DNA of 64,000 nucleotides from Zanthoxylum bungeanum (Eukaryota > Streptophyta > Magnoliopsida > Sapindales > Rutaceae): NCBI GenBank assembly GCA_019454045.1, contig SKCR01018428.1, positions 1 to 64,000 on the forward strand, read 5' to 3'. The notes under the pieces were generated by a model. That model did not search any database and had not been told where the DNA came from. It worked only from the letters and a program-made list of their open reading frames with translations. Numbering within the stretch: the first letter of the stretch is position 1; the number at the start of each line of letters is the position of its first letter. The position numbers and the translations under genes were made by a program. Of the stretch, positions 1-64,000 are shown piece after piece.

Positions 1-216
1 CTCCGACTAGGGATATTTAATGATTAAACTTTTATAGATTGATACTGTCTCATATCATCTCAATCCAGTATTAATCATATGGACTTTCGCCATTTATTAG
101 TCAAAGTAAATAATATTACAAAACGGCAAAAGGCAATTTCATAATCACATAGTTAATTTTGTACAATAATACAATATCATTTACAAACAGTGACGCTATG
201 GGACATAATGTCTACA
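1..216 (-). mobile_element. Copia LTR, 3' terminal fragment of the outer element
   Basis: This stretch matches the terminal 200 bases of the other Copia LTRs in the window, for example the solo LTR ending at 52762. Shared blocks include GGATATTTAATGATTAAAC, the GATACTGTCTCATATCATCT block and CAGTGACGCTATGGG. The rest of the LTR lies beyond the left window edge. It ends near 216, where a different LTR fragment is joined. By order and orientation it is probably the 3' LTR of the outer minus-strand Copia whose 5' LTR lies at 28278-30081. Confidence 0.75.
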
Positions 217-1810
217 AAGTGGTACGTGGAGTTGTATCCTGAGTGCAGATCATACTACCGTCCATTCGGAATCGGCTATGAAATTTTTGTCCGGGTTTCC
301 ATCCTATATACCACAAGAGGTGGCACATTTTCCATTTCATTCAAGCGACTCTCATGCGATAGGATTCAATAAACAATCAAAAGACGAATATAAACTAATT
401 AGAAAAGTGCCCTCAGGTCTAACCTTTTAAATCACCTCTCGGATGTACGGTACACGATCGTCGGAATGGTGGTGCTCCGCAACTCTTCCGTTCACTGTTC
501 ACTGCTCTCGTTCGTTTGTCTTACTGTTTTGAGTCATCATTCTCCATCTTTGCTGCTGCTTTTGACTCCGATTCGCGCCGTTTTGCTACTGTTCTGCTGC
601 TATATTTTAGTTACTGTCTTGGGATGTTTTGGCTACTATTTGGGTGTGATTTTCGGTGGTGTTATGGTGTGGTTCGGGGGCTGTTTTGATGAGGTAAAGG
701 GGCTGTTCGGGATGTGTTTTGGTCAAGGCAATGAGGTTCTTTGGTTTGTGATCTTCGGTTATTGAGAGTGAGAGAGTTTTTTAGGTGTGAGTGGCTGCTT
801 GAGGGTTGAGCGTGAGGTTGAAAGAGAGATGATTTGCTGGAGGTGGCTACTGTGTGCTGAAGGTACGTGAGCGTGTCTTTGTCTTATGCGCAGGTGGCTT
901 ACATATTTGAGGGCTATTCGTTATGTGCGTGAGAGGGCTGATCTGTTTACATTTTTGATTGTTTGGGTGATGTTTCGAAGGAATAGGCGAATGTTCATGG
1001 GGTTGTGTGGTGAAAGTGGGACGTGTTGAGTGCTTATGAAGATTATGGTTTATTTTTTTTTGGTCTTTGCCGTGTGTGTGGTCGTGAGAGAGATTACGGT
1101 GGGTTATTCTTTGTGTGTTTTTTGTTTTTTCTGCCGTGAGGGTGTCTTAGAGAGTCGCCCCCTCATGTCTTGGTTAGGGGTTGTTTATATAGAGAAAGGC
1201 TAGGGCTTCACCTTGTTTCACAAGGAAGGGATTTGATTTTGTGTTGAGCAAGGAAAGTCAAAGATTGAGGGGGGACAAATTTGGTTAGGAGTAGGAAGTC
1301 AATATCTTTAATTTGTTATAATTGATTTTAATTAGGCATGACATCTTTTTAATTTAGTATGTGATTTTGTTTAGTATAGGAAGGAATCTTGTGTAATTGG
1401 TGGGTGAATATCTTAATTAAGGAATTAAAATATTTGATTGATTTTAATGTTTATTTTATTTGGTATGTGATTTTTAGATTTGTTTTGATTTCACCATGTG
1501 TTAAAATGTGTTTTAAGTGGGCTTGGGCGTGTGGGCTAAGGCTTGGGCGAATTGGGCTTGATGTGAGGCTAGCAGCAAAACCAGAATTACCGACACCGTT
1601 CGAACGCTTCCTCGAACGTGGCACGAACGCCCGCAATCTGTTTGGCATTCAAACGTATACAAGAACGCAGCACGAACGAAAATAGTGAACCTCCTGTTAT
1701 TCTGAATTCCCCTTCCGATGTCCGCTTCCCGTGACCTCCGTGACTTAAAAGGTAGTGTCTCCAAATGAGACTCATCATAGGGACTTATATGCAAAAATGC
1801 AGTGCCTACA
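217..1810 (-). mobile_element. Truncated LTR of a TGTAGG...CCTACA family (probably Gypsy)
   Basis: The reverse complement aligns with most of the solo LTR at 18462-21156. The clearest matches are 217-320 (against about 20480-20595), 430-500 (against about 20280-20340) and 1741-1810 (against 18462-18530). On the minus strand it begins with TGTAGGCA at 1810, immediately after a polypurine tract (1811-1824), so it is a 3' LTR whose far end was lost near 217. The interior is G/T-rich on the plus strand. No protein-coding gene is supported; the open frames at 466-765 and 1389-1685 are chance frames in LTR DNA. Confidence 0.7.
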
Positions 1811-1852
1811 GTCGCCCCCACTTTGATGGACTTAAAAGGTAGTGTCTCCAAA
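1811..1852 (-). promoter_or_regulatory. Polypurine tract plus a duplicated LTR-derived segment
   Basis: On the minus strand 1824-1811 reads AAAGTGGGGGCGAC and directly abuts the TGTAGG LTR start, the expected position of a polypurine tract. Bases 1829-1852 then repeat 24 bases also present inside the LTR at 1742-1765. This leaves a composite junction between the LTR fragment and the Copia pol that follows. Confidence 0.55.
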
Positions 1853-2135
1853 ATGTAACACCTGAACTATGTACATGTCGCTCAAACTTCTGCTGAGGAT
1901 AGGCTTTCGTCAGCGGATCTGCAATGTTGTCCTCTGATGCGACCTTCTCGCGATCTTCACATCGCCACGATGTATATCTCACAATCAGATGGAAACGTCG
2001 AAGAACATGCTTGGATAGTTGATGAGACCGCGGTTCCTTAGCCTGTGCTATAGCCCCGTTATTGTCACAATACAATGGAACAGGCTCAGCTACTAACGGA
2101 ACTCCTCCTAATCCATTAGGAATTTTCAGATCCAA
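1853..2135 (-). pseudogene. Copia RNase H, C-terminal end (outer element)
   Basis: The minus-strand frame encodes the end of a Ty1/Copia RNase H. It contains the YCDNNGAIAQAKEP block with its active-site Asp, the SKHVLRRFHLI segment, and the usual terminal DNIADPLTKA motif followed by a short tail. It is out of frame with the preceding RNase H segment (2126-2635), so a frameshift lies near 2130. The frame then runs left into the junction sequence at 1811-1852. It is part of the outer Copia polyprotein and not a separate gene. Confidence 0.85.
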
Positions 2136-2635
2136 ACTGCCTCCTTTACTGCTTCAGCTGCAGCGATATACTCCGCTTCTGTTGTTAAATCGACAACAGT
2201 CTCTTGCTTGGAAGATTTCCAGTTCACTGCTCCGTTATTCAAACAAAAGATGTACCCGGATTGCGACTTACAGTCGTCTTTGTCAGTTTGGAAACTTGCA
2301 TCGGTATACCCAGTTACCTCAAGTTCTCCATCTCCATAGATTAAGAAAGTATCTTTAGTTCGTCTAAGATACTTAAGGATATTCTTAACCGCCATCCAGT
2401 GACCTTCACCTGGATCGGCCTGATAGCGACTACACATGCTCAAAGCATATGAGACATCAGGTCGCGTACATATCATGGCATACATGATCGATCCCACTGC
2501 CGAGGCGAACGGTATCCGACTCATGCTGTCTCTATCATCTTGAGTTTTAGGAAACATGTCCTTAGATAGAGTGACGCCATATGACACTGGCAACAGTCCT
2601 CTCTTGGACTGATCCATGTTGAATATGTTCAACAC
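2126..2635 (-). pseudogene. Copia RT thumb / RNase H N-terminal part (outer element)
   Basis: The 169-residue minus-strand frame holds conserved Copia landmarks. The RPDVSYALSMCSRY segment ends the reverse transcriptase connection. The GYTDASFQTD block carries the first RNase H Asp, the SGYIF segment follows, and KSSKQETVVDLTTEAEYIAA carries the catalytic Glu. RNase H would degrade the RNA strand of the cDNA hybrid in the virus-like particle. A stop and frameshift follow the AVWI residues near 2126. The copy is defective but much less decayed than the paralogous pol at 6749-9424. Confidence 0.88.
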
Positions 2636-3001
2636 TTTGTCAATGTATGTGCTCTGGAAGAGTCCAATCAGCTTTCTAGATCTATCCTGGTAGATATTTA
2701 TTCCTAGAATAAAGGCTGCTTATCCCAGATCTTTCATGGAGAATTTCAATGAAAGCCAAGCTTTCACCGACGTTAACATGAGAATGTCATTGCCAATAAG
2801 CAATACATCATCAACGTAAAGGACAATGAATGTTAGTGCTCTCCCACTAACCTTCTTATATACACAAGGATCATCCTCGCTTTGAACGAAATCATATTCT
2901 TTTATGATCTCATCAAAGCGTTGGTTCCAAGAACACGAAGCTTGCTTCAATCCATAAATGGATCGATTTAACTTACAAACCTTGTTTGCAAGTCTCGGCA
3001 C
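2636..3001 (-). pseudogene. Copia reverse transcriptase, palm YVDD part (outer element)
   Basis: The minus-strand frame at 2720-3001 encodes the RT segment with SIYGLKQASCSWNQRF followed by LYVDDVLLIGND. The YVDD catalytic motif is at 2807-2818. The frame stops near 2720, and 2636-2719 carries the remaining link to the RNase H segment in a disturbed frame. The RT segment upstream that should contain the first catalytic Asp (usually in a QMDVKTAFL-like motif) is missing, so this RT cannot be functional. Confidence 0.88.
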
Positions 3002-3903
3002 GACAAAACCGTCAGACTATTGCATATAAACATCCTCCAAAAGGTTGAGAAAGTTTCATCGTAATCGACACCATGTCGTTGACGATACCTCTTCGCTACA
3101 AGCCTAGCTTTATAACTTTGTACGTTGCCATCCATGTCGGTCTTCTTCTTGAAGACCCATTTGCATCCAATAGGCTTTACGCCTTCTGGTGCATCAACCA
3201 GTGTCCATACTTGGTTGGTGTACATGGAATCCATTTCGAACTTCATGGCCTCTTGCCATAAAGCGGAATCGATATCTTGTATCGCTTCCTCATACGTAGC
3301 CGGTTCATTATCCTCAATGAGATTAATATCTACATGAGGTGAGATCAGAAACCCATACCTCTCAGGTTGTTTCCTGACTCTCTCCGACCTACGCGGTCCT
3401 TGTGTAATCGAAGATTGTGGTATAGCTTCATCCCTGATGAACTGTTCTTGTTCCGTTGAGGATTCTATGCCAGGAACAGTATCACTCCGATTTTCATCGA
3501 GTTCTACTCTCCTCCCACTAACCACTGTATTTAGGAATTCCTTCTCAAGGAAAACCGCATGTAGAGCAACAAATACTTTGTTCTCTTGTAGGTGATAGAA
3601 GTAATATCCTTTGGTTTCCCTAGGATATCCAACAAATAGGCATTTATCCGATTTGGGTTCAAGTTTGGTACCTTCCAAACGTTTGACGTATGCCCAGCAT
3701 CCCCAAATCTTCAGGAATGAGAAACCCGGTTTCTTTCCTGTCCATATCTCATACGGAGTCTGTTGAATAGACTTTGACGGAACCTTATTCAAAATAAGTA
3801 TTGCACTGTTTAATGCATATCCCCAGAAGGAAATAAGTAGCTCAGTGCGACTCATCATAGACCTTACCATGTCTAAAAATGTTCGGTTTCTCCGTTCAGA
3901 CAC
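2968..3903 (-). pseudogene. Copia integrase C-terminus and RT N-terminus (outer element)
   Basis: The 311-residue minus-strand frame starts just after the integrase catalytic core. The SERRNRTFLDM segment supplies the integrase Glu. It runs through the NKVPSK and PYEIWTGKKP blocks and the GCWAYVKRL region into the start of the reverse transcriptase (WKWV-type segment, then ARLVAK and DYDETFS). After DETFS the sequence jumps to a DVYM-like block. Comparison with the decayed paralogue at 7540-7690, which keeps about 100 more bases, shows a deletion removing the first RT catalytic Asp. A single CAA-to-TAA change at 3910-3912 separates it from the preceding integrase frame. Confidence 0.88.
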
Positions 3904-3912
3904 ACCGTTTAA

Positions 3913-4818
3913 TTACGGTGTTCCAGGAGGAGTCCACTGTGAAAGAATACCATATTCTTTCAAGTAGTCAAGAAACTCATTGCTTAAGTATTCGCCACCA
4001 CGGTCCGACCGTAATGTCTTAATACTTTTATCGGTCTGTTTTTCAACTTCGTGTCGAAACTCTTTGAATTTCTCAAAAGTTTCCGACTTGTGTCTCATAA
4101 GATACACATAACCATAACGTGATGCATCATCCATAAAGGTTACGAAGTATTCGTATCCACCTCTAGCCTGGCTAGACATGGGCCCACAAACGTCACTATG
4201 AACAAGGGCTAACAATTCGGTAGCGCGTACACCTTTACCGCTAAATAATAAGCAAGATTCGCAGACGTCATATGAATTTGGATCAAATCCATCCAAGTAC
4301 CCACTCTTCGAAAGTGTGGATATGCGAGTCTCGTTTATGTGTCCCAGACGACAACGCCGCATATAAGTTTCATCTTTATGACTTACTTTAAGTCTTTTGT
4401 TTGTTACAGAATATGGTTGAGATTGATTTATATTCAAAATATAAAGACCATTATTTACAACAGTAGTGCAAATTTCTATATCATTTTTATACATAAAACA
4501 CCCAGTGTTTCGAAATACAAAAGTATACCCACATTGGGTTAACATAGATACAGAAATAATATTCATAGTCAAACTAGGTACATAATAACAGTCCAAAAGT
4601 TCAAGTACATGCCCCGAGGGCAGTTCCAAAACAAAAGTGCCCACGGCCAAAATGGAAACTGATGTCCCATTTCCAACAAGCAGATCAATCTCCCCTGACG
4701 CCAGTTTCCTGCTAATCCGCAGATCATGTACATCAGTAAAAATGTGAGTACCACAACCAGAATCAAAAATCCAATTTTTAAAACTAGAAGTAGTCATGTT
4801 TATTTCTATAACAAACAT
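3913..4818 (-). pseudogene. Copia protease, GAG-pre-integrase and integrase core (outer element)
   Basis: The 301-residue minus-strand frame begins with the aspartic protease; the FDSGCGTHI active site is at residues 18-26. It continues with the GAG-pre-integrase zinc region (RLGHINE, then CESCLLFSGKG) and the integrase core with catalytic Asp residues in VHSDVCGP and RSDRGGEY. It ends at WTPPGTP followed by a premature TAA. Its N-terminal codons at 4818 are not a real start. They continue the gag frame at 14528-14908 and are separated from it only by the nested element at 4819-14522. Confidence 0.9.
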
Positions 4819-6734
4819 TGTTGAGTTTCAATCAAGTCCCAAAGATCAGTTTAAGCATAAAAACGAGTATGAATACAACAAAAGGAGGTGCGGAAAAGAC
4901 TCACATTGATAGGTAGAGATGCAACAAAGTTGAAGTGTGAACTGCTCTCCCTTGCTCGGCAGTGAGCTGCGCGTGTGGTGGGCTGCACGGCGTGGGGCTG
5001 CTTCCTCCTCCAAGAATCGGCCATGGGAGACACCATTGAAGCTCCAAGCTTCAAGCATCCAAGCTCACGAACTCACTTCCCTATCACCTTTGTATTCCTC
5101 CATGAGTGTGCTAGCACATAGATCTTGCAACAAGATCATTGCTTCTCCTTCATTGATCGGTCAAACCAGAAAAACAGAAGGGGAAATCGGTCCAAGACCA
5201 AGAGAGAAGAAGATGGAAAATGGGTTCCATTTTTGGCTCCAAAACGCAAAACGTGAAGGAGAGAGAGAGTGAATTGATTAAAAAGAAAAATTGTAATTGG
5301 CTTTATATTTTCCCAAAAAATAATAAACCATTTACCTTTTTCCAATTTCAAAAACAAACATTAAATGCTTGTCAATCACTACAAATCAACTCACATCAAT
5401 CACTCAAATGTCACATCACTCAAAGTGACATGTGATTTGACGATTGATGTGACTTGTGATCTGACGCTTGATTTGACTTGCGTGCCGCACTCGAATTCGA
5501 AATCTAATTTCAATTCCTCGTCGAAATCTAATTTCGTTATAATATATCGAATATATTAATTTATCGATTAATTCCAAATTAATCGTTCTCTCTCTTTAAC
5601 GATATTTTATCCGAGATAAAATATCTCAGTAATTAATCCTAGATTAATTTTCTCTCTAATCGAATTAATCCCAGATTAATTAAAGTGCGAGTCATACGTC
5701 ATCGGTGAATCTTCAGGAACCGGCCCATGAGATCTCCGGATATGTTGGAAGTAAATACGGTCGTCGGACTATCCGAACACGTAAGTATCTCGTACTACGT
5801 TTATACCGATTTACAAGATAAGGTTGGCTTCTAGCAAAGCGCCATGCCTACCCAATTCTCCAGAAATATTCTTACAGGAATATATAAATCTGTATCAAGC
5901 GTAGTATACCGTAGTATTGTGTATATCGGCCCAGTATCGGATAGTCACGTGCTAGGGCTGGGGCTGGATAAGTGTCTGCCCCGTCCGAAGCACATGTCGG
6001 ATGTCTGGTAACTAGTCTCTATAATCGGATATGCATGACCTAGTCATAATATCCCGATGGTTGCGCAACACTCAAGAGCACTAGTACCGTATCCTGCGTG
6101 ACATCATCTCCACTATGACTGAAGTGATACTTCCATCTTGACATCACACCCAATACACTACGACTCTCTGATAAACCCAGAAGTGGTGTACGCAGAACCG
6201 GTTAAAGCCCTGTACCACCAAGACCAAAGTCTATCGATTATCGTAAATATTAGCGATGTAAGTCTCAGGTTAAGACCATACACACCTACCCTGATTTCGG
6301 CCTCCCATAGACACATAGTCATAATACCAATGGGATTCCGAGGGGTTTTTCCAGAGCGAAGCTGTTTCCCATACCATCGGTGAAACACAACCTCCTATCG
6401 CACTTGCATAAGTATCCAATACTTAAATATATGAGAACTATGCCGTCGTGCCCTCACAACGCGCACAAGTGCAATACTAGCCTATTCCGCATTATCGATG
6501 TCCTGTCTCGATAATAATCCGGCTAGGGATATTTAATGATTAATCCTTCGTGGACTGATACTGTCTCGTATCATCTCAATCCAGGAACTAATCATATGGA
6601 CCTCTCTTCATTTATACATCTATGGTGATCTAATCACAAATGATGAGAGTGCAATTTCCTTGTCACATAGTTAATTTGTACAACAACACCGTGATCTGTA
6701 CAAATAGTGACGCTATGGGTCATATTATCCAACA
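4819..6734 (-). mobile_element. Nested Copia element, left (3') LTR
   Basis: The LTR starts TGTTGAG and ends CCAACA. It is nearly identical by eye to the LTR at 12459-14522, apart from a block of about 150 bases present at 13135-13285 and absent here. The 5-bp duplication AACAT lies at 4814-4818 and at 14523-14527, so 4819-14522 is one complete insertion. Open frames within it, such as 4937-5272, have counterparts in the other LTR and are not genes. Confidence 0.93.
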
Positions 6735-6748
6735 ATCTCCCACTTGGC
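6735..6748 (-). promoter_or_regulatory. Polypurine tract of the nested Copia
   Basis: On the minus strand 6745-6736 reads AAGTGGGAGA. It lies immediately inside the 3' LTR, the expected primer site for plus-strand cDNA synthesis. Confidence 0.8.
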
Positions 6749-9424
6749 ACATAGCCAGTCACTCGAGTTGCTGAGAAAAGATTTTCGTCAGTGGATTTGC
6801 GTAATTATCTTCTGACGCGATTTATACGATCATCACATCGCCACGATGTATGATCCGAACGAATCAGATGAATATAGAAGTATATATCTGGATCGTCGAT
6901 GAGACCATTAATTCTTTAGCCTGTGCTGACACCTAGCTCAGCCGCTAACAAAACTAAATCTAATCTAATTAGATTTATTATCGATCCAAATGGCTTTATT
7001 GCTGCCTCAGCTGCAGCAATAATCCGCATTTGTTGTTAATTCGGCAACAGTTATCTTGCTCGGAATATTTCCAGCTTACTGTCCCGTTGTTCAAACTTTA
7101 TAGTACCGCAGTATTTACCGGTTTGGAAACTTGCCCAGCAGTGATCCTAGTCACTTCAGTTCTCCTACTCCATAACTTAAGACACATCTTTAGTTCTCTA
7201 AGATACTAATAGATGTCATTAACTTCATTCCTTGAATAAAGGTTGTTACTCCAGAATTCTACGGAGAATTTCTTATGAAAGCCAAGCTTTCACCGATGCT
7301 TATGGGAATTTCATTTCCAAGAAATGACATATTATCATTATTTACAGGACATTCATGTCAGTGCACTCCCACTAACCCTTTATATACACAATAATCATTT
7401 CGTTTTGAATTAAATCATACTCCATTATGATTACATCAAAACGACAATTCCTAAAACATATGCTTGCTTCAATCCAAACATGGATCGAATAACCTGCAAA
7501 CCTTGTTTGCTTGTTATGGTACGATAAAACCGACAGGATGTTATAAACATCCTCCGAAAGGTTTCCTTTTCAGGAAAGCGATTTCCGTTAAGTTGTCATA
7601 TTTCATAAATGAAATACACAGCTTTAGCAAGCATTATCCAAATGGATTACAATGGCAACAGGTAAAAGGTTTCGTCGGAATCAACACAATGTTGAACTCT
7701 ACCTTTTCTTTACAAGCCTAGCTTAGTACGTTGGTATGTTGCCTTCCATGTATGTCTTCCTTGAAGACTTATAAAGTACCAATAGGCACAATGCCTTATG
7801 TGGTACATCAACTAGTATCCAAACTTGTTGATATACATGGAATCCATTTTGGACTCATGACACTTTTTCATAATAGGGAGTCGATACCTTGTATCACTAC
7901 CTCATACGTAATCAGTTGGTGTACCTTAAAAGATTAACATCTTTATGAGGTGAGATCAGAAACCCATACCCCAGGTTGTTTTTTGACTCTCTCTGATCTA
8001 CGCAGTTCTTGTGTACTCGAAGATTAATGGAATAGTTTCATCATTGATGAACTATTTATGTTCCATTAGGAATAGGTGCCTTGAATAGTATTACTCCGAT
8101 TTTCATCGAGTTTTACTATCCTCCCACTTACCACTACATGTCTGTATTCCTCTCAGGAAAACTGCATGGTGAGCAACAATCTAATTGTTTTCTGGTGAGA
8201 TGTATAAATACAATACTTATGGTATCCCTAGGATAGCCTACAATTGACACTTATCCAATTTGGGTTCTAGTTTGGTATCATCCAAACATATGCCTAGCAT
8301 CCCAAATGGTCAGGAATGAGAAACCCGGTTTCTTTCCCGTTCATATCTAATATGATATTTGTCAAACAAATTATTAATAGAACTTTATTCTAAATAAGTT
8401 ATTGCACTGTTAAAACTTATCCGTTGAAGGAAATGGTAGCTCAGAGCGACTCATGATTAGCCTTATCATGTCTAACATGATTCGGTTAATCCGTTCGGAC
8501 ACACCGTCACTTTGACGTGTTCCGGGAGGAGTCCTCATTTGAAAGAATACTATACTCTTTCAAGTATATAAGAAACTTATTGCTTAAGTATTTTCCATTA
8601 CGGTCTTACCGTGACGGTATAATACTATAGCCGATCTGTTTGTCTATTTCGTGTCGAAACTCTAAAAGTTTCTGATTTGTGTTCTTCAAAAGAAACACAT
8701 AACCATAATGCGATGCCACATCCGTATAGGTCACGAAATATTCATATCTACATCTAGCCTAGCTAGACATGGGCCCACTAACTTCACCATGAATAGGGCT
8801 AACAGATCGGTGGCACTTACACTATTACCAAGTAAACAGTGTTTTAGGTACTTTACCTAACAAACTAGATTCGTAGACTTTATTTGAATAGTCAAATCAG
8901 TCCTAGTACCCACTCTTCAAAAGTGTGGATATACGAGTCTTGTATAATTGTGTCCCAGACAACAATGCCACAAATAAGTCTCTATTGATCAAATCAATTT
9001 GAGCTATTTATTTGTCATTTTATATGTTTGAGATTTTAATTATATTCAAAATATAAATTCTGTTATTCACATCTAATGTGTTTATCTCAGTATCATCTTT
9101 ATATAATGAAACACTTAGTGTTCTAGAATATAAAGGTTTATCCACAATGGATTAAGCACTGATATAGAGATAATGTCTCTAGTCAAACTAGTTACATTAT
9201 AACAGTTCCTAATTTAAGTACACACCCGAAGGGTAGTTCCTAAACTTAGGTATCTACGGTCGAAACAGCGACTTTCGTCCCGTTTCCGATTCGCAGAGCA
9301 ATCTCAGCTTGAAGTCAGTATCCTGCTCAAAGTAGATTCTGAACATCAATACATATATTTTATGTACCACACTAAGTATTTAAAATCTAATTTCAATACT
9401 AGCTGTGAACATAACTAAGACAAA
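6749..9424 (-). pseudogene. Heavily decayed Copia pol of the nested element
   Basis: The region aligns throughout in nucleotide sequence with the outer element's pol (1853-4818) in the same order. Examples are the block near 7885-8010 against 3285-3400, the integrase block near 8440-8620 against 3840-4010, and the block near 8740-8830 against 4150-4250. It is full of small indels and stops and no domain-length frame survives. It retains the RT segment near 7540-7680 that was deleted from the outer copy. It must have been mobilised by proteins supplied in trans. Confidence 0.8.
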
Positions 9425-10190
9425 CATTTTCAAAGTAAGAGCCTTGCCCTTTCTTTAATTCCTTCGTGTCTGCCATATCCAAATGGTAGTCACTTTGGGA
9501 TATGTCAATTATCCTTTTCAATATTTCAGAAACCTTAGGCCAAGCCTTGGGTTTTTAGAATATCGAAACGATGTGCACCTCGTGCTACATGCCCAATTGC
9601 AAACTTTGACTTTATCTCCTCTAGAATAGTCAATTAATTCTCCAAGAATTATAAATTGCAATTTTAATACTTCTTAAATCTAAAATTAGATTTATGACAA
9701 GTATATTAAATTAAGCACTAAAGTCATCATCACATAAATCTTCAAAGATTTTATGCTCTACTTATTTTGCTTAATTTTGGGCTTAAGGTATAATAAGTTA
9801 TTTTATCAAATAAAGTAACCTATTATTTATTCCCAATTTGAAAATTAAATTATTTAAAATATTTTAATCCCAGATTATATTTTAAATATCCAACTTTTCA
9901 ATTTTATCTTGATTACAATAGTCCAACTATTTAATCAACGATTAGTGGTACTATATATATTATAATGATTATAATAGTCCAACTATATAATCAAATATAA
10001 TCCAAATTAATTAACCTCAATTACATTGATTACTATAATCCAATTATAAAATCAACTGTAAACTGAAATTAATTAATTCAAATATATTGATTAATATAAT
10101 CCAATTATATATAATCAAGTATAATACAATCCAACTGTTTATTAAAACAACAATTTAAATATTAGTCTAACTAACATTTATCTAATGACG
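9425..10190 (-). pseudogene. Decayed Copia gag of the nested element
   Basis: This follows the decayed pol in the position of gag. It shares short blocks with the other decayed gag copies at 21899-22590 and 44050-44400, such as the GAGCCTTGCCC stretch at 9442-9452. No open frame of domain length remains. It grades into the AT-rich leader near 10190. Confidence 0.6.
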
Positions 10191-10347
10191 AAATAATTTA
10201 AATGAGCGCGTATGGCGAGTAATTGAACGAGTATTGCAAATTCAATTCTTGCCTCCCACTATTTTTCGTCGAGCCTCTAACCCTCTGTCGAGTACTCGGG
10301 AAACCGTGTTTCCTAGTGGGCTAGGATCCCGTTAAATATCACACAAT

Positions 10348-10721
10348 CTTGACTTTGGCCAACAAATTGTATGATAATTAACTAGGTAGATCTCTAAGAT
10401 CAATTGGATCTCATCCAACTCCTAGATCCAGTAGGTGGACATCCAAGTCCTAAACATATATCATATATATGCCTATATATCGAATATATACCCTAACCTT
10501 TTTCCTCTGAATCAACTAGGCCTTGGCTTTGGCACAACAAACCTAGTGATCCCAGTCAAGCGCGACCCATTGACATGGAAGCTTCGTAATCAATGTCGAT
10601 GGACAAGAAGTGGTCTTGACTTTGGCCAACAAACCACAACTTGGACACGACACCGATATGGAACAAAGCCTCGTGATTAAAACACATCTTCGACGGACAA
10701 GGGCTTGACTTTGGCCAACAA
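10348..10721 (-). repeat. Four-copy leader motif cluster, copy A
   Basis: The plus-strand motif CTTGACTTTGGCCAACAA occurs at 10348, 10615 and 10704, with a variant CTTGGCTTTGGCACAACAA at 10522. The same four-copy arrangement and spacing recur at 15639-16019, 22930-23307 and, inverted, 43068-43445. Confidence 0.85.
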
Positions 10722-11499
10722 CCCATGCCAATCTCGGATCTTGAGTAAGAATCACTCAATGGAAGGAAAATAAACGCTTGATATTTAACGAGGGTTTTTC
10801 GCGTGCAAATTGGCAACCAATTTATTATCTTTGTTAAGGTCTCATCATCATACACCCTTAAACATGCATTCTAAACACATAATAAAGCGCATATGATAAA
10901 ATAATAATGATATGCGGATGGATATTTTACACATTGATCCTAGATCAAATCTCTCACTTTCTCTCTCCAAGCTAGCACTTGTATTACTTCTACCCGTTAC
11001 ACTACACTTCTAAAGAAACCTCATTTACATTGAGGGGAATAGGTGAGAAGAGAATACAAAGAATAGGAGGTGATAAGGCTGGACACGCAGGTCCAATTAA
11101 TAAATCAAATTTATTACAACAATTTCTAAAATTGCCCCACCCTTCTAATATCCATCCGATATACATTATTCAAACATCACAACCATGTATTCATACAAGC
11201 ATGTTATCAATCAATCTAATCAAATTAATTAATCTGATAATTAGTGATCATCCAATGTTCAAACAAAGATTTGATTTTGTTCGAGTCAAACTCGTATTGC
11301 GAACACGTACTCAAAGTACGATTTCTACGAATTAAATTAAATTACATAATTAAATCCAATTTAATACGCATTTAATTCTAATTCATTATTTAATTCCAAA
11401 TTAAATATTACACTTTTAAAAAAAACCTTTACGACTTAAATTCCAAATTAATCGTTACGGGTCTCAAAGCCCGATTAATATCCAATATTAATTTAATTA

Positions 11500-11790
11500 A
11501 AGTCCAATGGGCTTTTAATTAATTTCTTAAGGCGTGGACTTTTGGTCAACTCGGGTCAAACCGAATAACCAAAATCCAATCCGGGAGTTACCCCATAAGC
11601 CCATAAATTAATTTAGGCCCATTAGGCCCAATTAAACGTTAAAGGTTCATTAGTCGCATTTGGGCCTTTTGGAAGCGGTTTTGGGCCTAATTGGATCCAA
11701 CCAATTTTGGCCTAAACCAACTTTGTACAACAAAGTCCAATAAACCCAATAACAACTTTAAAAGGCCCAAATCCAATTTTAAGCCCAATA
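11500..11790 (-). promoter_or_regulatory. GGCCCA/TGGGCC-rich leader cluster
   Basis: About ten GGCCCA, TGGGCC or TGGGCT hexamers occur within 300 bases. This hexamer is the core of plant site II (TCP-binding) promoter elements. Whether it has that role here is inference; similar clusters lie in the other leader copies. Confidence 0.4.
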
Positions 11791-12444
11791 ATTTAATTCC
11801 AAAAATTCCAAATTTCCCAATTAAATTACCTAAAGTGTATAACATTATTAATTACCCAAATCAAAGTTTCCAAAACATCAAATTTGTCCAATTAATCATG
11901 CTTAACATCAATGAATCATGTCCAACATAATTTGATCAAAATCAAACCCAATTTCATGTTTCAAGTGTCTCGGCCAAAGAGGGAAATTATGCCCAAATCA
12001 AATTCAATCCAATTGAACCAAATTAAACATAAATTCAACATCCCCAAATGGTTTCCAAGTCATCCAATGAACAAAAAATCAAAAATCCAAGACATTAGGG
12101 AGCTAACCAAATTCGGCCATCCAAAGCAATTTGGGGAAAATTGTTCCAAACTAATTTTCAACAAATTGATCCAATCAATCCTCAATTAAACATACTTTAA
12201 GCATTCTAAATCATCCAATTTCATTAAACATGCTCAAAATCAAGTTTACCCAAATTAAAGTTTTGGCCAACAATAAGCAAATTGGGGAAAATCAATCCAA
12301 TTAATTTTTCTTCAAATTGATTACATATAACTCTAAGTTATTCATATACAAGCATTCTTAAACAAACAATTTGTCAAAATCATGCTTAAATTAAAAAAGC
12401 CCCAAATTTTGCTAAAAACCCTAAATTCGTTTTATGCACAAATG

Positions 12445-12457
12445 GCTCAAGATACCA
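12445..12457 (-). promoter_or_regulatory. Primer binding site of the nested Copia
   Basis: On the minus strand this reads TGGTATCTTGAGC, one base inside the 5' LTR. It matches the initiator-Met tRNA complement (TGGTATCAGAGC) except that two bases replace the single A in the middle. Confidence 0.85.
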
Positions 12458-12458
12458 T

Positions 12459-14522
12459 TGTTGAGTTTCAATCAAGTCCCAAGGATCATTTTAAGCATAA
12501 AAACGAGTATGAATACAACCAAAGGAGGTGCGGAAAAGACTCACATTGATCGGTATAGATGCAACAAAGTTGAAGTGCGAACTGCTCTCCCTTGCTCGGC
12601 AGTGAGCTGCGCATGTGGTGGCTGCACGGCGTGGGCTGCTTCCTCCTCCAAGAATCGGCCATGGGAGACACCATTGAAGCTCCAAGCTTCAAGCTTCCAA
12701 GCTCACGAACTCACTTCCCTATCACCTTTGTATTCCTCCATGAGTGTGCTAGCACATAGATCTTGCAACAAGATCATTGCTTCTCCTTCATTGATCGGTC
12801 AAACCAGAAAAACAGAAGGGGAAATCGGTCCAAGACCGAGAGAGAAGAGATGGAAATGGGTTCCATTTTTGGCTCCAAAACGCAAACGGAAGGAGAGAGA
12901 GAGTGAATTAATTAAAAAGAAAAATTGTAATTGGCTTTATATTTTCCCAAAATATAAAAACCATTTACCTTTTTCCAATTTCAAAAAAAACATTAAATGC
13001 TTGTCAATCACTACAAATCAACTCACATCAATCACTCAAATGTCACATCACTCAAAGTGACATGTGATTTGACGATTGATGTGACTTGCGATTTGACGCT
13101 TGATTTGACTTGCGTGCCGCACTCGAATTCGAAATGAGAATGCGCTCGCAATCACTCTCGGGCTCGGGTTCGTTAATTTCAAATTAACGAATTTTCCGTT
13201 GCGTCGTAATTAAATGATTACGCCTAGCGAAATCACTATTCACGTCGCTAACGAATTAATTCTAAATTGATTCGTTCGCCCGAATTAAAATCTAATTTCA
13301 ATTCCTCGTCGAAATCTAATTTCGTTATAATATATCGAATATATTAATTTATCGATTAATTCCAAATTAATCGTTCTCTCTCTTTAACGATATTTTATCC
13401 GAGATAAAATATCTCCGTAATAAATCCCAGATTAATTTTCTCTCTCATCGAATTAATCCCAGATTAATTAAAGTGCGAGTCATACGTCATCGGTGAATCT
13501 TCAAGAACCGACCCATGAGATCTCCGGATATGTTGGCAGTAAATACGGTCGTCGGACTATCCGAACACGTAAGTATCTCGTACTACGTTTATACCGATTT
13601 ACAAGACAAGGTTGGCTTCTAGCAAAGCGCCATGCCTACCCAATTCTCCAGAAATATTCTTACAGGAATATATAGATCTGTATCAAGCGTAGTATACCGT
13701 AGTATTGTGTATATCGGCCCAGTATCGGATAGTCACGTGCTAGGGCTGGGGCTGGATAAGTGTCTGCCCTGTCCGAAGCACATGTCGGATGTCTGGTAAC
13801 TAGTCTCTATAATCAGATATGCATGACCTAGTCATAATATCCCGATGGTTGCGCAACACTCAAGAGCACTGGTACCGTATCCTGCGTGACATCATCTCCA
13901 CTATGACTGAAGTGATACTTCCATCTTGACATCATACCCAATACACTACGACTCTCTGATAAACCCAGAAGTGGTGTACGCAGAACCGGTTAAAGCCCTG
14001 TACCACCAAGACCAAAGTCTATCGATTATCGTAAGTATTAGCGATGTAAGTCTCAGGTTAAGACCATACACACCTACCCTGATTTCGGCCTCCCATAGAC
14101 ACATAGTCATAATACCAATGGGATTCCGAGGGGTCTATCCAGAGCGAAGCTGTTTCCCGTACCATCGGTGAAACACAACCTCCTATCGCATTTGCATAAG
14201 TATCCAATACTTAAATATATGAGAACTATGCCGTCGTGCCCTCACAACGCGCACAAGTGCAATACTAGCCTATTCTGCATTATCGATGTCCTGTCTCGAT
14301 AATACTCCGGCTAGGGATATTTAATGATTAATCCTTCGTGGACTGATACTGTCTCATATCATCTCAATCCAGGAACTAATCATATGGACCTCTCTTCATT
14401 TATACATCTATGGTGATCTAATCACAAATGATGAGAGTGCAATTTCCTTGTCACATAGTTAATTTGTACAACAACACCGTGATCTGTACAAATAGTGACG
14501 CTATGGGTCATATTATCCAACA
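12459..14522 (-). mobile_element. Nested Copia element, right (5') LTR
   Basis: The LTR starts TGTTGAG and ends CCAACA, is 2064 bases long, and is followed by the AACAT target duplication at 14523-14527. It differs from its partner at 4819-6734 by scattered substitutions, roughly 2-3% in stretches compared by eye, and by one block of about 150 bases. The open frame at 12434-13060 crosses the LTR edge and is not a gene. Confidence 0.93.
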
Positions 14523-14527
14523 AACAT

Positions 14528-14908
14528 ACCTGAGGCCGGTGCCTTGCCCACCTTTATCTCATTCTGGAGCACCTTGTACTCGGGGCAGTCACGCTTCCAG
14601 TGACCCCGCTTGCCGCACTGGAGGCGAACATCATGAGACTTGTCCTTTGGCTTCCCAGAAGCTTTTGACGTTTTGTCCTTGCCCTTCTTCTTATGCTTCT
14701 TCTTTTTAACACCTCCAGTCGCCTTGGGCCCAGCCCTCAGAGTCCGAGATGTAGAAGCAAAGTGGGCTTTGCACTTCTTGCCCTTAAGAAGTTCCTTCTC
14801 TGCCTCACGCAGCGTGGACATCAGCTCTCCAAGAGTCTGCTCTTGGTTCATCATGTTGTAGTTCATGATGAACCCACTCCAAGTGTCAGGGAGAGACTGC
14901 AAGATCAA
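14528..14908 (-). pseudogene. Copia gag, C-terminal part with zinc knuckle (outer element)
   Basis: This minus-strand frame encodes the C-terminal half of a Ty1/Copia gag. The QSLPDTWSGF segment typical of plant Copia capsid is followed by a Lys-rich linker (KKKKHKKKGKDK). A zinc knuckle follows in which the first Cys has become Arg (RLQCGKRGHWKRDC), so metal binding is probably impaired. It ends in GMF at the AACAT target site and continues in the outer pol at 4818, so gag and pol form one reading frame. Gag packages the genomic RNA in a cytoplasmic virus-like particle. Confidence 0.88.
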
Positions 14909-15379
14909 ATCTATAGAGGTCTTATCTCAAAGACAATCCCCATTTGTCCAAGCTGCTCGATATCGGCAATCATCTGTGTCACATGATGTTCAACATACGT
15001 ACCCTTCGACATCCGAGCACGGAAGATCTTCTTCTGTAACTCATATCTTTGCAATCTAAGGTTAGATCGTGTGTAGATCATTCAATTTCGCCAACATTGT
15101 ATAGGGATCCAATCCCTTGTTCTGTCGACAAAATTGCTGAGTCATAGCAGCAAGCATGATAGATTGAGCAGTTGCGTTGTCATCACTATGTGTCTTCCAA
15201 AGATCTAGCTCGAGCAATTGATCAGATCTGGGCTTAGGCCCAAAAGGTCTCTCTACAGTATATAGCAGCCTCTCGGATCCAAGGACTATCCTTAGATTCA
15301 TGTCCCAATCGGAAAAGTTAGTGTCGTTGAAGACAATATCGCCCATGATGATGTCCCGAACACTGTTCTTTCCAGTCAT
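14909..15379 (-). pseudogene. Copia gag, N-terminal part (outer element)
   Basis: The frame begins with a true ATG (plus-strand CAT at 15377-15379) and reads MTGKNSVRDI. It includes NFSDWDMNLRIVL, which resembles the usual Trp-containing start of plant Copia gag, and the QSIMLAAM segment. It stops at 15062. Between 14909 and 15061 the homologous sequence (RYELQKKIF-like and GTYVEHH-like segments) continues in disturbed frames before joining the C-terminal part. The usual family is the UBN2 or Retrotran_gag type; assignment is by general pattern only. Confidence 0.82.
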
Positions 15380-16130
15380 TTTAATTGCGATAATCTAATT
15401 ATCCAATTAACAATGTAGGGTACAGTCTAACTGTTACAAGAAAAATAACATTATATTAGTCCAACTAATGAAATAATTTTGACGAAATATTTGAAAGCGC
15501 GTAAAGCTAAGTATTTGAACGAAATTGCAAATTCAATACTAGCCTCCCACTATTTTTCGGCGAGCCTCTAACCCTCTGTTGAGTACTCAGGAAACCTAGT
15601 TTCCTAGTGGGCTAGGATCCCGTTAAATAACACACAACCTTGACTTTGGCCAACAAGCTGTATGATATTTAACTAGGTAGATCTCGAAGATCAATTGGAT
15701 CTCATCCAATTCCTAGATCCGGTAGGTGGACATCCAAGTCCGAAACATATATACAATATATATGCCAATATATCCAATATATTTTCCTAACCTTTTTCCT
15801 CTGAATCAACTAACCCTTGGGTTTGGCACAACAAGCTTAATGATTCCAGTTAAGCAGGACCCATTGACCTTGGAAAGCTTTGTAATCAATGTCGATGGAC
15901 AAGAAGTGATCTTGACTTTGGCCAACAAATCACGATTTGGACAAGACACCGACATGTAACAATGCTTTCATGATTCAAACACATCCGCAATTGACAAAGG
16001 TCTTGACTTTGGCCAACAAACCAGTGCCAATTTTGGATCTTGAGTAAGAATCACTCAATGGAAGGAAAACGATTAATATGTTTTGAGGGTTTTTCGCGTA
16101 AATTGGCAACCAATTTATTATCTTTGTTAG
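15380..16130 (-). other. Leader of the outer Copia, gag-proximal part
   Basis: This is non-coding and aligns with 10190-10830 of the nested element. It contains the four-copy CTTGACTTTGGCCAACAA cluster at 15639-16019. It is cut at GTTAG (16126-16130) by a Copia LTR and resumes at 26821. Confidence 0.8.
15639..16019 (-). repeat. Four-copy leader motif cluster, copy B
   Basis: The motif occurs at 15639 and 16002 in perfect form, with two further copies between, near 15815 (variant with GGCACAACAA) and 15912. Spacing is as in copy A. Confidence 0.85.
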
Positions 16131-18159
16131 TGTTGGAGTTTGCTAAGGTCCCAAGGATCAATAAACAAGCATGAAACATAAGTGAATACAACGAGGGAGT
16201 TGCAGAATACTAACATCGAGCGGTTGAGCGACGCGCGAGGCAATAAAAATCAGTTTCTGCTCACTGTCACAGCTCACGGTAGTTTCTGTTTTGGTCTCCT
16301 CCATTCAGCTTTGATCATCAAGAATTTGAGCTCAAAGCTTCGTCAAATGATTCCCGGCTCATGGGTGGACTTCCCTATCACCTTTGCATGTCTCTCGGAG
16401 TGCTAGCTCTCTTGATTTTTGCCACAAAAACCATCACACTTGCTTCCCTCATTCACAGTTTTGCAAACCAGAAAACCAGAATGTATTTAGCCCATTGGGC
16501 GTGAATGATGAAGAGAGAAGAGAGGAGAGGGTGTTGAAAATGTGTTAAAATTAATTGATTTCTTAAATCAATTCAACATATACCAAAACATATAATAATA
16601 ATAATAATATATGTCACTCAAGCTTTCAAAAGCTTTTCAACCACTCCCATCAAGTCACATCTATCAATCAAGTTGTCAAGTCACATCACTCAAAGTGACA
16701 TGTGATTTGACGCTTGATGCGACTAGCGATTTGACGCTTGATTTGACTTGCGTGCCGCACACGAATTCGAAATACGAATGCGCTCGCAAACAATCCCGCG
16801 CTCGGGTTCGCTAATTCCAAATTAACGAATTTTCCTTTGCGACGTAATTAAATGATTATGCCTAGCGAAATCACTATTCACATCGCTAACGAATTAATTC
16901 TAAATTAACTTGTTCGCCCGAATTAAAATCTAATTTTAATTCCGCGTCGAAATCCAATTTCTTTTAATATATCAAATATATTAATTAATCGATTAATTCC
17001 AAATAATCGTTATCTCTCTTTAAATGATATTTTATCCCAGATAAAATATCTCCGCAATTAATCCCAGATTAATTTTCTCTCTCATCTTATTAATCCCAGA
17101 TTAATTAAAAGTGCGAGTCATACGTAATCGGTGAATCTTTGGGAAGCGACCCATGAGATCCCCGGATATGTTGGCAGTAAATTCGGTCGTTGGACTATCC
17201 GAACACGTAAGTAACTCGTACTACGTTTATACCGATTTACAAGACAAGGTTGGCTTCTAGCAAAGCGCCATGCCTACCCAATTCTCCAGAAAGATCCTTA
17301 CAGGAATAAAGGATCTATATCAGGCATACTATACATAGTATTGCGTATTGCGATCCAGTATCGCATGATCACATGCAAGGCCTGGGGCTGGTAAAGTGTC
17401 TGCCCCGTACGAAGCATATATCGGATTATGAGCAACTAGTCTCTTTAATATCGGATAATCATGACCAAGTCATATTATCCCGACGGTTGCAACCTTTTTA
17501 GAGAACCATTTATGTATCCCTACGCGATCATCATCTCCATATGACTGGAGTGACACTTCCGTCTTGACATCACACCCAACACACTACGATTCTCAATATA
17601 CCCAGCATAGGCGTACACAGAACCTGTTAAAGCCCTGGACGACCGCAACCAAAGTATATTGATTATCGCAAGTATTAGCGGTGCAAGTCTCAGGTTAAGA
17701 CCAAATACACCTACCCTGATTTCGGACTTCCATAGACACATAGTCATACTACCAATGGAATTCCGATGGGGTCTATCCAGAGCGAAGCTGTTTCACGTAC
17801 CATCGATAAAACACAACCTTCTATTACACTTGCATGAGTATCTATACCCAAATATATGAGAACTATGTCGTTGTGCCCTCACAATGCGTACAAGTGTAAT
17901 ACTAGTCTTTTACGTATTTATCGATGTCCAATCTGATAATACTCTGACTAGAGATATCTAAATTCATCCTTCGTGGACTGATACTGTCTCATATCATTCT
18001 CAGTCCAGGAACAAATCGTAGGGACCTCCTATCATTTATATATCTAGGTGATCTAATCAAAAATGATAAGAGTGCAATCTTATTTTTCACATAGTTAATT
18101 TGTACAACAACACCGTGATCTGTACAAATAGTGACGCTATGGGTCATAATTGTCCAACA
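16131..18159 (-). mobile_element. Copia LTR with GTTAG flanks
   Basis: The LTR starts TGTTGGAG and ends CCAACA; GTTAG lies immediately before it (16126-16130) and after it (18160-18164). No polypurine tract follows, and the right flank is leader sequence of the outer element, so locally it behaves as a solo LTR. It is the same subfamily as 24873-26820, whose right flank begins with the same GTTAG and the same leader. An ATA microsatellite at 16592-16610 is shorter in the other copy. Confidence 0.88.
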
Positions 18160-18461
18160 GTTAGGTCTCATCATTCACCCTTAAGCATGCATTCTAAAAG
18201 CATAATAAGACGCGGAAAATAAATTAATAACGATATGCAGATGGATATTTAACAACTTGTTCCTAGAACAAATCACTCCATTTCCTCTCCCCGGCTAGCA
18301 CTATTATACTTCTACCCAATTACATAATAGAAACCTCATTACATTGAGGGGAATTAGGTGAGAAGAGAATACAAAGAAATAATGAGAGATAAGGCTGGAC
18401 ACGCAGGTCCAATTTATAAATTCCAAATTTACAACAATTTCTAAAATTGCCCTTTCCCTTT
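18160..18461 (-). other. Outer Copia leader, duplicated copy 1
   Basis: This non-coding stretch is nearly identical by eye to 26821-27125, with about five substitutions plus one small indel. It is interrupted at 18461 by a solo LTR of another family and resumes at 21157. Confidence 0.8.
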
Positions 18462-21156
18462 TATAGGCATTGTATTTTTGCATATAAGCCCGATGATGAG
18501 TCTCGTATGGAGACACTACCTCTTTAGTTGTGAAAGCCGCGGGAAACGGACGTTGAGAAGGGTAAAGTTGGGAATTAGTATTTTGTCAGATTTAACTCGC
18601 TTGATTCGCTTCGAGTTCGCTTGTTGGACCTCTGTTTTAAAACACACCAAACCCATTAAATCACATCCAAAAATAATTAAAACATTTAAAACACATCTCA
18701 CAAATTAAATAATTAAAAAATTTAAAATACATGTCACAAATAAATTAAATTAAATTAAAGCTAATCAAATAAATTAAATTAAAATACAATTAAATCCAAT
18801 TAAACTAAATCAAATTAAAATCCAATTTAAATTAAAACTAATTAAAATTAAATTAAATTAAATTCCTACTTTAAATAATTCACTCACCAAATTTGAAATA
18901 ATTCCCCACCAAAATTACATAATGTCTTGCCTTAAATAATTAAAATTAAATACACACATGAACACTTGATTTCTTTCCTTTTCAAAATCCATGACAAAAC
19001 CCTAAAAGCCATAAACAGACCATGCACCACATGCCCTTGACTATAAAAATAATACGAACCCTAAAACCAGTGGGGGGGGACGGCCAAAAATAAAAAAAAA
19101 AAACAATGAAACCCTAGACAAACCTTCATCTCCTTCAAGCCCACACCAACCGACTGATCACCCTTCAAGACGTCCTCACTCCCTCTCCACGCCACATAGC
19201 CCCTCCATCTCTCTCAGCCCTCACTCTCGGCCACACCTCTCCTTTCATCTTCATCGACTAAACCAAATCCTTCAATCAGTTCTCAACCGCCACAAACAAG
19301 GCATCCTCACTTACAAACAGAACCCTTAACAGCCCCCTCATCATCAGATTCTCTCTCGATAAACAGCCCCCCATAACCATAAGCAAATACTCCACTGCCA
19401 TCACTCAACATTCACGTCATTAACCTTCCTTCTGCCTGAGACACGAGCAAAGCCCTAACCACGCACAGCTCCCTTCACGTCTCCACTAAACAACAAACCA
19501 AAACCTAGACGCCTCTCTTCACACTGGTCCCCTTCTCTCTCAAAGAACCCTCACGCCAAGCCCTCACTCTCTCATTATACACGCAACAACAGACTGCTCA
19601 AACACCATCATCAAAAGCCACGCGCAAACCTTCAAACCAAGCAGCCAAACTGCCTTCAACGCTTAAGCCATCTGCCCCACTAACGCATAGAACGATCACC
19701 CATAAGCTATATGCCCTCTCACGCACATAACAAACACCTCACGAGACACATCAAACCCAGCTCACGCAGCCTTCAAATCACGCCACCTGCCCCTCACTTC
19801 AACACGCCACAACCCATTAACAAGCCCATTGCCAAACTTCATGCCATCAGCCCCTTTGACCAGCCACAAAACAACTCATACGCCACATTCACCCTCTTCA
19901 ACACACTGCCTACCTCACGCCAACAGCCCATGCGATAAGCCACGCCCACAGCAACACACTCAACTAGCCCACAACGCACACTCAACTTCAATCAGCCCAC
20001 ACTCCACGCAAACTGCCTTCCCTGCACGCATAAATTGCCAAGAATCTGCTCCAGAACATTCCCCGAATTAACCCAAAAATAGTCCCCGAAACTCCCCAAA
20101 ATAGTCCCCAGATTAACCCAAAACTGCATCTAAAAAAACAGCCCAAACCAGTCTAAAAAAACCACAAAAACAGTAGCCTAAATTACCAAAATAGTGACCT
20201 GAAACGCAGAAGCAAAACAGCAGCGAAACGGAGTAAAACCAGCAGCCCGATCAGCAAAACAACGAGGAAAGACGTTGAGTTAGTGAACCAAAAGAGTTGC
20301 GGATCATTCACCCTTCCAACGGACGTGTAACGCCCTTTCGTGAGACGAAAAAAGAGGTTAGACTTGAGGGCACCCTTTTATTTATTATCCTTTATTTTTA
20401 GTTATATTATTACTTTATTTCGCATGAGTATTGTGAATTGGTGCATGATGTGATTTTCGGGTGAACAGAATATGTGCTCTCTCTTGTGGTATATCGAATG
20501 GAAACCCGGACGTAAATTTCGTAGCCGAATCCGAATGGACGGTATTGCGGTTTGCACTCGGGATACAATGCCACGTATCACTTGAGAGACACACCTATTT
20601 CGTTTCGTCCAATATTGTGTTTTAGCATGATTAGTCGTTGGCATGTTATTTATTTAAGTCGTTGGTATGTTGTCTATTTCTAAGCATGATTTAGTTGTAG
20701 TATATCGTTTCTTTATGCATGATTTAGTTACTTTCTTTTGCATTAGGAATTTAATTTATGTTTACATTTAGGTTGTTATTTATTTTTCGTGTTTGATAAT
20801 TCAACATGCTTATGAGATTATTGTGTGTTATCATATGCTTGCCGTTATGATGACTTACTTTTAAAGCATGATGACTTAGACATATGACTTATTTTTATGA
20901 ATGCGAACTAAATTTAGGTTATTCTTGGACATGTGTGCTGTGTAGACTTAGTTAAATTATTGCAAAAATCCGTACATTACAAGTGGCATAAGTAAGGGAC
21001 CATTTCGAACCCAACGGTTTGAGGTCTTCCCTTGCGAGGGGTGAGTGCGGTCTTAAATCTTTGTCCCGGTTCACACCGGGTGGCGACTCCATGTTATTTC
21101 GTACTCCCAACTAGGCCGCGAGCCTAGAACAGCGTCGTCAAGTTCTGTGTCCTACA
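18462..21156 (+). mobile_element. Solo LTR, TGTAGG...CCTACA family (probably Gypsy Tat-like)
   Basis: It is bounded by TATAGGCA (mutated TGTAGGCA) and TCCTACA. The imperfect 5-bp duplication is CCTTT (18457-18461) and CCTTC (21157-21161). The related LTR at 217-1810 sits beside a polypurine tract, which supports LTR identity. The segment 19030-20240 is strikingly A/C-rich on this strand. Near the end lies a GGTGGCGACTCC stretch resembling sequence at the LTR/PBS border of Tat-type Gypsy elements. Family assignment is tentative. No coding gene is supported; frames such as 19711-19938 are by-products of base composition. Confidence 0.72.
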
Positions 21157-21240
21157 CCTTCTAATATCCATCCGATATACCCTATTCATTCAACACATCC
21201 ATATATTCATTCATAACATGCAATTCAACCAATCTAATCC
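21157..21240 (-). other. Outer Copia leader, duplicated copy 1 (end)
   Basis: This continues the leader after the solo LTR and matches 27126-27215. It stops abruptly at about 21240, where sequence of the integrase region of a Copia pol begins, marking a recombination junction. Confidence 0.75.
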
Positions 21241-21898
21241 ACTTGCTTCACTATGATTTAGGGCTAACAGATCGATGGCATTTACACTTTTACCAAGTAA
21301 ATGTGTTATAGGCATTTTGCCTAATAAACTAGATTCGTAGACTTTATTTGATTGGAATCAAATCAATCTTAGTATCTACTCTTCAGAAGTGTGGATATAC
21401 GAGTCTTGTTTGATTTGTGTCCCAGACAATAATGCCATGATTAAGTTTCATCTGATCAAATCAGTTTGAGCTATTTGTTTGTCATATTATATTTCTGAGA
21501 TTTATTTATATTCAAAATATAAATTCTGTTATTCACATCTAATGTGTTTATCTCAATATCATCTTTATATAATGAAACACTTTAGTGTTCTAGAATATAA
21601 AGGTTCACCCGTAGCGGGTTAAACACTGATATAGAGATAATATATCTAGTCAAACTAGTTACATTATAACAATTCCCTAATTTAAGTACACACCCGAGGG
21701 TCGTTCCTAAACTTAGGTTTCTGCGGTTAAAACAGCGACTTTCGTCCCGTTTCTGATTCACAGATAAATCTCTATTGAAGTCAGTATCATGTTCAAAACA
21801 GATTCTGAACATCAAGACATATATATTTTATGTACCACACTAAGTATTTAAAATCCAATTTTAATACTAGTAGTGAACATAATCTTGACAAACATATT
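21241..21898 (-). pseudogene. Decayed Copia pol fragment (integrase and protease part)
   Basis: This matches the nested copy at about 8795-9424 and the inverse of 44400-45055. It begins in the integrase region with CACTTGCTTCACTATGA and runs back through the GAG-pre-integrase and protease region. No open frame of domain length remains. It is the pol-proximal end of a half-element that continues to the LTR at 24873. Confidence 0.7.
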
Positions 21899-22590
21899 TG
21901 AAGTCAGAGCCTTGCCCGTTCTTCAATTCCTTCATGTCTGCTTTGTCCAAACGGCGGTCACGCTTCCACGATCCGTTTGCCACATTTAGGCAGACATTTT
22001 GGGATATGTCTTTTATCTTCCCAGAAGATTATAATGATTTTGCCTTTGCCCTTTTCCATATTCCAAAAGCCTTTGGCCAAGCCTTGGGTTTCTATAATAT
22101 CGAAGAAAGGTGCGACTTGCGCTACTTGCCTAATTGCAAATTTTGACTTTATCTCATTGAGAATAGTCATTAACCCTCCAAGAGTTATTAATTGCAATTT
22201 AGTACTCCTAAGATTCCAAGGATAGATTCTTTGAAGATCCTTCAATTTCATTATCGTACTTTAAGGATCTAATCCTTAGTTCTGATCAAGAAATTAAGGA
22301 GTCTACTGCGACAAGCTTAATGGATTAAGCACCAAAGTTATCATCACATAAATCTTCCAAAGATTATGCTCTACTATTTGCTTAACTCCGGGCTTAGGCC
22401 TAATATGTTATTTTATCAAATAAAGTAACTTATTAGTTTCCAGGACCATCCTGAAATTTTATTCCCAATTTGAAAATTAAACCATTTAAATACATTTTCC
22501 CTAGGATTATGTCTTAAATGTCAATATTTCAATTTATATCTTGATTCTAATAGTCCAACTATTTAATCAACGATTTCGGTACTATTTATT
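21899..22590 (-). pseudogene. Decayed Copia gag fragment
   Basis: This lies in the gag position after the protease end. A 97-residue minus-strand frame at 21958-22251 retains gag-like text, including a LTILNEIKSK-type helix and an FWNMEKGKGK stretch, but the zinc knuckle is not intact. It is homologous to 44050-44400 in inverse orientation. Confidence 0.6.
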
Positions 22591-24858
22591 ATAATGATTA
22601 CAATAGTCCAAATATTTAATCAACTATAATTTAATAGATTAAAATCAATTATATTGATTACTATAATCCAATTATAAAATCCACTATAAATGAATAGTTT
22701 GAATATAGTCCAACTATTTATTAAAAACAACATTTAAATATTAGTCCAACAAACATTTAATTTAATTGACGAATGATATTTGTTTGAGCGCGTATGGCAA
22801 GTAATTAAACGAATATTGCAAATTCAATTCTTGCCTCCCACTATTTTTCGGCGAGCCTCTAACCCTCTTTCGAGTACTCGGGAAACCTTGTTTCCTAGTG
22901 GGCTAGGATCCCATTAAATATCACACAATCTTGACTTTGGCCAAAAAATTGTATGATAATTAACTAGGTAGATCTCTAAGATCAATTGGATCCAATCCAA
23001 TTCCTAGATCCAGTAGGGGGACATCCAAGTCCGCAACATATATCTTATATATGCCAATACATCCAATGTATTACCTAACCTTTTTCCTCTGAATCAACTA
23101 AGCCTTGGCTTTGGCACAACAAACTTAGTGATCCCAGTTAAGCGCGACCCATTGACAATGGAAAGCTTCGTAATCAATGTCGATTGACAAGAAGTGGTCT
23201 TAACTTTGGCCAACAAACCACAACTTGGACAAGACACCAAGATGAAACAAAGCCTTTGTGATTCAAACACATTCTCGACGGACAAAGGCCTTGACTTTGG
23301 CCAACAAGCCAATGCCAGTCTTGGATCTTGAGTGAGAATCACTCAATGGAAGGAAAGACGCTTAATATGATGTGAGGGTTTTTCGCGTGCAAATTGGCAA
23401 CCAATTTATTATCTTTGTTAAGGTCTCATCATCATACACCCTTAAACATGCATTCTAAACACATAATAAAGCGCATATGAATAAATTAATAATGATATGC
23501 GGACGGATACTTTACACATTGATCCTAGATCAAATCTCTATCTTTCTCTCTCCCGCTACCACATGTATTAGTTCTACCCGTTACACTACACTTCTAAAGA
23601 AACCTCATTTGCATTGAGGGGAATATGTGAGAAGAGAATACAAAGAATAAGGAGGTAATAAGGCTGGACACGCAGGTCCAAATATTAAATCAAATTTATT
23701 ACAACAATTTCTAAAATTGTCTCACCCATCTAATATCCATCCGATATACATTATTCTTGCATCGCAACCATGTATTCACATAAGCATGTTATCAATCAAT
23801 CTAATCAAATTAATTAATCTGATAATTAGTGATCATCCAATGTTCAAACAACGATTTGATTTTGCTCGAGTCAAACTCGTTTTGCGAATAAGTACTTAAA
23901 GTACGAATTCTCGAATTAAATTAAACTACATAATTAAATCCAATTCAATTTGTATTTAATTCTAATTCGCTATTTAATTCCAAATTAAATACTACACTTT
24001 ATTAATAAACCTTTTACGACTTAAATTCCAAATTTAATCGTTACGGGTCTCAAAGCCCGATTAACGTCCAACGTTAATTTAATTAAAGTCTACTGGGCTT
24101 TTAATTAATTTCTTAAGGCGTGGACTTTTGGTCAACTCGGGTCAAACCCAATAACCAAAGTCCAATCCGGGAGTTACCCCATAAGCCCAGAATTCAATTT
24201 AGGCCCATTAGGCCCAATTAAATTTTAAAGGTCCATTAGTCGCATTTGGGCTTTATGGATGCGGTTTTGGGCCTAATTGGATCCAACCAATTTTTCCTAA
24301 ACCCAACTTGGTACAACCAAGCCCAATAAGCCCAATTACAACACAACAAGCCCAAATCCAATTTTAAGGCCCAATTCAATTAAATTACAAAATCCAATCC
24401 TAAAGTGTATAGCATTATTAATTACCCAAATTAATATTTCCAAAACATCAAATTAGCCTAATTAATCATGCTTATCATCATTAAATCATGTCCAACACAA
24501 TTTAACAAAAAATCAAACCCATTCATGCTACACAAAGTCTCGGCCAAAGGGGATTTTCATGTCCAATTTTAAACCCAATCCAATTGAATCCAAATCAACA
24601 TTAAATCAACATCCCCAATTGTTTTCAAGCCATCCAATGAATCAAAAAACAAAATTCCAAGACAATTAGGGCACTTCACATTTTCGGCCAACACCAAAAT
24701 TTTGGGCAAATTTGTTCCAAACTAAATTTCAACAAATTGATCCAATCAATTTTCAATTAAAACATATTTAAGCATAATAATTCATCCAATTTCATTAAAA
24801 CATGCTCAAATATAATTTACCCAATTTTAAGCCCTAAATCAATTTCATGCTTTTCCTT
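22591..24858 (-). other. Copia leader of the half-element
   Basis: This non-coding stretch has the same block order as 10191-12444. It contains the motif cluster at 22930-23307 and a GGCCCA/TGGGCC cluster at about 24100-24370. Confidence 0.75.
22930..23307 (-). repeat. Four-copy leader motif cluster, copy C
   Basis: CTTGACTTTGGCCAA-type motifs lie at 22930 (with AAAA in place of ACAA) and 23290. The GGCACAACAA variant is near 23104, and a CTTAACTTTGGCC variant is near 23208. Confidence 0.8.
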
Positions 24859-24871
24859 GCTCATGATACCA
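24859..24871 (-). promoter_or_regulatory. Primer binding site
   Basis: The minus strand reads TGGTATCATGAGC, one base inside the LTR at 24873. The 5' seven and 3' four bases fit tRNA-iMet, with two bases in place of one between them. Confidence 0.82.
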
Positions 24872-24872
24872 T

Positions 24873-26820
24873 TGTTGGAGTTTGCTAAGGTCCCAAGGAT
24901 CAATAAACAAGTATGAAACATAAGTGAATACAACGAGGGAGTTGCGGAATACTCACATCGAGCAGTTGAGCGACGCGCGAGGCAACAAAAATCAGTTTCT
25001 GCTCACTGTCACAGCTCACGACAGTTTCTGTTTTGGTCTCCTCCATTCGGCTTTCATCATCAAGAATTTGAGCTCCAAGCTTCGTCAAATGATTCCCGGC
25101 TCATGGGTGGACTTCCCTATCACCTTCTCATGTCTCTCGGAGTGCTAGCTCTCTTGATTTTTGCCTCAAAAACATCACACTTGCTTCCCTCATTCACGGT
25201 TTTGCAAACCAGAAAACCAGAATGTATTTAGCCCCTTGGACGTGAATGATGAAGAGAGAAGAGAGGAGAGAGTGTTGAAAATGTGTTAAAATTAATTGAT
25301 TTCTAAAATCAATTCAACATATACCAAAACATATAATAATAATATATGTCACTCAAGCTTTCAAAAGCTTTTCAACAACTCCCATCAAGTCACATCTATC
25401 AATCAAGTTGTCAAGTCACATCACTCAAAGTGACATGTGATTCGACGCTTGAATTCGAAATACGAATGCGCTCGCAAACAATCCCGGGCTCGGGTTCGCT
25501 AATTCCAAATTAACGAATTTTCCTTTGCGACGTAATTAAATGATTATGCCTAGCGAAATCACTATTCATGTCGCTAACGAATTAATTCTAAATTAACTCG
25601 TTCGCCCGAATTAAAATCTAATTTTAATTCCGCGTCGAAATCCAATTTCTTTTAATATATCAAATATATTAATTAATCGATTAATTCTAAATTAATCGTT
25701 ATCTCTCTTTAAATGATATTTTATTCCAGATAAAATATCTCCGCAATTAATCCCAGATTAATTAAAAGTGCGAGTCATACGTCATCGGTGAATCTTTGGG
25801 AAGTGACCCATGAGATCCCCAGATATGTTGGCAGTAAATTCGGTCGTCGGACTATCCGAACACGTAAGTATCTCGTACTACGTTTATACCGATTTACAAG
25901 ACAAGGTTGGCTTCTAGCAAAGCGTCATGCCTACCCAATTCTCCAGAAATATCCTTACAGGAATAAATGATCTATATCAGGCGTAGTATACGTAGTATTG
26001 CGTATTTCGATCCAGTATCACATGATCACATGCAAGGCCTAGGGCTGGTAAAGTGTCTGCCCCGTACGAAGCATATATCGGATTACGAGAAACTAATCTC
26101 TTTAATATCGGATAATCATGACCAAGTCATATTATCCCGACGGTTGTAACCTTTTTAGAGAACCAGTTCTGTATCCCTACGCGATCATCATCTCCATATG
26201 ACTGGAGTGACACTTTCGTCTTGACATCACACCCAACACACTACGATTCTCAATATACCCAGCATAGGCGTACACAGAACCTGTTAAAGCCCTGGATGAC
26301 CGCAACCAAAGTATATTGATTTTCGCAAATATTAGCGGTGCAAGTCTAAGGTTAAGACCAAATACACCTACCCTGATTTCAGACTTCCATAGACACAGAT
26401 TCATACTACTAATGGAATTCCGAGGGGGTTTATCCAGAGCGAAGCTGTTTCCCATACCATCGGTAAAACACAACCTCCTATTACACTTGCATGAGTATCC
26501 TATACCCAAATATATGAGAACAATGTCGTTGTGCCCTCACAACGCGCACAAGTGTAATACTAGTCTTTTACGTATTTATCGATGTCCAATCTCGATAATA
26601 CTCTGACTTGGGATATTTAATGATTTATCCTTCATGGACTGATACTGTCTCATATCATTCTCAGTCCAGGAACAAATCATAGGGACCTCCTATCATTTAT
26701 ATATCTAGGTGATCTAATCACAAATGATAAGAGTGCAATCTCTTTGGTCACATAGTTAATTTGTACAACAACACCGTGATCTGTACAAAAAGTGATGTTA
26801 TGGGTCATAATTGTCCAACA
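24873..26820 (-). mobile_element. Copia 5' LTR with PBS, GTTAG on its right
   Basis: The LTR starts TGTTGGAG and ends CCAACA, then GTTAG at 26821-26825. It is the same subfamily as 16131-18159 (about 95% by eye in a 97-base sample). It lacks a block of about 47 bases near 25450 and a smaller one near 25760. It is oriented as the 5' LTR of a minus-strand element whose internal part is 21241-24858. Confidence 0.9.
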
Positions 26821-28262
26821 GTTAGGTCTCATCATTCACCCTTAAGCATGCATTCTAAAAGTATAATAAGACGCGGAAAATAAATTAATAACGATATGCG
26901 GATGGATATTTAACAACTTGTTCCTAGAATAAATCACTCTATTTCCTCTCCCCGGCTAGCACTATTATACTTCTACCCAATTACATAATACAATAATAGA
27001 AACCTCATTACATTGAGGGGAATTAGGTGAGAAGAGAATACAAAGAAATAATGAGAGATAAGGCTGGACACGCAGGTCCAATTTATAAATTCCAAATTTA
27101 CAACAATTTCTAAAATTGCCATTTCCCTTCTAATATCCATCTGATATATGCTATTCATTCAACACATCCATATATTCATTCATAGCATGAAATTCAACCA
27201 ATCCAATCCAATTAATTAGTCTTTGAATTATGTGATCATCCAATGTTTAAACAACGATTTGATTTTTGCGCGAGTCCAACTCGTTTGAGAATAAGTACTC
27301 AAAGTACGAATTCTTGAATTATATCGAACTACTCGTTAAATCTAATTTAATTCATATTCAATACTAATTCATTTATTTAATTCCAAATTAAATATCTACA
27401 CTTTTTAATCCGCTTTAACGTCTTAGATTCCAAATCTAATCTTATCGGGTCTCAAAGCCCAACTAACATCCAATGTTTTTTTAATTAAAGTCCGATGGGC
27501 TTTCAATTGATTTCATAAGGCATGGGCTTTGGTCAATATAGGTCAAACCCAATTACCAAGCCCAATTAAGGAATCACCCTCATTTTCCAAGAAAACAATT
27601 TTAGCCCATAAGGCCCAATTAAACTTTTAAAGCTCATTTATTATATTTGGACTTAATGGAATGATTTAGGCCCAATTTGGATCCAATCCAATTGGTCTAA
27701 ACCAACTTGGCCCAACCAAGCCCATTATGCTCAAATATAATATTTTCAAGCCCAATTCAAAATTAAGCCCATTAATCAAATTTTAAAATTCCAAATTTTA
27801 AAATTCAATTAACTTAAGTGTAATACATCAATTAATTACCCAAATTAATATTTCCAAAATACAATTTAACTAATTAATTATGTATCCTATTGTTCAACTA
27901 ATGTCCAACATTCTTGAATCAAAAAATCAAGTCCATTACATGCTAACAAGCTCTCGACAATGGTAAGGAATTTTGTCCGAATTCATTTTTCAATCCGATT
28001 GAATTTTAAATCGACATATCCCAATCGTTTCAAGTCATCCAATGATCTACGAAACAAAAAATACCAAGACTTGTAGGGTAATTACACATTCGGCCAAGCC
28101 TAAACATGGGCAAAAAATTGATCCAATCAATATTTCATGAAATTGATCCAATACAACCTCAATATATCATCATTCAAGCATACTCAATCAATCAATTTTA
28201 TCAAATCATGCTCAAAATGATTTTACCCAAATTTTACCCTAATTCATTTCATGCTCATTTTG
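26821..28262 (-). other. Outer Copia leader, PBS-proximal part
   Basis: This non-coding continuation of the leader interrupted at 16130 ends at the PBS. It contains a GGCCCA/TGGGCC cluster near 27440-27790. No gene is visible. Confidence 0.78.
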
Positions 28263-28276
28263 GCTCATAGATACCA
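28263..28276 (-). promoter_or_regulatory. Primer binding site of the outer Copia
   Basis: The minus strand reads TGGTATCTATGAGC, with a three-base spacer between TGGTATC and GAGC where canonical tRNA-iMet pairing has one base. Confidence 0.8.
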
Positions 28277-28277
28277 T

Positions 28278-30081
28278 TATTGGGTTTCTAGGTTTAATCC
28301 TAAGATCAAATCAAGCATAAAATGTGAATGAATAACAAAGAAGAGTGGCAGAAACACACTTACAATGATCGGCTTTTGGATGCGTTGATCAACAAAAATT
28401 TTCCTCCAAGATGATTTGTTGAATTCGGCTAAGGGACACCACAAGCTCCAAGCTTTGCTTTTCAAGATTCCAAGCTCTTGTGTTGGTTTCCCTAACACCT
28501 TGTATGATCCCTTGATGAGTGCTGGCTCTTTGAAAAATGTTGCAACAAAATCCTTCACTTTCTTCCTTGCATTTTCGGTGAAAGAAGAAAAAAATTGGGA
28601 GAGAAAACTTGCTACAAGTTTCGGTCAAAGTGAGAGAGTGTAGAAGTTGTGTAATTGTTTCAAAAACAAATTAAATGATATACCAAATCCTTGTTTGGTA
28701 AAAGTCTATCATGCTTTGACATTGGAGTGTTAATCAAGCCACCAACAACTCCACCAAAACACATCAACCAAAAGCAACTAAAGGTGACATGTGATGTGAC
28801 ACTTGATGTGACATGTGAGCCCCACTCGATTCCGAATGCGAGTGAGCCCGCAAACACTCTCGGGCTTAGGTTCGCTAATTCCAAATTAACGAATTTCCGC
28901 TGCGACGTAATTAAATCGAATTTAATTAAATAATTATGCCTAGCAAAATTACTATTCACGTCGCTAACGAATTAATTCTAAATTAACTCGTTTGCCCGAA
29001 TTAAAATCTAATTTTAATTCCGCGTCGAAATCTAATTTCGTTTAATATATCAAATATATTATTTTATCGATTAATTCCAAATTAATCTTTCTCTCTCTTC
29101 AAATAGTACTTTATCCAGATAAAGTCTCTCTGCAATTAATCCCAAATTAATTAAGCTTGAATCCTACGTCATCGGTGTATCTTCGGGAAGCGACCCAAGA
29201 GATCCATGGATATGTTGGCAGTAAATCTGATCGTCGGACTATCCGAACACGTACGTACCAAGTACTACATTTTTACCGATTTACGAGACAAGGTTGGCTT
29301 CTAGCAAAGCGTCATGCCTACCCAATTCTCCAGAAATATTCTTAATGGAATCTACGATCTATATCAGGCGTAGTATACGTAGTATTGCGTATTGCGATCC
29401 AGTATCGGATGTCACATACAAGGCCTGGGGCTGGTACAATGTCTGCCCCGTACGAAGCATATATCGGATTACTAGTAACTAGTCTCTTTATTATCGGATA
29501 ATCATGACCTAGTCATATTATCCCGATGGTTGCAACCCTTAGAGAACCAGTTCTGTATCCCTGCGTGACCATCATCTCCATATGACTGAAGTGATACTTC
29601 CGTCTTGACATCACATCCAATACACTACAATTCTTAATAAACCCAGAAGAGGCGTACACAGAACCTGTTAAAGTCCTGGACGACCAAAACCAAAGCGTAT
29701 TGATTGTCGCAAGTACTAGCGATGCAAGTCTCAGGTTAAGACCAAATACACCTACCCTGATGCGGATTCCCATAGACACATAGTCATACTACCAATGGGA
29801 TTCTGCGGGGTCTATCCAGAGCGAAGCTGTTTTCCGTACCATCGGTAAAACACAACCTCCTATCACACTTGCATAAGTATCTAATACTTAAATACATGAG
29901 AATTATGCTGTTACGCTTCCTTAACACGCACAAGTGCAATACTAGTCTATTCCGCATTATCGATGTCCAGTCTCGATAATACTACGATATGGATATTTAA
30001 TGATTAAACCTTTATGGATTGATACTGTCTCATATCATCTCAATCCGGAACTAATCATAAGGACTTTCATCATTCACACAT
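28278..30081 (-). mobile_element. Outer Copia 5' LTR, truncated by the Athila-like insertion
   Basis: The LTR begins TATTGGGTTTC, a TG-to-TA mutation of the TGTTGGGTTTTC start seen at 46880. It aligns with the other Copia LTRs up to the CATTCACACAT stretch, where the Gypsy LTR at 30082 begins. The last 100-150 bases of the LTR are not found beyond the insertion. Confidence 0.85.
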
Positions 30082-30680
30082 TGATGAGCGGAAAACATAT
30101 CAATATTTACCGTCCCTTTAACTTAATATTTTATTTAGTTTCTCGGGTTTGATGAACGTTTTGATGTGTTTTAGTTTATTTTGCAGATAAAATAATATCG
30201 GATCTCAATGAAATCATTTAGGACGAAATATGGGTCAAATAAGGGCAATTATTGAACTTGATATTTTAATTTTGGAGATTGGAAGCTTGAAAGGGCGTTT
30301 TTGACGAAGTGCAGTTTTGGAAATTCCAGTTTTGCACATTTGTCGTATTTTGGGCATAACCTTTTACTCCGATATCGGATTGAGCTGATTAAAGTTCCAG
30401 ATTAAAGAAGACTCAAGTATCTACAACTTTGAAAGACAAAATAATTTCGAATTCGGAGAATTTCATGCCCGAAATTGATGAACCATCCAGAAGTGTGTTG
30501 TGTGTAATTATTAAAGTCACTTTCAATCATTTTCAAAGCAAAAAAATAAATTAATAAATAAATAATAAAAATTATCAAATCATCACCAAACATGATAAGA
30601 GATTAGTGGAGCAATTAATAATGGATTTGGTGGAGCAATTAGTGGAGCAATTAATAATTGATTTGGTGATGATTTGATGG

Positions 30681-30703
30681 AGGCAAAATTTTGCCTATAA
30701 ATA
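30681..30703 (+). promoter_or_regulatory. Palindrome overlapping a TATA box in the LTR
   Basis: AGGCAAAATTTTGCCT is a perfect palindrome whose last base starts TATAAATA. It is conserved at 38195-38217 in the other LTR. Just upstream (30606-30672) a unit resembling GTGGAGCAATTAATAATGG is repeated in near-tandem. Confidence 0.7.
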
Positions 30704-30819
30704 CCAGTCATTTCATTTGTAAAATTCATACTTTCTTCTAAGGAATTCCTTAAGAATACTAAGAAGATTGTATCTTGTTTGTTTATTTACAGCTTTCAGT
30801 TTCATAATTTTCCACTTTC

Positions 30820-31110
30820 GCACTTTCTTTTCTTTACTTTTCAGTTTTTACTTTCCGCAATTTACTTTTACGCACAGTACTTTTCTTTCTTTAATTTTCA
30901 GTTTTTACTTTTCAGTATTTTACTTTCAACAATTTACTTTTTAGCATTTACTTTTCAGCAATTTACTTTCAGCAATTTACTTTCAGTAATTTACTTTCAG
31001 CATTTAATTTTCAGTATTTAATTTCAGCATTTACTTCAGCATTTACTTTTCAGTATTTACTTTTCAGTATTTAATTTTCAGTATTTAATTTTCAGTATTT
31101 TACTTTATGT
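30820..31110 (+). repeat. Minisatellite tract inside the LTR
   Basis: Short units of the form TTTACTTTTCAGTA, TTTACTTTCAGCAA and similar repeat many times. The corresponding tract in the right LTR (about 38330-38585) has a different number of units. Confidence 0.8.
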
Positions 31111-31889
31111 CTTTTATTTTATTTAAGTTTTTTTACTACCCGTAAATATGTGTTGTAACTAAGCCAGTTATCTGGGGTTGTGATGAAATCCAATATCTCC
31201 GGTTTATAAAGGGTTAGATTATAACTTGGGTAATATAAAGATTTATTTATTGAGTCTTAATCTTAATGCTTTTTCATTAATTGGCCATTAATAAAATTGA
31301 ACTGGGAAATTTAAAATGAACTAGACGTAGGGATTTTAAGTTTAAGACCTTAGACTCAATAGTCCACGATCTTCCTTGAGGATAGATAACCCTTTAATAG
31401 ATTTCCTTACAGGATAGACATATACCTGTCGGGCCGGGGTAGCCATAATTGGAACTTAAACTTAATGAATCCATATAATTTGGTTGACATAGACATATGG
31501 TTCAATTGGGTTAAACTGGTTATTTGTGTCTGACCATCGACAGAGGCTTACACATAATTTAGTGTTCCAGGTTAATAAATCAATATATTACCCAACTTTA
31601 AGATAACCACTTCATCTTTAAAATGATATTGGAAGAAATCACAACCCTAAATAGTTTTTAATATTGAATTTTCTTAAAATCTACTTTCGAACAATTTTAT
31701 TTACCTGTTTTTAAATTTAGAATCGTCACCATTTCAAATCAATCAAACAACTTATTAGATACTAGTAATCATTTGACCTCATAAAATTAATAGATTAGAT
31801 ATTAAGTCCTCATGGGATCGATATTTTTATACTACTTGAACGATACGTGAGCTTGCGTTATACGCGTGTGTAAGCACCGGTCAAGTTTT

Positions 31890-31907
31890 TGGCGCCGTTG
31901 CCGGGGA
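31890..31907 (+). promoter_or_regulatory. Primer binding site, tRNA-Asp type
   Basis: TGGCGCCGTTGCCGGGGA follows the LTR after AGTTTT. This sequence is complementary to plant tRNA-Asp and is the usual PBS of Athila-lineage elements. Confidence 0.92.
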
Positions 31908-32014
31908 ATTATTTATCTTTTACTATTAGTTTAGGGGTTAGATACGTTACTTGTATCTAATTTCTTTTTACTTATTGTTTTTGTTTTATTGTGTTTCAGG
32001 TTCTCAGAAACTAC

Positions 32015-34717
32015 ATGAGACGAACCAGAAGCTTTGAACTCCGACCGCTTGACCTAGAAATTTAAAGAACCATCAGACATTTGAGAAGGGAAAGGCGAGA
32101 AGGCCAAGAAGCAATCATTAACATGGAACCTGAACCGTTGGAGGTTGCACCACCAATTCCTATTCGAGACAGAACCATTTCGGTGGTTGACAGACTCATT
32201 TCCTGTATTATACTTCCTCCCTTACTAGTAAATGTGTGTGACATCAAAACATGCATTCAGATGATTCAGCAGTCAGTTCAGTTCGGGGGGAATACAATTG
32301 AAGATCTTAATGCCCACATCAGTAACTTCCTGTAAGTTTGCGGTACTTTCAACTATAATAGAGCATCAGAAGAAGCAATGAGACTGCGAGTTTTACCATA
32401 TTCCCTGAAAGACGGAGCTAAAGCTTGGCTACATTCACTACCAGCAGGTTCTATCATAACTTGGAACTCTTTAGCCACCAAGTTTCTTGCAAAGTACTTT
32501 CCACCAGCCAGAACCGGAAAGCTGAGGAATGACATCACATCCTTTGTACAACAAGATTCAGAATCCCTCTGTGAATCTTGGGAAAGGTACAAAGATTTGC
32601 TCCGGAAATGTCCTCACCATGAGATTCTAAAATGGCTTCAAGTCCAAACATTCTATAATGGACTTTCTGGAATAATGAGAACCACAATCGATGCTGCTGC
32701 TGGAGGAGCCTTGATGGCAAAAGGAGAAGATCAGGCCTAAGACCTAATCGAAGAAATGGCCAACAACAATTCCTTGTGGCCAACAGAAATGAGCATGATC
32801 CAAAGAATTGCAGGAATTTATGAAAGTGGAGCCAATACAGCAGTCAACGCCAAGCTATATCAGATATGCAAATTCATGGAGACTCTTACCACTGGATCCA
32901 AGAGTTCACCATATGGAGGAGCACCAGAGTCGAACCAACTTGAAGAGACGGTGAATTATGTCAACAATTTCAACAGACAGGGGAACAATCCATATTCCAA
33001 CACCTACAACCCAGGGTGGAGGAATCATCCCAATTTTTCATGGAGCAACAATTCAGGCCAACAGCAGAACTATCCACCACTTGAATTTCAACAACAGAAC
33101 AAAAGCCAGGAGCAGGCAAATGAACCAAGAATAACAGAAGTGTTGACCCACTTGAAAAAGATAGAAGCAAAACATGACTCTCAAGCAGCAAGATATGATA
33201 CTATGTTTCAATCTCAAGCAGCAAGATATGATGCTATGTTTCAATCCTAATCAGCATTAATTCAAGGTCAATCTGCTTCTATAAAAGCATTGGAGAATCA
33301 AATTGGACAACTGGCAAATGCTCAGAGTTACAGACCGCCAGGTACCCTTCCTAGCAACACAGAGCCAAATCCAAGAAATATTGGGAAGGAGCAATGTCAT
33401 GCCATCATATTAAAAAGTGGTAATGAAATCAACAAAGATGTTGGAGCCAAAACAGCTGTTGAGGAAATTCTAAAAGAAACAAAGCAACAGATGGAGGAAA
33501 AAGAAGCAAAGGAAAAAGAACAAATCATTCCACCTCCACCTTTTCCTCAACGTCTTCAGAAGAACAAATTGGACAAGCAGTTTTCTCGGTTCCTGGAGAT
33601 CTTCAAAAAGATGCATATCAACATTCCATTTGCAGAAGCGTTGGAACAAATGCCCAGCTATGCCAAATTCATGAAAGACATTCTTTCACGAAAATGGAGA
33701 TTGGGAGATTATGAGACAGTAGCATTATCAGAAGAATGAAACGCCATCATTCAGAGAAAACTTGCTCCAAAGTTGAAAGATCCTGGCAGTTTCAATGTTC
33801 CTTACACCATAGGAGAACATGACTTCGGTAAGGCTCTGTGTGATTTAGGTGCTAGTGTTAACTTGATGCCTTTTTCTATTTTCAGGAAATTACAGATTGG
33901 AGAAACAATGCCAACTTCAGTCTCACTATAACTTGCTGATAGAACGCTCGTATTTCCGAGAGGTGTAGTTGAAGATGTGCTGGTCAAGGTTGACAAATTC
34001 ATTTTCCCAGCAGATTTGATTGTCCTTGATATGGAGGAAGACGCAGACGTGCCAATCATCCTCGGGAGACCATTCTTGGCTACAGGTCGAACTATTATTG
34101 ATGTACAAAAAGGAGAACTAACCATGAGGGTACAAGACCAAGAAGTAACATTCAATGTTTTCAAGGCCATGAATTTCCCAGATGATGAAAAGAAGGAGGA
34201 ATATTTCAAACTTGATGTGATACATAATACCGTTCAGAACTCTGATGAAAGAAAAAGTTCTACTGACAAACTTAAAACATGTCAATTGCCTGTGGAGCCT
34301 AAAGATAAAGCGTCTTTTGTACTGAAGAAGCCAATTCTTGTACTACAAGCAACAGAAGAGAAAAAGTTCCACCAGCTCAACGAATTGGAGGAATTTCACA
34401 ATCAGCCTTTTGAGGATGCCAAATTGTACAAAGAAAAGGGCAAGAAAAGACATGATGGGAAGATAGTGCGCATATAACTGAAACCAGGGAAGAAGGTACT
34501 GTTAAACAAATCAAGGGTGAAATTCTTCCCATGGAAGCCAAAATCACGGTGGTCAGGTCCATTTGTGATCACCAAAGTTTTACCAAATAGAGCCGTTGAG
34601 ATACATGATCCTGATGCTAACAAAACTTTCAAGGTTAAAAACAAGCGTGTCAAGCACTACTGGGGAGAATCATTTGAGCGACAAAAAGAAAGTGTTACAC
34701 TTTCAGATCCAGCTTAA
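32015..34717 (+). pseudogene. Athila-like gag-protease fused to integrase C-terminus
   Basis: One reading frame runs from the ATG at 32015 (MRRTRSFEL) to 34717 with seven in-frame stops (32063, 32333, 32738, 33248, 33737, 33929, 34475) and no frameshift. In order it holds a Retrotrans_gag domain (about 32378-32720), a Gln/Asn-rich linker with the repeated QAARYD unit (33180-33240), and an aspartic protease whose active site is CDLGASVNLMP (about 33839-33871). It passes without a break into an integrase C-terminal segment (NELEEFHNQPFEDAKLYKEK, KSRWSGPFVITK). RT, RNase H and the integrase catalytic core are absent. This is a non-autonomous internal-deletion derivative that needs polymerase and integrase in trans. 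Confidence 0.9.
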
Positions 34718-34845
34718 CGTTTGAGAAGTCAAGTCTGGCTGACGACTTTAAACTTAGCGCTAGCATGGAGGCAACCCATGCAATTTTTGTATATATGTGA
34801 TTTTATTTTTGTGTGTTTAATTTTTGCAGGTTTAGTCATTTCACA
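34718..34845 (+). promoter_or_regulatory. Possible 3' splice site before ORF2
   Basis: A T-rich run ends in TTTTTGCAG at 34821-34829, followed by G and then the ORF2 ATG 16 bases later. A similar GTGTTTCAG at 31991-31999 precedes the gag ATG at 32015. Splicing to reach a downstream ORF is plausible but unproven. Confidence 0.4.
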
Positions 34846-35394
34846 ATGGAAGAAGCTCTCGCAAATCTTCATAAGAAATTTCCTTCTCTCCCTCAAAAAT
34901 CTCTGATGAAAGTCTACAAAGCTCGCTTGGAACGGATGAGACTACTGATGATCAAAGGTATTCCTAATGACATTCGTTGGGTAATTGAAGCACGAGTCCG
35001 ATTGGCATGTGAGTCTTCTGACTCTTTTATTTCACATCTGTCTGGTTTTGGAAGAAGCACCTATGCAAAGAAACGTAGAGCTAAACAAATGGGTGTTTGT
35101 TACAAATGTGCACGCTGGAATTGCAATACTCGTTGTCGTTATTTAGGAATGGTGTTTGATAATCGCGAAGATAAAATTAAATTCATTAGGGATGGCTTGA
35201 GTAAGGAGTCTTTAGATGATATATCTTTAACTCTTGAGACGCATCCCAGTGGATATGTTCACATAGCCATTCTCAAATTACATACACAATTCGAAAAAGA
35301 AAGACAACAATTAAGTCTTGGGAATCTGACTCAAAAAGACCCTGTTTGCCAGTTTATAAGAAAATTGGATGGGAAGCTTGTCCCTGACGCATAG
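34846..35394 (+). CDS. Unrecognised 182-residue ORF2 carried by the Athila-like element
   Basis: An intact frame begins at ATG 34846 (MEEALANLHKKFPSL) and ends at 35394. I do not recognise the family. It is basic in its first half (KVYKARLERMRLLM, YAKKRRAKQ) and has a compact Cys cluster C85-x2-C88-x4-C93-x3-C97 that could bind zinc. The rest is mixed alpha/beta-looking and ends in a charged tail. No signal peptide or membrane segment is evident, which argues against an env-like protein although it lies where Athila env-like ORFs are found. It is uninterrupted, unlike the gag-protease frame upstream. It could be another captured host sequence or a lineage-specific accessory protein. Confidence 0.6.
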   Translation: MEEALANLHKKFPSLPQKSLMKVYKARLERMRLLMIKGIPNDIRWVIEARVRLACESSDSFISHLSGFGRSTYAKKRRAKQMGVCYKCARWNCNTRCRYLGMVFDNREDKIKFIRDGLSKESLDDISLTLETHPSGYVHIAILKLHTQFEKERQQLSLGNLTQKDPVCQFIRKLDGKLVPDA

Positions 35395-35621
35395 ACGTCA
35401 ATCAAGCCGTTACTTTTCTTGTAAATATTATATCTCTTTGTCTTTTCTTAATAATTGTGATTTTTTTTGTTGTTTTCTTTTATTTTCTCCGACAGGATCC
35501 AGACCTTTTTTTACTATCACGATTTATTTTACTGTTAACTAATAATCGTCCTTTGGAAGATACTTGTGCTATTATTACTCACCCTTTTTAGGTTTTATAA
35601 ATTCAACTCATCATTTCACTT
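35395..35621 (+). other. Pyrimidine-rich spacer between ORF2 and the LOG-like ORF
   Basis: This non-coding stretch has T-rich tracts ending in CTCCGACAG (35487-35495) and CCCTTTTTAG (35582-35591), both resembling 3' splice sites. The bases just before the LOG-like frame (TCATTTCACTTTTGAAGA, 35611-35628) resemble those around the ORF2 start (TCATTTCACAATGGAAGA, 34836-34853) at 15 of 18 positions. Confidence 0.5.
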
Positions 35622-36278
35622 TTGAAGACATCCAGAGTAAAACATGGAAGCCAAAACATCTGTGTGTTTTGTGGTACTAGTGTTGGTACTAAGCCACAAT
35701 ACGTAGAGGCAGCACATGAATTGGGTCGAGTCTTAGCTACAAGGAATATGCACTTAGTATATGGCGGAGGCAATCTTGGACTAATGGGAATCATTTCAAA
35801 GGCCGTACAGGAAGGAGGCAGTCACGTTTTGGGAATCATCCCAAAACCCTTGGCAGAAGCAAATCTTATTGGACCATCAAACGGAGAAGAGCTAATTGTG
35901 CCAGGTATGTCTGAACGACTGGTAGAAATGATTAATCGAGCTGATGCTTTTATTGCTTTGCTAGGTGGCTTGGGTACATTGGAGGAAATTTTTATTGTGC
36001 TATCTTGGGCGAACCTGAACATACACCAGAAACCAATTGGGTTGTACAACGTTGATGGATTTTATGATTTTCTTTGTGTGTTTCTTGATGATGCCAGGAG
36101 AAATGGGTTCGTGTCAAAACATTTGAAAGAACTCATCTTTACTGCCAGAACTGTTCCGGATCTAATAGACCAACTCATAGCCTATGAACCACGAGTTGAC
36201 CCTATCCTTTCAAAGATAAATTGGCCAGAGGACGATCGTGGTAAGAGGCGTAGGATTAATCTGGATCTTAATCTTTAA
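35622..36278 (+). pseudogene. Captured LOG-like cytokinin riboside 5'-monophosphate phosphoribohydrolase
   Basis: The 218-codon frame matches plant LONELY GUY proteins over essentially full length. LOG removes ribose 5-phosphate from cytokinin nucleotides, giving active cytokinin bases, in cytosol and nucleus. Visible features: ICVFCGTS (13-20); nucleotide-binding YGGGNLGLMG (47-56); LGIIPK (70-75); conserved Arg99; the PGGxGTxxE motif at 114-122, present as LGGLGTLEE with Glu122 kept but Pro replaced by Leu; and KPIGLYNVDGFYD. The Lys usually next to the Arg is Leu100. The C-terminus INLDLNL contains an EAR-like LxLxL pattern of unknown relevance. There are no introns, whereas plant LOG genes have several, so capture through RNA is likely. 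There is no ATG before Met43; the frame opens at a TTG in the expected start region. It lies in sense orientation within the retroelement. Residual activity is uncertain. Confidence 0.85.
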
Positions 36279-37580
36279 TTTCCTGTAGAGTTTCAGCTAA
36301 CCAAGTATTATTTTCTAAACTCTTCTTCAACTTTTTAAGACATTGGGGACAATGTCTCATTTAGTTTGGGGGAGGGAATTAGTTGATCAGTACCTTGTTT
36401 TTAGTTTGTGTGTTGTTTTTATTTTTAGTCCAAAATTTTTCGAAAAATACAAAAAAATTTGAAAAATTTTCAAAAATTACAAAAATATTTTGCGTTTTTG
36501 TGTTTTTATGTTGACTAAAAAGGTGAAATTAGTAAGAGATAGCTGAGTAATGAGTTTCCACTCATGAGAAGTATCTCAAGCCTATTTTCGAAATAAGTTA
36601 ATTTTTGTTTATTTCCTTTTGAATTATTTAATTTGTGAATTCTCCATAAAACGGACTAAAATGGATCTTCATATGCTCAGTTGACAGGTATTATCAACAT
36701 ATATAGTAACATACGGACATGAGCTAAAATTGAAAAGTTTGTAATATTCAGTGCTCTAGTTTAATTAAAGGAAGCATCTCAAAAAGCAATGGAGTAAAAA
36801 AAAACGTCTGAGATCCGAGTTATTAAGTCTGTAAGGGTGTTTTAACACCTAGTGCCCTAAAACCAACTGGTTTGAGAGTCACTGGCCCAAAGCTCGTTAC
36901 ATGGATCGAAGATGCTGCAAAAATATATATATCTGAAGTCTGAGTAATTAAGTTCGTAGGGGTGTCTTAACACCTGGTGCCCTAAAGCCAACTGGTTTGG
37001 GAGCCACCGACCCAACACTCGCTACATAGATGGAAGATAAATAAAAAATAGAGAAAAATCAAAGAAAAAATCAGAAAAATCAGAAAAATTATTCCATTGC
37101 TACAAAAAGGTGTGAAATCTGATAGAACTTTAGGACAAAAATATTACTCTCTTATCAACTGCACTTATGACTGTTGTGGGCAAAAATGAGTTGATTAATA
37201 TTTTGTCGACTGTGTATATGGAGAATGGTAAAAATAATCGGAGAATTTACTTATTCGGTAATTTAGAATGAAACAAAACAACTATTGATTTGGAGTAGAA
37301 GTTTCACCTGATTAGTCACTAACTTCTTTATTCTCTTTTCTCTTGTCTTTTTGCTTTTGTGTGCATTAGTTTCACTACCTTTCTACTTTTGTAAAACGTT
37401 TGTGGGTATCGTTGCTGTAAGCCCTCACGAGACTATAACTCATCCACTAGGGACACCTAGGGGTTTAAATGCTTGTTGCATATGGTAAATGCAACCGTGA
37501 TCCCTACGAAAGTGGCTTAGTTTAATTTTAATTATTTCTTGTATTTTATTTTATTGTTTTGCTCGAGGACTAGCAAAATG
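36279..37580 (+). other. 3' untranslated region of the Athila-like element
   Basis: No gene is seen. It holds ACATTGGGGACAATGT (36339-36354) and a second polypurine-like tract TTTGGGGGAGGG (36366-36377), both usual near the 3' end of Athila-type elements, and an A/T-rich self-complementary stretch (36427-36500). It also holds two 108-base direct repeats at 36806-37038. Confidence 0.65.
36806..37038 (+). repeat. Two 108-base direct repeats, each with two hairpins
   Basis: The units are 36806-36913 and 36931-37038. Each contains GGTGTnTTAACACC, a short inverted repeat. Each also contains an ACCAACTGGT-type inverted repeat; it is perfect and longer in unit 1 (AAACCAACTGGTTT) and shorter in unit 2. 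The units differ at scattered positions. Confidence 0.75.
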
Positions 37581-37595
37581 TTAGGTTTGGGGGTG
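37581..37595 (+). promoter_or_regulatory. Polypurine tract of the Athila-like element
   Basis: TTAGGTTTGGGGGTG directly precedes the right LTR, the standard place for the plus-strand primer. Confidence 0.88.
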
Positions 37596-39360
37596 TGATG
37601 AGCGGAAAATATATCAATATTTACCGCCCCTTTAACTTAATATTTTGTTTAGTTTCTCGGGTTTGATAAATGTTTTGATGTGTTTTAGTTTATTTTGCAG
37701 ATAAAATAATATCGGATCTCAATGAAATCATTTAGGATCAAATATGGGTCAAATAAGGGCAATTATTGGACTTGATATTTTAATTTTGGAGATTGGAAAC
37801 TTGAAAGGGCGTTTTTGACGAAGTGCAGTTTTGGAAATTCCAGTTTTGCACATTTGTCGTATTTTGGACATAACTTCTTACTCCAATATCGGATTGAGCT
37901 GATTAAAGTTCCAGATTAAAGAAGACTCAAATATCTACAACTTTGAAAGACAAAATAATTTCGAAATCTGAGGATTTCATGCCCAAAATTGATGAACCAT
38001 CCAGAAGTGTGTTGTATGTAATTATTAAAGTCACTTTCAATCATTTTCAAAGCAAAAAAATAAATTAATAAATAAATAATAAAAATTATCAAATCATCAC
38101 AAACATGATAAGAGATTAGTGAAGCAATTAATAATGGATTTGGTAGAGCAATTAGTGGAGCAATTAATAATTGATTTGGTGGATGATTTGATGGAGGCAA
38201 AATTTTGCCTATAAATACCAAGTCATTTCATTTGTAAAATTCATACTTTCTTCTAAGGAATTCCTTAAGAATACTAAGAAGATTGTATCTTGTTTGTTTA
38301 TTTACAGCTTTCAGTAATTAATTTCCGCTTTCGCACTTTCTTTTCTTTACTTTTCAGTTTTTACTTTCCGCAATTTACTTTTACGCACAATACTTTTCTT
38401 TCTTTAATTTTCAGTTTTTACTTTTCAGTAATTTACTTTCACAGCAATTTACTTTTCAGCAATTTACTTTCAGCATTTACTTTTCAGTAATTTACTTTCA
38501 GCATTTAATTTTCAGTATTTTACTTTCAGCATTTACTTTTCAGTATTTAATTTTCAGTATTTTATTTTCAGTATTTTACTTTATGTCTTTTATTTTATTT
38601 AAGTTTTTTTTACTACCCGTAAATAAGTGTCGTAACTAAGCCAGTTATCTGGGGTTGTGATGAAATCCAATATCACCGATTTATAAAGGGTTAGATTATA
38701 GCTTGGGTAATATAAAGATTTATTTATTGAGTCTTAATCTTAATGCTTTTTCATTAACTGGCCATTAATAAAATTGAACTGGGAAATTTAAAATGAACTA
38801 GACGTAGGGATTTTAAGTTTAAGACCTTAGACTCAATAGTCCACGATCTTCCTTGAGGATAGATAACCCTTTAATAGATTTCCTTACAGGATAGACATAT
38901 ACCTGTCGGGCGGGGGTAGCCATAACTGGAACTTAAACTTAAAGAATCCAGATAATTTGGTTGACATAGACATATGATTCAATTGGGTTAAACTGGGTAT
39001 TTTTGTCTGACCATCGACAGTGGCTTACACATAATTTAGTGTTCCAGGTTAATAAATCAATATATTATCAAACTTTAAGATAACCACTTCATCTTTAAAA
39101 TGATATTGGAAGAAATCACAACCCTAGATAGTTTTTAATATTGAATTTTCTTAAAATCTACTTTCGAAAAATTTTATTTAATTTTTTTTAAATTTAGAAT
39201 CGTCACCATTTCAAATCAATCAAACAACCTGTTAGATACTAGTAATCATTTGACCTTATAAAATTAATAGATTAGATATTAAGTCCTCGTGGGATCGATA
39301 TTTTTATAATACTTGAACGATACGTGCGCTTGCGTTATACGCGTGTGTAAGCACCGGTCA
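37596..39360 (+). mobile_element. Athila-like Gypsy element, right LTR
   Basis: It begins TGATGAGCGG, ends CACCGGTCA and is 1765 bases long. The palindrome/TATA block is conserved (38195-38217). It is shorter than the left LTR, mainly in the minisatellite tract. Similarity to the left LTR is high by eye, suggesting a moderately young insertion. Confidence 0.93.
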
Positions 39361-39434
39361 AGTTTTTGGCGCCGTTGCCGGGGAATTATTTATCTTTTAC
39401 TATTAGTTTAGGGGTTAGATACGTTACTTGTATC
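39361..39434 (+). mobile_element. Start of a second Athila-like internal region, truncated
   Basis: After the right LTR the sequence repeats AGTTTTTGGCGCCGTTGCC and the following leader seen at 31884-31957, then breaks off after TTGTATC. A right LTR should be followed by target DNA, so this is the remnant of a tandem LTR-internal-LTR-internal arrangement. Confidence 0.85.
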
Positions 39435-41484
39435 ATGGTGTTATTGTACAAATTAACTATGTGACATAAGGAGATTGCTCTCTTATCATTTGTGATTAGA
39501 TCACCAAGATATATAAATGATAGGAGGTCCATATGATTAGTTCCTGGATTGAGAATGATATGAGACAGTATCAGTCCACGAATGATTAATCATTAAATAT
39601 CCCTAGTCAGAGTATTATCGAGATATGACATAGATAAATGCGTAAAAGACTAGTATTACACTTGTGCGTGTTGTGATGGCACAAACAACATAGTTCTCAT
39701 ATATTTAGGTATATGATACTCATGCAAGTGTAATAGAAGGTTGTGTTTTACCGATGGTACGGGAAACAGCTTCGTTCTGGATAGACCCCCTCGGAATTCC
39801 ATTGGTAGTATGACTATGTGTCTATGGAAGTCCGAAATCAGGGTAGGTGTATTTGGTCTTAACCTGAGACTTGCACCGCTAATACTTGCGACAATCAATA
39901 TTCTTTGGTTTTGGTCGTCCAGGTCTTTAACCGGTTTCTGTGTACGCCTCTTCTGGGTATATCGAGAATCGTAGTGTGTTGGATGTGATGTCAAGACGGA
40001 AGTATCACTCCAGTCATATGGAGATGATGGTCACGTAGGATACGGGACTTGTTCTCTTAAATGCTGCAGTTATCGGGATATTATGACTAGGTCATGTATA
40101 TCCGATTATAGAGACTAGTTACCAGACATCCGACATGTGTTTCGTACGGGGCAGACACAATTCCAGCCTCAGGCCTAGCACGTGACATCCGAAACTGGAT
40201 CGACATACACAATACTACGTATACTACACCTGATATAGATCCTTATATTCCTGTAAGGATATTTCTGGAGAATTGGGTAGGCATGGCGCTTTGCTAGAAG
40301 CCAACCTTGTCTTGTAAATCGGTACAAACGTAGTACTAGGTACTTACGTGTTCGGATAGTCCGACGACCGAATTTACTGCCAACATATCCGGGGATCTCA
40401 TGGGTCACTTCCCGAAGATTCACCGATGACGTATGACTCGCACTTTATTAATCTGGGATTAATTAATGATGAGAGAGAAAATTAATTTGGGATTAATTGA
40501 GGAGATATTTTATCTGGGATAAAATATCAATTAAAGAGAGATAACGATTAATTTGGAATTAATCGATAAAATAATATATTTGATATATTATAAGAAATTG
40601 GATTTCGACGCGGAATTAAAATTAGATTTTAATTCGGGCGAACGAATTAATTTAGAATTAATTCATTAGTGACGTGAATAGTAATTATGCTAGGCATGAT
40701 TATTTAATTAAATTAGATTTAATTACGTCGCAACGAAAAATTCGTTAATTTGGAATTAGCGAACCCGAGCCCGGGATTGTTTACGAGCGCATTCGCATTT
40801 CGAATTCGAGTGCGGCATGTAAGTCACATCAAGCATCAAATCATTAGTCACATCAAGCGTCAAATCACATGTCACTTTGAGTGATGTGACAAGTTGTCAC
40901 TTGATTGATTGAAAGATGTGACTTGATGGAAGTGGTTGGAAAGCTTGATTGACATATATTAATATTTTAATAATTGGTATATGTTTAATTGTTTTTGGAA
41001 AACAATTATCTAATACACAACTTCCATTCTCTCTCTATGGTTCATGGTTTTGGAGCCAAAGCCAAAATAACTCTTCTCTCTCTCTCGACCTTGGAGGCCT
41101 TCTTCTTCCCTTCTGTTTCTGGTTTCTACCGAACAATGGAGGAAAAGAAATGGTGGTTTTTGTGGCAAAAATCACCAAGTGCTAGCACACTTTTGAGTCG
41201 TCCGTAGGTGATAGGGAAACCCACCCGTGGGCTTGGAATACCATTCAAGAAGCTTGGAGCTTCAAGGACCATGTAAAAGCCGAATCTTTGGAGATCAAAA
41301 ACTGCACTGCCGATTCTTAGAGAGGCCAAACCAGTCACTGCCGTGAGCTGTAGGAGGGAGAAAGTGAAGTTTTCGTCACCGCATCGTCTCAACCGATCCT
41401 TGTGAGTATTCCACAACTCCGTGATGTATTCGCATGTTTATTTCTTGCTTTGTATTCGATCCTCGGGGCCGTAGAACTCCAACA
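39435..41484 (+). mobile_element. Copia 5' LTR in plus orientation, truncated at its start
   Basis: This is the reverse complement of the Copia LTR family, ending AACTCCAACA at 41484. About 43 bases are missing from its outer end, where it is joined to the Athila-like fragment with ATC shared at the junction. It belongs to the TGTTGGAG subfamily, like 16131-18159 and 24873-26820. Confidence 0.87.
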
Positions 41485-41485
41485 A

Positions 41486-41499
41486 TGGTATCTATGAGC
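41486..41499 (+). promoter_or_regulatory. Primer binding site of the inverted Copia half-element
   Basis: TGGTATCTATGAGC lies one base after the LTR end, the same variant as at 28263-28276. Confidence 0.82.
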
Positions 41500-44050
41500 A
41501 AGGTTGAGCATGAAAATATTTTAGGGTTAAAATTTAGGTAAAATGAATTTGAGCATGATTTAATGAAATTGGATGAATTAATATGCTTAAATGTGTTTTA
41601 ATTGATGATTGATTGGATCAATTTGATGAAAAATTGTTTGGAACATTTTTCCCCAAATTCTTTGGCTTGGTCGAATTGGACATGAACCCTAATTGTCTTG
41701 GATTTTGATTTTTTGATTCATTGGATGTGTTGGAAATCAATTGGGAATGATGATTTAATGTTAATTTAAGATTCAATTGGATTGGATTTGCAATTTGACA
41801 TAAATTCCCCTTTGGCCGAGACTTAATAATCATGTATGGGTTTATTTTTTATTAAATTATGTTGAACATGATTTAATGTTAATAAGCATGATTAATTAGA
41901 CAAATTTGTGTTTTGGAAATATTGATTTGGGTAATTAATTGTGTAATATACTTTAGGTAATTTAATTGAGAAATTTGGAATTTTTGAATTAAATTAGTTG
42001 GGCATAAAATTGGATTTGGGCTTTCAAAGTTGTTATTGGGCTTATTGGGATTGATTGTACTAAGTTGGGTTTAGGCTAAATTGGTTGGATCCAATTGGGC
42101 CCAAAACCACTTCCATAAAGCCCGAATGCGACTATTGGACCTTTAAAGTTTAATTGGGCCTAATGGGCCTAAATTGATTTCTAGGCTTATGGGGTAATTC
42201 CCGGATTGGGCTTTGGTTATTGGGTTTGACCCAAGTTGACCAAAAGTCCACGCCTTAAAGAAATTAATTAAAAGCCCATTGGAATTTAATTAAATTGACG
42301 TTGGACGTTAATCGGGCTTTGAGACCCGTAACGATTAAATTTGGAATTTAAGTCGTAAAGATTCATGAAATAAAGTGTGGTATTTAATTTGGAATTAAAT
42401 AATTGGATTAGTATTAAATACATATTGAATTGGATTTAATTATGTAGTTTAATTTAATTCGAGAATTCGTACTTTGAGTACTTATTCGCAAAACGAGTTT
42501 GACTCGAGCAAAATCAAATTATTGTTTGAACATTGGATGATCACTAATTATCAGATTAATTAATTTGATTAGATTGATTGATAACAAGCTTGTGTGAATA
42601 CATGGTTGCGATGCATGAATAATGTATATCGGATGGATATTAAATGGGTGGGGCAATTTTAGAAATTGTTGTAATAAATTTGGAATTTATTAATTAGACC
42701 TGCGTGTCCAGCCTTATTACCTCCTTATTCTTTGTTTTCTCTTCTCACCTATTCCCCTCAATGTAAATGAGGTTTCTTTAGAAGTGTAGTGTAACGGGTA
42801 GAAGAAATATTTGTGCTAGCAGGAGAGAGGAAATGGAGAGATTTGATCTAGGATCATTGTGTAAAGTATCCATCCGCATATCATTATTATTTATTTATAT
42901 GCGCTTTATTATGTGTTTAGAATGCATATTTAAGGGTGTATGATGATGAGACCTTAACAAAGATAATAATTTGATTGCCAATTTGCACTCGATAAACCCT
43001 CGTAAAATATTAAGCATTTTTCCTTCCATTGAGTGATTCTTACTCAAGATCCGAGACTGGCATTGGCTTGTTGGCCAAAGTCAAGGCCTTTGTCCGTCGA
43101 GGAAGTGTTTGAATCACGAAGGCTTTGTTCAATATCGGTGTCTTGTCCAAGTTGTGGTTTGTTGGCCAAAGTCAAGACCACTTCTTGTCCATCGACATTG
43201 ATTACGAAGCTTTCCATGGTCAATGGGTTGCGCTTAACTGGGATCACTAAGTTTGTTGTGCCAAAGCCAAGGCTTAGTTGATTCATAGGAAAAAGGTTAG
43301 GCAATACATTGGATGTATTGGCATATATAAGATAATATATTTCAGACTTGGAGTCCCCCTACTGGATCTAGGAATTGGATTGGATCCAATTGATCTTAGA
43401 GATCTACCTAGTTAATTATCATACAATTTGTTGGCCAAAGTCAAGATTGTGTGATATTTAACGGGATCCTAGCCCACTAGGAAACACGATTTCCCGAGTA
43501 CTCGACAGAGGGTTAGAGGCTCGCCGAAAAATAGTGGGAGGCAAGAATTGAATTTGCAATATTCGTTTAATTACTTGCCATACGCGCTCAACCAAATATC
43601 ATTCGTCGTCAAATAATATTTAAATTGTTGTTTTAATTAACAGTTGGTCTGTATTCAAACAAATTAAAAGTATAGTTGATTAATATAGTTGGACTATAAT
43701 AATCATTATATTTAAAGTACCTGAAATCGTTGATTAAATAGTTGGACTATTAGAATAAAGATGTAAATTGAAAGATTGACATTTAAAACATAATCCTAGG
43801 GAAAATGTATTTAAATGGTTTAATTTTCAAAATTGGGAATAATTTCAGGATGGTCCTGGAAACTAATAAGTTACTTTATTTGATAAAATAACATATTAGG
43901 CCTAAGCCCAGAGTTAAGCAAATAGTAGAGCATAATCTTTGGAAGATTTATGTGATGATAGCTTTAGTGCTTAATCCATTAAGCTTGTCACAATAGACTC
44001 CTTAATTTATGAATCAGAACTAAGGATTAGATCCTTAAAGTATGATAAAG
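41500..44050 (+). other. Copia leader, plus orientation
   Basis: This is the inverse of the leaders elsewhere. It includes a GGCCCA/TGGGCC cluster (about 42000-42320), the TGTATGATGATGAGACC block (about 42938), and the four-copy motif cluster at 43068-43445. No gene is visible. Confidence 0.75.
43068..43445 (+). repeat. Four-copy leader motif cluster, copy D
   Basis: TTGTTGGCCAAAGTCAAG occurs at 43068, near 43155 and at 43428, with a TTGTTGTGCCAAAGCCAAG variant near 43250. This is the sense-strand form of the motif. Confidence 0.85.
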
Positions 44051-44400
44051 AAATTGAAGGATCTTCATAGATCTATATTTAGATCTTAGAAGTAAAAATT
44101 GTAATTGATAACTCTTGGAGAGTTAATGACTATTCTCAAGGAGATAAAGTCAAAGTTTGCAATAAGGCAAGAAGCGCAAGGCGCACCTTACTTCGATATT
44201 CTAGAAGTCCGAGGCTTGGCCAAAGGCTTCTGGAATATGAAAAGGGCAAAGGCAAAATCATTATAATCTTCTAGGAAGATAAAGAACATATCCCAAAATG
44301 TCTGCTTAAATTGTGGCAAACGGGATCGTGGAAGCGTGACTGCCGTTTGGACAAAGCAGACATGAAGGAATTGAAGACGAGCAAGGCTCCGACTTCAAAT
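44051..44400 (+). pseudogene. Decayed Copia gag fragment, plus orientation
   Basis: This is the inverse homologue of 21899-22250. Traces of the zinc-knuckle region are seen near 44305-44345 but in broken frames. It ends at ATGTTTGTCATATTATG (about 44400), matching the gag/pol joint of the other copies. Confidence 0.6.
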
Positions 44401-45629
44401 ATGTTTGTCATATTATGTTCACTACTAGTATTAAAATTGGATTTTAGATACTTAGTGTGGTACATCAATATGTACTGATGTTCAGAATCTGCTATGAGTA
44501 GGATACTGACTTCAGATTGAGTTTTATCTGCGAATTGGAAAGGGGACGAAAGTCACTGTTTTTAACCGTAGATACCTAAGTTTAGGAACTACCTTCGGGT
44601 GTGTACTTAAATTAGGAAACTGTTATAATGTAACTAGTTTGACTAGAAACATTATCTCTATATCAGTGTTTAACCCGATGCGGGTGAACCTTTATATTCT
44701 AGAATACTAAATTGTTTCATTATATAAAGATGATATTGAGATAAACACATTAGATGTGAATAACAGCATTTATATTTTGAATATAAATAAATCTCAAACG
44801 TATAACATGACAAACAAATAGCTCAAACTGATTTGATCATAAGAAACTCAATTATGGCATTGTTGTCTGGGACACAACTAAATCAAGAATCGTATATCCA
44901 CACTTTTGAAGAGTGGGTACTTGGACTGATTTGATTCCATTCAAATAAAGTCTACGAATCTAGTTTATTGGGCAAAGTGCCTAAAACACATTTACTCGGT
45001 AAAAGTGCAAATGCCACCGATCTGTAAGCCCTAGTTCATAGTGAAGCAAGTGGGCCCATTTCTAGCTAGGCTAGAGGTGGATATGAATATTTCGTGACCT
45101 TTACGGATGTGGCATCGCGTTGTGGTTATGTGTTTCTTTTGAAACATAAATCGGAAACTTTTTCAGTTTCGACACAAAATACACAAACAGATCGGCTAAA
45201 GTATTAAACCGTCACAGTAAGACCGTAATGGAAAATACTTAAGCAATAAGTTTCTAATATACTTGAAAGAGTATAGTATTCTTTCAATGAGGACTCCTCC
45301 CGGAACACGTCAATTTGACGGTGTGTCCGAACTGAGATAAACCGAATTATGTTAGACATGATAAGGCTAATCATGAGTCGCTCTGAGCTACCATTTCCTT
45401 CAACAGATACACTTTAACAGTGAAAGAACTTATTTTGAATAAGGTTCCATAAAAATCTGTTTGACAGGCTTCATATTAGATATGAAAAGGAAAGAAACCG
45501 GGTTTCTCATTCCTGAACATTTGGGTATGCTAGGCATATGTTTGAATGATACCAAACTAAAACCCAAATTGGATAAGTGCCAATTGTAGGTTATCCTAGG
45601 GATACCAAAGTATAGTACTTATACATCTC
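44401..45629 (+). pseudogene. Decayed Copia pol fragment (protease to integrase), plus orientation
   Basis: It is homologous to the inverse of 8200-9424 and runs from protease into the integrase C-terminal part. A recognisable integrase stretch (ARGGYEYFVTF, then SRCGYVFL) is encoded near 45070-45140, among stops. It breaks off at about 45629 where leader sequence in the opposite orientation begins. Confidence 0.72.
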
Positions 45630-46865
45630 ATTTACATTGAGGGGAATAGGTGAGAAGAGAAATACAAAGAATCAAGAGGTAATAGGCTGGACACGCAGGT
45701 CCAATTTAATAAATTCTAAATTTATTACAACAATTTCCAAAATTTCCCTCACCCATCTAATATCCATCTGATATACATTATTCATACATCACATCCATGT
45801 ATTCACACAAAGCATGTTATCAATCAATCTAATCCAATTAATTAATCTGAAAATTAATGACAATCCAATGTTCAAACAGCGATTTGATTTGCGCTAGTCC
45901 AACTCGTTTTAAGAATAAGTACTCAAAGTAAGAATTCTTGAATTATATTAAAATACAACATTAAATCCAATTTAATTTGTATTCAATACTAATTCTTTAT
46001 TTAATTCCAAATTAAATAATTACACTTTTTAATGAGCCTTTGCGACTTAGATTCTAAATCTAATCTTTACGGGTCTCAAAGCCCAATTAACATCCAGTAT
46101 CAATTTAATTAAAGTCCAATGGGCTTTCAATTAATTTATAAGGCATGGGCTTTGACAACCAAAGCCCAATAAGGAATCACCCTTTGCCAAAAATCAATTT
46201 AGGCCCATTAGACCCAATTAAAATTTTAAAGGTCCATTATATTATATTTGGACTTTATGGATATGGTTTTGGGCCCAATTGGATCCAACCAATTAACCTA
46301 AACCAAACTTGGCCCAACCAAGCCCATTAAGCCCAAATACAACATTATAAGCCCAATTCCAAATTTAGCCCAACTAATTAAATTCCAATATTCCCAATAT
46401 CACAATTTAATTAACTAAAGTGTATAGCCATAATTAATTATTCAAATTATTATTTCCAAAACACCAATTTACATAATTAATCATGCTTATCATCATCAAC
46501 ACATGTCCAACATTATTGAATAAAAAAAAATCATCTCATTTCCATGCTTATAGCTCACGGTAATTTGGGGATTTAATGTCCAATTCCGATTTCAATCCAA
46601 TTGAATCTCAAATCAACATTTCCCAAGTCTTTCAACTCATCCAATGACCAAAAAATAAAAATCACCATGACATTAGGGCATCAACACCATTCGGCCAAGC
46701 CAAATTTTTGGGGAAAAATTATTCCAATTCAATTTTCATCAAATTGATCACAAATAACTATAAGTTATTATCATTCAAGCATACTCAATCAATCAATTTT
46801 ATCAAATCATGCTCAAATCAATTTTACCCAAATTTTACCCTTATTCAATTTCATGCTTAATCAAG
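45630..46865 (-). other. Copia leader fragment of a second half-element
   Basis: This matches 11026-12444 in the same orientation and starts abruptly in mid-leader with TTACATTGAGGGGAAT. It carries a GGCCCA/TGGGCC cluster at about 46080-46380. No gene is visible. Confidence 0.75.
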
Positions 46866-46878
46866 GCTCTTGATACCA
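46866..46878 (-). promoter_or_regulatory. Primer binding site
   Basis: The minus strand reads TGGTATCAAGAGC. It differs from the tRNA-iMet complement by one inserted A. Confidence 0.85.
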
Positions 46879-46879
46879 T

Positions 46880-48855
46880 TGTTGGGTTTTCTAGGTTATC
46901 CCAAGATCAAATTAAGTTATGAAAAGTGCGAATACAACAAAGTAAAGTTGCGGAAATACTCACTTTGATCGGATTTGCGATGCGACGAACACAAAAATTT
47001 TCCTCCTCCATGGAAGCTCTCGGCCAAGGTCCATTTTTGTGCTCCTTGTATTGTCTTCAAGCTCCAAGCTTTGGGTGTGGATTCCATGCTCATGAATGGG
47101 TTTCCCTATCACCTTTGTAAGACTCATTTGGTGTGCTAGCACTCTTGAAAAATTTCAAAAATTCTTCACATTCATCCTTGTGTTGCTCACGGCAAAAGGA
47201 AAAATATTTGGGAGAGAAATGGCTCAAAGCCGTGAGGTAGGGAGAGAAGAGAGATGATGTTGTGTTGTGTTGGATTTTTTTCAAAAAACTAATACCAATT
47301 TCCAAATTCAAAATTTGGCACAAGACTTTAAGTCTTCAACCACTTCCATCAATCACAAAAGTGACAAGCATCACATCACTCAAAGTTGATGTGACTTCCA
47401 TCACAAGAATGACTAATGATGTGACGCGTGATGTGACTTGTGGGCCCCACTTGATTCGAAATGCGAGTGGGCCCGCAAACACTCCCGAGCTCGGGTTCGC
47501 TAATTCCGAATTAACGAATTTCCCGTTGAGACGTAATTAAATCAAATTTTTATTTAAATAATTATGCCTAGTAAAATTACTATTCACGTCGCTAACGAAT
47601 TAATTCTAAATTAACTCGTTCGCCCGAATTAAAATCCAATTTTAATTCCGCGTCGAAATCTAATTTCGTATAATATATCAAATATATTATTTTATCGATT
47701 AATTCCAAATTAATCGTTCTCTCTCTTTAAATAGTATTTTATCCCTGATAAAATATCTCTGTAATTAATCCTAGATTACATTTCTCTCTTTTATAATTAA
47801 TCCTAGATTAATTATTTACGAGTCATACGTCATTGGTGAATCTTCGGGAAGCGACCCATGAGATCCCCGGATATGTTGGCAGTAAATCCGGTTGTCGAAC
47901 TATCCGAACACGTACGTACCTATTACTACGTTTTTACCGATTTACAAGACATGGTTGGCTTCTAGCAAAGCACCGTGCCTACCCAATTCTCCAGAAATAT
48001 TCTTAAAGGAATATGTAATCTATGTCAGGCGTAGTATATGTAGTATTGCGTATTGCGATCCAGTATCAGATGTCACGTGCTAGGCCTGGGGCTGGAATTG
48101 TGTCTGCCCCGTACGAAGCACATATCAGATCTCTGGTAACTAGTCTTTATAATCAGATAACTATGACCTTGTCATATTATCCCGATAGCTGCAGCATATA
48201 AGAGCACCAGTTACGTATCCTACATGACCATCATCTCCATATGACTGGAGTGATACTTCCATCTTGACATCACACCCAATACACTACAATTCTCAATATA
48301 CCCAGAAGAGGCGTACACAGAACCTGTTAAAGCCCTGACGACCAAAACCAAAGTATATTGATTGTCGCAAGTATTAGCGGTGCAAGTCTCAGGTTAAGAC
48401 CAAATACACCTACCCTGATTCGGACTTCCATAGACACATAGTCATACTACCAATGGAATTCCGAGGGGTCTATCCAGAGCGAAGCTGTTTCCGTACCATC
48501 GGTAAACACAACCTCCTATTACACTTGCATAAGTATCCAATACTTAAATATATGAGAACTATGCTGTTATGCTCCCATAACACGCACAAGTGCAATACTA
48601 GTCTATTCCTTATTATCGATGTCCAATCTCGATAATACTCCGACTATGGATGTTTTAATGATTAAACCTTCATTGATTGATATTGTCTCATATCTTATCA
48701 ATCTGGAACTAATCATATAGACTTTTATCATTTATATATCTCGGTAATCTAATTACAAATGATAAAAGAGAAATTTCCTTTGTCACATAGTTAATTTGTA
48801 CAACAACACCATGTTATGTACAAATAGTGATGTTATGGGTCATAATTGTCCAACA
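46880..48855 (-). mobile_element. Copia 5' LTR, TGTTGGGTTTTC subfamily
   Basis: It starts TGTTGGGTTTTC and ends CCAACA, is 1976 bases long, and has the PBS on its left. It is closest to the truncated LTR at 28278-30081. Right of it is unrelated Athila-type LTR sequence. No target duplication can be paired because its left part is truncated. Confidence 0.88.
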
Positions 48856-49683
48856 ACATCCTATATGGCTGGTTGGTAATATCATTGATAAATTCTATAT
48901 TATAGTAAGGGAGATTTCTAAATTAGAAATAGTAAAGGTGGATCCCTAACCCCCAGCATTTTATTTTTATTCTATGGAAGTGATGAAACACAATATCCAC
49001 ACATTTAATAATTGATTTTCTTTTTATGGTCAATTCTTTAGTTTGTTTATTGAGTCTTAAGCTTAATGTTTCTTGTTAATTGGCCATTAATAAGATTGAT
49101 TTGGTAAACATAAAATGAACTTGACGAAGGGATTTTAGGTTTCAGCCTTAGATTCAATAGCCCACGATCTTCCTTGAGGATAGATAACCCTTTAATAGAT
49201 TTCCTTACAGGATAGACATTTACCTGTCGGACGGGGGTAGCCACTTTTGGAACTTGAACTTAATGAATTTAGGTAATTTGGTTAACATAGACATATGATT
49301 AATTGGGTTATTTGGGTATTTGTGTCTGACCATCGACAAAGGCTTTTGCATATCTTCGTGTTCCAGGTTAGCAAACTGACTTATTACACATATATAAGAG
49401 AATCAATTCATCTTTAGGATAATATTGTGTGGAATCACAACCCTAGATCCTTGTGTCTTTTATTTATTTTTCTTAGTATCTTCTTTTGTTTATTTTATTT
49501 AAGCAAATCCACATTCAACCAACCAAAAACAATCATTCTTTTCTCCCTTAATTAGATACTTGTAAATAAATAGTATCAATAATTAATAACAACAATAGGA
49601 ATTAAGTCCTCATGGGATCGATATTTTTATACTACTTGAACGATACATGCGCTTGCGTTATAAGCGTGTGATTACGCTGGTCA
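48856..49683 (+). mobile_element. Athila-like LTR remnant
   Basis: From about 48980 this aligns with the second half of the Athila-like LTRs, for example the block with GATAGATAACCCTTTAATAG and the final GATCGATATTTTTATACTAC. It ends at GGTCA exactly where those LTRs end, but is followed by Tat-type coding sequence. The first 100 or so bases are not assigned. It is more diverged than the LTR pair at 30082/37596. Confidence 0.75.
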
Positions 49684-50112
49684 GCCAAGTGGGAGCTATT
49701 TGTTGACAGGTTGATCAATTCGCAAGGCTGTGGGGCCGGGATGATCCTCCGAAGTACAGAAGATGAGGAACTGAACTATGCTTTAAGGTTTTCCTTTGAG
49801 GCTACGAACAATGAAGCCGAATATGAGGCTATTCTGACAGGGTTAAGATTATACATAGCGGTCGGGGTCAGAGATGTGGTAGTGAGAAGTGATTCTCAAT
49901 TGGCCGTCCAACGGCTAAATTGTGAATTCCAAGCCAGGGAACTGAGTATGACTGCTTACTAAGCCGAGGTGAAGAGGATAGCTGCAGGGATAGGGAATGT
50001 GGTGTTTGAGAAGGTCGGGGGAGAATGCAACCAGCAGGCAAATTCGCTGGCTCGGCTTGCATCTTCCATCAAGTCAAAGATATCCCAGACCATTAATTTG
50101 GGATGTCTGCAA
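49684..50112 (+). pseudogene. Tat-type Gypsy RNase H remnant
   Basis: The frame begins AKWELFVDRL and has the typical features of the archaeal-type RNase H of Tat-lineage Gypsy elements: Asp in LFVD, Glu in ATNNEAEYEA, Asp in VRSDSQLAV. It then runs into the VKRIAAGIG and LARLASS segments. There is one in-frame TAA at 49960 and a frameshift near 50115. The upstream part of pol is absent. This is a fragment of a polyprotein and not a host gene. Confidence 0.85.
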
Positions 50113-50830
50113 GTTAAAAAGTGTTGGAGCGTCGGGTGTGATAGAGGTAGATGTTGAGAGAGGAACATCGTGGATGGACCTAATCAAGAGGTACCTTAAG
50201 ACGGGGGAAATGCTCGAAGATAAGAAAGAGGCGAGGAAACTGAAGTACATAAGCGCTAAGTTTTGCCTGATAGTGGGAGAGTTATACTGGAAGAGGTACA
50301 CCTGTGTGCCGATGAGGCAGATTATGTGCTTCGGGAGATTCATGAAGGGATCTGCGGAAGGCATGCAAGAGGTCAGTCAATCGCTCATAAAGCGCTAAGA
50401 CAATGGTTCTTTTGGCCAACGATGCACTAGGATGGGGTCAGAGAGGCATAAGCATTTGATGGATGTTAGAAGAACACTAACATACCTCATCAACCCCCAG
50501 AGGAACTGAAAATATTAGCAAGTCCTTGACCGTTTGCCCAGTGGGGAATAGATATCATCGGACCGATGCCCACGGGTCAGGGTCAAGCCAAGTTCACCAT
50601 AGTTGCCATTGATTACTTCACCAAACGGGTGGAAGCTGAATCACTGTCTAGAATTACTGAGAAGAGGGCAACAAATTTTTTCATGAAGAATATTGTACGC
50701 CGGTTCGGGATTCCTCAGGCTATTATTACGGAGAACAGGAAGCAGTTTGACAGTAAGGGCTTCAGAAAGCTTTGCGAAGACCTCCAAATTGCACTAAGGT
50801 TCGCCTCGTCTGCTCACCTAAAGTCGAATG
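50113..50830 (+). pseudogene. Tat-type Gypsy integrase, zinc finger and core (first part)
   Basis: This continues the same polyprotein in several frames. It holds the linker with VGELYWKR, an HHCC-type segment (EIHEGICGRHARGQ, read near 50337-50380), and from about 50527 the core with WGIDIIGPMP (catalytic Asp) and AIDYFTKRVEAE. The second catalytic Asp, normally in a SDN or TDN motif, is Glu in IITENRKQFD. The frame is interrupted at 50830 by a solo Copia LTR and resumes at 52763. Confidence 0.85.
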
Positions 50831-52762
50831 TGTTGGTTTCTATTGATGTCCCAAGATCATTTAAGCCACAAAATTGAATGAATACTATAAAGAAATGTGG
50901 CGGAAACACACTTACATTGAACGGATTGGATGTGATGCTCAACAAAATTTTCCTTCCCTTCAAGCTTCAAATTCGGCCAAGGTTGTATGTTGAAGAAGAT
51001 GATGAAGCTCCAAACTTTAATGGAAATCCATGCTCTAAGATAAGCTTCCCTATCACTTTGTTTGATCCTTGTTGTGCTAGCAAAAGATGAAAGAAAAAAT
51101 CCAATTTTTCCCTCAAATGGAGCTCACGGTTTCACTGTATTTTGGGAGAGAGAATGAGTTCTGTTTTTCTTCTTCTATTTGGCTTCTAAACCGTAAAATG
51201 ATGAATAGAAAAACAATTACCAAATATTGGTAAATGGTTTACAAAAGTCAAAGAGCATTTTGGCTCCAATTTTACATTTAATGCCCACACCTAACTCCAT
51301 CATAAATAGTGACAACATGTCACTCACCAAAAAGTGACTTAGACATCTATCACATATAAATGACAAGTGATGTGACTCGTGATGTGACTTGTGGGCCCCA
51401 CTCGAATTCGAAATGCGAGTGGCCCCGCAAACACTTCCAGGCTCGGTTTCGCTAATTCCGAATTAACGAACTTCCGTCGCGACGTAATTAAATAATTATG
51501 CCTAGTGAAATTACTATTCACATCACTAACGAATTAATTCTAAATTAACTCGTTTGCCCGAAATAAAATCTAATTTCAATTCCGCGTTGAAATCCAATTT
51601 CGTTTAATATATCGAATATATTATTTTGTCGATTAATTCCAAATTAATTTTTCTCTCTCTTCAAATAGTACTTTATCCAAGATAAAGTGTCTCCGCGATT
51701 AATTCTAGATTAATCATGCTCGAATCATACGTCATCGGTGAATCTTCGGGAAGCGACCCAAGAGATCCCTAGATATGTTGGCAGTAAATACGGTCGTCAG
51801 ACTATCTGAACACGTACGTACCTCATACTACGTTTTTACCGATTTACGAGACAAGGTTGGCTTCTAGCAAAGCGCCATGCCTACCCAATTCTCCAGAAAT
51901 ATTCTTACTGGAATATACGATCTATGTCAGGCGTAGTATACCGTAGTATTGTGTATTGCGATCCAGTATCGGATGTCACGTGCAAGGCCTGGGGCTGGAA
52001 TAGTGTCTGCCCCGTACGAAGCACATATCGGATATCAAACAACTAGTCTCTTTGAATCAGATAATCATGACCTTGTCATATTATCCCGATGGTTGCAACA
52101 CAATAGAGAACCAGTTCTGAATCCCTGCGTGATCATCATCTCCATATGTCTGAAGTGATACTTCCGTCTTGACATCACATCCAATACACTACGATTCTCA
52201 ATAAACCCAGAAGAGGCGTACACAGAACCTGTTAAAGCCCTGGACGACCAAAACCAAAGTTTACCGATTGTCGCAAGTACTAGCGATGTAAGTTTCAGGT
52301 TAAGACCAAATACACCTACCCTGAAGTGGACTCCCATAGACACATATACATACTACCAATGGGATTCCGCGGGGTCTATCCAGAGCGAAGCTATTTTCTG
52401 TACCATCGGTAAAACACAACCTCCTATCGCACTTGCATAAGTATCCTATACTTAAATATATGAGAACTATGTCGTTATGCCCTCATAACGCGCACAAGTG
52501 CAATACTAGTCTATTCCGCATTATCGATGTCCAATCTCGATAATACTACGACTATGGATATTTAATGATTAAACCTTTATGGATTGATATTGTCTCATAT
52601 CATCTCAATCCGGAATTAATCATAAGGACTTTTACCATTTATATTTCAAAGTAAATAAATTACAAAACGGTAAAAGGCAATTTCATTACAACATAGTTAA
52701 TTTTGTACAAAACCACAATGTCTTTTACAAACAGTGACGTTATGGGTCATAACTGTCCAATA
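50831..52762 (-). mobile_element. Solo Copia LTR inside the Tat integrase
   Basis: It starts TGTTGGTTTC and ends CCAATA (CA mutated to TA), with the 5-bp duplication GAATG at 50826-50830 and 52763-52767. Removing it restores the integrase reading at SNGQV. It is a separate LTR subfamily whose 3' end is closest to the fragment at 1-216. Confidence 0.93.
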
Positions 52763-53325
52763 GAATGGGCAAGTGAAGGCAACGAATAAGATGATCAAGA
52801 GAAACCTGAAGGCAAGACTTGGGTCTTGTAAGGGTTTTATGGGTTGAGGAGCTGCCAGAGGTACTGTGGGCGCATCAAACGACCTATAAGAATTCTACGG
52901 GTGAAACATTTTTCTCACTGGCCTATGGGTGATAGACGGTCCTCCCAGCGGAGATCGGGGTGGCAAGCCATCAAGTACAGTACTTTGAAGAGGGGCAGAA
53001 TGAAGACCTCATCGGGCACCATCTTAATTTGATAGAAGAAAGAAAGGAAAGGTCGACAGTTAAAATTACCGTGTATTAGCAAAGGATGGCCCAGTTTTAC
53101 AACCAGAAGGTTCAGATGCGATCTTTCCTTCCCAGAGATTTAGTCCTAAGACGGGTTACTTTGAACACCATGAGGCATGAGGAATAATCATTGAGAGCTA
53201 AGTAGGAAGGACCGTATAGAATGGTCGAGATCGTCAGGTGTGTGCCTATCTCTTGGAACATCTGGATGGTACCCGACTCAAGAAGCATTGGAATGCAGAG
53301 ATGCTGAGGAAATAATTTCAATAGC
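52763..53325 (+). pseudogene. Tat-type Gypsy integrase, C-terminal part
   Basis: After the solo LTR the reading resumes with GQVKATNKMIKRNLK. The catalytic Glu position of GQxEAxNK is Lys, so the triad is doubly damaged. It continues with LPEVLWAHQTT, STGETFFSLAYG, YQQRMAQFYN, RDLVLRRVTLNT and EGPYRMVEI, in more than one frame with stops. These are the usual closing segments of Tat integrases. Confidence 0.85.
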
Positions 53326-53914
53326 TCTTCAAATTGTGGCCGTTGTCTGACCTACCAGCCTTCAGTTCCCCCAAAGAGCTCGGGTTAGAAGGACATTGTT
53401 AAATAACTGTTCAAAGATGTTGAAGATGATATTTTTACTAAGAGCCTCTCTTATAATGACCCTCAAAGAGTTGTAAGAAGGGCGGTAGATCCCCTTAATA
53501 TAAATGAGACTTTCCCTTTTAAATAACAAACTTGTTCACTATTCTTGTTTATTATTTGGATGAGAAAAATATGTTCAATATTCTCGTGAAATACTTGTGA
53601 TCAGGCCTCGTGAAGAGTTGAAGAACATATGGGAAGAGCACGAACCCCCTGTGACACATAATTCCCAGGCGTCATTACCAAACTCCCGCGGCAGAACGTG
53701 ACTACTCAAAGACCTGTATTTTTTAGGAATATAGCATGAAGACCTACGTGGCATTCGGTACCTCGGGGTAACCATATCATGTCTGGTGGAAGGGCCAGCG
53801 TGGCGTTTGGCGCCCCAAGGCAATCGTAGCACGTATGGAAGGAAAATAACTTAGGTATTACGGTACTCCTGGATCTTCATAACGTGGGGAGGGATAATTC
53901 CCCATGGCGTTTGC
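53326..53914 (+). other. Post-integrase region of the Tat remnant, no gene seen
   Basis: This probably is 3' untranslated or LTR sequence of the Tat element. A homologous copy within the window was not found. The minus-strand frame at 53575-53832 shows no recognisable feature. Confidence 0.4.
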
Positions 53915-56900
53915 TGTTGGGGTTCTGGGAGATGGGGCGTAGCAGAAGCACGGGTTCAGGCGAAATCGTATTTTAAAACTTTATCAAAATACCAAATAAA
54001 TTATTCAATATTTAATATGAATAATTTATTAATATTTCACCTAAACCTATTTATTTAATATCAAATATTAACATAAACATAGTTGAAACTTCGCGAAACT
54101 TTTAAGAAAACTGATTTTCCGCAAAATGGCCTAAAACGCGTTTTTGATCGAAACGACTACCGACACTTATGGAAAATGCCCAGGTCAGATCCAATAGTGT
54201 CGGGACAGTTCATGGGCTACTCAAACAGTGACAGATTCACTGTTTGGATAGTCGTCACTCGGTTGACTCAAAAGTCACCCGGTAACGCCGTTTTTGGTCG
54301 TTTTTGCTTATTTCAAGTCGGAAACACTTTCCGTCAATTGTGCCAACACCCAAATTACATCCAAAATATTCTAAAGATAAAAATTTCATCACAAAATCAG
54401 ATTTTGTTCCAGGTCAAACCAGAAAACGAAATTGGCCTAATTTTCACACTTAAATCCAATTTTCAACAAGATTAATCTAATTAATCCATCACCAAATGAG
54501 TCCCACCACAAATGAAAAACTCTAGAATAATTCTAGGCTATCTAAGAGTGGATCAACAACTCTAGAATGGCAATAATTTTGTTTAAAAATAATTTGAACA
54601 AATTAGAACAAAATTACACTAATTAGTTCCGTAATCTACTTCACACATAGGGGTGAACACGATTTCGGGTCAAACCGCGAACCGCACCGAACCGAACCGA
54701 ACCGCGCGATTTGAAAAAATATTAAAAATGATTTCAAACCACACCGAATCGAACCGCAAATTTCGGGTCAGTGCGCAGTTTTGACCCACACCGAACCGCC
54801 CAAACCGCAAATTATAATATGAAAGATTTAATATGTGTATAATTTTATATAGATTGCTTCCGCTACTTCAAGAGATTTAATATAAGGGTAATAAAATGAT
54901 TAAGAAATTATAAGCTTCTCGTTCAGATACAATTAAAAATTTAAAGATTAATTACAATCAACTTGGCTTTTATAGAAGATGTTTGAATTGAAACGTGAAT
55001 GGCTTATGAAATTGTTCAAATGTTATTAAAGTCGTAAATTTTTTGGTTCAGATGAAGATTTATATTATTATTATTATTTTTATGAATTGATTCAACTTTA
55101 TTCAATTTGCATTGGTTGATGAATCTAGCTTGCTCGACATTTGCTTCATTCAACATGAATCCTTGGAATGGATAATGAGTTAAATACAATAAGTGCAGGA
55201 TTTAATTTCCTTTTTAATTCTTTTGAAGAGGTGGTTATTATCAAATGTTATGAATTTATGAGAGAATTTTCAAGTTCTTTACAATTTTTGTAGAACAAAA
55301 CTCAGTCTTACAAGATGGAGTACGGATTGGAAAAGTGCTACACAATTGTATGAGCAATCTGGTGGGTAAATCTTACTATTTAATGCATTTCCCTGTATTA
55401 TTATTTGCGGTGTTATTAAAGGTTAATTAATATTTTATGTTGGGTTATTTTGGTCGTTGAATATGAAAGATTTAATATGTGTATAATTATGTATTTTTTC
55501 TCTTCAATTATAATGTGAAAACACATAAAATTTTCTTAAAAATTTTATAATCCAAACCGCCGACCCGAACCGCCCAAACCGCTAAACCACCAACCCGAAC
55601 CACCGTGGTTTTCCTTATCAAATTTGCGGTTTCGGTTTCTAATTTCCCAAACCGCCAACCCGCGCGGTTTGAAGGAAAAAACGAAAAAACCGACCCGAAC
55701 CGCACCGCGAACACCCCTATTCACACATACCCAAACTTCATTCTCCATCAACCACAAACAAAAGCCCCAAATTTTCACAAACAAAGAAACCCTAGAACAT
55801 TTCTAAGTATTCAAGAAAGCAAGAAACTAATTTACAAGCTTGGTTGTAGAAGATTACCGTTTTAATCTCATAAAAACCAAACTTTTTCTTGAATTTTTCT
55901 CTGTCTTTTTTGATTGATTACATCAAACTAAAAAATGAGTTTTCTTTTGAAGAGTGGTCGTTCATAGCAGCAAGAAAATGGAGGAGGAAGAAAACAATTT
56001 CCTTTTAAAGGAAGCTTTGACCGAATTATTGGGTATTAGGGGCATTTTGGGAATTTTTCAATTTAATCAAATTAAATCTACTTTAAATCAAATCAAACTT
56101 TACACCAACCAATCATAATTAGACAAGTGAAGTTTGATTTAATAATATGCCAAATGTTACCAATTATAACTCACCATATGTCATAACAATTATGACAAAA
56201 AGAATAAGGCTAAAAATTAATTATTTAATTATTTAACCATTAAATAATTAAACAATCAATTTACACACAGATATGTATTTTTATTTACATTAAGTAACAA
56301 ATACATATTTTATGACATGTGTCAAAATCTCATTTGACGAATAATTAATGTGTATCTAATCGTATTATGTATCAGATACAAATACACAATAATTATTAGC
56401 GGACAAAAATCCCTCAATACATGTGTTATCGTTTAACCGATTAAACGATCCGGATTAACTCATTTAATCCGATGAAGTATTATGAATAATCCGTATTATT
56501 TATATTGCGTTGCCAAAGTGCTCAACGAGTACACTTCATATTGTGGGACTCTCTAAGCTTAGGTTTATCCGTCACGAAATCCGATTTCGTGTCCATAATC
56601 CACTCACTCATGGATTATGACGACCACAAATAATCTCGCTAAACCATGCAAGTTGAGGTAATATCATACGTATAATCCCACTGTCACAGGTTATCCATAT
56701 TATACCTGGGATATAGATCGGAACGTCAAATCCGTTCGGTATATTACAGTCGACTTTTAATTAACGATCTCTAAATAACACTCGGAAATAATTTCCGATG
56801 TTATAACTCGGCCATGGATTTACTAGATCGTAAACACGTGAGGATGTATATGCCTTGTACACAGGACTGCCGGATCCTGTCTTGATACGCATAGGATATC

Positions 56901-57556
56901 ATGAGCATCAGTCCACACCCAACGAACAGGCGGAGGTCTGATCATGACTAGATCGTTGATGTGACTGCCAACAAAGTGTGGAGGATAGCTCATATATCCA
57001 CAGTGGTATCTCAAGTCGAAGGACCACTATGCTCGCTCAACTCGAGAAGGTTCATATTGACGTTGGTGTACCATCTATTAGGAAACCTTCAGTGAGTCGT
57101 TCAGTGTCTTATCAAATAAACACCTACATGTCTATACGAGTCTCTCAAGACTCATGGTTCATTGGGATAAACCATCAGACCAAGTCACGATATACGACAT
57201 GTACTGGTCTCACCAGATTTTACTAACTGACCCGTGTTAGTAAATCTTGACCATGAACTTTATTTAAGGATATACAACTAATAGTGCGCTTCCCAATGTC
57301 AATTACAAACTACGTTGTAACTGCGCATTATAGTGTAAATCATAGGGTCTTTGTCTAATATACACTTATCACTGAACTAGATTCAGTTTCCATCTAATCG
57401 TAATCACATATCTAATCACAATTAGATCGAATAAGCGTATAAAAGACAAGGGTATTACCAATTAAAATAGTAATATTATGAAAAATAGAACTGCTCGTAT
57501 TTATGAATCAGAAATAAATACGATCCGGATTGGCACTCGGAGCAGCAACCCTAACA
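53915..57556 (-). mobile_element. Long-LTR Copia-primed element, left (3') LTR with hAT insertion
   Basis: It starts TGTTGGGG and ends CCCTAACA, and aligns with 61801-64000 from the start. Without the 1080-base hAT insertion and its duplicated target the LTR is about 2.56 kb. Open frames at 54083-54475 and 56978-57226 have counterparts in the right LTR (62012-62281, 63786-63998) and are conserved as LTR DNA, not evidently as protein. Confidence 0.9.
54648..55719. mobile_element. Non-autonomous hAT-type DNA transposon
   Basis: The ends TAGGGGTGAACAC and GCGAACACCCCTA form imperfect terminal inverted repeats, flanked by the 8-bp duplication TTCACACA (54640-54647 and 55720-55727). The right LTR has the unoccupied site with one TTCACACA (about 62529-62536). 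Subterminal regions are rich in CCGAACCGAACCG-type repeats, common in plant hAT non-autonomous elements. No transposase frame is visible. A direct repeat containing GAAAGATTTAATATGTGTAT occurs at about 54820 and 55460. Confidence 0.92.
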
Positions 57557-57571
57557 ATTTCTCCCACTTGC
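57557..57571 (-). promoter_or_regulatory. Polypurine tract of the long-LTR element
   Basis: The minus strand reads GCAAGTGGGAGAAAT directly inside the left LTR. Confidence 0.8.
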
Positions 57572-60500
57572 TCTAGTACCAATCCACGATATCATATACA
57601 CATCTTAATGTGTATCGCATACTCATGGCCCTCAAGAGCTCACCAACACTCAAGAGGTAGGCATCAACAAGTGAGCCTGCTTTATCAAATCGAGTCTGTC
57701 TAACAAACCCAACTGTTTTCCTTAGCTAGCATCATTCATATTTTGTAGAATCAAATTCCACATCAATATGACTAATATGATATATCAGTACTGTGCTATA
57801 GCTGCTAAGTTGTCTATGTATTTAGAAATCAAATCCAAATACTATGAAACAACCGCAAGCACTATACTAATATGGAAACTTTTAATCTATAGGGTCACTT
57901 TGCAACTTCCTAAGTCAATACGTCACAAGTTGCAACAGATTCCACTTGATTAGTAGAATCAATAGTAACACTCCCACTGCATCCTTTCTGACTTTATACG
58001 ACATAGACCATCTAATGTCATAATTAGAATCAAAACTAATCTGACCTTATGGTTGCTAACTAAATTCTACATGAATGAGAAACTCGTTCTTAATATCTTA
58101 AAGATCACAAAGAACATGTTTCAAGATCCATCTTATGGTCTACAGCATATCAAAATAACTCATAACAATTACGATTAAATTGATATCTTTAATCGCACAT
58201 AATATAGTATTCATTACGCCATCATCCTATGATGTATAAGATCGACTAGACATTCTAATCAATCTATCTTTCGACAAAGGAATCATCCTTTACGAAAGAT
58301 GAATACTATATACATAAAAGACACGTTAACTGTCTAATAGTTATACTAACTGTCATACAAATAGTCCTATTGTGTCCTTTATTAGATCATATCCAATACG
58401 CGACTAATGGGAGTTTCTCACAAGTCTCTTAGTTTTATATCTTATATAAAACTTTATATCAAATATAACAGAGACTACTCCCACTGCTTCCACGGAGAAA
58501 AGAAGACTTAAGGATATATAACACTAGAAAGAAATTTGTACGCTCCCATTGACCCTACTGACAAATACGTGTTCTCTATACTTCGATAAAACCAGACAAT
58601 CTGACTAATATCAAAAACAGAGAACACAGATTTCTGGAAAACTTATCTGAGTCTACAATAGGCTTTGTAAGCGAGAATATAAAACTGAGATCTTAGCAGA
58701 ATACAAACTTTAGGGCCATTCTAGAATGAATTCTTCAAACAAAGAAATCACGACAGATCTCTCATTCGAAGAAATCACTCAAGAACGCCACTTTGCATTC
58801 TTTAGCCAAAATACACAATTTAATATCAACATTAACCAACAAATCCTTAATTGTCCAATCAGTGCGACAATAGACAAGCTTCCTCAGAATCTACTATAGA
58901 CTACTGAATATAACCTTTCTCACTGTCATACTATAAAGGTCAAATCTTTATCAAGCTCACTAAGCTTTTGCTGCGCAAACAATTTGCACATGTTATGAAC
59001 AATTCATAATGTAAGCCTAATCAAGTTATAAACTCGATCGCAGTAAGCAATGAACAATTTTAGATCTATGGTTCAATGCTAAGTTCCAGAATCGATATCA
59101 AATAACGCTCTCACTACAAGTTATAGGATAATTTTCTTCGATAAGAAAACAACAGAACCATTAAGTATCAAATACTTTGTAAATGATTCTGACATCCTAT
59201 TGGACTTATACGAAAGTTGTCTAAGGGTCTATTCATCTTATTAATTACGTAGTTCGACTTACAGTTTATCACTCTCACATTTGACTTCACTAAGCCAAGT
59301 CCTTTCTACAATCGGTCAACATCTGATGTTACACACCAAGTAATAAAATAATTTTATTATTCGGGATCGTAGAAAATATATTCTATTAAATTGAATACAA
59401 TATTCCATTAAATAGAATAAATGATAAACCTATTACTTGTACCTACGAGGCGCAAGTACTTTCAATTGTATAACCATTATACAAAAGAAAGTTTCAAATC
59501 TCAAACTTTTCAAGATTCGAATTTTCTACCTATACATATCATATATGTAATTGTAGAAACAAATGGAACCTTAATCAAAGAGATGAATGAGTGTTTAGGG
59601 AGCATAACCCCACAAGTATTGAAAACCAATTCGGTAACACTCAATATCATCGAAACAAATCATATAAGATTCGATAACTCCCACTGACCAATTCCATCAC
59701 AATGGAATCGTGGAAGTTTAATACTGAGTAAGAATCATATTCATTAAATAACTATAGAACTAATTGCCTTAAATTCATGCGTTTGATCAAATCAAACATC
59801 TTCGAACAATTCAAAGACGCGCAATGAATTTCTAAAATATAGTTTTCAACACTATAAATAGAATATCCATGAACCATTCAAAAATATTCTATCCACATTA
59901 GAAACATATTGACAGTTCTTGAACAATTCAAGACGTTCAACATGTTCTTTATTAGAAACACGTAACTAAGTCATGACAATTCATCAACTGAGTTAAGAAG
60001 CAAAAAAAACTATCTAAGGCAATTTCCAATTCATCAAACTACATACTTCTAAAGTATTAGTTTAATAAATCTGTGGTCCAATGACAATCATCGATTAAAT
60101 GAGATTTAATCACTTCCTGAATACAATATTCATTAAACGGATAAAGATATATGGTGTGATATCATATCAGACCATCATTTACCATACGGAACAAGAATCT
60201 AATGCTTTTACGATAAAATCTCATAAAGCACAGTTCTAAGTTATTTATTCTACCGAATATTTTCTTAATGCTTATCTTTCATTAATGACACTACTAGTCG
60301 CTTTAAAATATGCAACAACTGTTTATACATAACAAATAACTATCCAATAGTCACAAGTTCTGATATCAAATATCAAAACAGTTATTCAACATTATTTTAA
60401 TTAACTAGACGGGAGATCTGGTATCCAATACCTATAGTCGTCATATTATGAGAATCAATATTCTCTATACACAAATATACACATCTCCTTTCTTAAGCTT

Positions 60501-61780
60501 TATAATTTGCGTTCAATTATTCACAACAGTTGCAAATAATCGATTAGCAAACTGTGTCAGACACGTGACTTCTAAAAAGTCGCAAAAGTCAAGAAACGTC
60601 ATTAAAAGATAAACAAATACTAAATGGGTTTTCTTAATGCCAGTCAAGAATCTCGAGACATGAACTATTCAAGTCAATTCTTATTGCATAAGAAACTATT
60701 CTAACTAGACTATTATATCCTAAACCATATATATATCTATTTAGATTACCTATCGTGACTTAGTAACTAAGTCACAAACCATCTTGATTTACAAGGAAAT
60801 CAGAACAACAGTTCCCGATGGTTTTAACTAATCTAACAATATCTAAGTTTACTGTCTTTCTAGAACCTATTCTAGAACTACGCAACCATAGGTAAAGTCA
60901 GAAAATATATTCAAGTAATATACTATTCAGTGGATTAGAAATGTAATTCTATGAACAATATAGAATGAAAGGAAAACGAAAGCAGTAAATTCCATAAAAT
61001 TACGCACTGCTTGAGTTATGGATTTTTAACCCAACAGTGTCTCCCACTACTTTATGTAATACCATAATCCCCAACGGACAACGGGAATTCAATAATTAAA
61101 TCGAATTCCATAGTGAGAGTTGGATCCCATGAATATATTTCGACTCACAGCTTTGGCATGTTCTCGCCTACGTATATTCATTAGGTAGACAACTTTTTGT
61201 CAATCACTCACCAGTGACTCCTGGTTTCGGTCCTGACCATTTCTCGCTGTGACAGCTTTGGCACGTTCACATGGAGGAGTATCAAGGCTACACTTGTCAA
61301 TGACAAACTCAAGCTACTGGTATAGTCCTGACAGCTTTGGCACGTTCAGGATTTCCACTTTCACTTGGATTTATGCAGTATCAATATACAACCGATATGG
61401 ATAATAATCTTATAACTACACCCTCACATCTTTGACGATCTCGGATGCACTTATAGAAAAAATACCTATAAATCGTACTGACAAGACGGACCAAGAAACA
61501 TGTATCCAATACACGTTACTTTACAACTATATTTAAAAGCGAGGATATTCCTCAAATAAGTTTTATTCTACATCCAATGCAGAATTTTAATCTAAATCAT
61601 TTTCTAAACAATTCAATTCTACGTATAGAAAATATAACTCAATTTAACTATTAAATTTCGTTACATTTTGTCATTAGCGTAGAACTGAAAAGTAAAGAAA
61701 CATATCTAGATTACATGCATGTGCAAACAATAAATTGGATTAAATATCATATATCAAGCATGAATAATGTAATGGATAAG
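57572..61780 (-). mobile_element. Internal region of the long-LTR element, no coding capacity seen
   Basis: This 4.2-kb AT-rich stretch has no open frame with recognisable gag, protease, RT or integrase motifs; no YVDD-type or DSG-type motif was found by reading. Several TCCCACT stretches (about 57972, 58487, 59682, 61042) resemble sequence seen in the pol and PPT regions of the other Copia elements, so it may be very old pol. Alternatively it is a large non-autonomous derivative. The frame at 59421-59687 is unassigned. Confidence 0.55.
61145..61348 (-). repeat. Three-copy ACAGCTTTGGCACGTTCA motif in the leader
   Basis: Copies lie at 61145-61164 (variant with GGCATGTTC), 61251-61269 and 61330-61348, spaced about 80-105 bases, within 650 bases of the PBS. 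The arrangement recalls the four-copy leader motif of the other Copia family. Confidence 0.75.
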
Positions 61781-61781
61781 A

Positions 61782-61796
61782 CCTGCTCTGATACCA
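61782..61796 (-). promoter_or_regulatory. Primer binding site, canonical tRNA-iMet
   Basis: The minus strand reads TGGTATCAGAGCAGG, the standard initiator-Met tRNA complement used by plant Copia elements, four bases inside the right LTR. Confidence 0.93.
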
Positions 61797-61800
61797 TTTT

Positions 61801-64000
61801 TGTTGGGGTTTTGGGCGATGGGACGCAGCGGAAGCGCGGGTTCGGGTGAAATCATATTTTAAAACTTTTTCAAAATACCAAATAAATTATTTAATATCTA
61901 ATATGATTAATTTAATCATATTTAACATAAACCTATTTATTTAATATCAAATATTAACATAAACATAGTTGAAACTTCGCGAAACTTTTAAGAAAATCGA
62001 TTTTCCGCAAAATGGCCTACAACATATTTTTGATCGAACCGACTATCCGACACTTATGGAAACTGCCCAGGTCAGATCCAATAGTGTTGAGGCAGTTCAT
62101 GGGCTGCTCAAACTGTGACGGATTCACTGTTTGGACAGCCGTCACTCGGTTGACTCAAAAGTCACCCGGTAACGCCGTTTTTGGCCGTTTTCGCTTATTT
62201 CAAGTCAGAAACACTTTCCGTCAATTGTGCCAACACCCAAATTACATCCAAAATATTCTAAAGACAACAATTTCATCATAAAATCAGATTTAGTTCCAGG
62301 TCAAACCAGAAAACGAAATTGGCCTAATTTTCACACTTAAATCCAATTTTCAACAAGATTAATCTAATTAATCCATCACCAAATGAGTCCCACCACAAAT
62401 GAAAAACTCTAGAATAATTCTAGGATATATAAGAGTGGATCAACAACTCTAGAATGGCAACAATTTTTTCCAACAATAATTTGAACAAATTATAACAAAA
62501 TTACACTAATTAGTTCCATAATCTACTTCACACATGCCCAAACTTCCTTCTCCATCAACCACAAACAAAAGCCCGAAATTTTCACAAACAAAGAAACCCT
62601 AGAACATTTCTAAGTATTCAAGAAAGCAAGAAACTAATTTACAAGCTTTGTTGTAGAAGATTACCTTTTTAATCTCTTAAAAACCAAACTTTTTCTTGAA
62701 TTTTTCTTTGTCTTTTTTGCTTGATTTCATCAAACTAAAAAATGGGTTTTCTTTTGAAGAGTGGTCGTTCATGGCAGCAAAAAAATTGAGGAGGAAGAAA
62801 ATAATTTCCTTTTAAAGGAAGCTTTGACCGAATTATTGGGTATTAGGGGTATTTTGGGAATTTTTCAATTTAATCAAATTAAATCTTCTTTAAATCAAAT
62901 CAAACTTTACACTAACCAATCATAATTAGAAAAGTGAAGTTTGATTTAATAATATGCCAAGTGTTACCAATTATAACTCATTATATGTCATAATAATTAT
63001 GACAAAAAGAATAAGGCTAGAAATTAATTATTTAATTATTTAACCAATAAAAAATTAAACAATCAATTTACACACATATATGTATTTTTATTTACATTAA
63101 ATAACAAATACATATATTTATGGCATGTGTCAAAATCTCATTTGACGAATAATTAATGTGTATCTAATCACATTATGTATCAGATACAAATAAACAATAA
63201 TTATTAGCAGACAAAAATATCATAATGCATGTGTTATCGTTTAACCGATTAAACGATCCGGATTAACTCATTTAATCCGATGAAGTATTATGAATAATCC
63301 ATATTATTCATATCACGTTGCCCAAGTGCTCAACAAGTACACTTCATATTGTGGGACTCTCTAAATTTAGGTTTATCCATCACGAAATCCGATTTCGTGT
63401 CTGTAATCCACCCACTCATGGATTATGACGACCACGGATAATCTCGCTAAACAATGCAAGTTGAGGTCATAGCATATGTATAATCTCTCTGTCACAGGCT
63501 ATCCGTATTATACCTGGAATATAGATCGGAACGTCAAATCTATTCAGTATAATACAATCGACTTTTAATTTATGATCTCTAAATAACACTTGGAACTAAT
63601 TTCTGAAGTTATACCATGGCCATAGATTTACTAGATCGTAAACACGTGAGGATGCCTATGCCCTGTACACAGGACAAACGGATCTTGTCTTGATACGCAC
63701 AAGATATCATGAGCATCAGTCCACACCCAATGAACAGGCGGAGGTCTGATCATGGCTAGATCTTTGACGTGACTACCATCAAAGTGTGGAGGATAGCTCA
63801 TATATCCACAGTGGTATCTCAAGTCGAAGGACCACTATGCTCGCTCAACTCGAGAAGGTTCCTATTGACATTGGTGTACCATCTATTTGGAAACCTTCAG
63901 TGAGTCGTTCAGTGTCTTATCAAATAAAAACCTACATGTCTATACGAGTCTCCCGAGACTCATGGTTCACTGGGATAAACCATCAGACCAAGTCATGATA
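61801..64000 (-). mobile_element. Long-LTR element, right (5') LTR, cut by the window edge
   Basis: It starts TGTTGGGGTTTTGGG and matches 53915-57226 apart from the hAT insertion. About 360 more bases are expected beyond the window. Confidence 0.92.

What the first reader, a model, noticed from the sequence alone, without database searches (positions are those of the whole stretch)
35622..36278. A plant retrotransposon carrying an intron-free LOG (cytokinin activation) gene
The sequence shows a 218-codon LOG-like frame between the integrase remnant and the polypurine tract of an Athila-like element, flanked on both sides by that element's LTRs and in its sense orientation. LOG proteins are established as cytokinin riboside 5'-monophosphate phosphoribohydrolases and their genes normally contain several introns. 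Capture through an RNA intermediate and spread with the element is inferred. If copies are transcribed from the LTR they could add, or through sense/antisense RNA reduce, LOG dosage.
Basis: partly seen in the sequence, partly recalled or inferred. Interest (0 to 1): 0.92.

Follow-up and report, generated by a model that had tools for sequence, protein, structure and literature searches.

The report
Ancient LOG gene inside plant retrotransposons
A large family of plant jumping genes (LTR retrotransposons) carries an intron-free relative of LOG, a plant hormone-activating gene; the gene was likely captured long ago, its variation shows selection for its protein sequence as the elements spread, and three replaced pocket residues suggest that it may now act on a nucleotide other than the hormone precursor.

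Summary
The LOG frame at 35622-36278 is real and not an isolated pseudogene. It lies in an Athila-like LTR element (LTRs 30082-31883, 37596-39360). The host genome holds at least 297 places with near full-length intron-free LOG matches; 19 of 20 copies read at 10 kb have the element's LTR beside them in matching orientation, 11 on both sides. Host LOG genes are split by introns, so a spliced-RNA origin is likely; but element LOGs are about 45% identical to plant LOGs and group with Populus, Xanthoceras, Paulownia and Reevesia proteins outside the plant LOGs sampled: capture looks old. In copies chosen by flanking DNA, rare variants look neutral, while variants shared by six or more copies show N/S 0.22 of expectation (0.23 without near-duplicates). 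A zinc-finger frame with a carlavirus-type match precedes LOG. Catalytic Arg99 and Glu122 are kept, but three base/prenyl-pocket residues are replaced in most element-type LOGs, so cytokinin activation is uncertain. The window copy is decayed. LOG-type (YgdH) domains were reported in Citrus and Populus Gypsy elements; in my searches I saw no report of the selection, partner frame or pocket change.

The parts
30082..31883 (+). 5' LTR of the element (TGATGAG...GGTCA)
   Evidence: self-alignment with the copy at 37596; ends set by the AGTGC duplication of copy L021; LTR pair K2P 0.040
31890..31907 (+). primer binding site TGGCGCCGTTGCCGGGGA (Athila type by recall; PMC1142308 reports a tRNA-Asp PBS 5 bp beyond the LTR for this lineage)
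   Evidence: sequence; passages of PMC1142308
32336..33739 (+). gag pieces (three frames, broken)
   Evidence: 32378-32740 Pfam Retrotrans_gag E 8.8e-21; frames; the other two frames have no Pfam match
33740..34477 (+). protease remnant and pol-deletion junction (about 34245-34274), running into integrase C-terminal sequence
   Evidence: RVP_2 E 0.0024, below cut-off; four long copies hold about 2.6 kb with RT, RNase H and integrase pieces at this point (Pfam on L026 only)
34478..34717 (+). remnant of the integrase C-terminal part
   Evidence: aligned next to the integrase of the long copies; no Pfam match of its own
34829..34829 (+). candidate splice acceptor 17 nt before the zinc-finger frame
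   Evidence: TTTTTGCAG|G, AG kept in 18 of 19 copies, but the site is no better conserved than its surroundings (0.82 vs 0.83); splicing not tested
34846..35394 (+). zinc-finger accessory frame, 182 aa (matches carlavirus nucleic-acid-binding protein profiles)
   Evidence: Pfam Carla_C4 28.1 bits (cut-off 20.9), Viral_NABP 27.3 (cut-off 23); 258 relatives
35495..35495 (+). candidate splice acceptor before LOG
   Evidence: TTTTCTCCGACAG|G, AG kept in 17 of 19 copies, site conservation 0.95 vs mean 0.81; no ATG between it and 35644; a second acceptor-like site at 35591 (AG in 18 of 19); splicing not tested
35622..36278 (+). LOG frame of the finding; this copy lacks an in-frame start at the usual place
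37583..37595 (+). polypurine tract before the 3' LTR
   Evidence: sequence AGGTTTGGGGGTG
37596..39360 (+). 3' LTR
39361..39434 (+). second PBS and start of a further internal region, cut off at 39434

Best explanation
This is an accessory gene of an Athila-like LTR retrotransposon family that likely descends from a plant LOG gene captured long ago through spliced RNA, has been under purifying selection while elements replicated, and is predicted to act as a nucleotide-phosphate-cleaving enzyme whose base pocket has changed. Shown: hundreds of intron-free copies in the host genome, beside the element's LTR in 19 of 20 copies read; grouping with proteins of other eudicots; near-neutral rare variants but constrained shared variants; kept phosphate site and catalytic pair, replaced pocket residues. 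Inferred: late expression of the zinc-finger protein and LOG from spliced element RNA, and LOG cleaving a modified nucleotide 5'-monophosphate in the cell that expresses the element, so that this cell becomes a better place to replicate. In the few relatives that keep the full pocket the product would be cytokinin; in the main group, this window's lineage included, more likely another base.
For: 150 of 150 scored hits are near full-length LOG matches at 90-95% identity (the window itself 100), 136 of 150 stop-free (chosen by LOG score from 69,408 loose candidates); 150 more with another query, 134 stop-free, 3 places shared. Of 20 copies read at 10 kb, 19 have the LTR in matching orientation on at least one side and 11 on both; 15 of 20 have the zinc-finger frame, 4 of 20 RT/integrase pieces. 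Of 38 copies chosen by 3'-flank DNA, 38 keep some LOG sequence, 34 most of it and 6 an intact 217-aa frame. N/S against neutral expectation in 35 copies (these 34 and the window): variants in 1-2 copies 0.98, 3-5 copies 0.44 (P 0.0015), 6+ copies 0.22 (0 of 2000 resamplings); shifted frames 0.85-1.08, 1.53-1.98, 1.15-4.18. Without three near-identical copies: 0.91, 1.26, 0.32, 0.23 for 1, 2, 3-5, 6+. L042 or L089 against L014/L020: dN/dS 0.12-0.16 at dS 1.4-2.0; L042 against L089 0.21 at dS 1.0. Divergent lineage L042 also has the zinc-finger frame before LOG. Tree: 37 element-type rows one clade, 99/95. Arg99 92 of 97, Glu122 95 of 97; His97, Lys100, Glu125 replaced in 82, 90, 90 of 97, kept in 119 of 119 plant rows; roles of these residues from passages of PMC4979012.
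Against: No enzyme or expression data. Five of 97 element-type proteins have Gln at Arg99, as does copy L089 (translation), so part of the group may not catalyse. Pocket positions 97, 100 and 125 are more variable than 78, 70 and 86% of columns in the 90 pocket-changed proteins, which fits relaxed constraint there as well as a new substrate. The 37 tree rows were taken from the 120 proteins most like the window's, and 17 of 22 plant rows from those most like one host LOG, so intermediates may be missing and the two outgroup branches are long. Whether the non-host relatives are intron-free and lie in elements was not read. dS between lineages is near saturation and rests on two broken copies. 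N/S tests treat variants as independent; shifted frames are not fully neutral controls. In the zinc-finger frame the 6+ class was not significant (0.69, P 0.31, 22 variants).
Confidence: 0.6

Rival explanations
1. The element LOG is still a cytokinin-activating enzyme: it would raise free cytokinin in cells where the element is expressed and push them to divide, and the zinc-finger protein, like carlavirus p12, would help by changing host gene expression or silencing.
For: Arg99 plus the full PGGxGTxxE motif in 77 of 97; 44 of 54 LOG-invariant columns kept in at least 85% of the 90 pocket-changed proteins; 7 of 97 keep the whole pocket. Carlavirus p12 is described as a weak silencing suppressor and transcription factor that induces hyperplasia (passages of PMC12172455).
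Against: His97, Lys100 and Glu125, assigned to the adenine/prenyl pocket in PMC4979012, are replaced in 82, 90 and 90 of 97, the window's lineage included. Alanine changes of AMP-contact residues there nearly abolished activity, with one exception, Ser19 (the passages I saw do not list Lys100 by name among the mutants). NCBIfam's cytokinin equivalog model does not help: window 111 bits, pocket-keeping P0105 128 bits, cut-off 300.
Confidence: 0.25
2. LOG is a passenger: an inert processed insertion copied along with the element.
For: Most single copies are broken (32 of 38 flank-chosen; 9 of 9 of the short form), and the window copy is decayed.
Against: Shared-variant N/S 0.22 against 1.15 and 4.18 in shifted frames for the 6+ class, 0.23 after removing near-duplicates; lineage dN/dS 0.12-0.21. 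A gag piece gave 0.19 in the 6+ class and 0.09 in the 3-5 class.
Confidence: 0.04
3. The LOG frame became a non-catalytic nucleotide-binding protein (a sponge or sensor of nucleotide signals, as SLOG domains are in some bacterial defence systems).
For: Gln at Arg99 in 5 of 97 and in L089. SLOG domains that respond to cyclic ADP-ribose isomers: abstract of PMC11204291 in a search listing.
Against: Arg99 and Glu122 are kept in 92 and 95 of 97, which a pure binder would not need.
Confidence: 0.2
4. Several independent captures of LOG in different plants rather than one old capture.
For: 15 of 58 inner branches are open; rows were sampled by likeness to the window, so other element LOGs could have been missed.
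Against: All 37 element-type rows fall in one clade, 99/95, none among the 22 plant rows; zinc-finger relatives occur in Xanthoceras and Populus too.
Confidence: 0.15

Closest known systems
Ty3/Gypsy elements with a YgdH (LOG-type) domain in Citrus and, with a relaxed filter, Populus trichocarpa (Alvarado-Marchena et al. 2022, PMC9289625, citing Steinbauerova et al. 2011, not held)
   Same: LOG-type domain in plant Ty3/Gypsy elements; their element library was built around the RT domain
   Different: Section 12 and the passages I saw record the domain and name LONELY GUY, without origin, selection, partner frame or active site. Here copies, selection, tree and pocket are examined in another genome.
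Orchid Gypsy elements with an AlkB-type m6A demethylase (PMC9289625)
   Same: Host-type enzyme kept as an extra frame and shared by subfamilies
   Different: Found only in Phalaenopsis there, with in vitro activity shown; the LOG frame appears more widespread and is untested
Athila/Calypso/Diaspora lineage (PMC1142308, passages)
   Same: PBS a few bp after the LTR, Gypsy pol order, room for an extra region between pol and 3' LTR; element Tpb1-1 is said to hold 'an apparent retrogene' there
   Different: Extra frame in Athila/Calypso is env-like; here a zinc-finger frame and LOG. The Tpb1-1 region has no extended ORF and is not shown to be LOG.
Carlavirus cysteine-rich nucleic-acid-binding protein (CVB p12, SPCFV NaBP)
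   Same: Pfam Carla_C4/Viral_NABP matches above cut-off, basic stretch before a cysteine cluster
   Different: Carla_C4 aligns over only 37 residues of 197; no functional test, structure model poor
Plant LOG and bacterial LOG/YgdH (PpnN) phosphoribohydrolases
   Same: Family profiles, phosphate site, catalytic Arg/Glu
   Different: Intron-free, element-borne, three pocket residues changed in most element-type proteins

Membership tests
LOG family (TIGR00730/PF03641) | family profile above curated cut-off | tested here: met
   PF03641 119.6 bits vs 27; TIGR00730 168.9 vs 96.35
LOG family (TIGR00730/PF03641) | PGGxGTxxE motif and catalytic Arg in the element-type family | tested here: met
   77 of 97 element-type proteins have both in full; the decayed window copy has L for the first P but keeps Arg99 and Glu122
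Cytokinin riboside monophosphate phosphoribohydrolase | adenine/prenyl pocket Met96, His97, Lys100, Glu125, Trp129 | tested here: not met
   window M, S, L, I, W; all five kept in only 7 of 97
Cytokinin riboside monophosphate phosphoribohydrolase | release of cytokinin from riboside monophosphates | not testable with these tools
   needs an enzyme assay
Ty3/Gypsy LTR retrotransposon | LTRs, PBS, PPT, gag, RT-RNase H-integrase order, target duplication | tested here: met
   window has LTRs, PBS, PPT, gag; pol pieces in 4 of 20 copies, order read in L026; AGTGC duplication in L021
Athila lineage | place in an RT phylogeny | not tested
   assignment rests on the PBS and the look of integrase, recalled; no RT tree was made
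Athila lineage | env-like frame after pol | tested here: not met
   the frames after pol are a zinc-finger frame and LOG; Diaspora of the same lineage also lacks env (passages of PMC1142308)
Carlavirus NABP | Pfam profile above cut-off | tested here: met
   window, P0136 and P0154 above both cut-offs, P0193 just below both
Carlavirus NABP | same fold | tested here: inconclusive
   model of mean pLDDT 64, pTM 0.29; no fold search made

The most novel reading that the evidence does not exclude
A retrotransposon has turned a plant hormone-activating enzyme into its own new enzyme: after capture, the base/prenyl pocket of LOG changed at three sites while the catalytic pair stayed, and the protein now cleaves a different nucleotide (a nucleotide signal of plant immunity, or a damaged nucleotide as retroviral dUTPase removes dUTP), giving elements that carry it an edge in copying across eudicots.
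Probability: 0.3. Interest if true: 0.9.

Novelty: new variant of a known kind. Interest (0 to 1): 0.74.

Why it matters
Host genes caught by retrotransposons are mostly thought of as fragments that decay (recalled). Here a whole host-type enzyme has apparently been an element gene long enough to be shared by plants of several orders (orders recalled), and its shared variants are constrained about as much as those of a gag piece in the most-shared class. That makes a direct question testable: what does a plant retroelement gain from a nucleotide-cleaving enzyme and a virus-like zinc-finger protein? It also warns annotators: Populus proteins named LOGL10 that group with the element LOGs (P0044) are probably element genes, which would inflate LOG family counts.

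Tried and rejected
Rejected: unique processed pseudogene; inert passenger; recent capture from a living host LOG gene. Relatives in IMG/VR: scans with LOG and with a zinc-finger protein confirmed none. Zinc-finger structure model too poor to search with. A contig-length coincidence (LOG P0094 and zinc-finger P0149, both with a longest JGI contig of 4511 bases) hints at pairing outside this host but was not verified. The host was not identified; its LOG1-like protein is 92-94% identical to Dipteronia and Shorea proteins. Of the paper searches, those on LOG in retrotransposons gave only PMC9289625; PMC7264820 and PMC11963269 were searched by word and hold no YgdH. A search for retrotransposons with carlavirus-type proteins listed no paper with both (8 of 116 listed). 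Steinbauerova 2011 and Lukhovitskaya 2013 are not held.

Rows dropped before counts: L056, L063, L080 (only the last 95-99 bases of LOG) and L081 (208 bases) from the variant tests; L034, L042, L043, L044 as not flank-chosen; L089 left out of the repeat for the short form; three near-identical copies (L059, L078, L082) in the repeat; element-type proteins outside 200-240 aa left out of the 97. The LOG-score-chosen sample gave 0.37 for singletons, as biased choice would.

Full report
Observation. The frame at 35622-36278 is a LOG-family protein (PF03641 119.6 bits; AtLOG3 E 4.7e-58). The surrounding element has LTRs 30082-31883 and 37596-39360, a primer site at 31890, broken gag, protease and integrase remnants, a 182-aa zinc-finger frame 34846-35391 and a polypurine tract before the 3' LTR. 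The window copy is decayed: its LOG lacks 19 bases near the start relative to copy L020, so that the first in-frame ATG leaves 176 codons, and its motif reads LGGLGT. LTR divergence is 0.040 (K2P), about 1.5 million years at 1.3e-8 per site per year, a grass rate that I recall and that may not apply.

Copies. A protein search of the window's own 3.96-Gb assembly scored 150 of 69,408 loose candidates; all 150 are near full-length LOG matches, 90-95% identical apart from the window itself, 136 without a stop. A second search with the Xanthoceras protein P0105 scored 150 of 62,227, all near full-length, 54-59% identical, 134 without a stop, of which I count 3 shared with the first list: at least 297 places. 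Both lists are picked by LOG score and favour intact frames; some places may be two haplotypes of one. Twenty copies, the window's among them, were read at about 10 kb: 19 have the LTR in matching orientation beside LOG, 11 on both sides within the piece; L019 shows only an inverted LTR match. Four of 20 (L012, L015, L019, L026) hold RT, RNase H and integrase pieces, the other 16 gave no hit (Pfam on L026); 15 of 20 have the zinc-finger frame. The remaining 5 (L014, L016, L023, L024, L025) match from just before LOG to the 3' LTR but have no match to the gag piece, RT pieces or zinc-finger frame; a frame of up to 280 aa with a zinc knuckle by eye lies upstream in L014. A DNA search with that upstream stretch scored 40 of 8,204 candidates at 94-100%, so this short form is itself numerous; 9 of 9 of its copies that I sampled carry LOG about 1.1 kb downstream, none intact. 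One of them, L089, has the body of this form but a LOG of another lineage (64% aa to P0002; 89% to P0011): LOG appears to move between element lineages.

Origin. Of 27 host sites with the GGYGTLEE motif I read 18: 14 are host LOG genes split into exons, with joints, where covered, near AtLOG3-fragment positions 32, 64, 74, 108, 132 and 179; 4 are element copies without introns. The element frame lacks all these introns, as expected of a spliced-RNA origin, which remains an inference. It is about 45% identical to plant LOGs. Against 5.8 billion proteins, 3,965 relatives were found among 4,439 candidates (120 listed), the named ones listed coming from Xanthoceras, Populus, Reevesia and Paulownia. 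In a tree of 61 rows, the 37 element-type rows (36 relatives and the window) form one clade (99/95) beside 22 plant LOG rows (93/95), with two bacterial outgroups on long branches. The relatives were drawn from the 120 proteins most like the window's and 17 of the 22 plant rows from those most like one host LOG, so intermediates could be missing; one old capture is the simplest reading, its depth is uncertain. I did not read the DNA of the non-host relatives; that LOG-type domains sit in Gypsy elements elsewhere rests on PMC9289625 (section 12 read; Citrus, and Populus with a relaxed filter).

Selection. To avoid choosing copies by LOG, I took 38 copies by the 611 bases after LOG (40 of 4,585 scored; the window and one copy at a contig end were not fetched). 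All 38 keep some LOG sequence; in L056, L063 and L080 only the last 95-99 bases and in L081 208 bases match, the other 34 align over most of the frame; 6 of 38 have the whole 217-aa frame. With a real copy (L020) as reference and the neutral expectation drawn from the same mutation types in CG/CHG/CHH context, N/S relative to expectation for 35 copies (34 plus the window) was 0.98 for variants in 1-2 copies, 0.44 in 3-5 (P 0.0015) and 0.22 in 6 or more (0 of 2000 resamplings); shifted frames gave 0.85-1.08, 1.53-1.98 and 1.15-4.18. Split finer, singletons gave 0.87 and doubletons 1.36. Three pairs of copies are under 1% apart; without one of each, singletons, doubletons, 3-5 and 6+ gave 0.91, 1.26, 0.32 and 0.23. 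With 8 copies of the short form added: 0.84, 1.40, 0.41, 0.26. In the short form alone (8 copies against L014) singletons gave 0.45 and shared variants 0.46, so rare variants there are not neutral, perhaps because with few copies inherited variants look rare. A gag piece gave 0.85, 0.09 and 0.19 (14 copies) and the zinc-finger frame 0.69 (P 0.09), 0.34 (P 0.0085) and 0.69 (P 0.31; 15 copies) for 1-2, 3-5 and 6+ (copies chosen by LOG score): evidence for the zinc-finger frame is weaker. Between lineages, L042 or L089 against L014 or L020 gives dN/dS 0.12-0.16 at dS 1.4-2.0, and L042 against L089 0.21 at dS 1.0. Variants are not independent across related copies, and shifted frames inherit the constraint of the real one, so the P values are guides only.

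Second frame. The zinc-finger protein has 258 relatives among 310 candidates (120 listed), the named ones from Xanthoceras, Populus, Acer, Rhamnella and Orobanche, typically 182 aa; in 40 aligned rows finger cysteines 85, 88 and 93 are invariant and 97 nearly so. The Pfam match to carlavirus nucleic-acid-binding proteins is modest. In divergent lineage L042 it also precedes LOG (73% aa). In carlaviruses such proteins are described as silencing suppressors and, for CVB p12, as a transcription factor that induces hyperplasia (passages of PMC12172455). Acceptor-like sites precede both frames: 34829 (AG kept in 18 of 19, not better conserved than its surroundings) and 35495 (17 of 19, site conservation 0.95 against a mean of 0.81), with a further one at 35591; no ATG lies between 35495 and LOG's ATG, and in the 9 copies in which my pattern found both site and start, 0 ATGs lie in the 140-168 nt between. 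Splicing itself is untested.

Active site. By passages of PMC4979012, Arg99 and Glu122 of Corynebacterium LOG are the proposed catalytic pair, Met96, Lys100 and Glu121 hold adenine, and Met96, His97, Lys100, Glu125 and Trp129 form the proposed prenyl site. The window frame happens to share this numbering. Among 97 element-type proteins of 200-240 aa: Arg99 92, Glu121 95, Glu122 95, Trp129 96, Met96 85; but His97 15, Lys100 7, Glu125 7. All eight are invariant in 119 plant rows and both bacteria. Seven proteins (P0036, P0037, P0041, P0056, P0081, P0105, P0115) keep the whole pocket; the five of them in the tree branch early in the element clade, so a joint change on one branch is the simplest reading, though those seven are not shown to lie in elements. 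Of 54 columns invariant in plant and bacterial LOGs, 44 are kept in at least 85% of the 90 pocket-changed proteins and 9 are lost in most, three of these in the pocket. Five of 97 have Gln for Arg99.

Conclusion. It looks older, wider and better kept than proposed, and its chemistry is less certain than its name. Whether it makes cytokinin is open; that selection on replicating elements keeps its protein is well supported within this genome.

Noticed in passing
39361-39434: A second primer binding site and start of an internal region follow the 3' LTR, then unrelated sequence begins: remains of a tandem or recombined element.
   Followed up: partly
L089:130-777: A copy with the body of the short form but LOG of another lineage (64% aa): LOG seems to be exchanged between element lineages.
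   Followed up: partly
L014:4378-5217: Frame of up to 280 aa with a zinc knuckle by eye in the short LOG-carrying form; not identified.
   Followed up: no
L019:7185-8038: An inverted piece of the element's LTR directly follows the internal region of this LOG copy: rearranged or nested copy.
   Followed up: no
2968-4818 (-): Copia-type remnant: integrase core, gag pre-integrase, RVT_2 pieces.
   Followed up: no
21239-26780 and 39432-45053: Inverted pair of related repeats at 85% over 5.75 kb; one of them abuts the LOG element at 39434.
   Followed up: no
49042-49670: Fragment 78% identical to the LTR of this element, an older relative.
   Followed up: no
55720-57192 and 62527-64000: Direct repeat of 1.47 kb at 93%, a possible LTR pair of another element, running off the window.
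   Followed up: no
one search list: Populus proteins named LOGL10 are among the element-type proteins (P0044 in the tree), so LOG family counts in databases may include element genes.
   Followed up: partly
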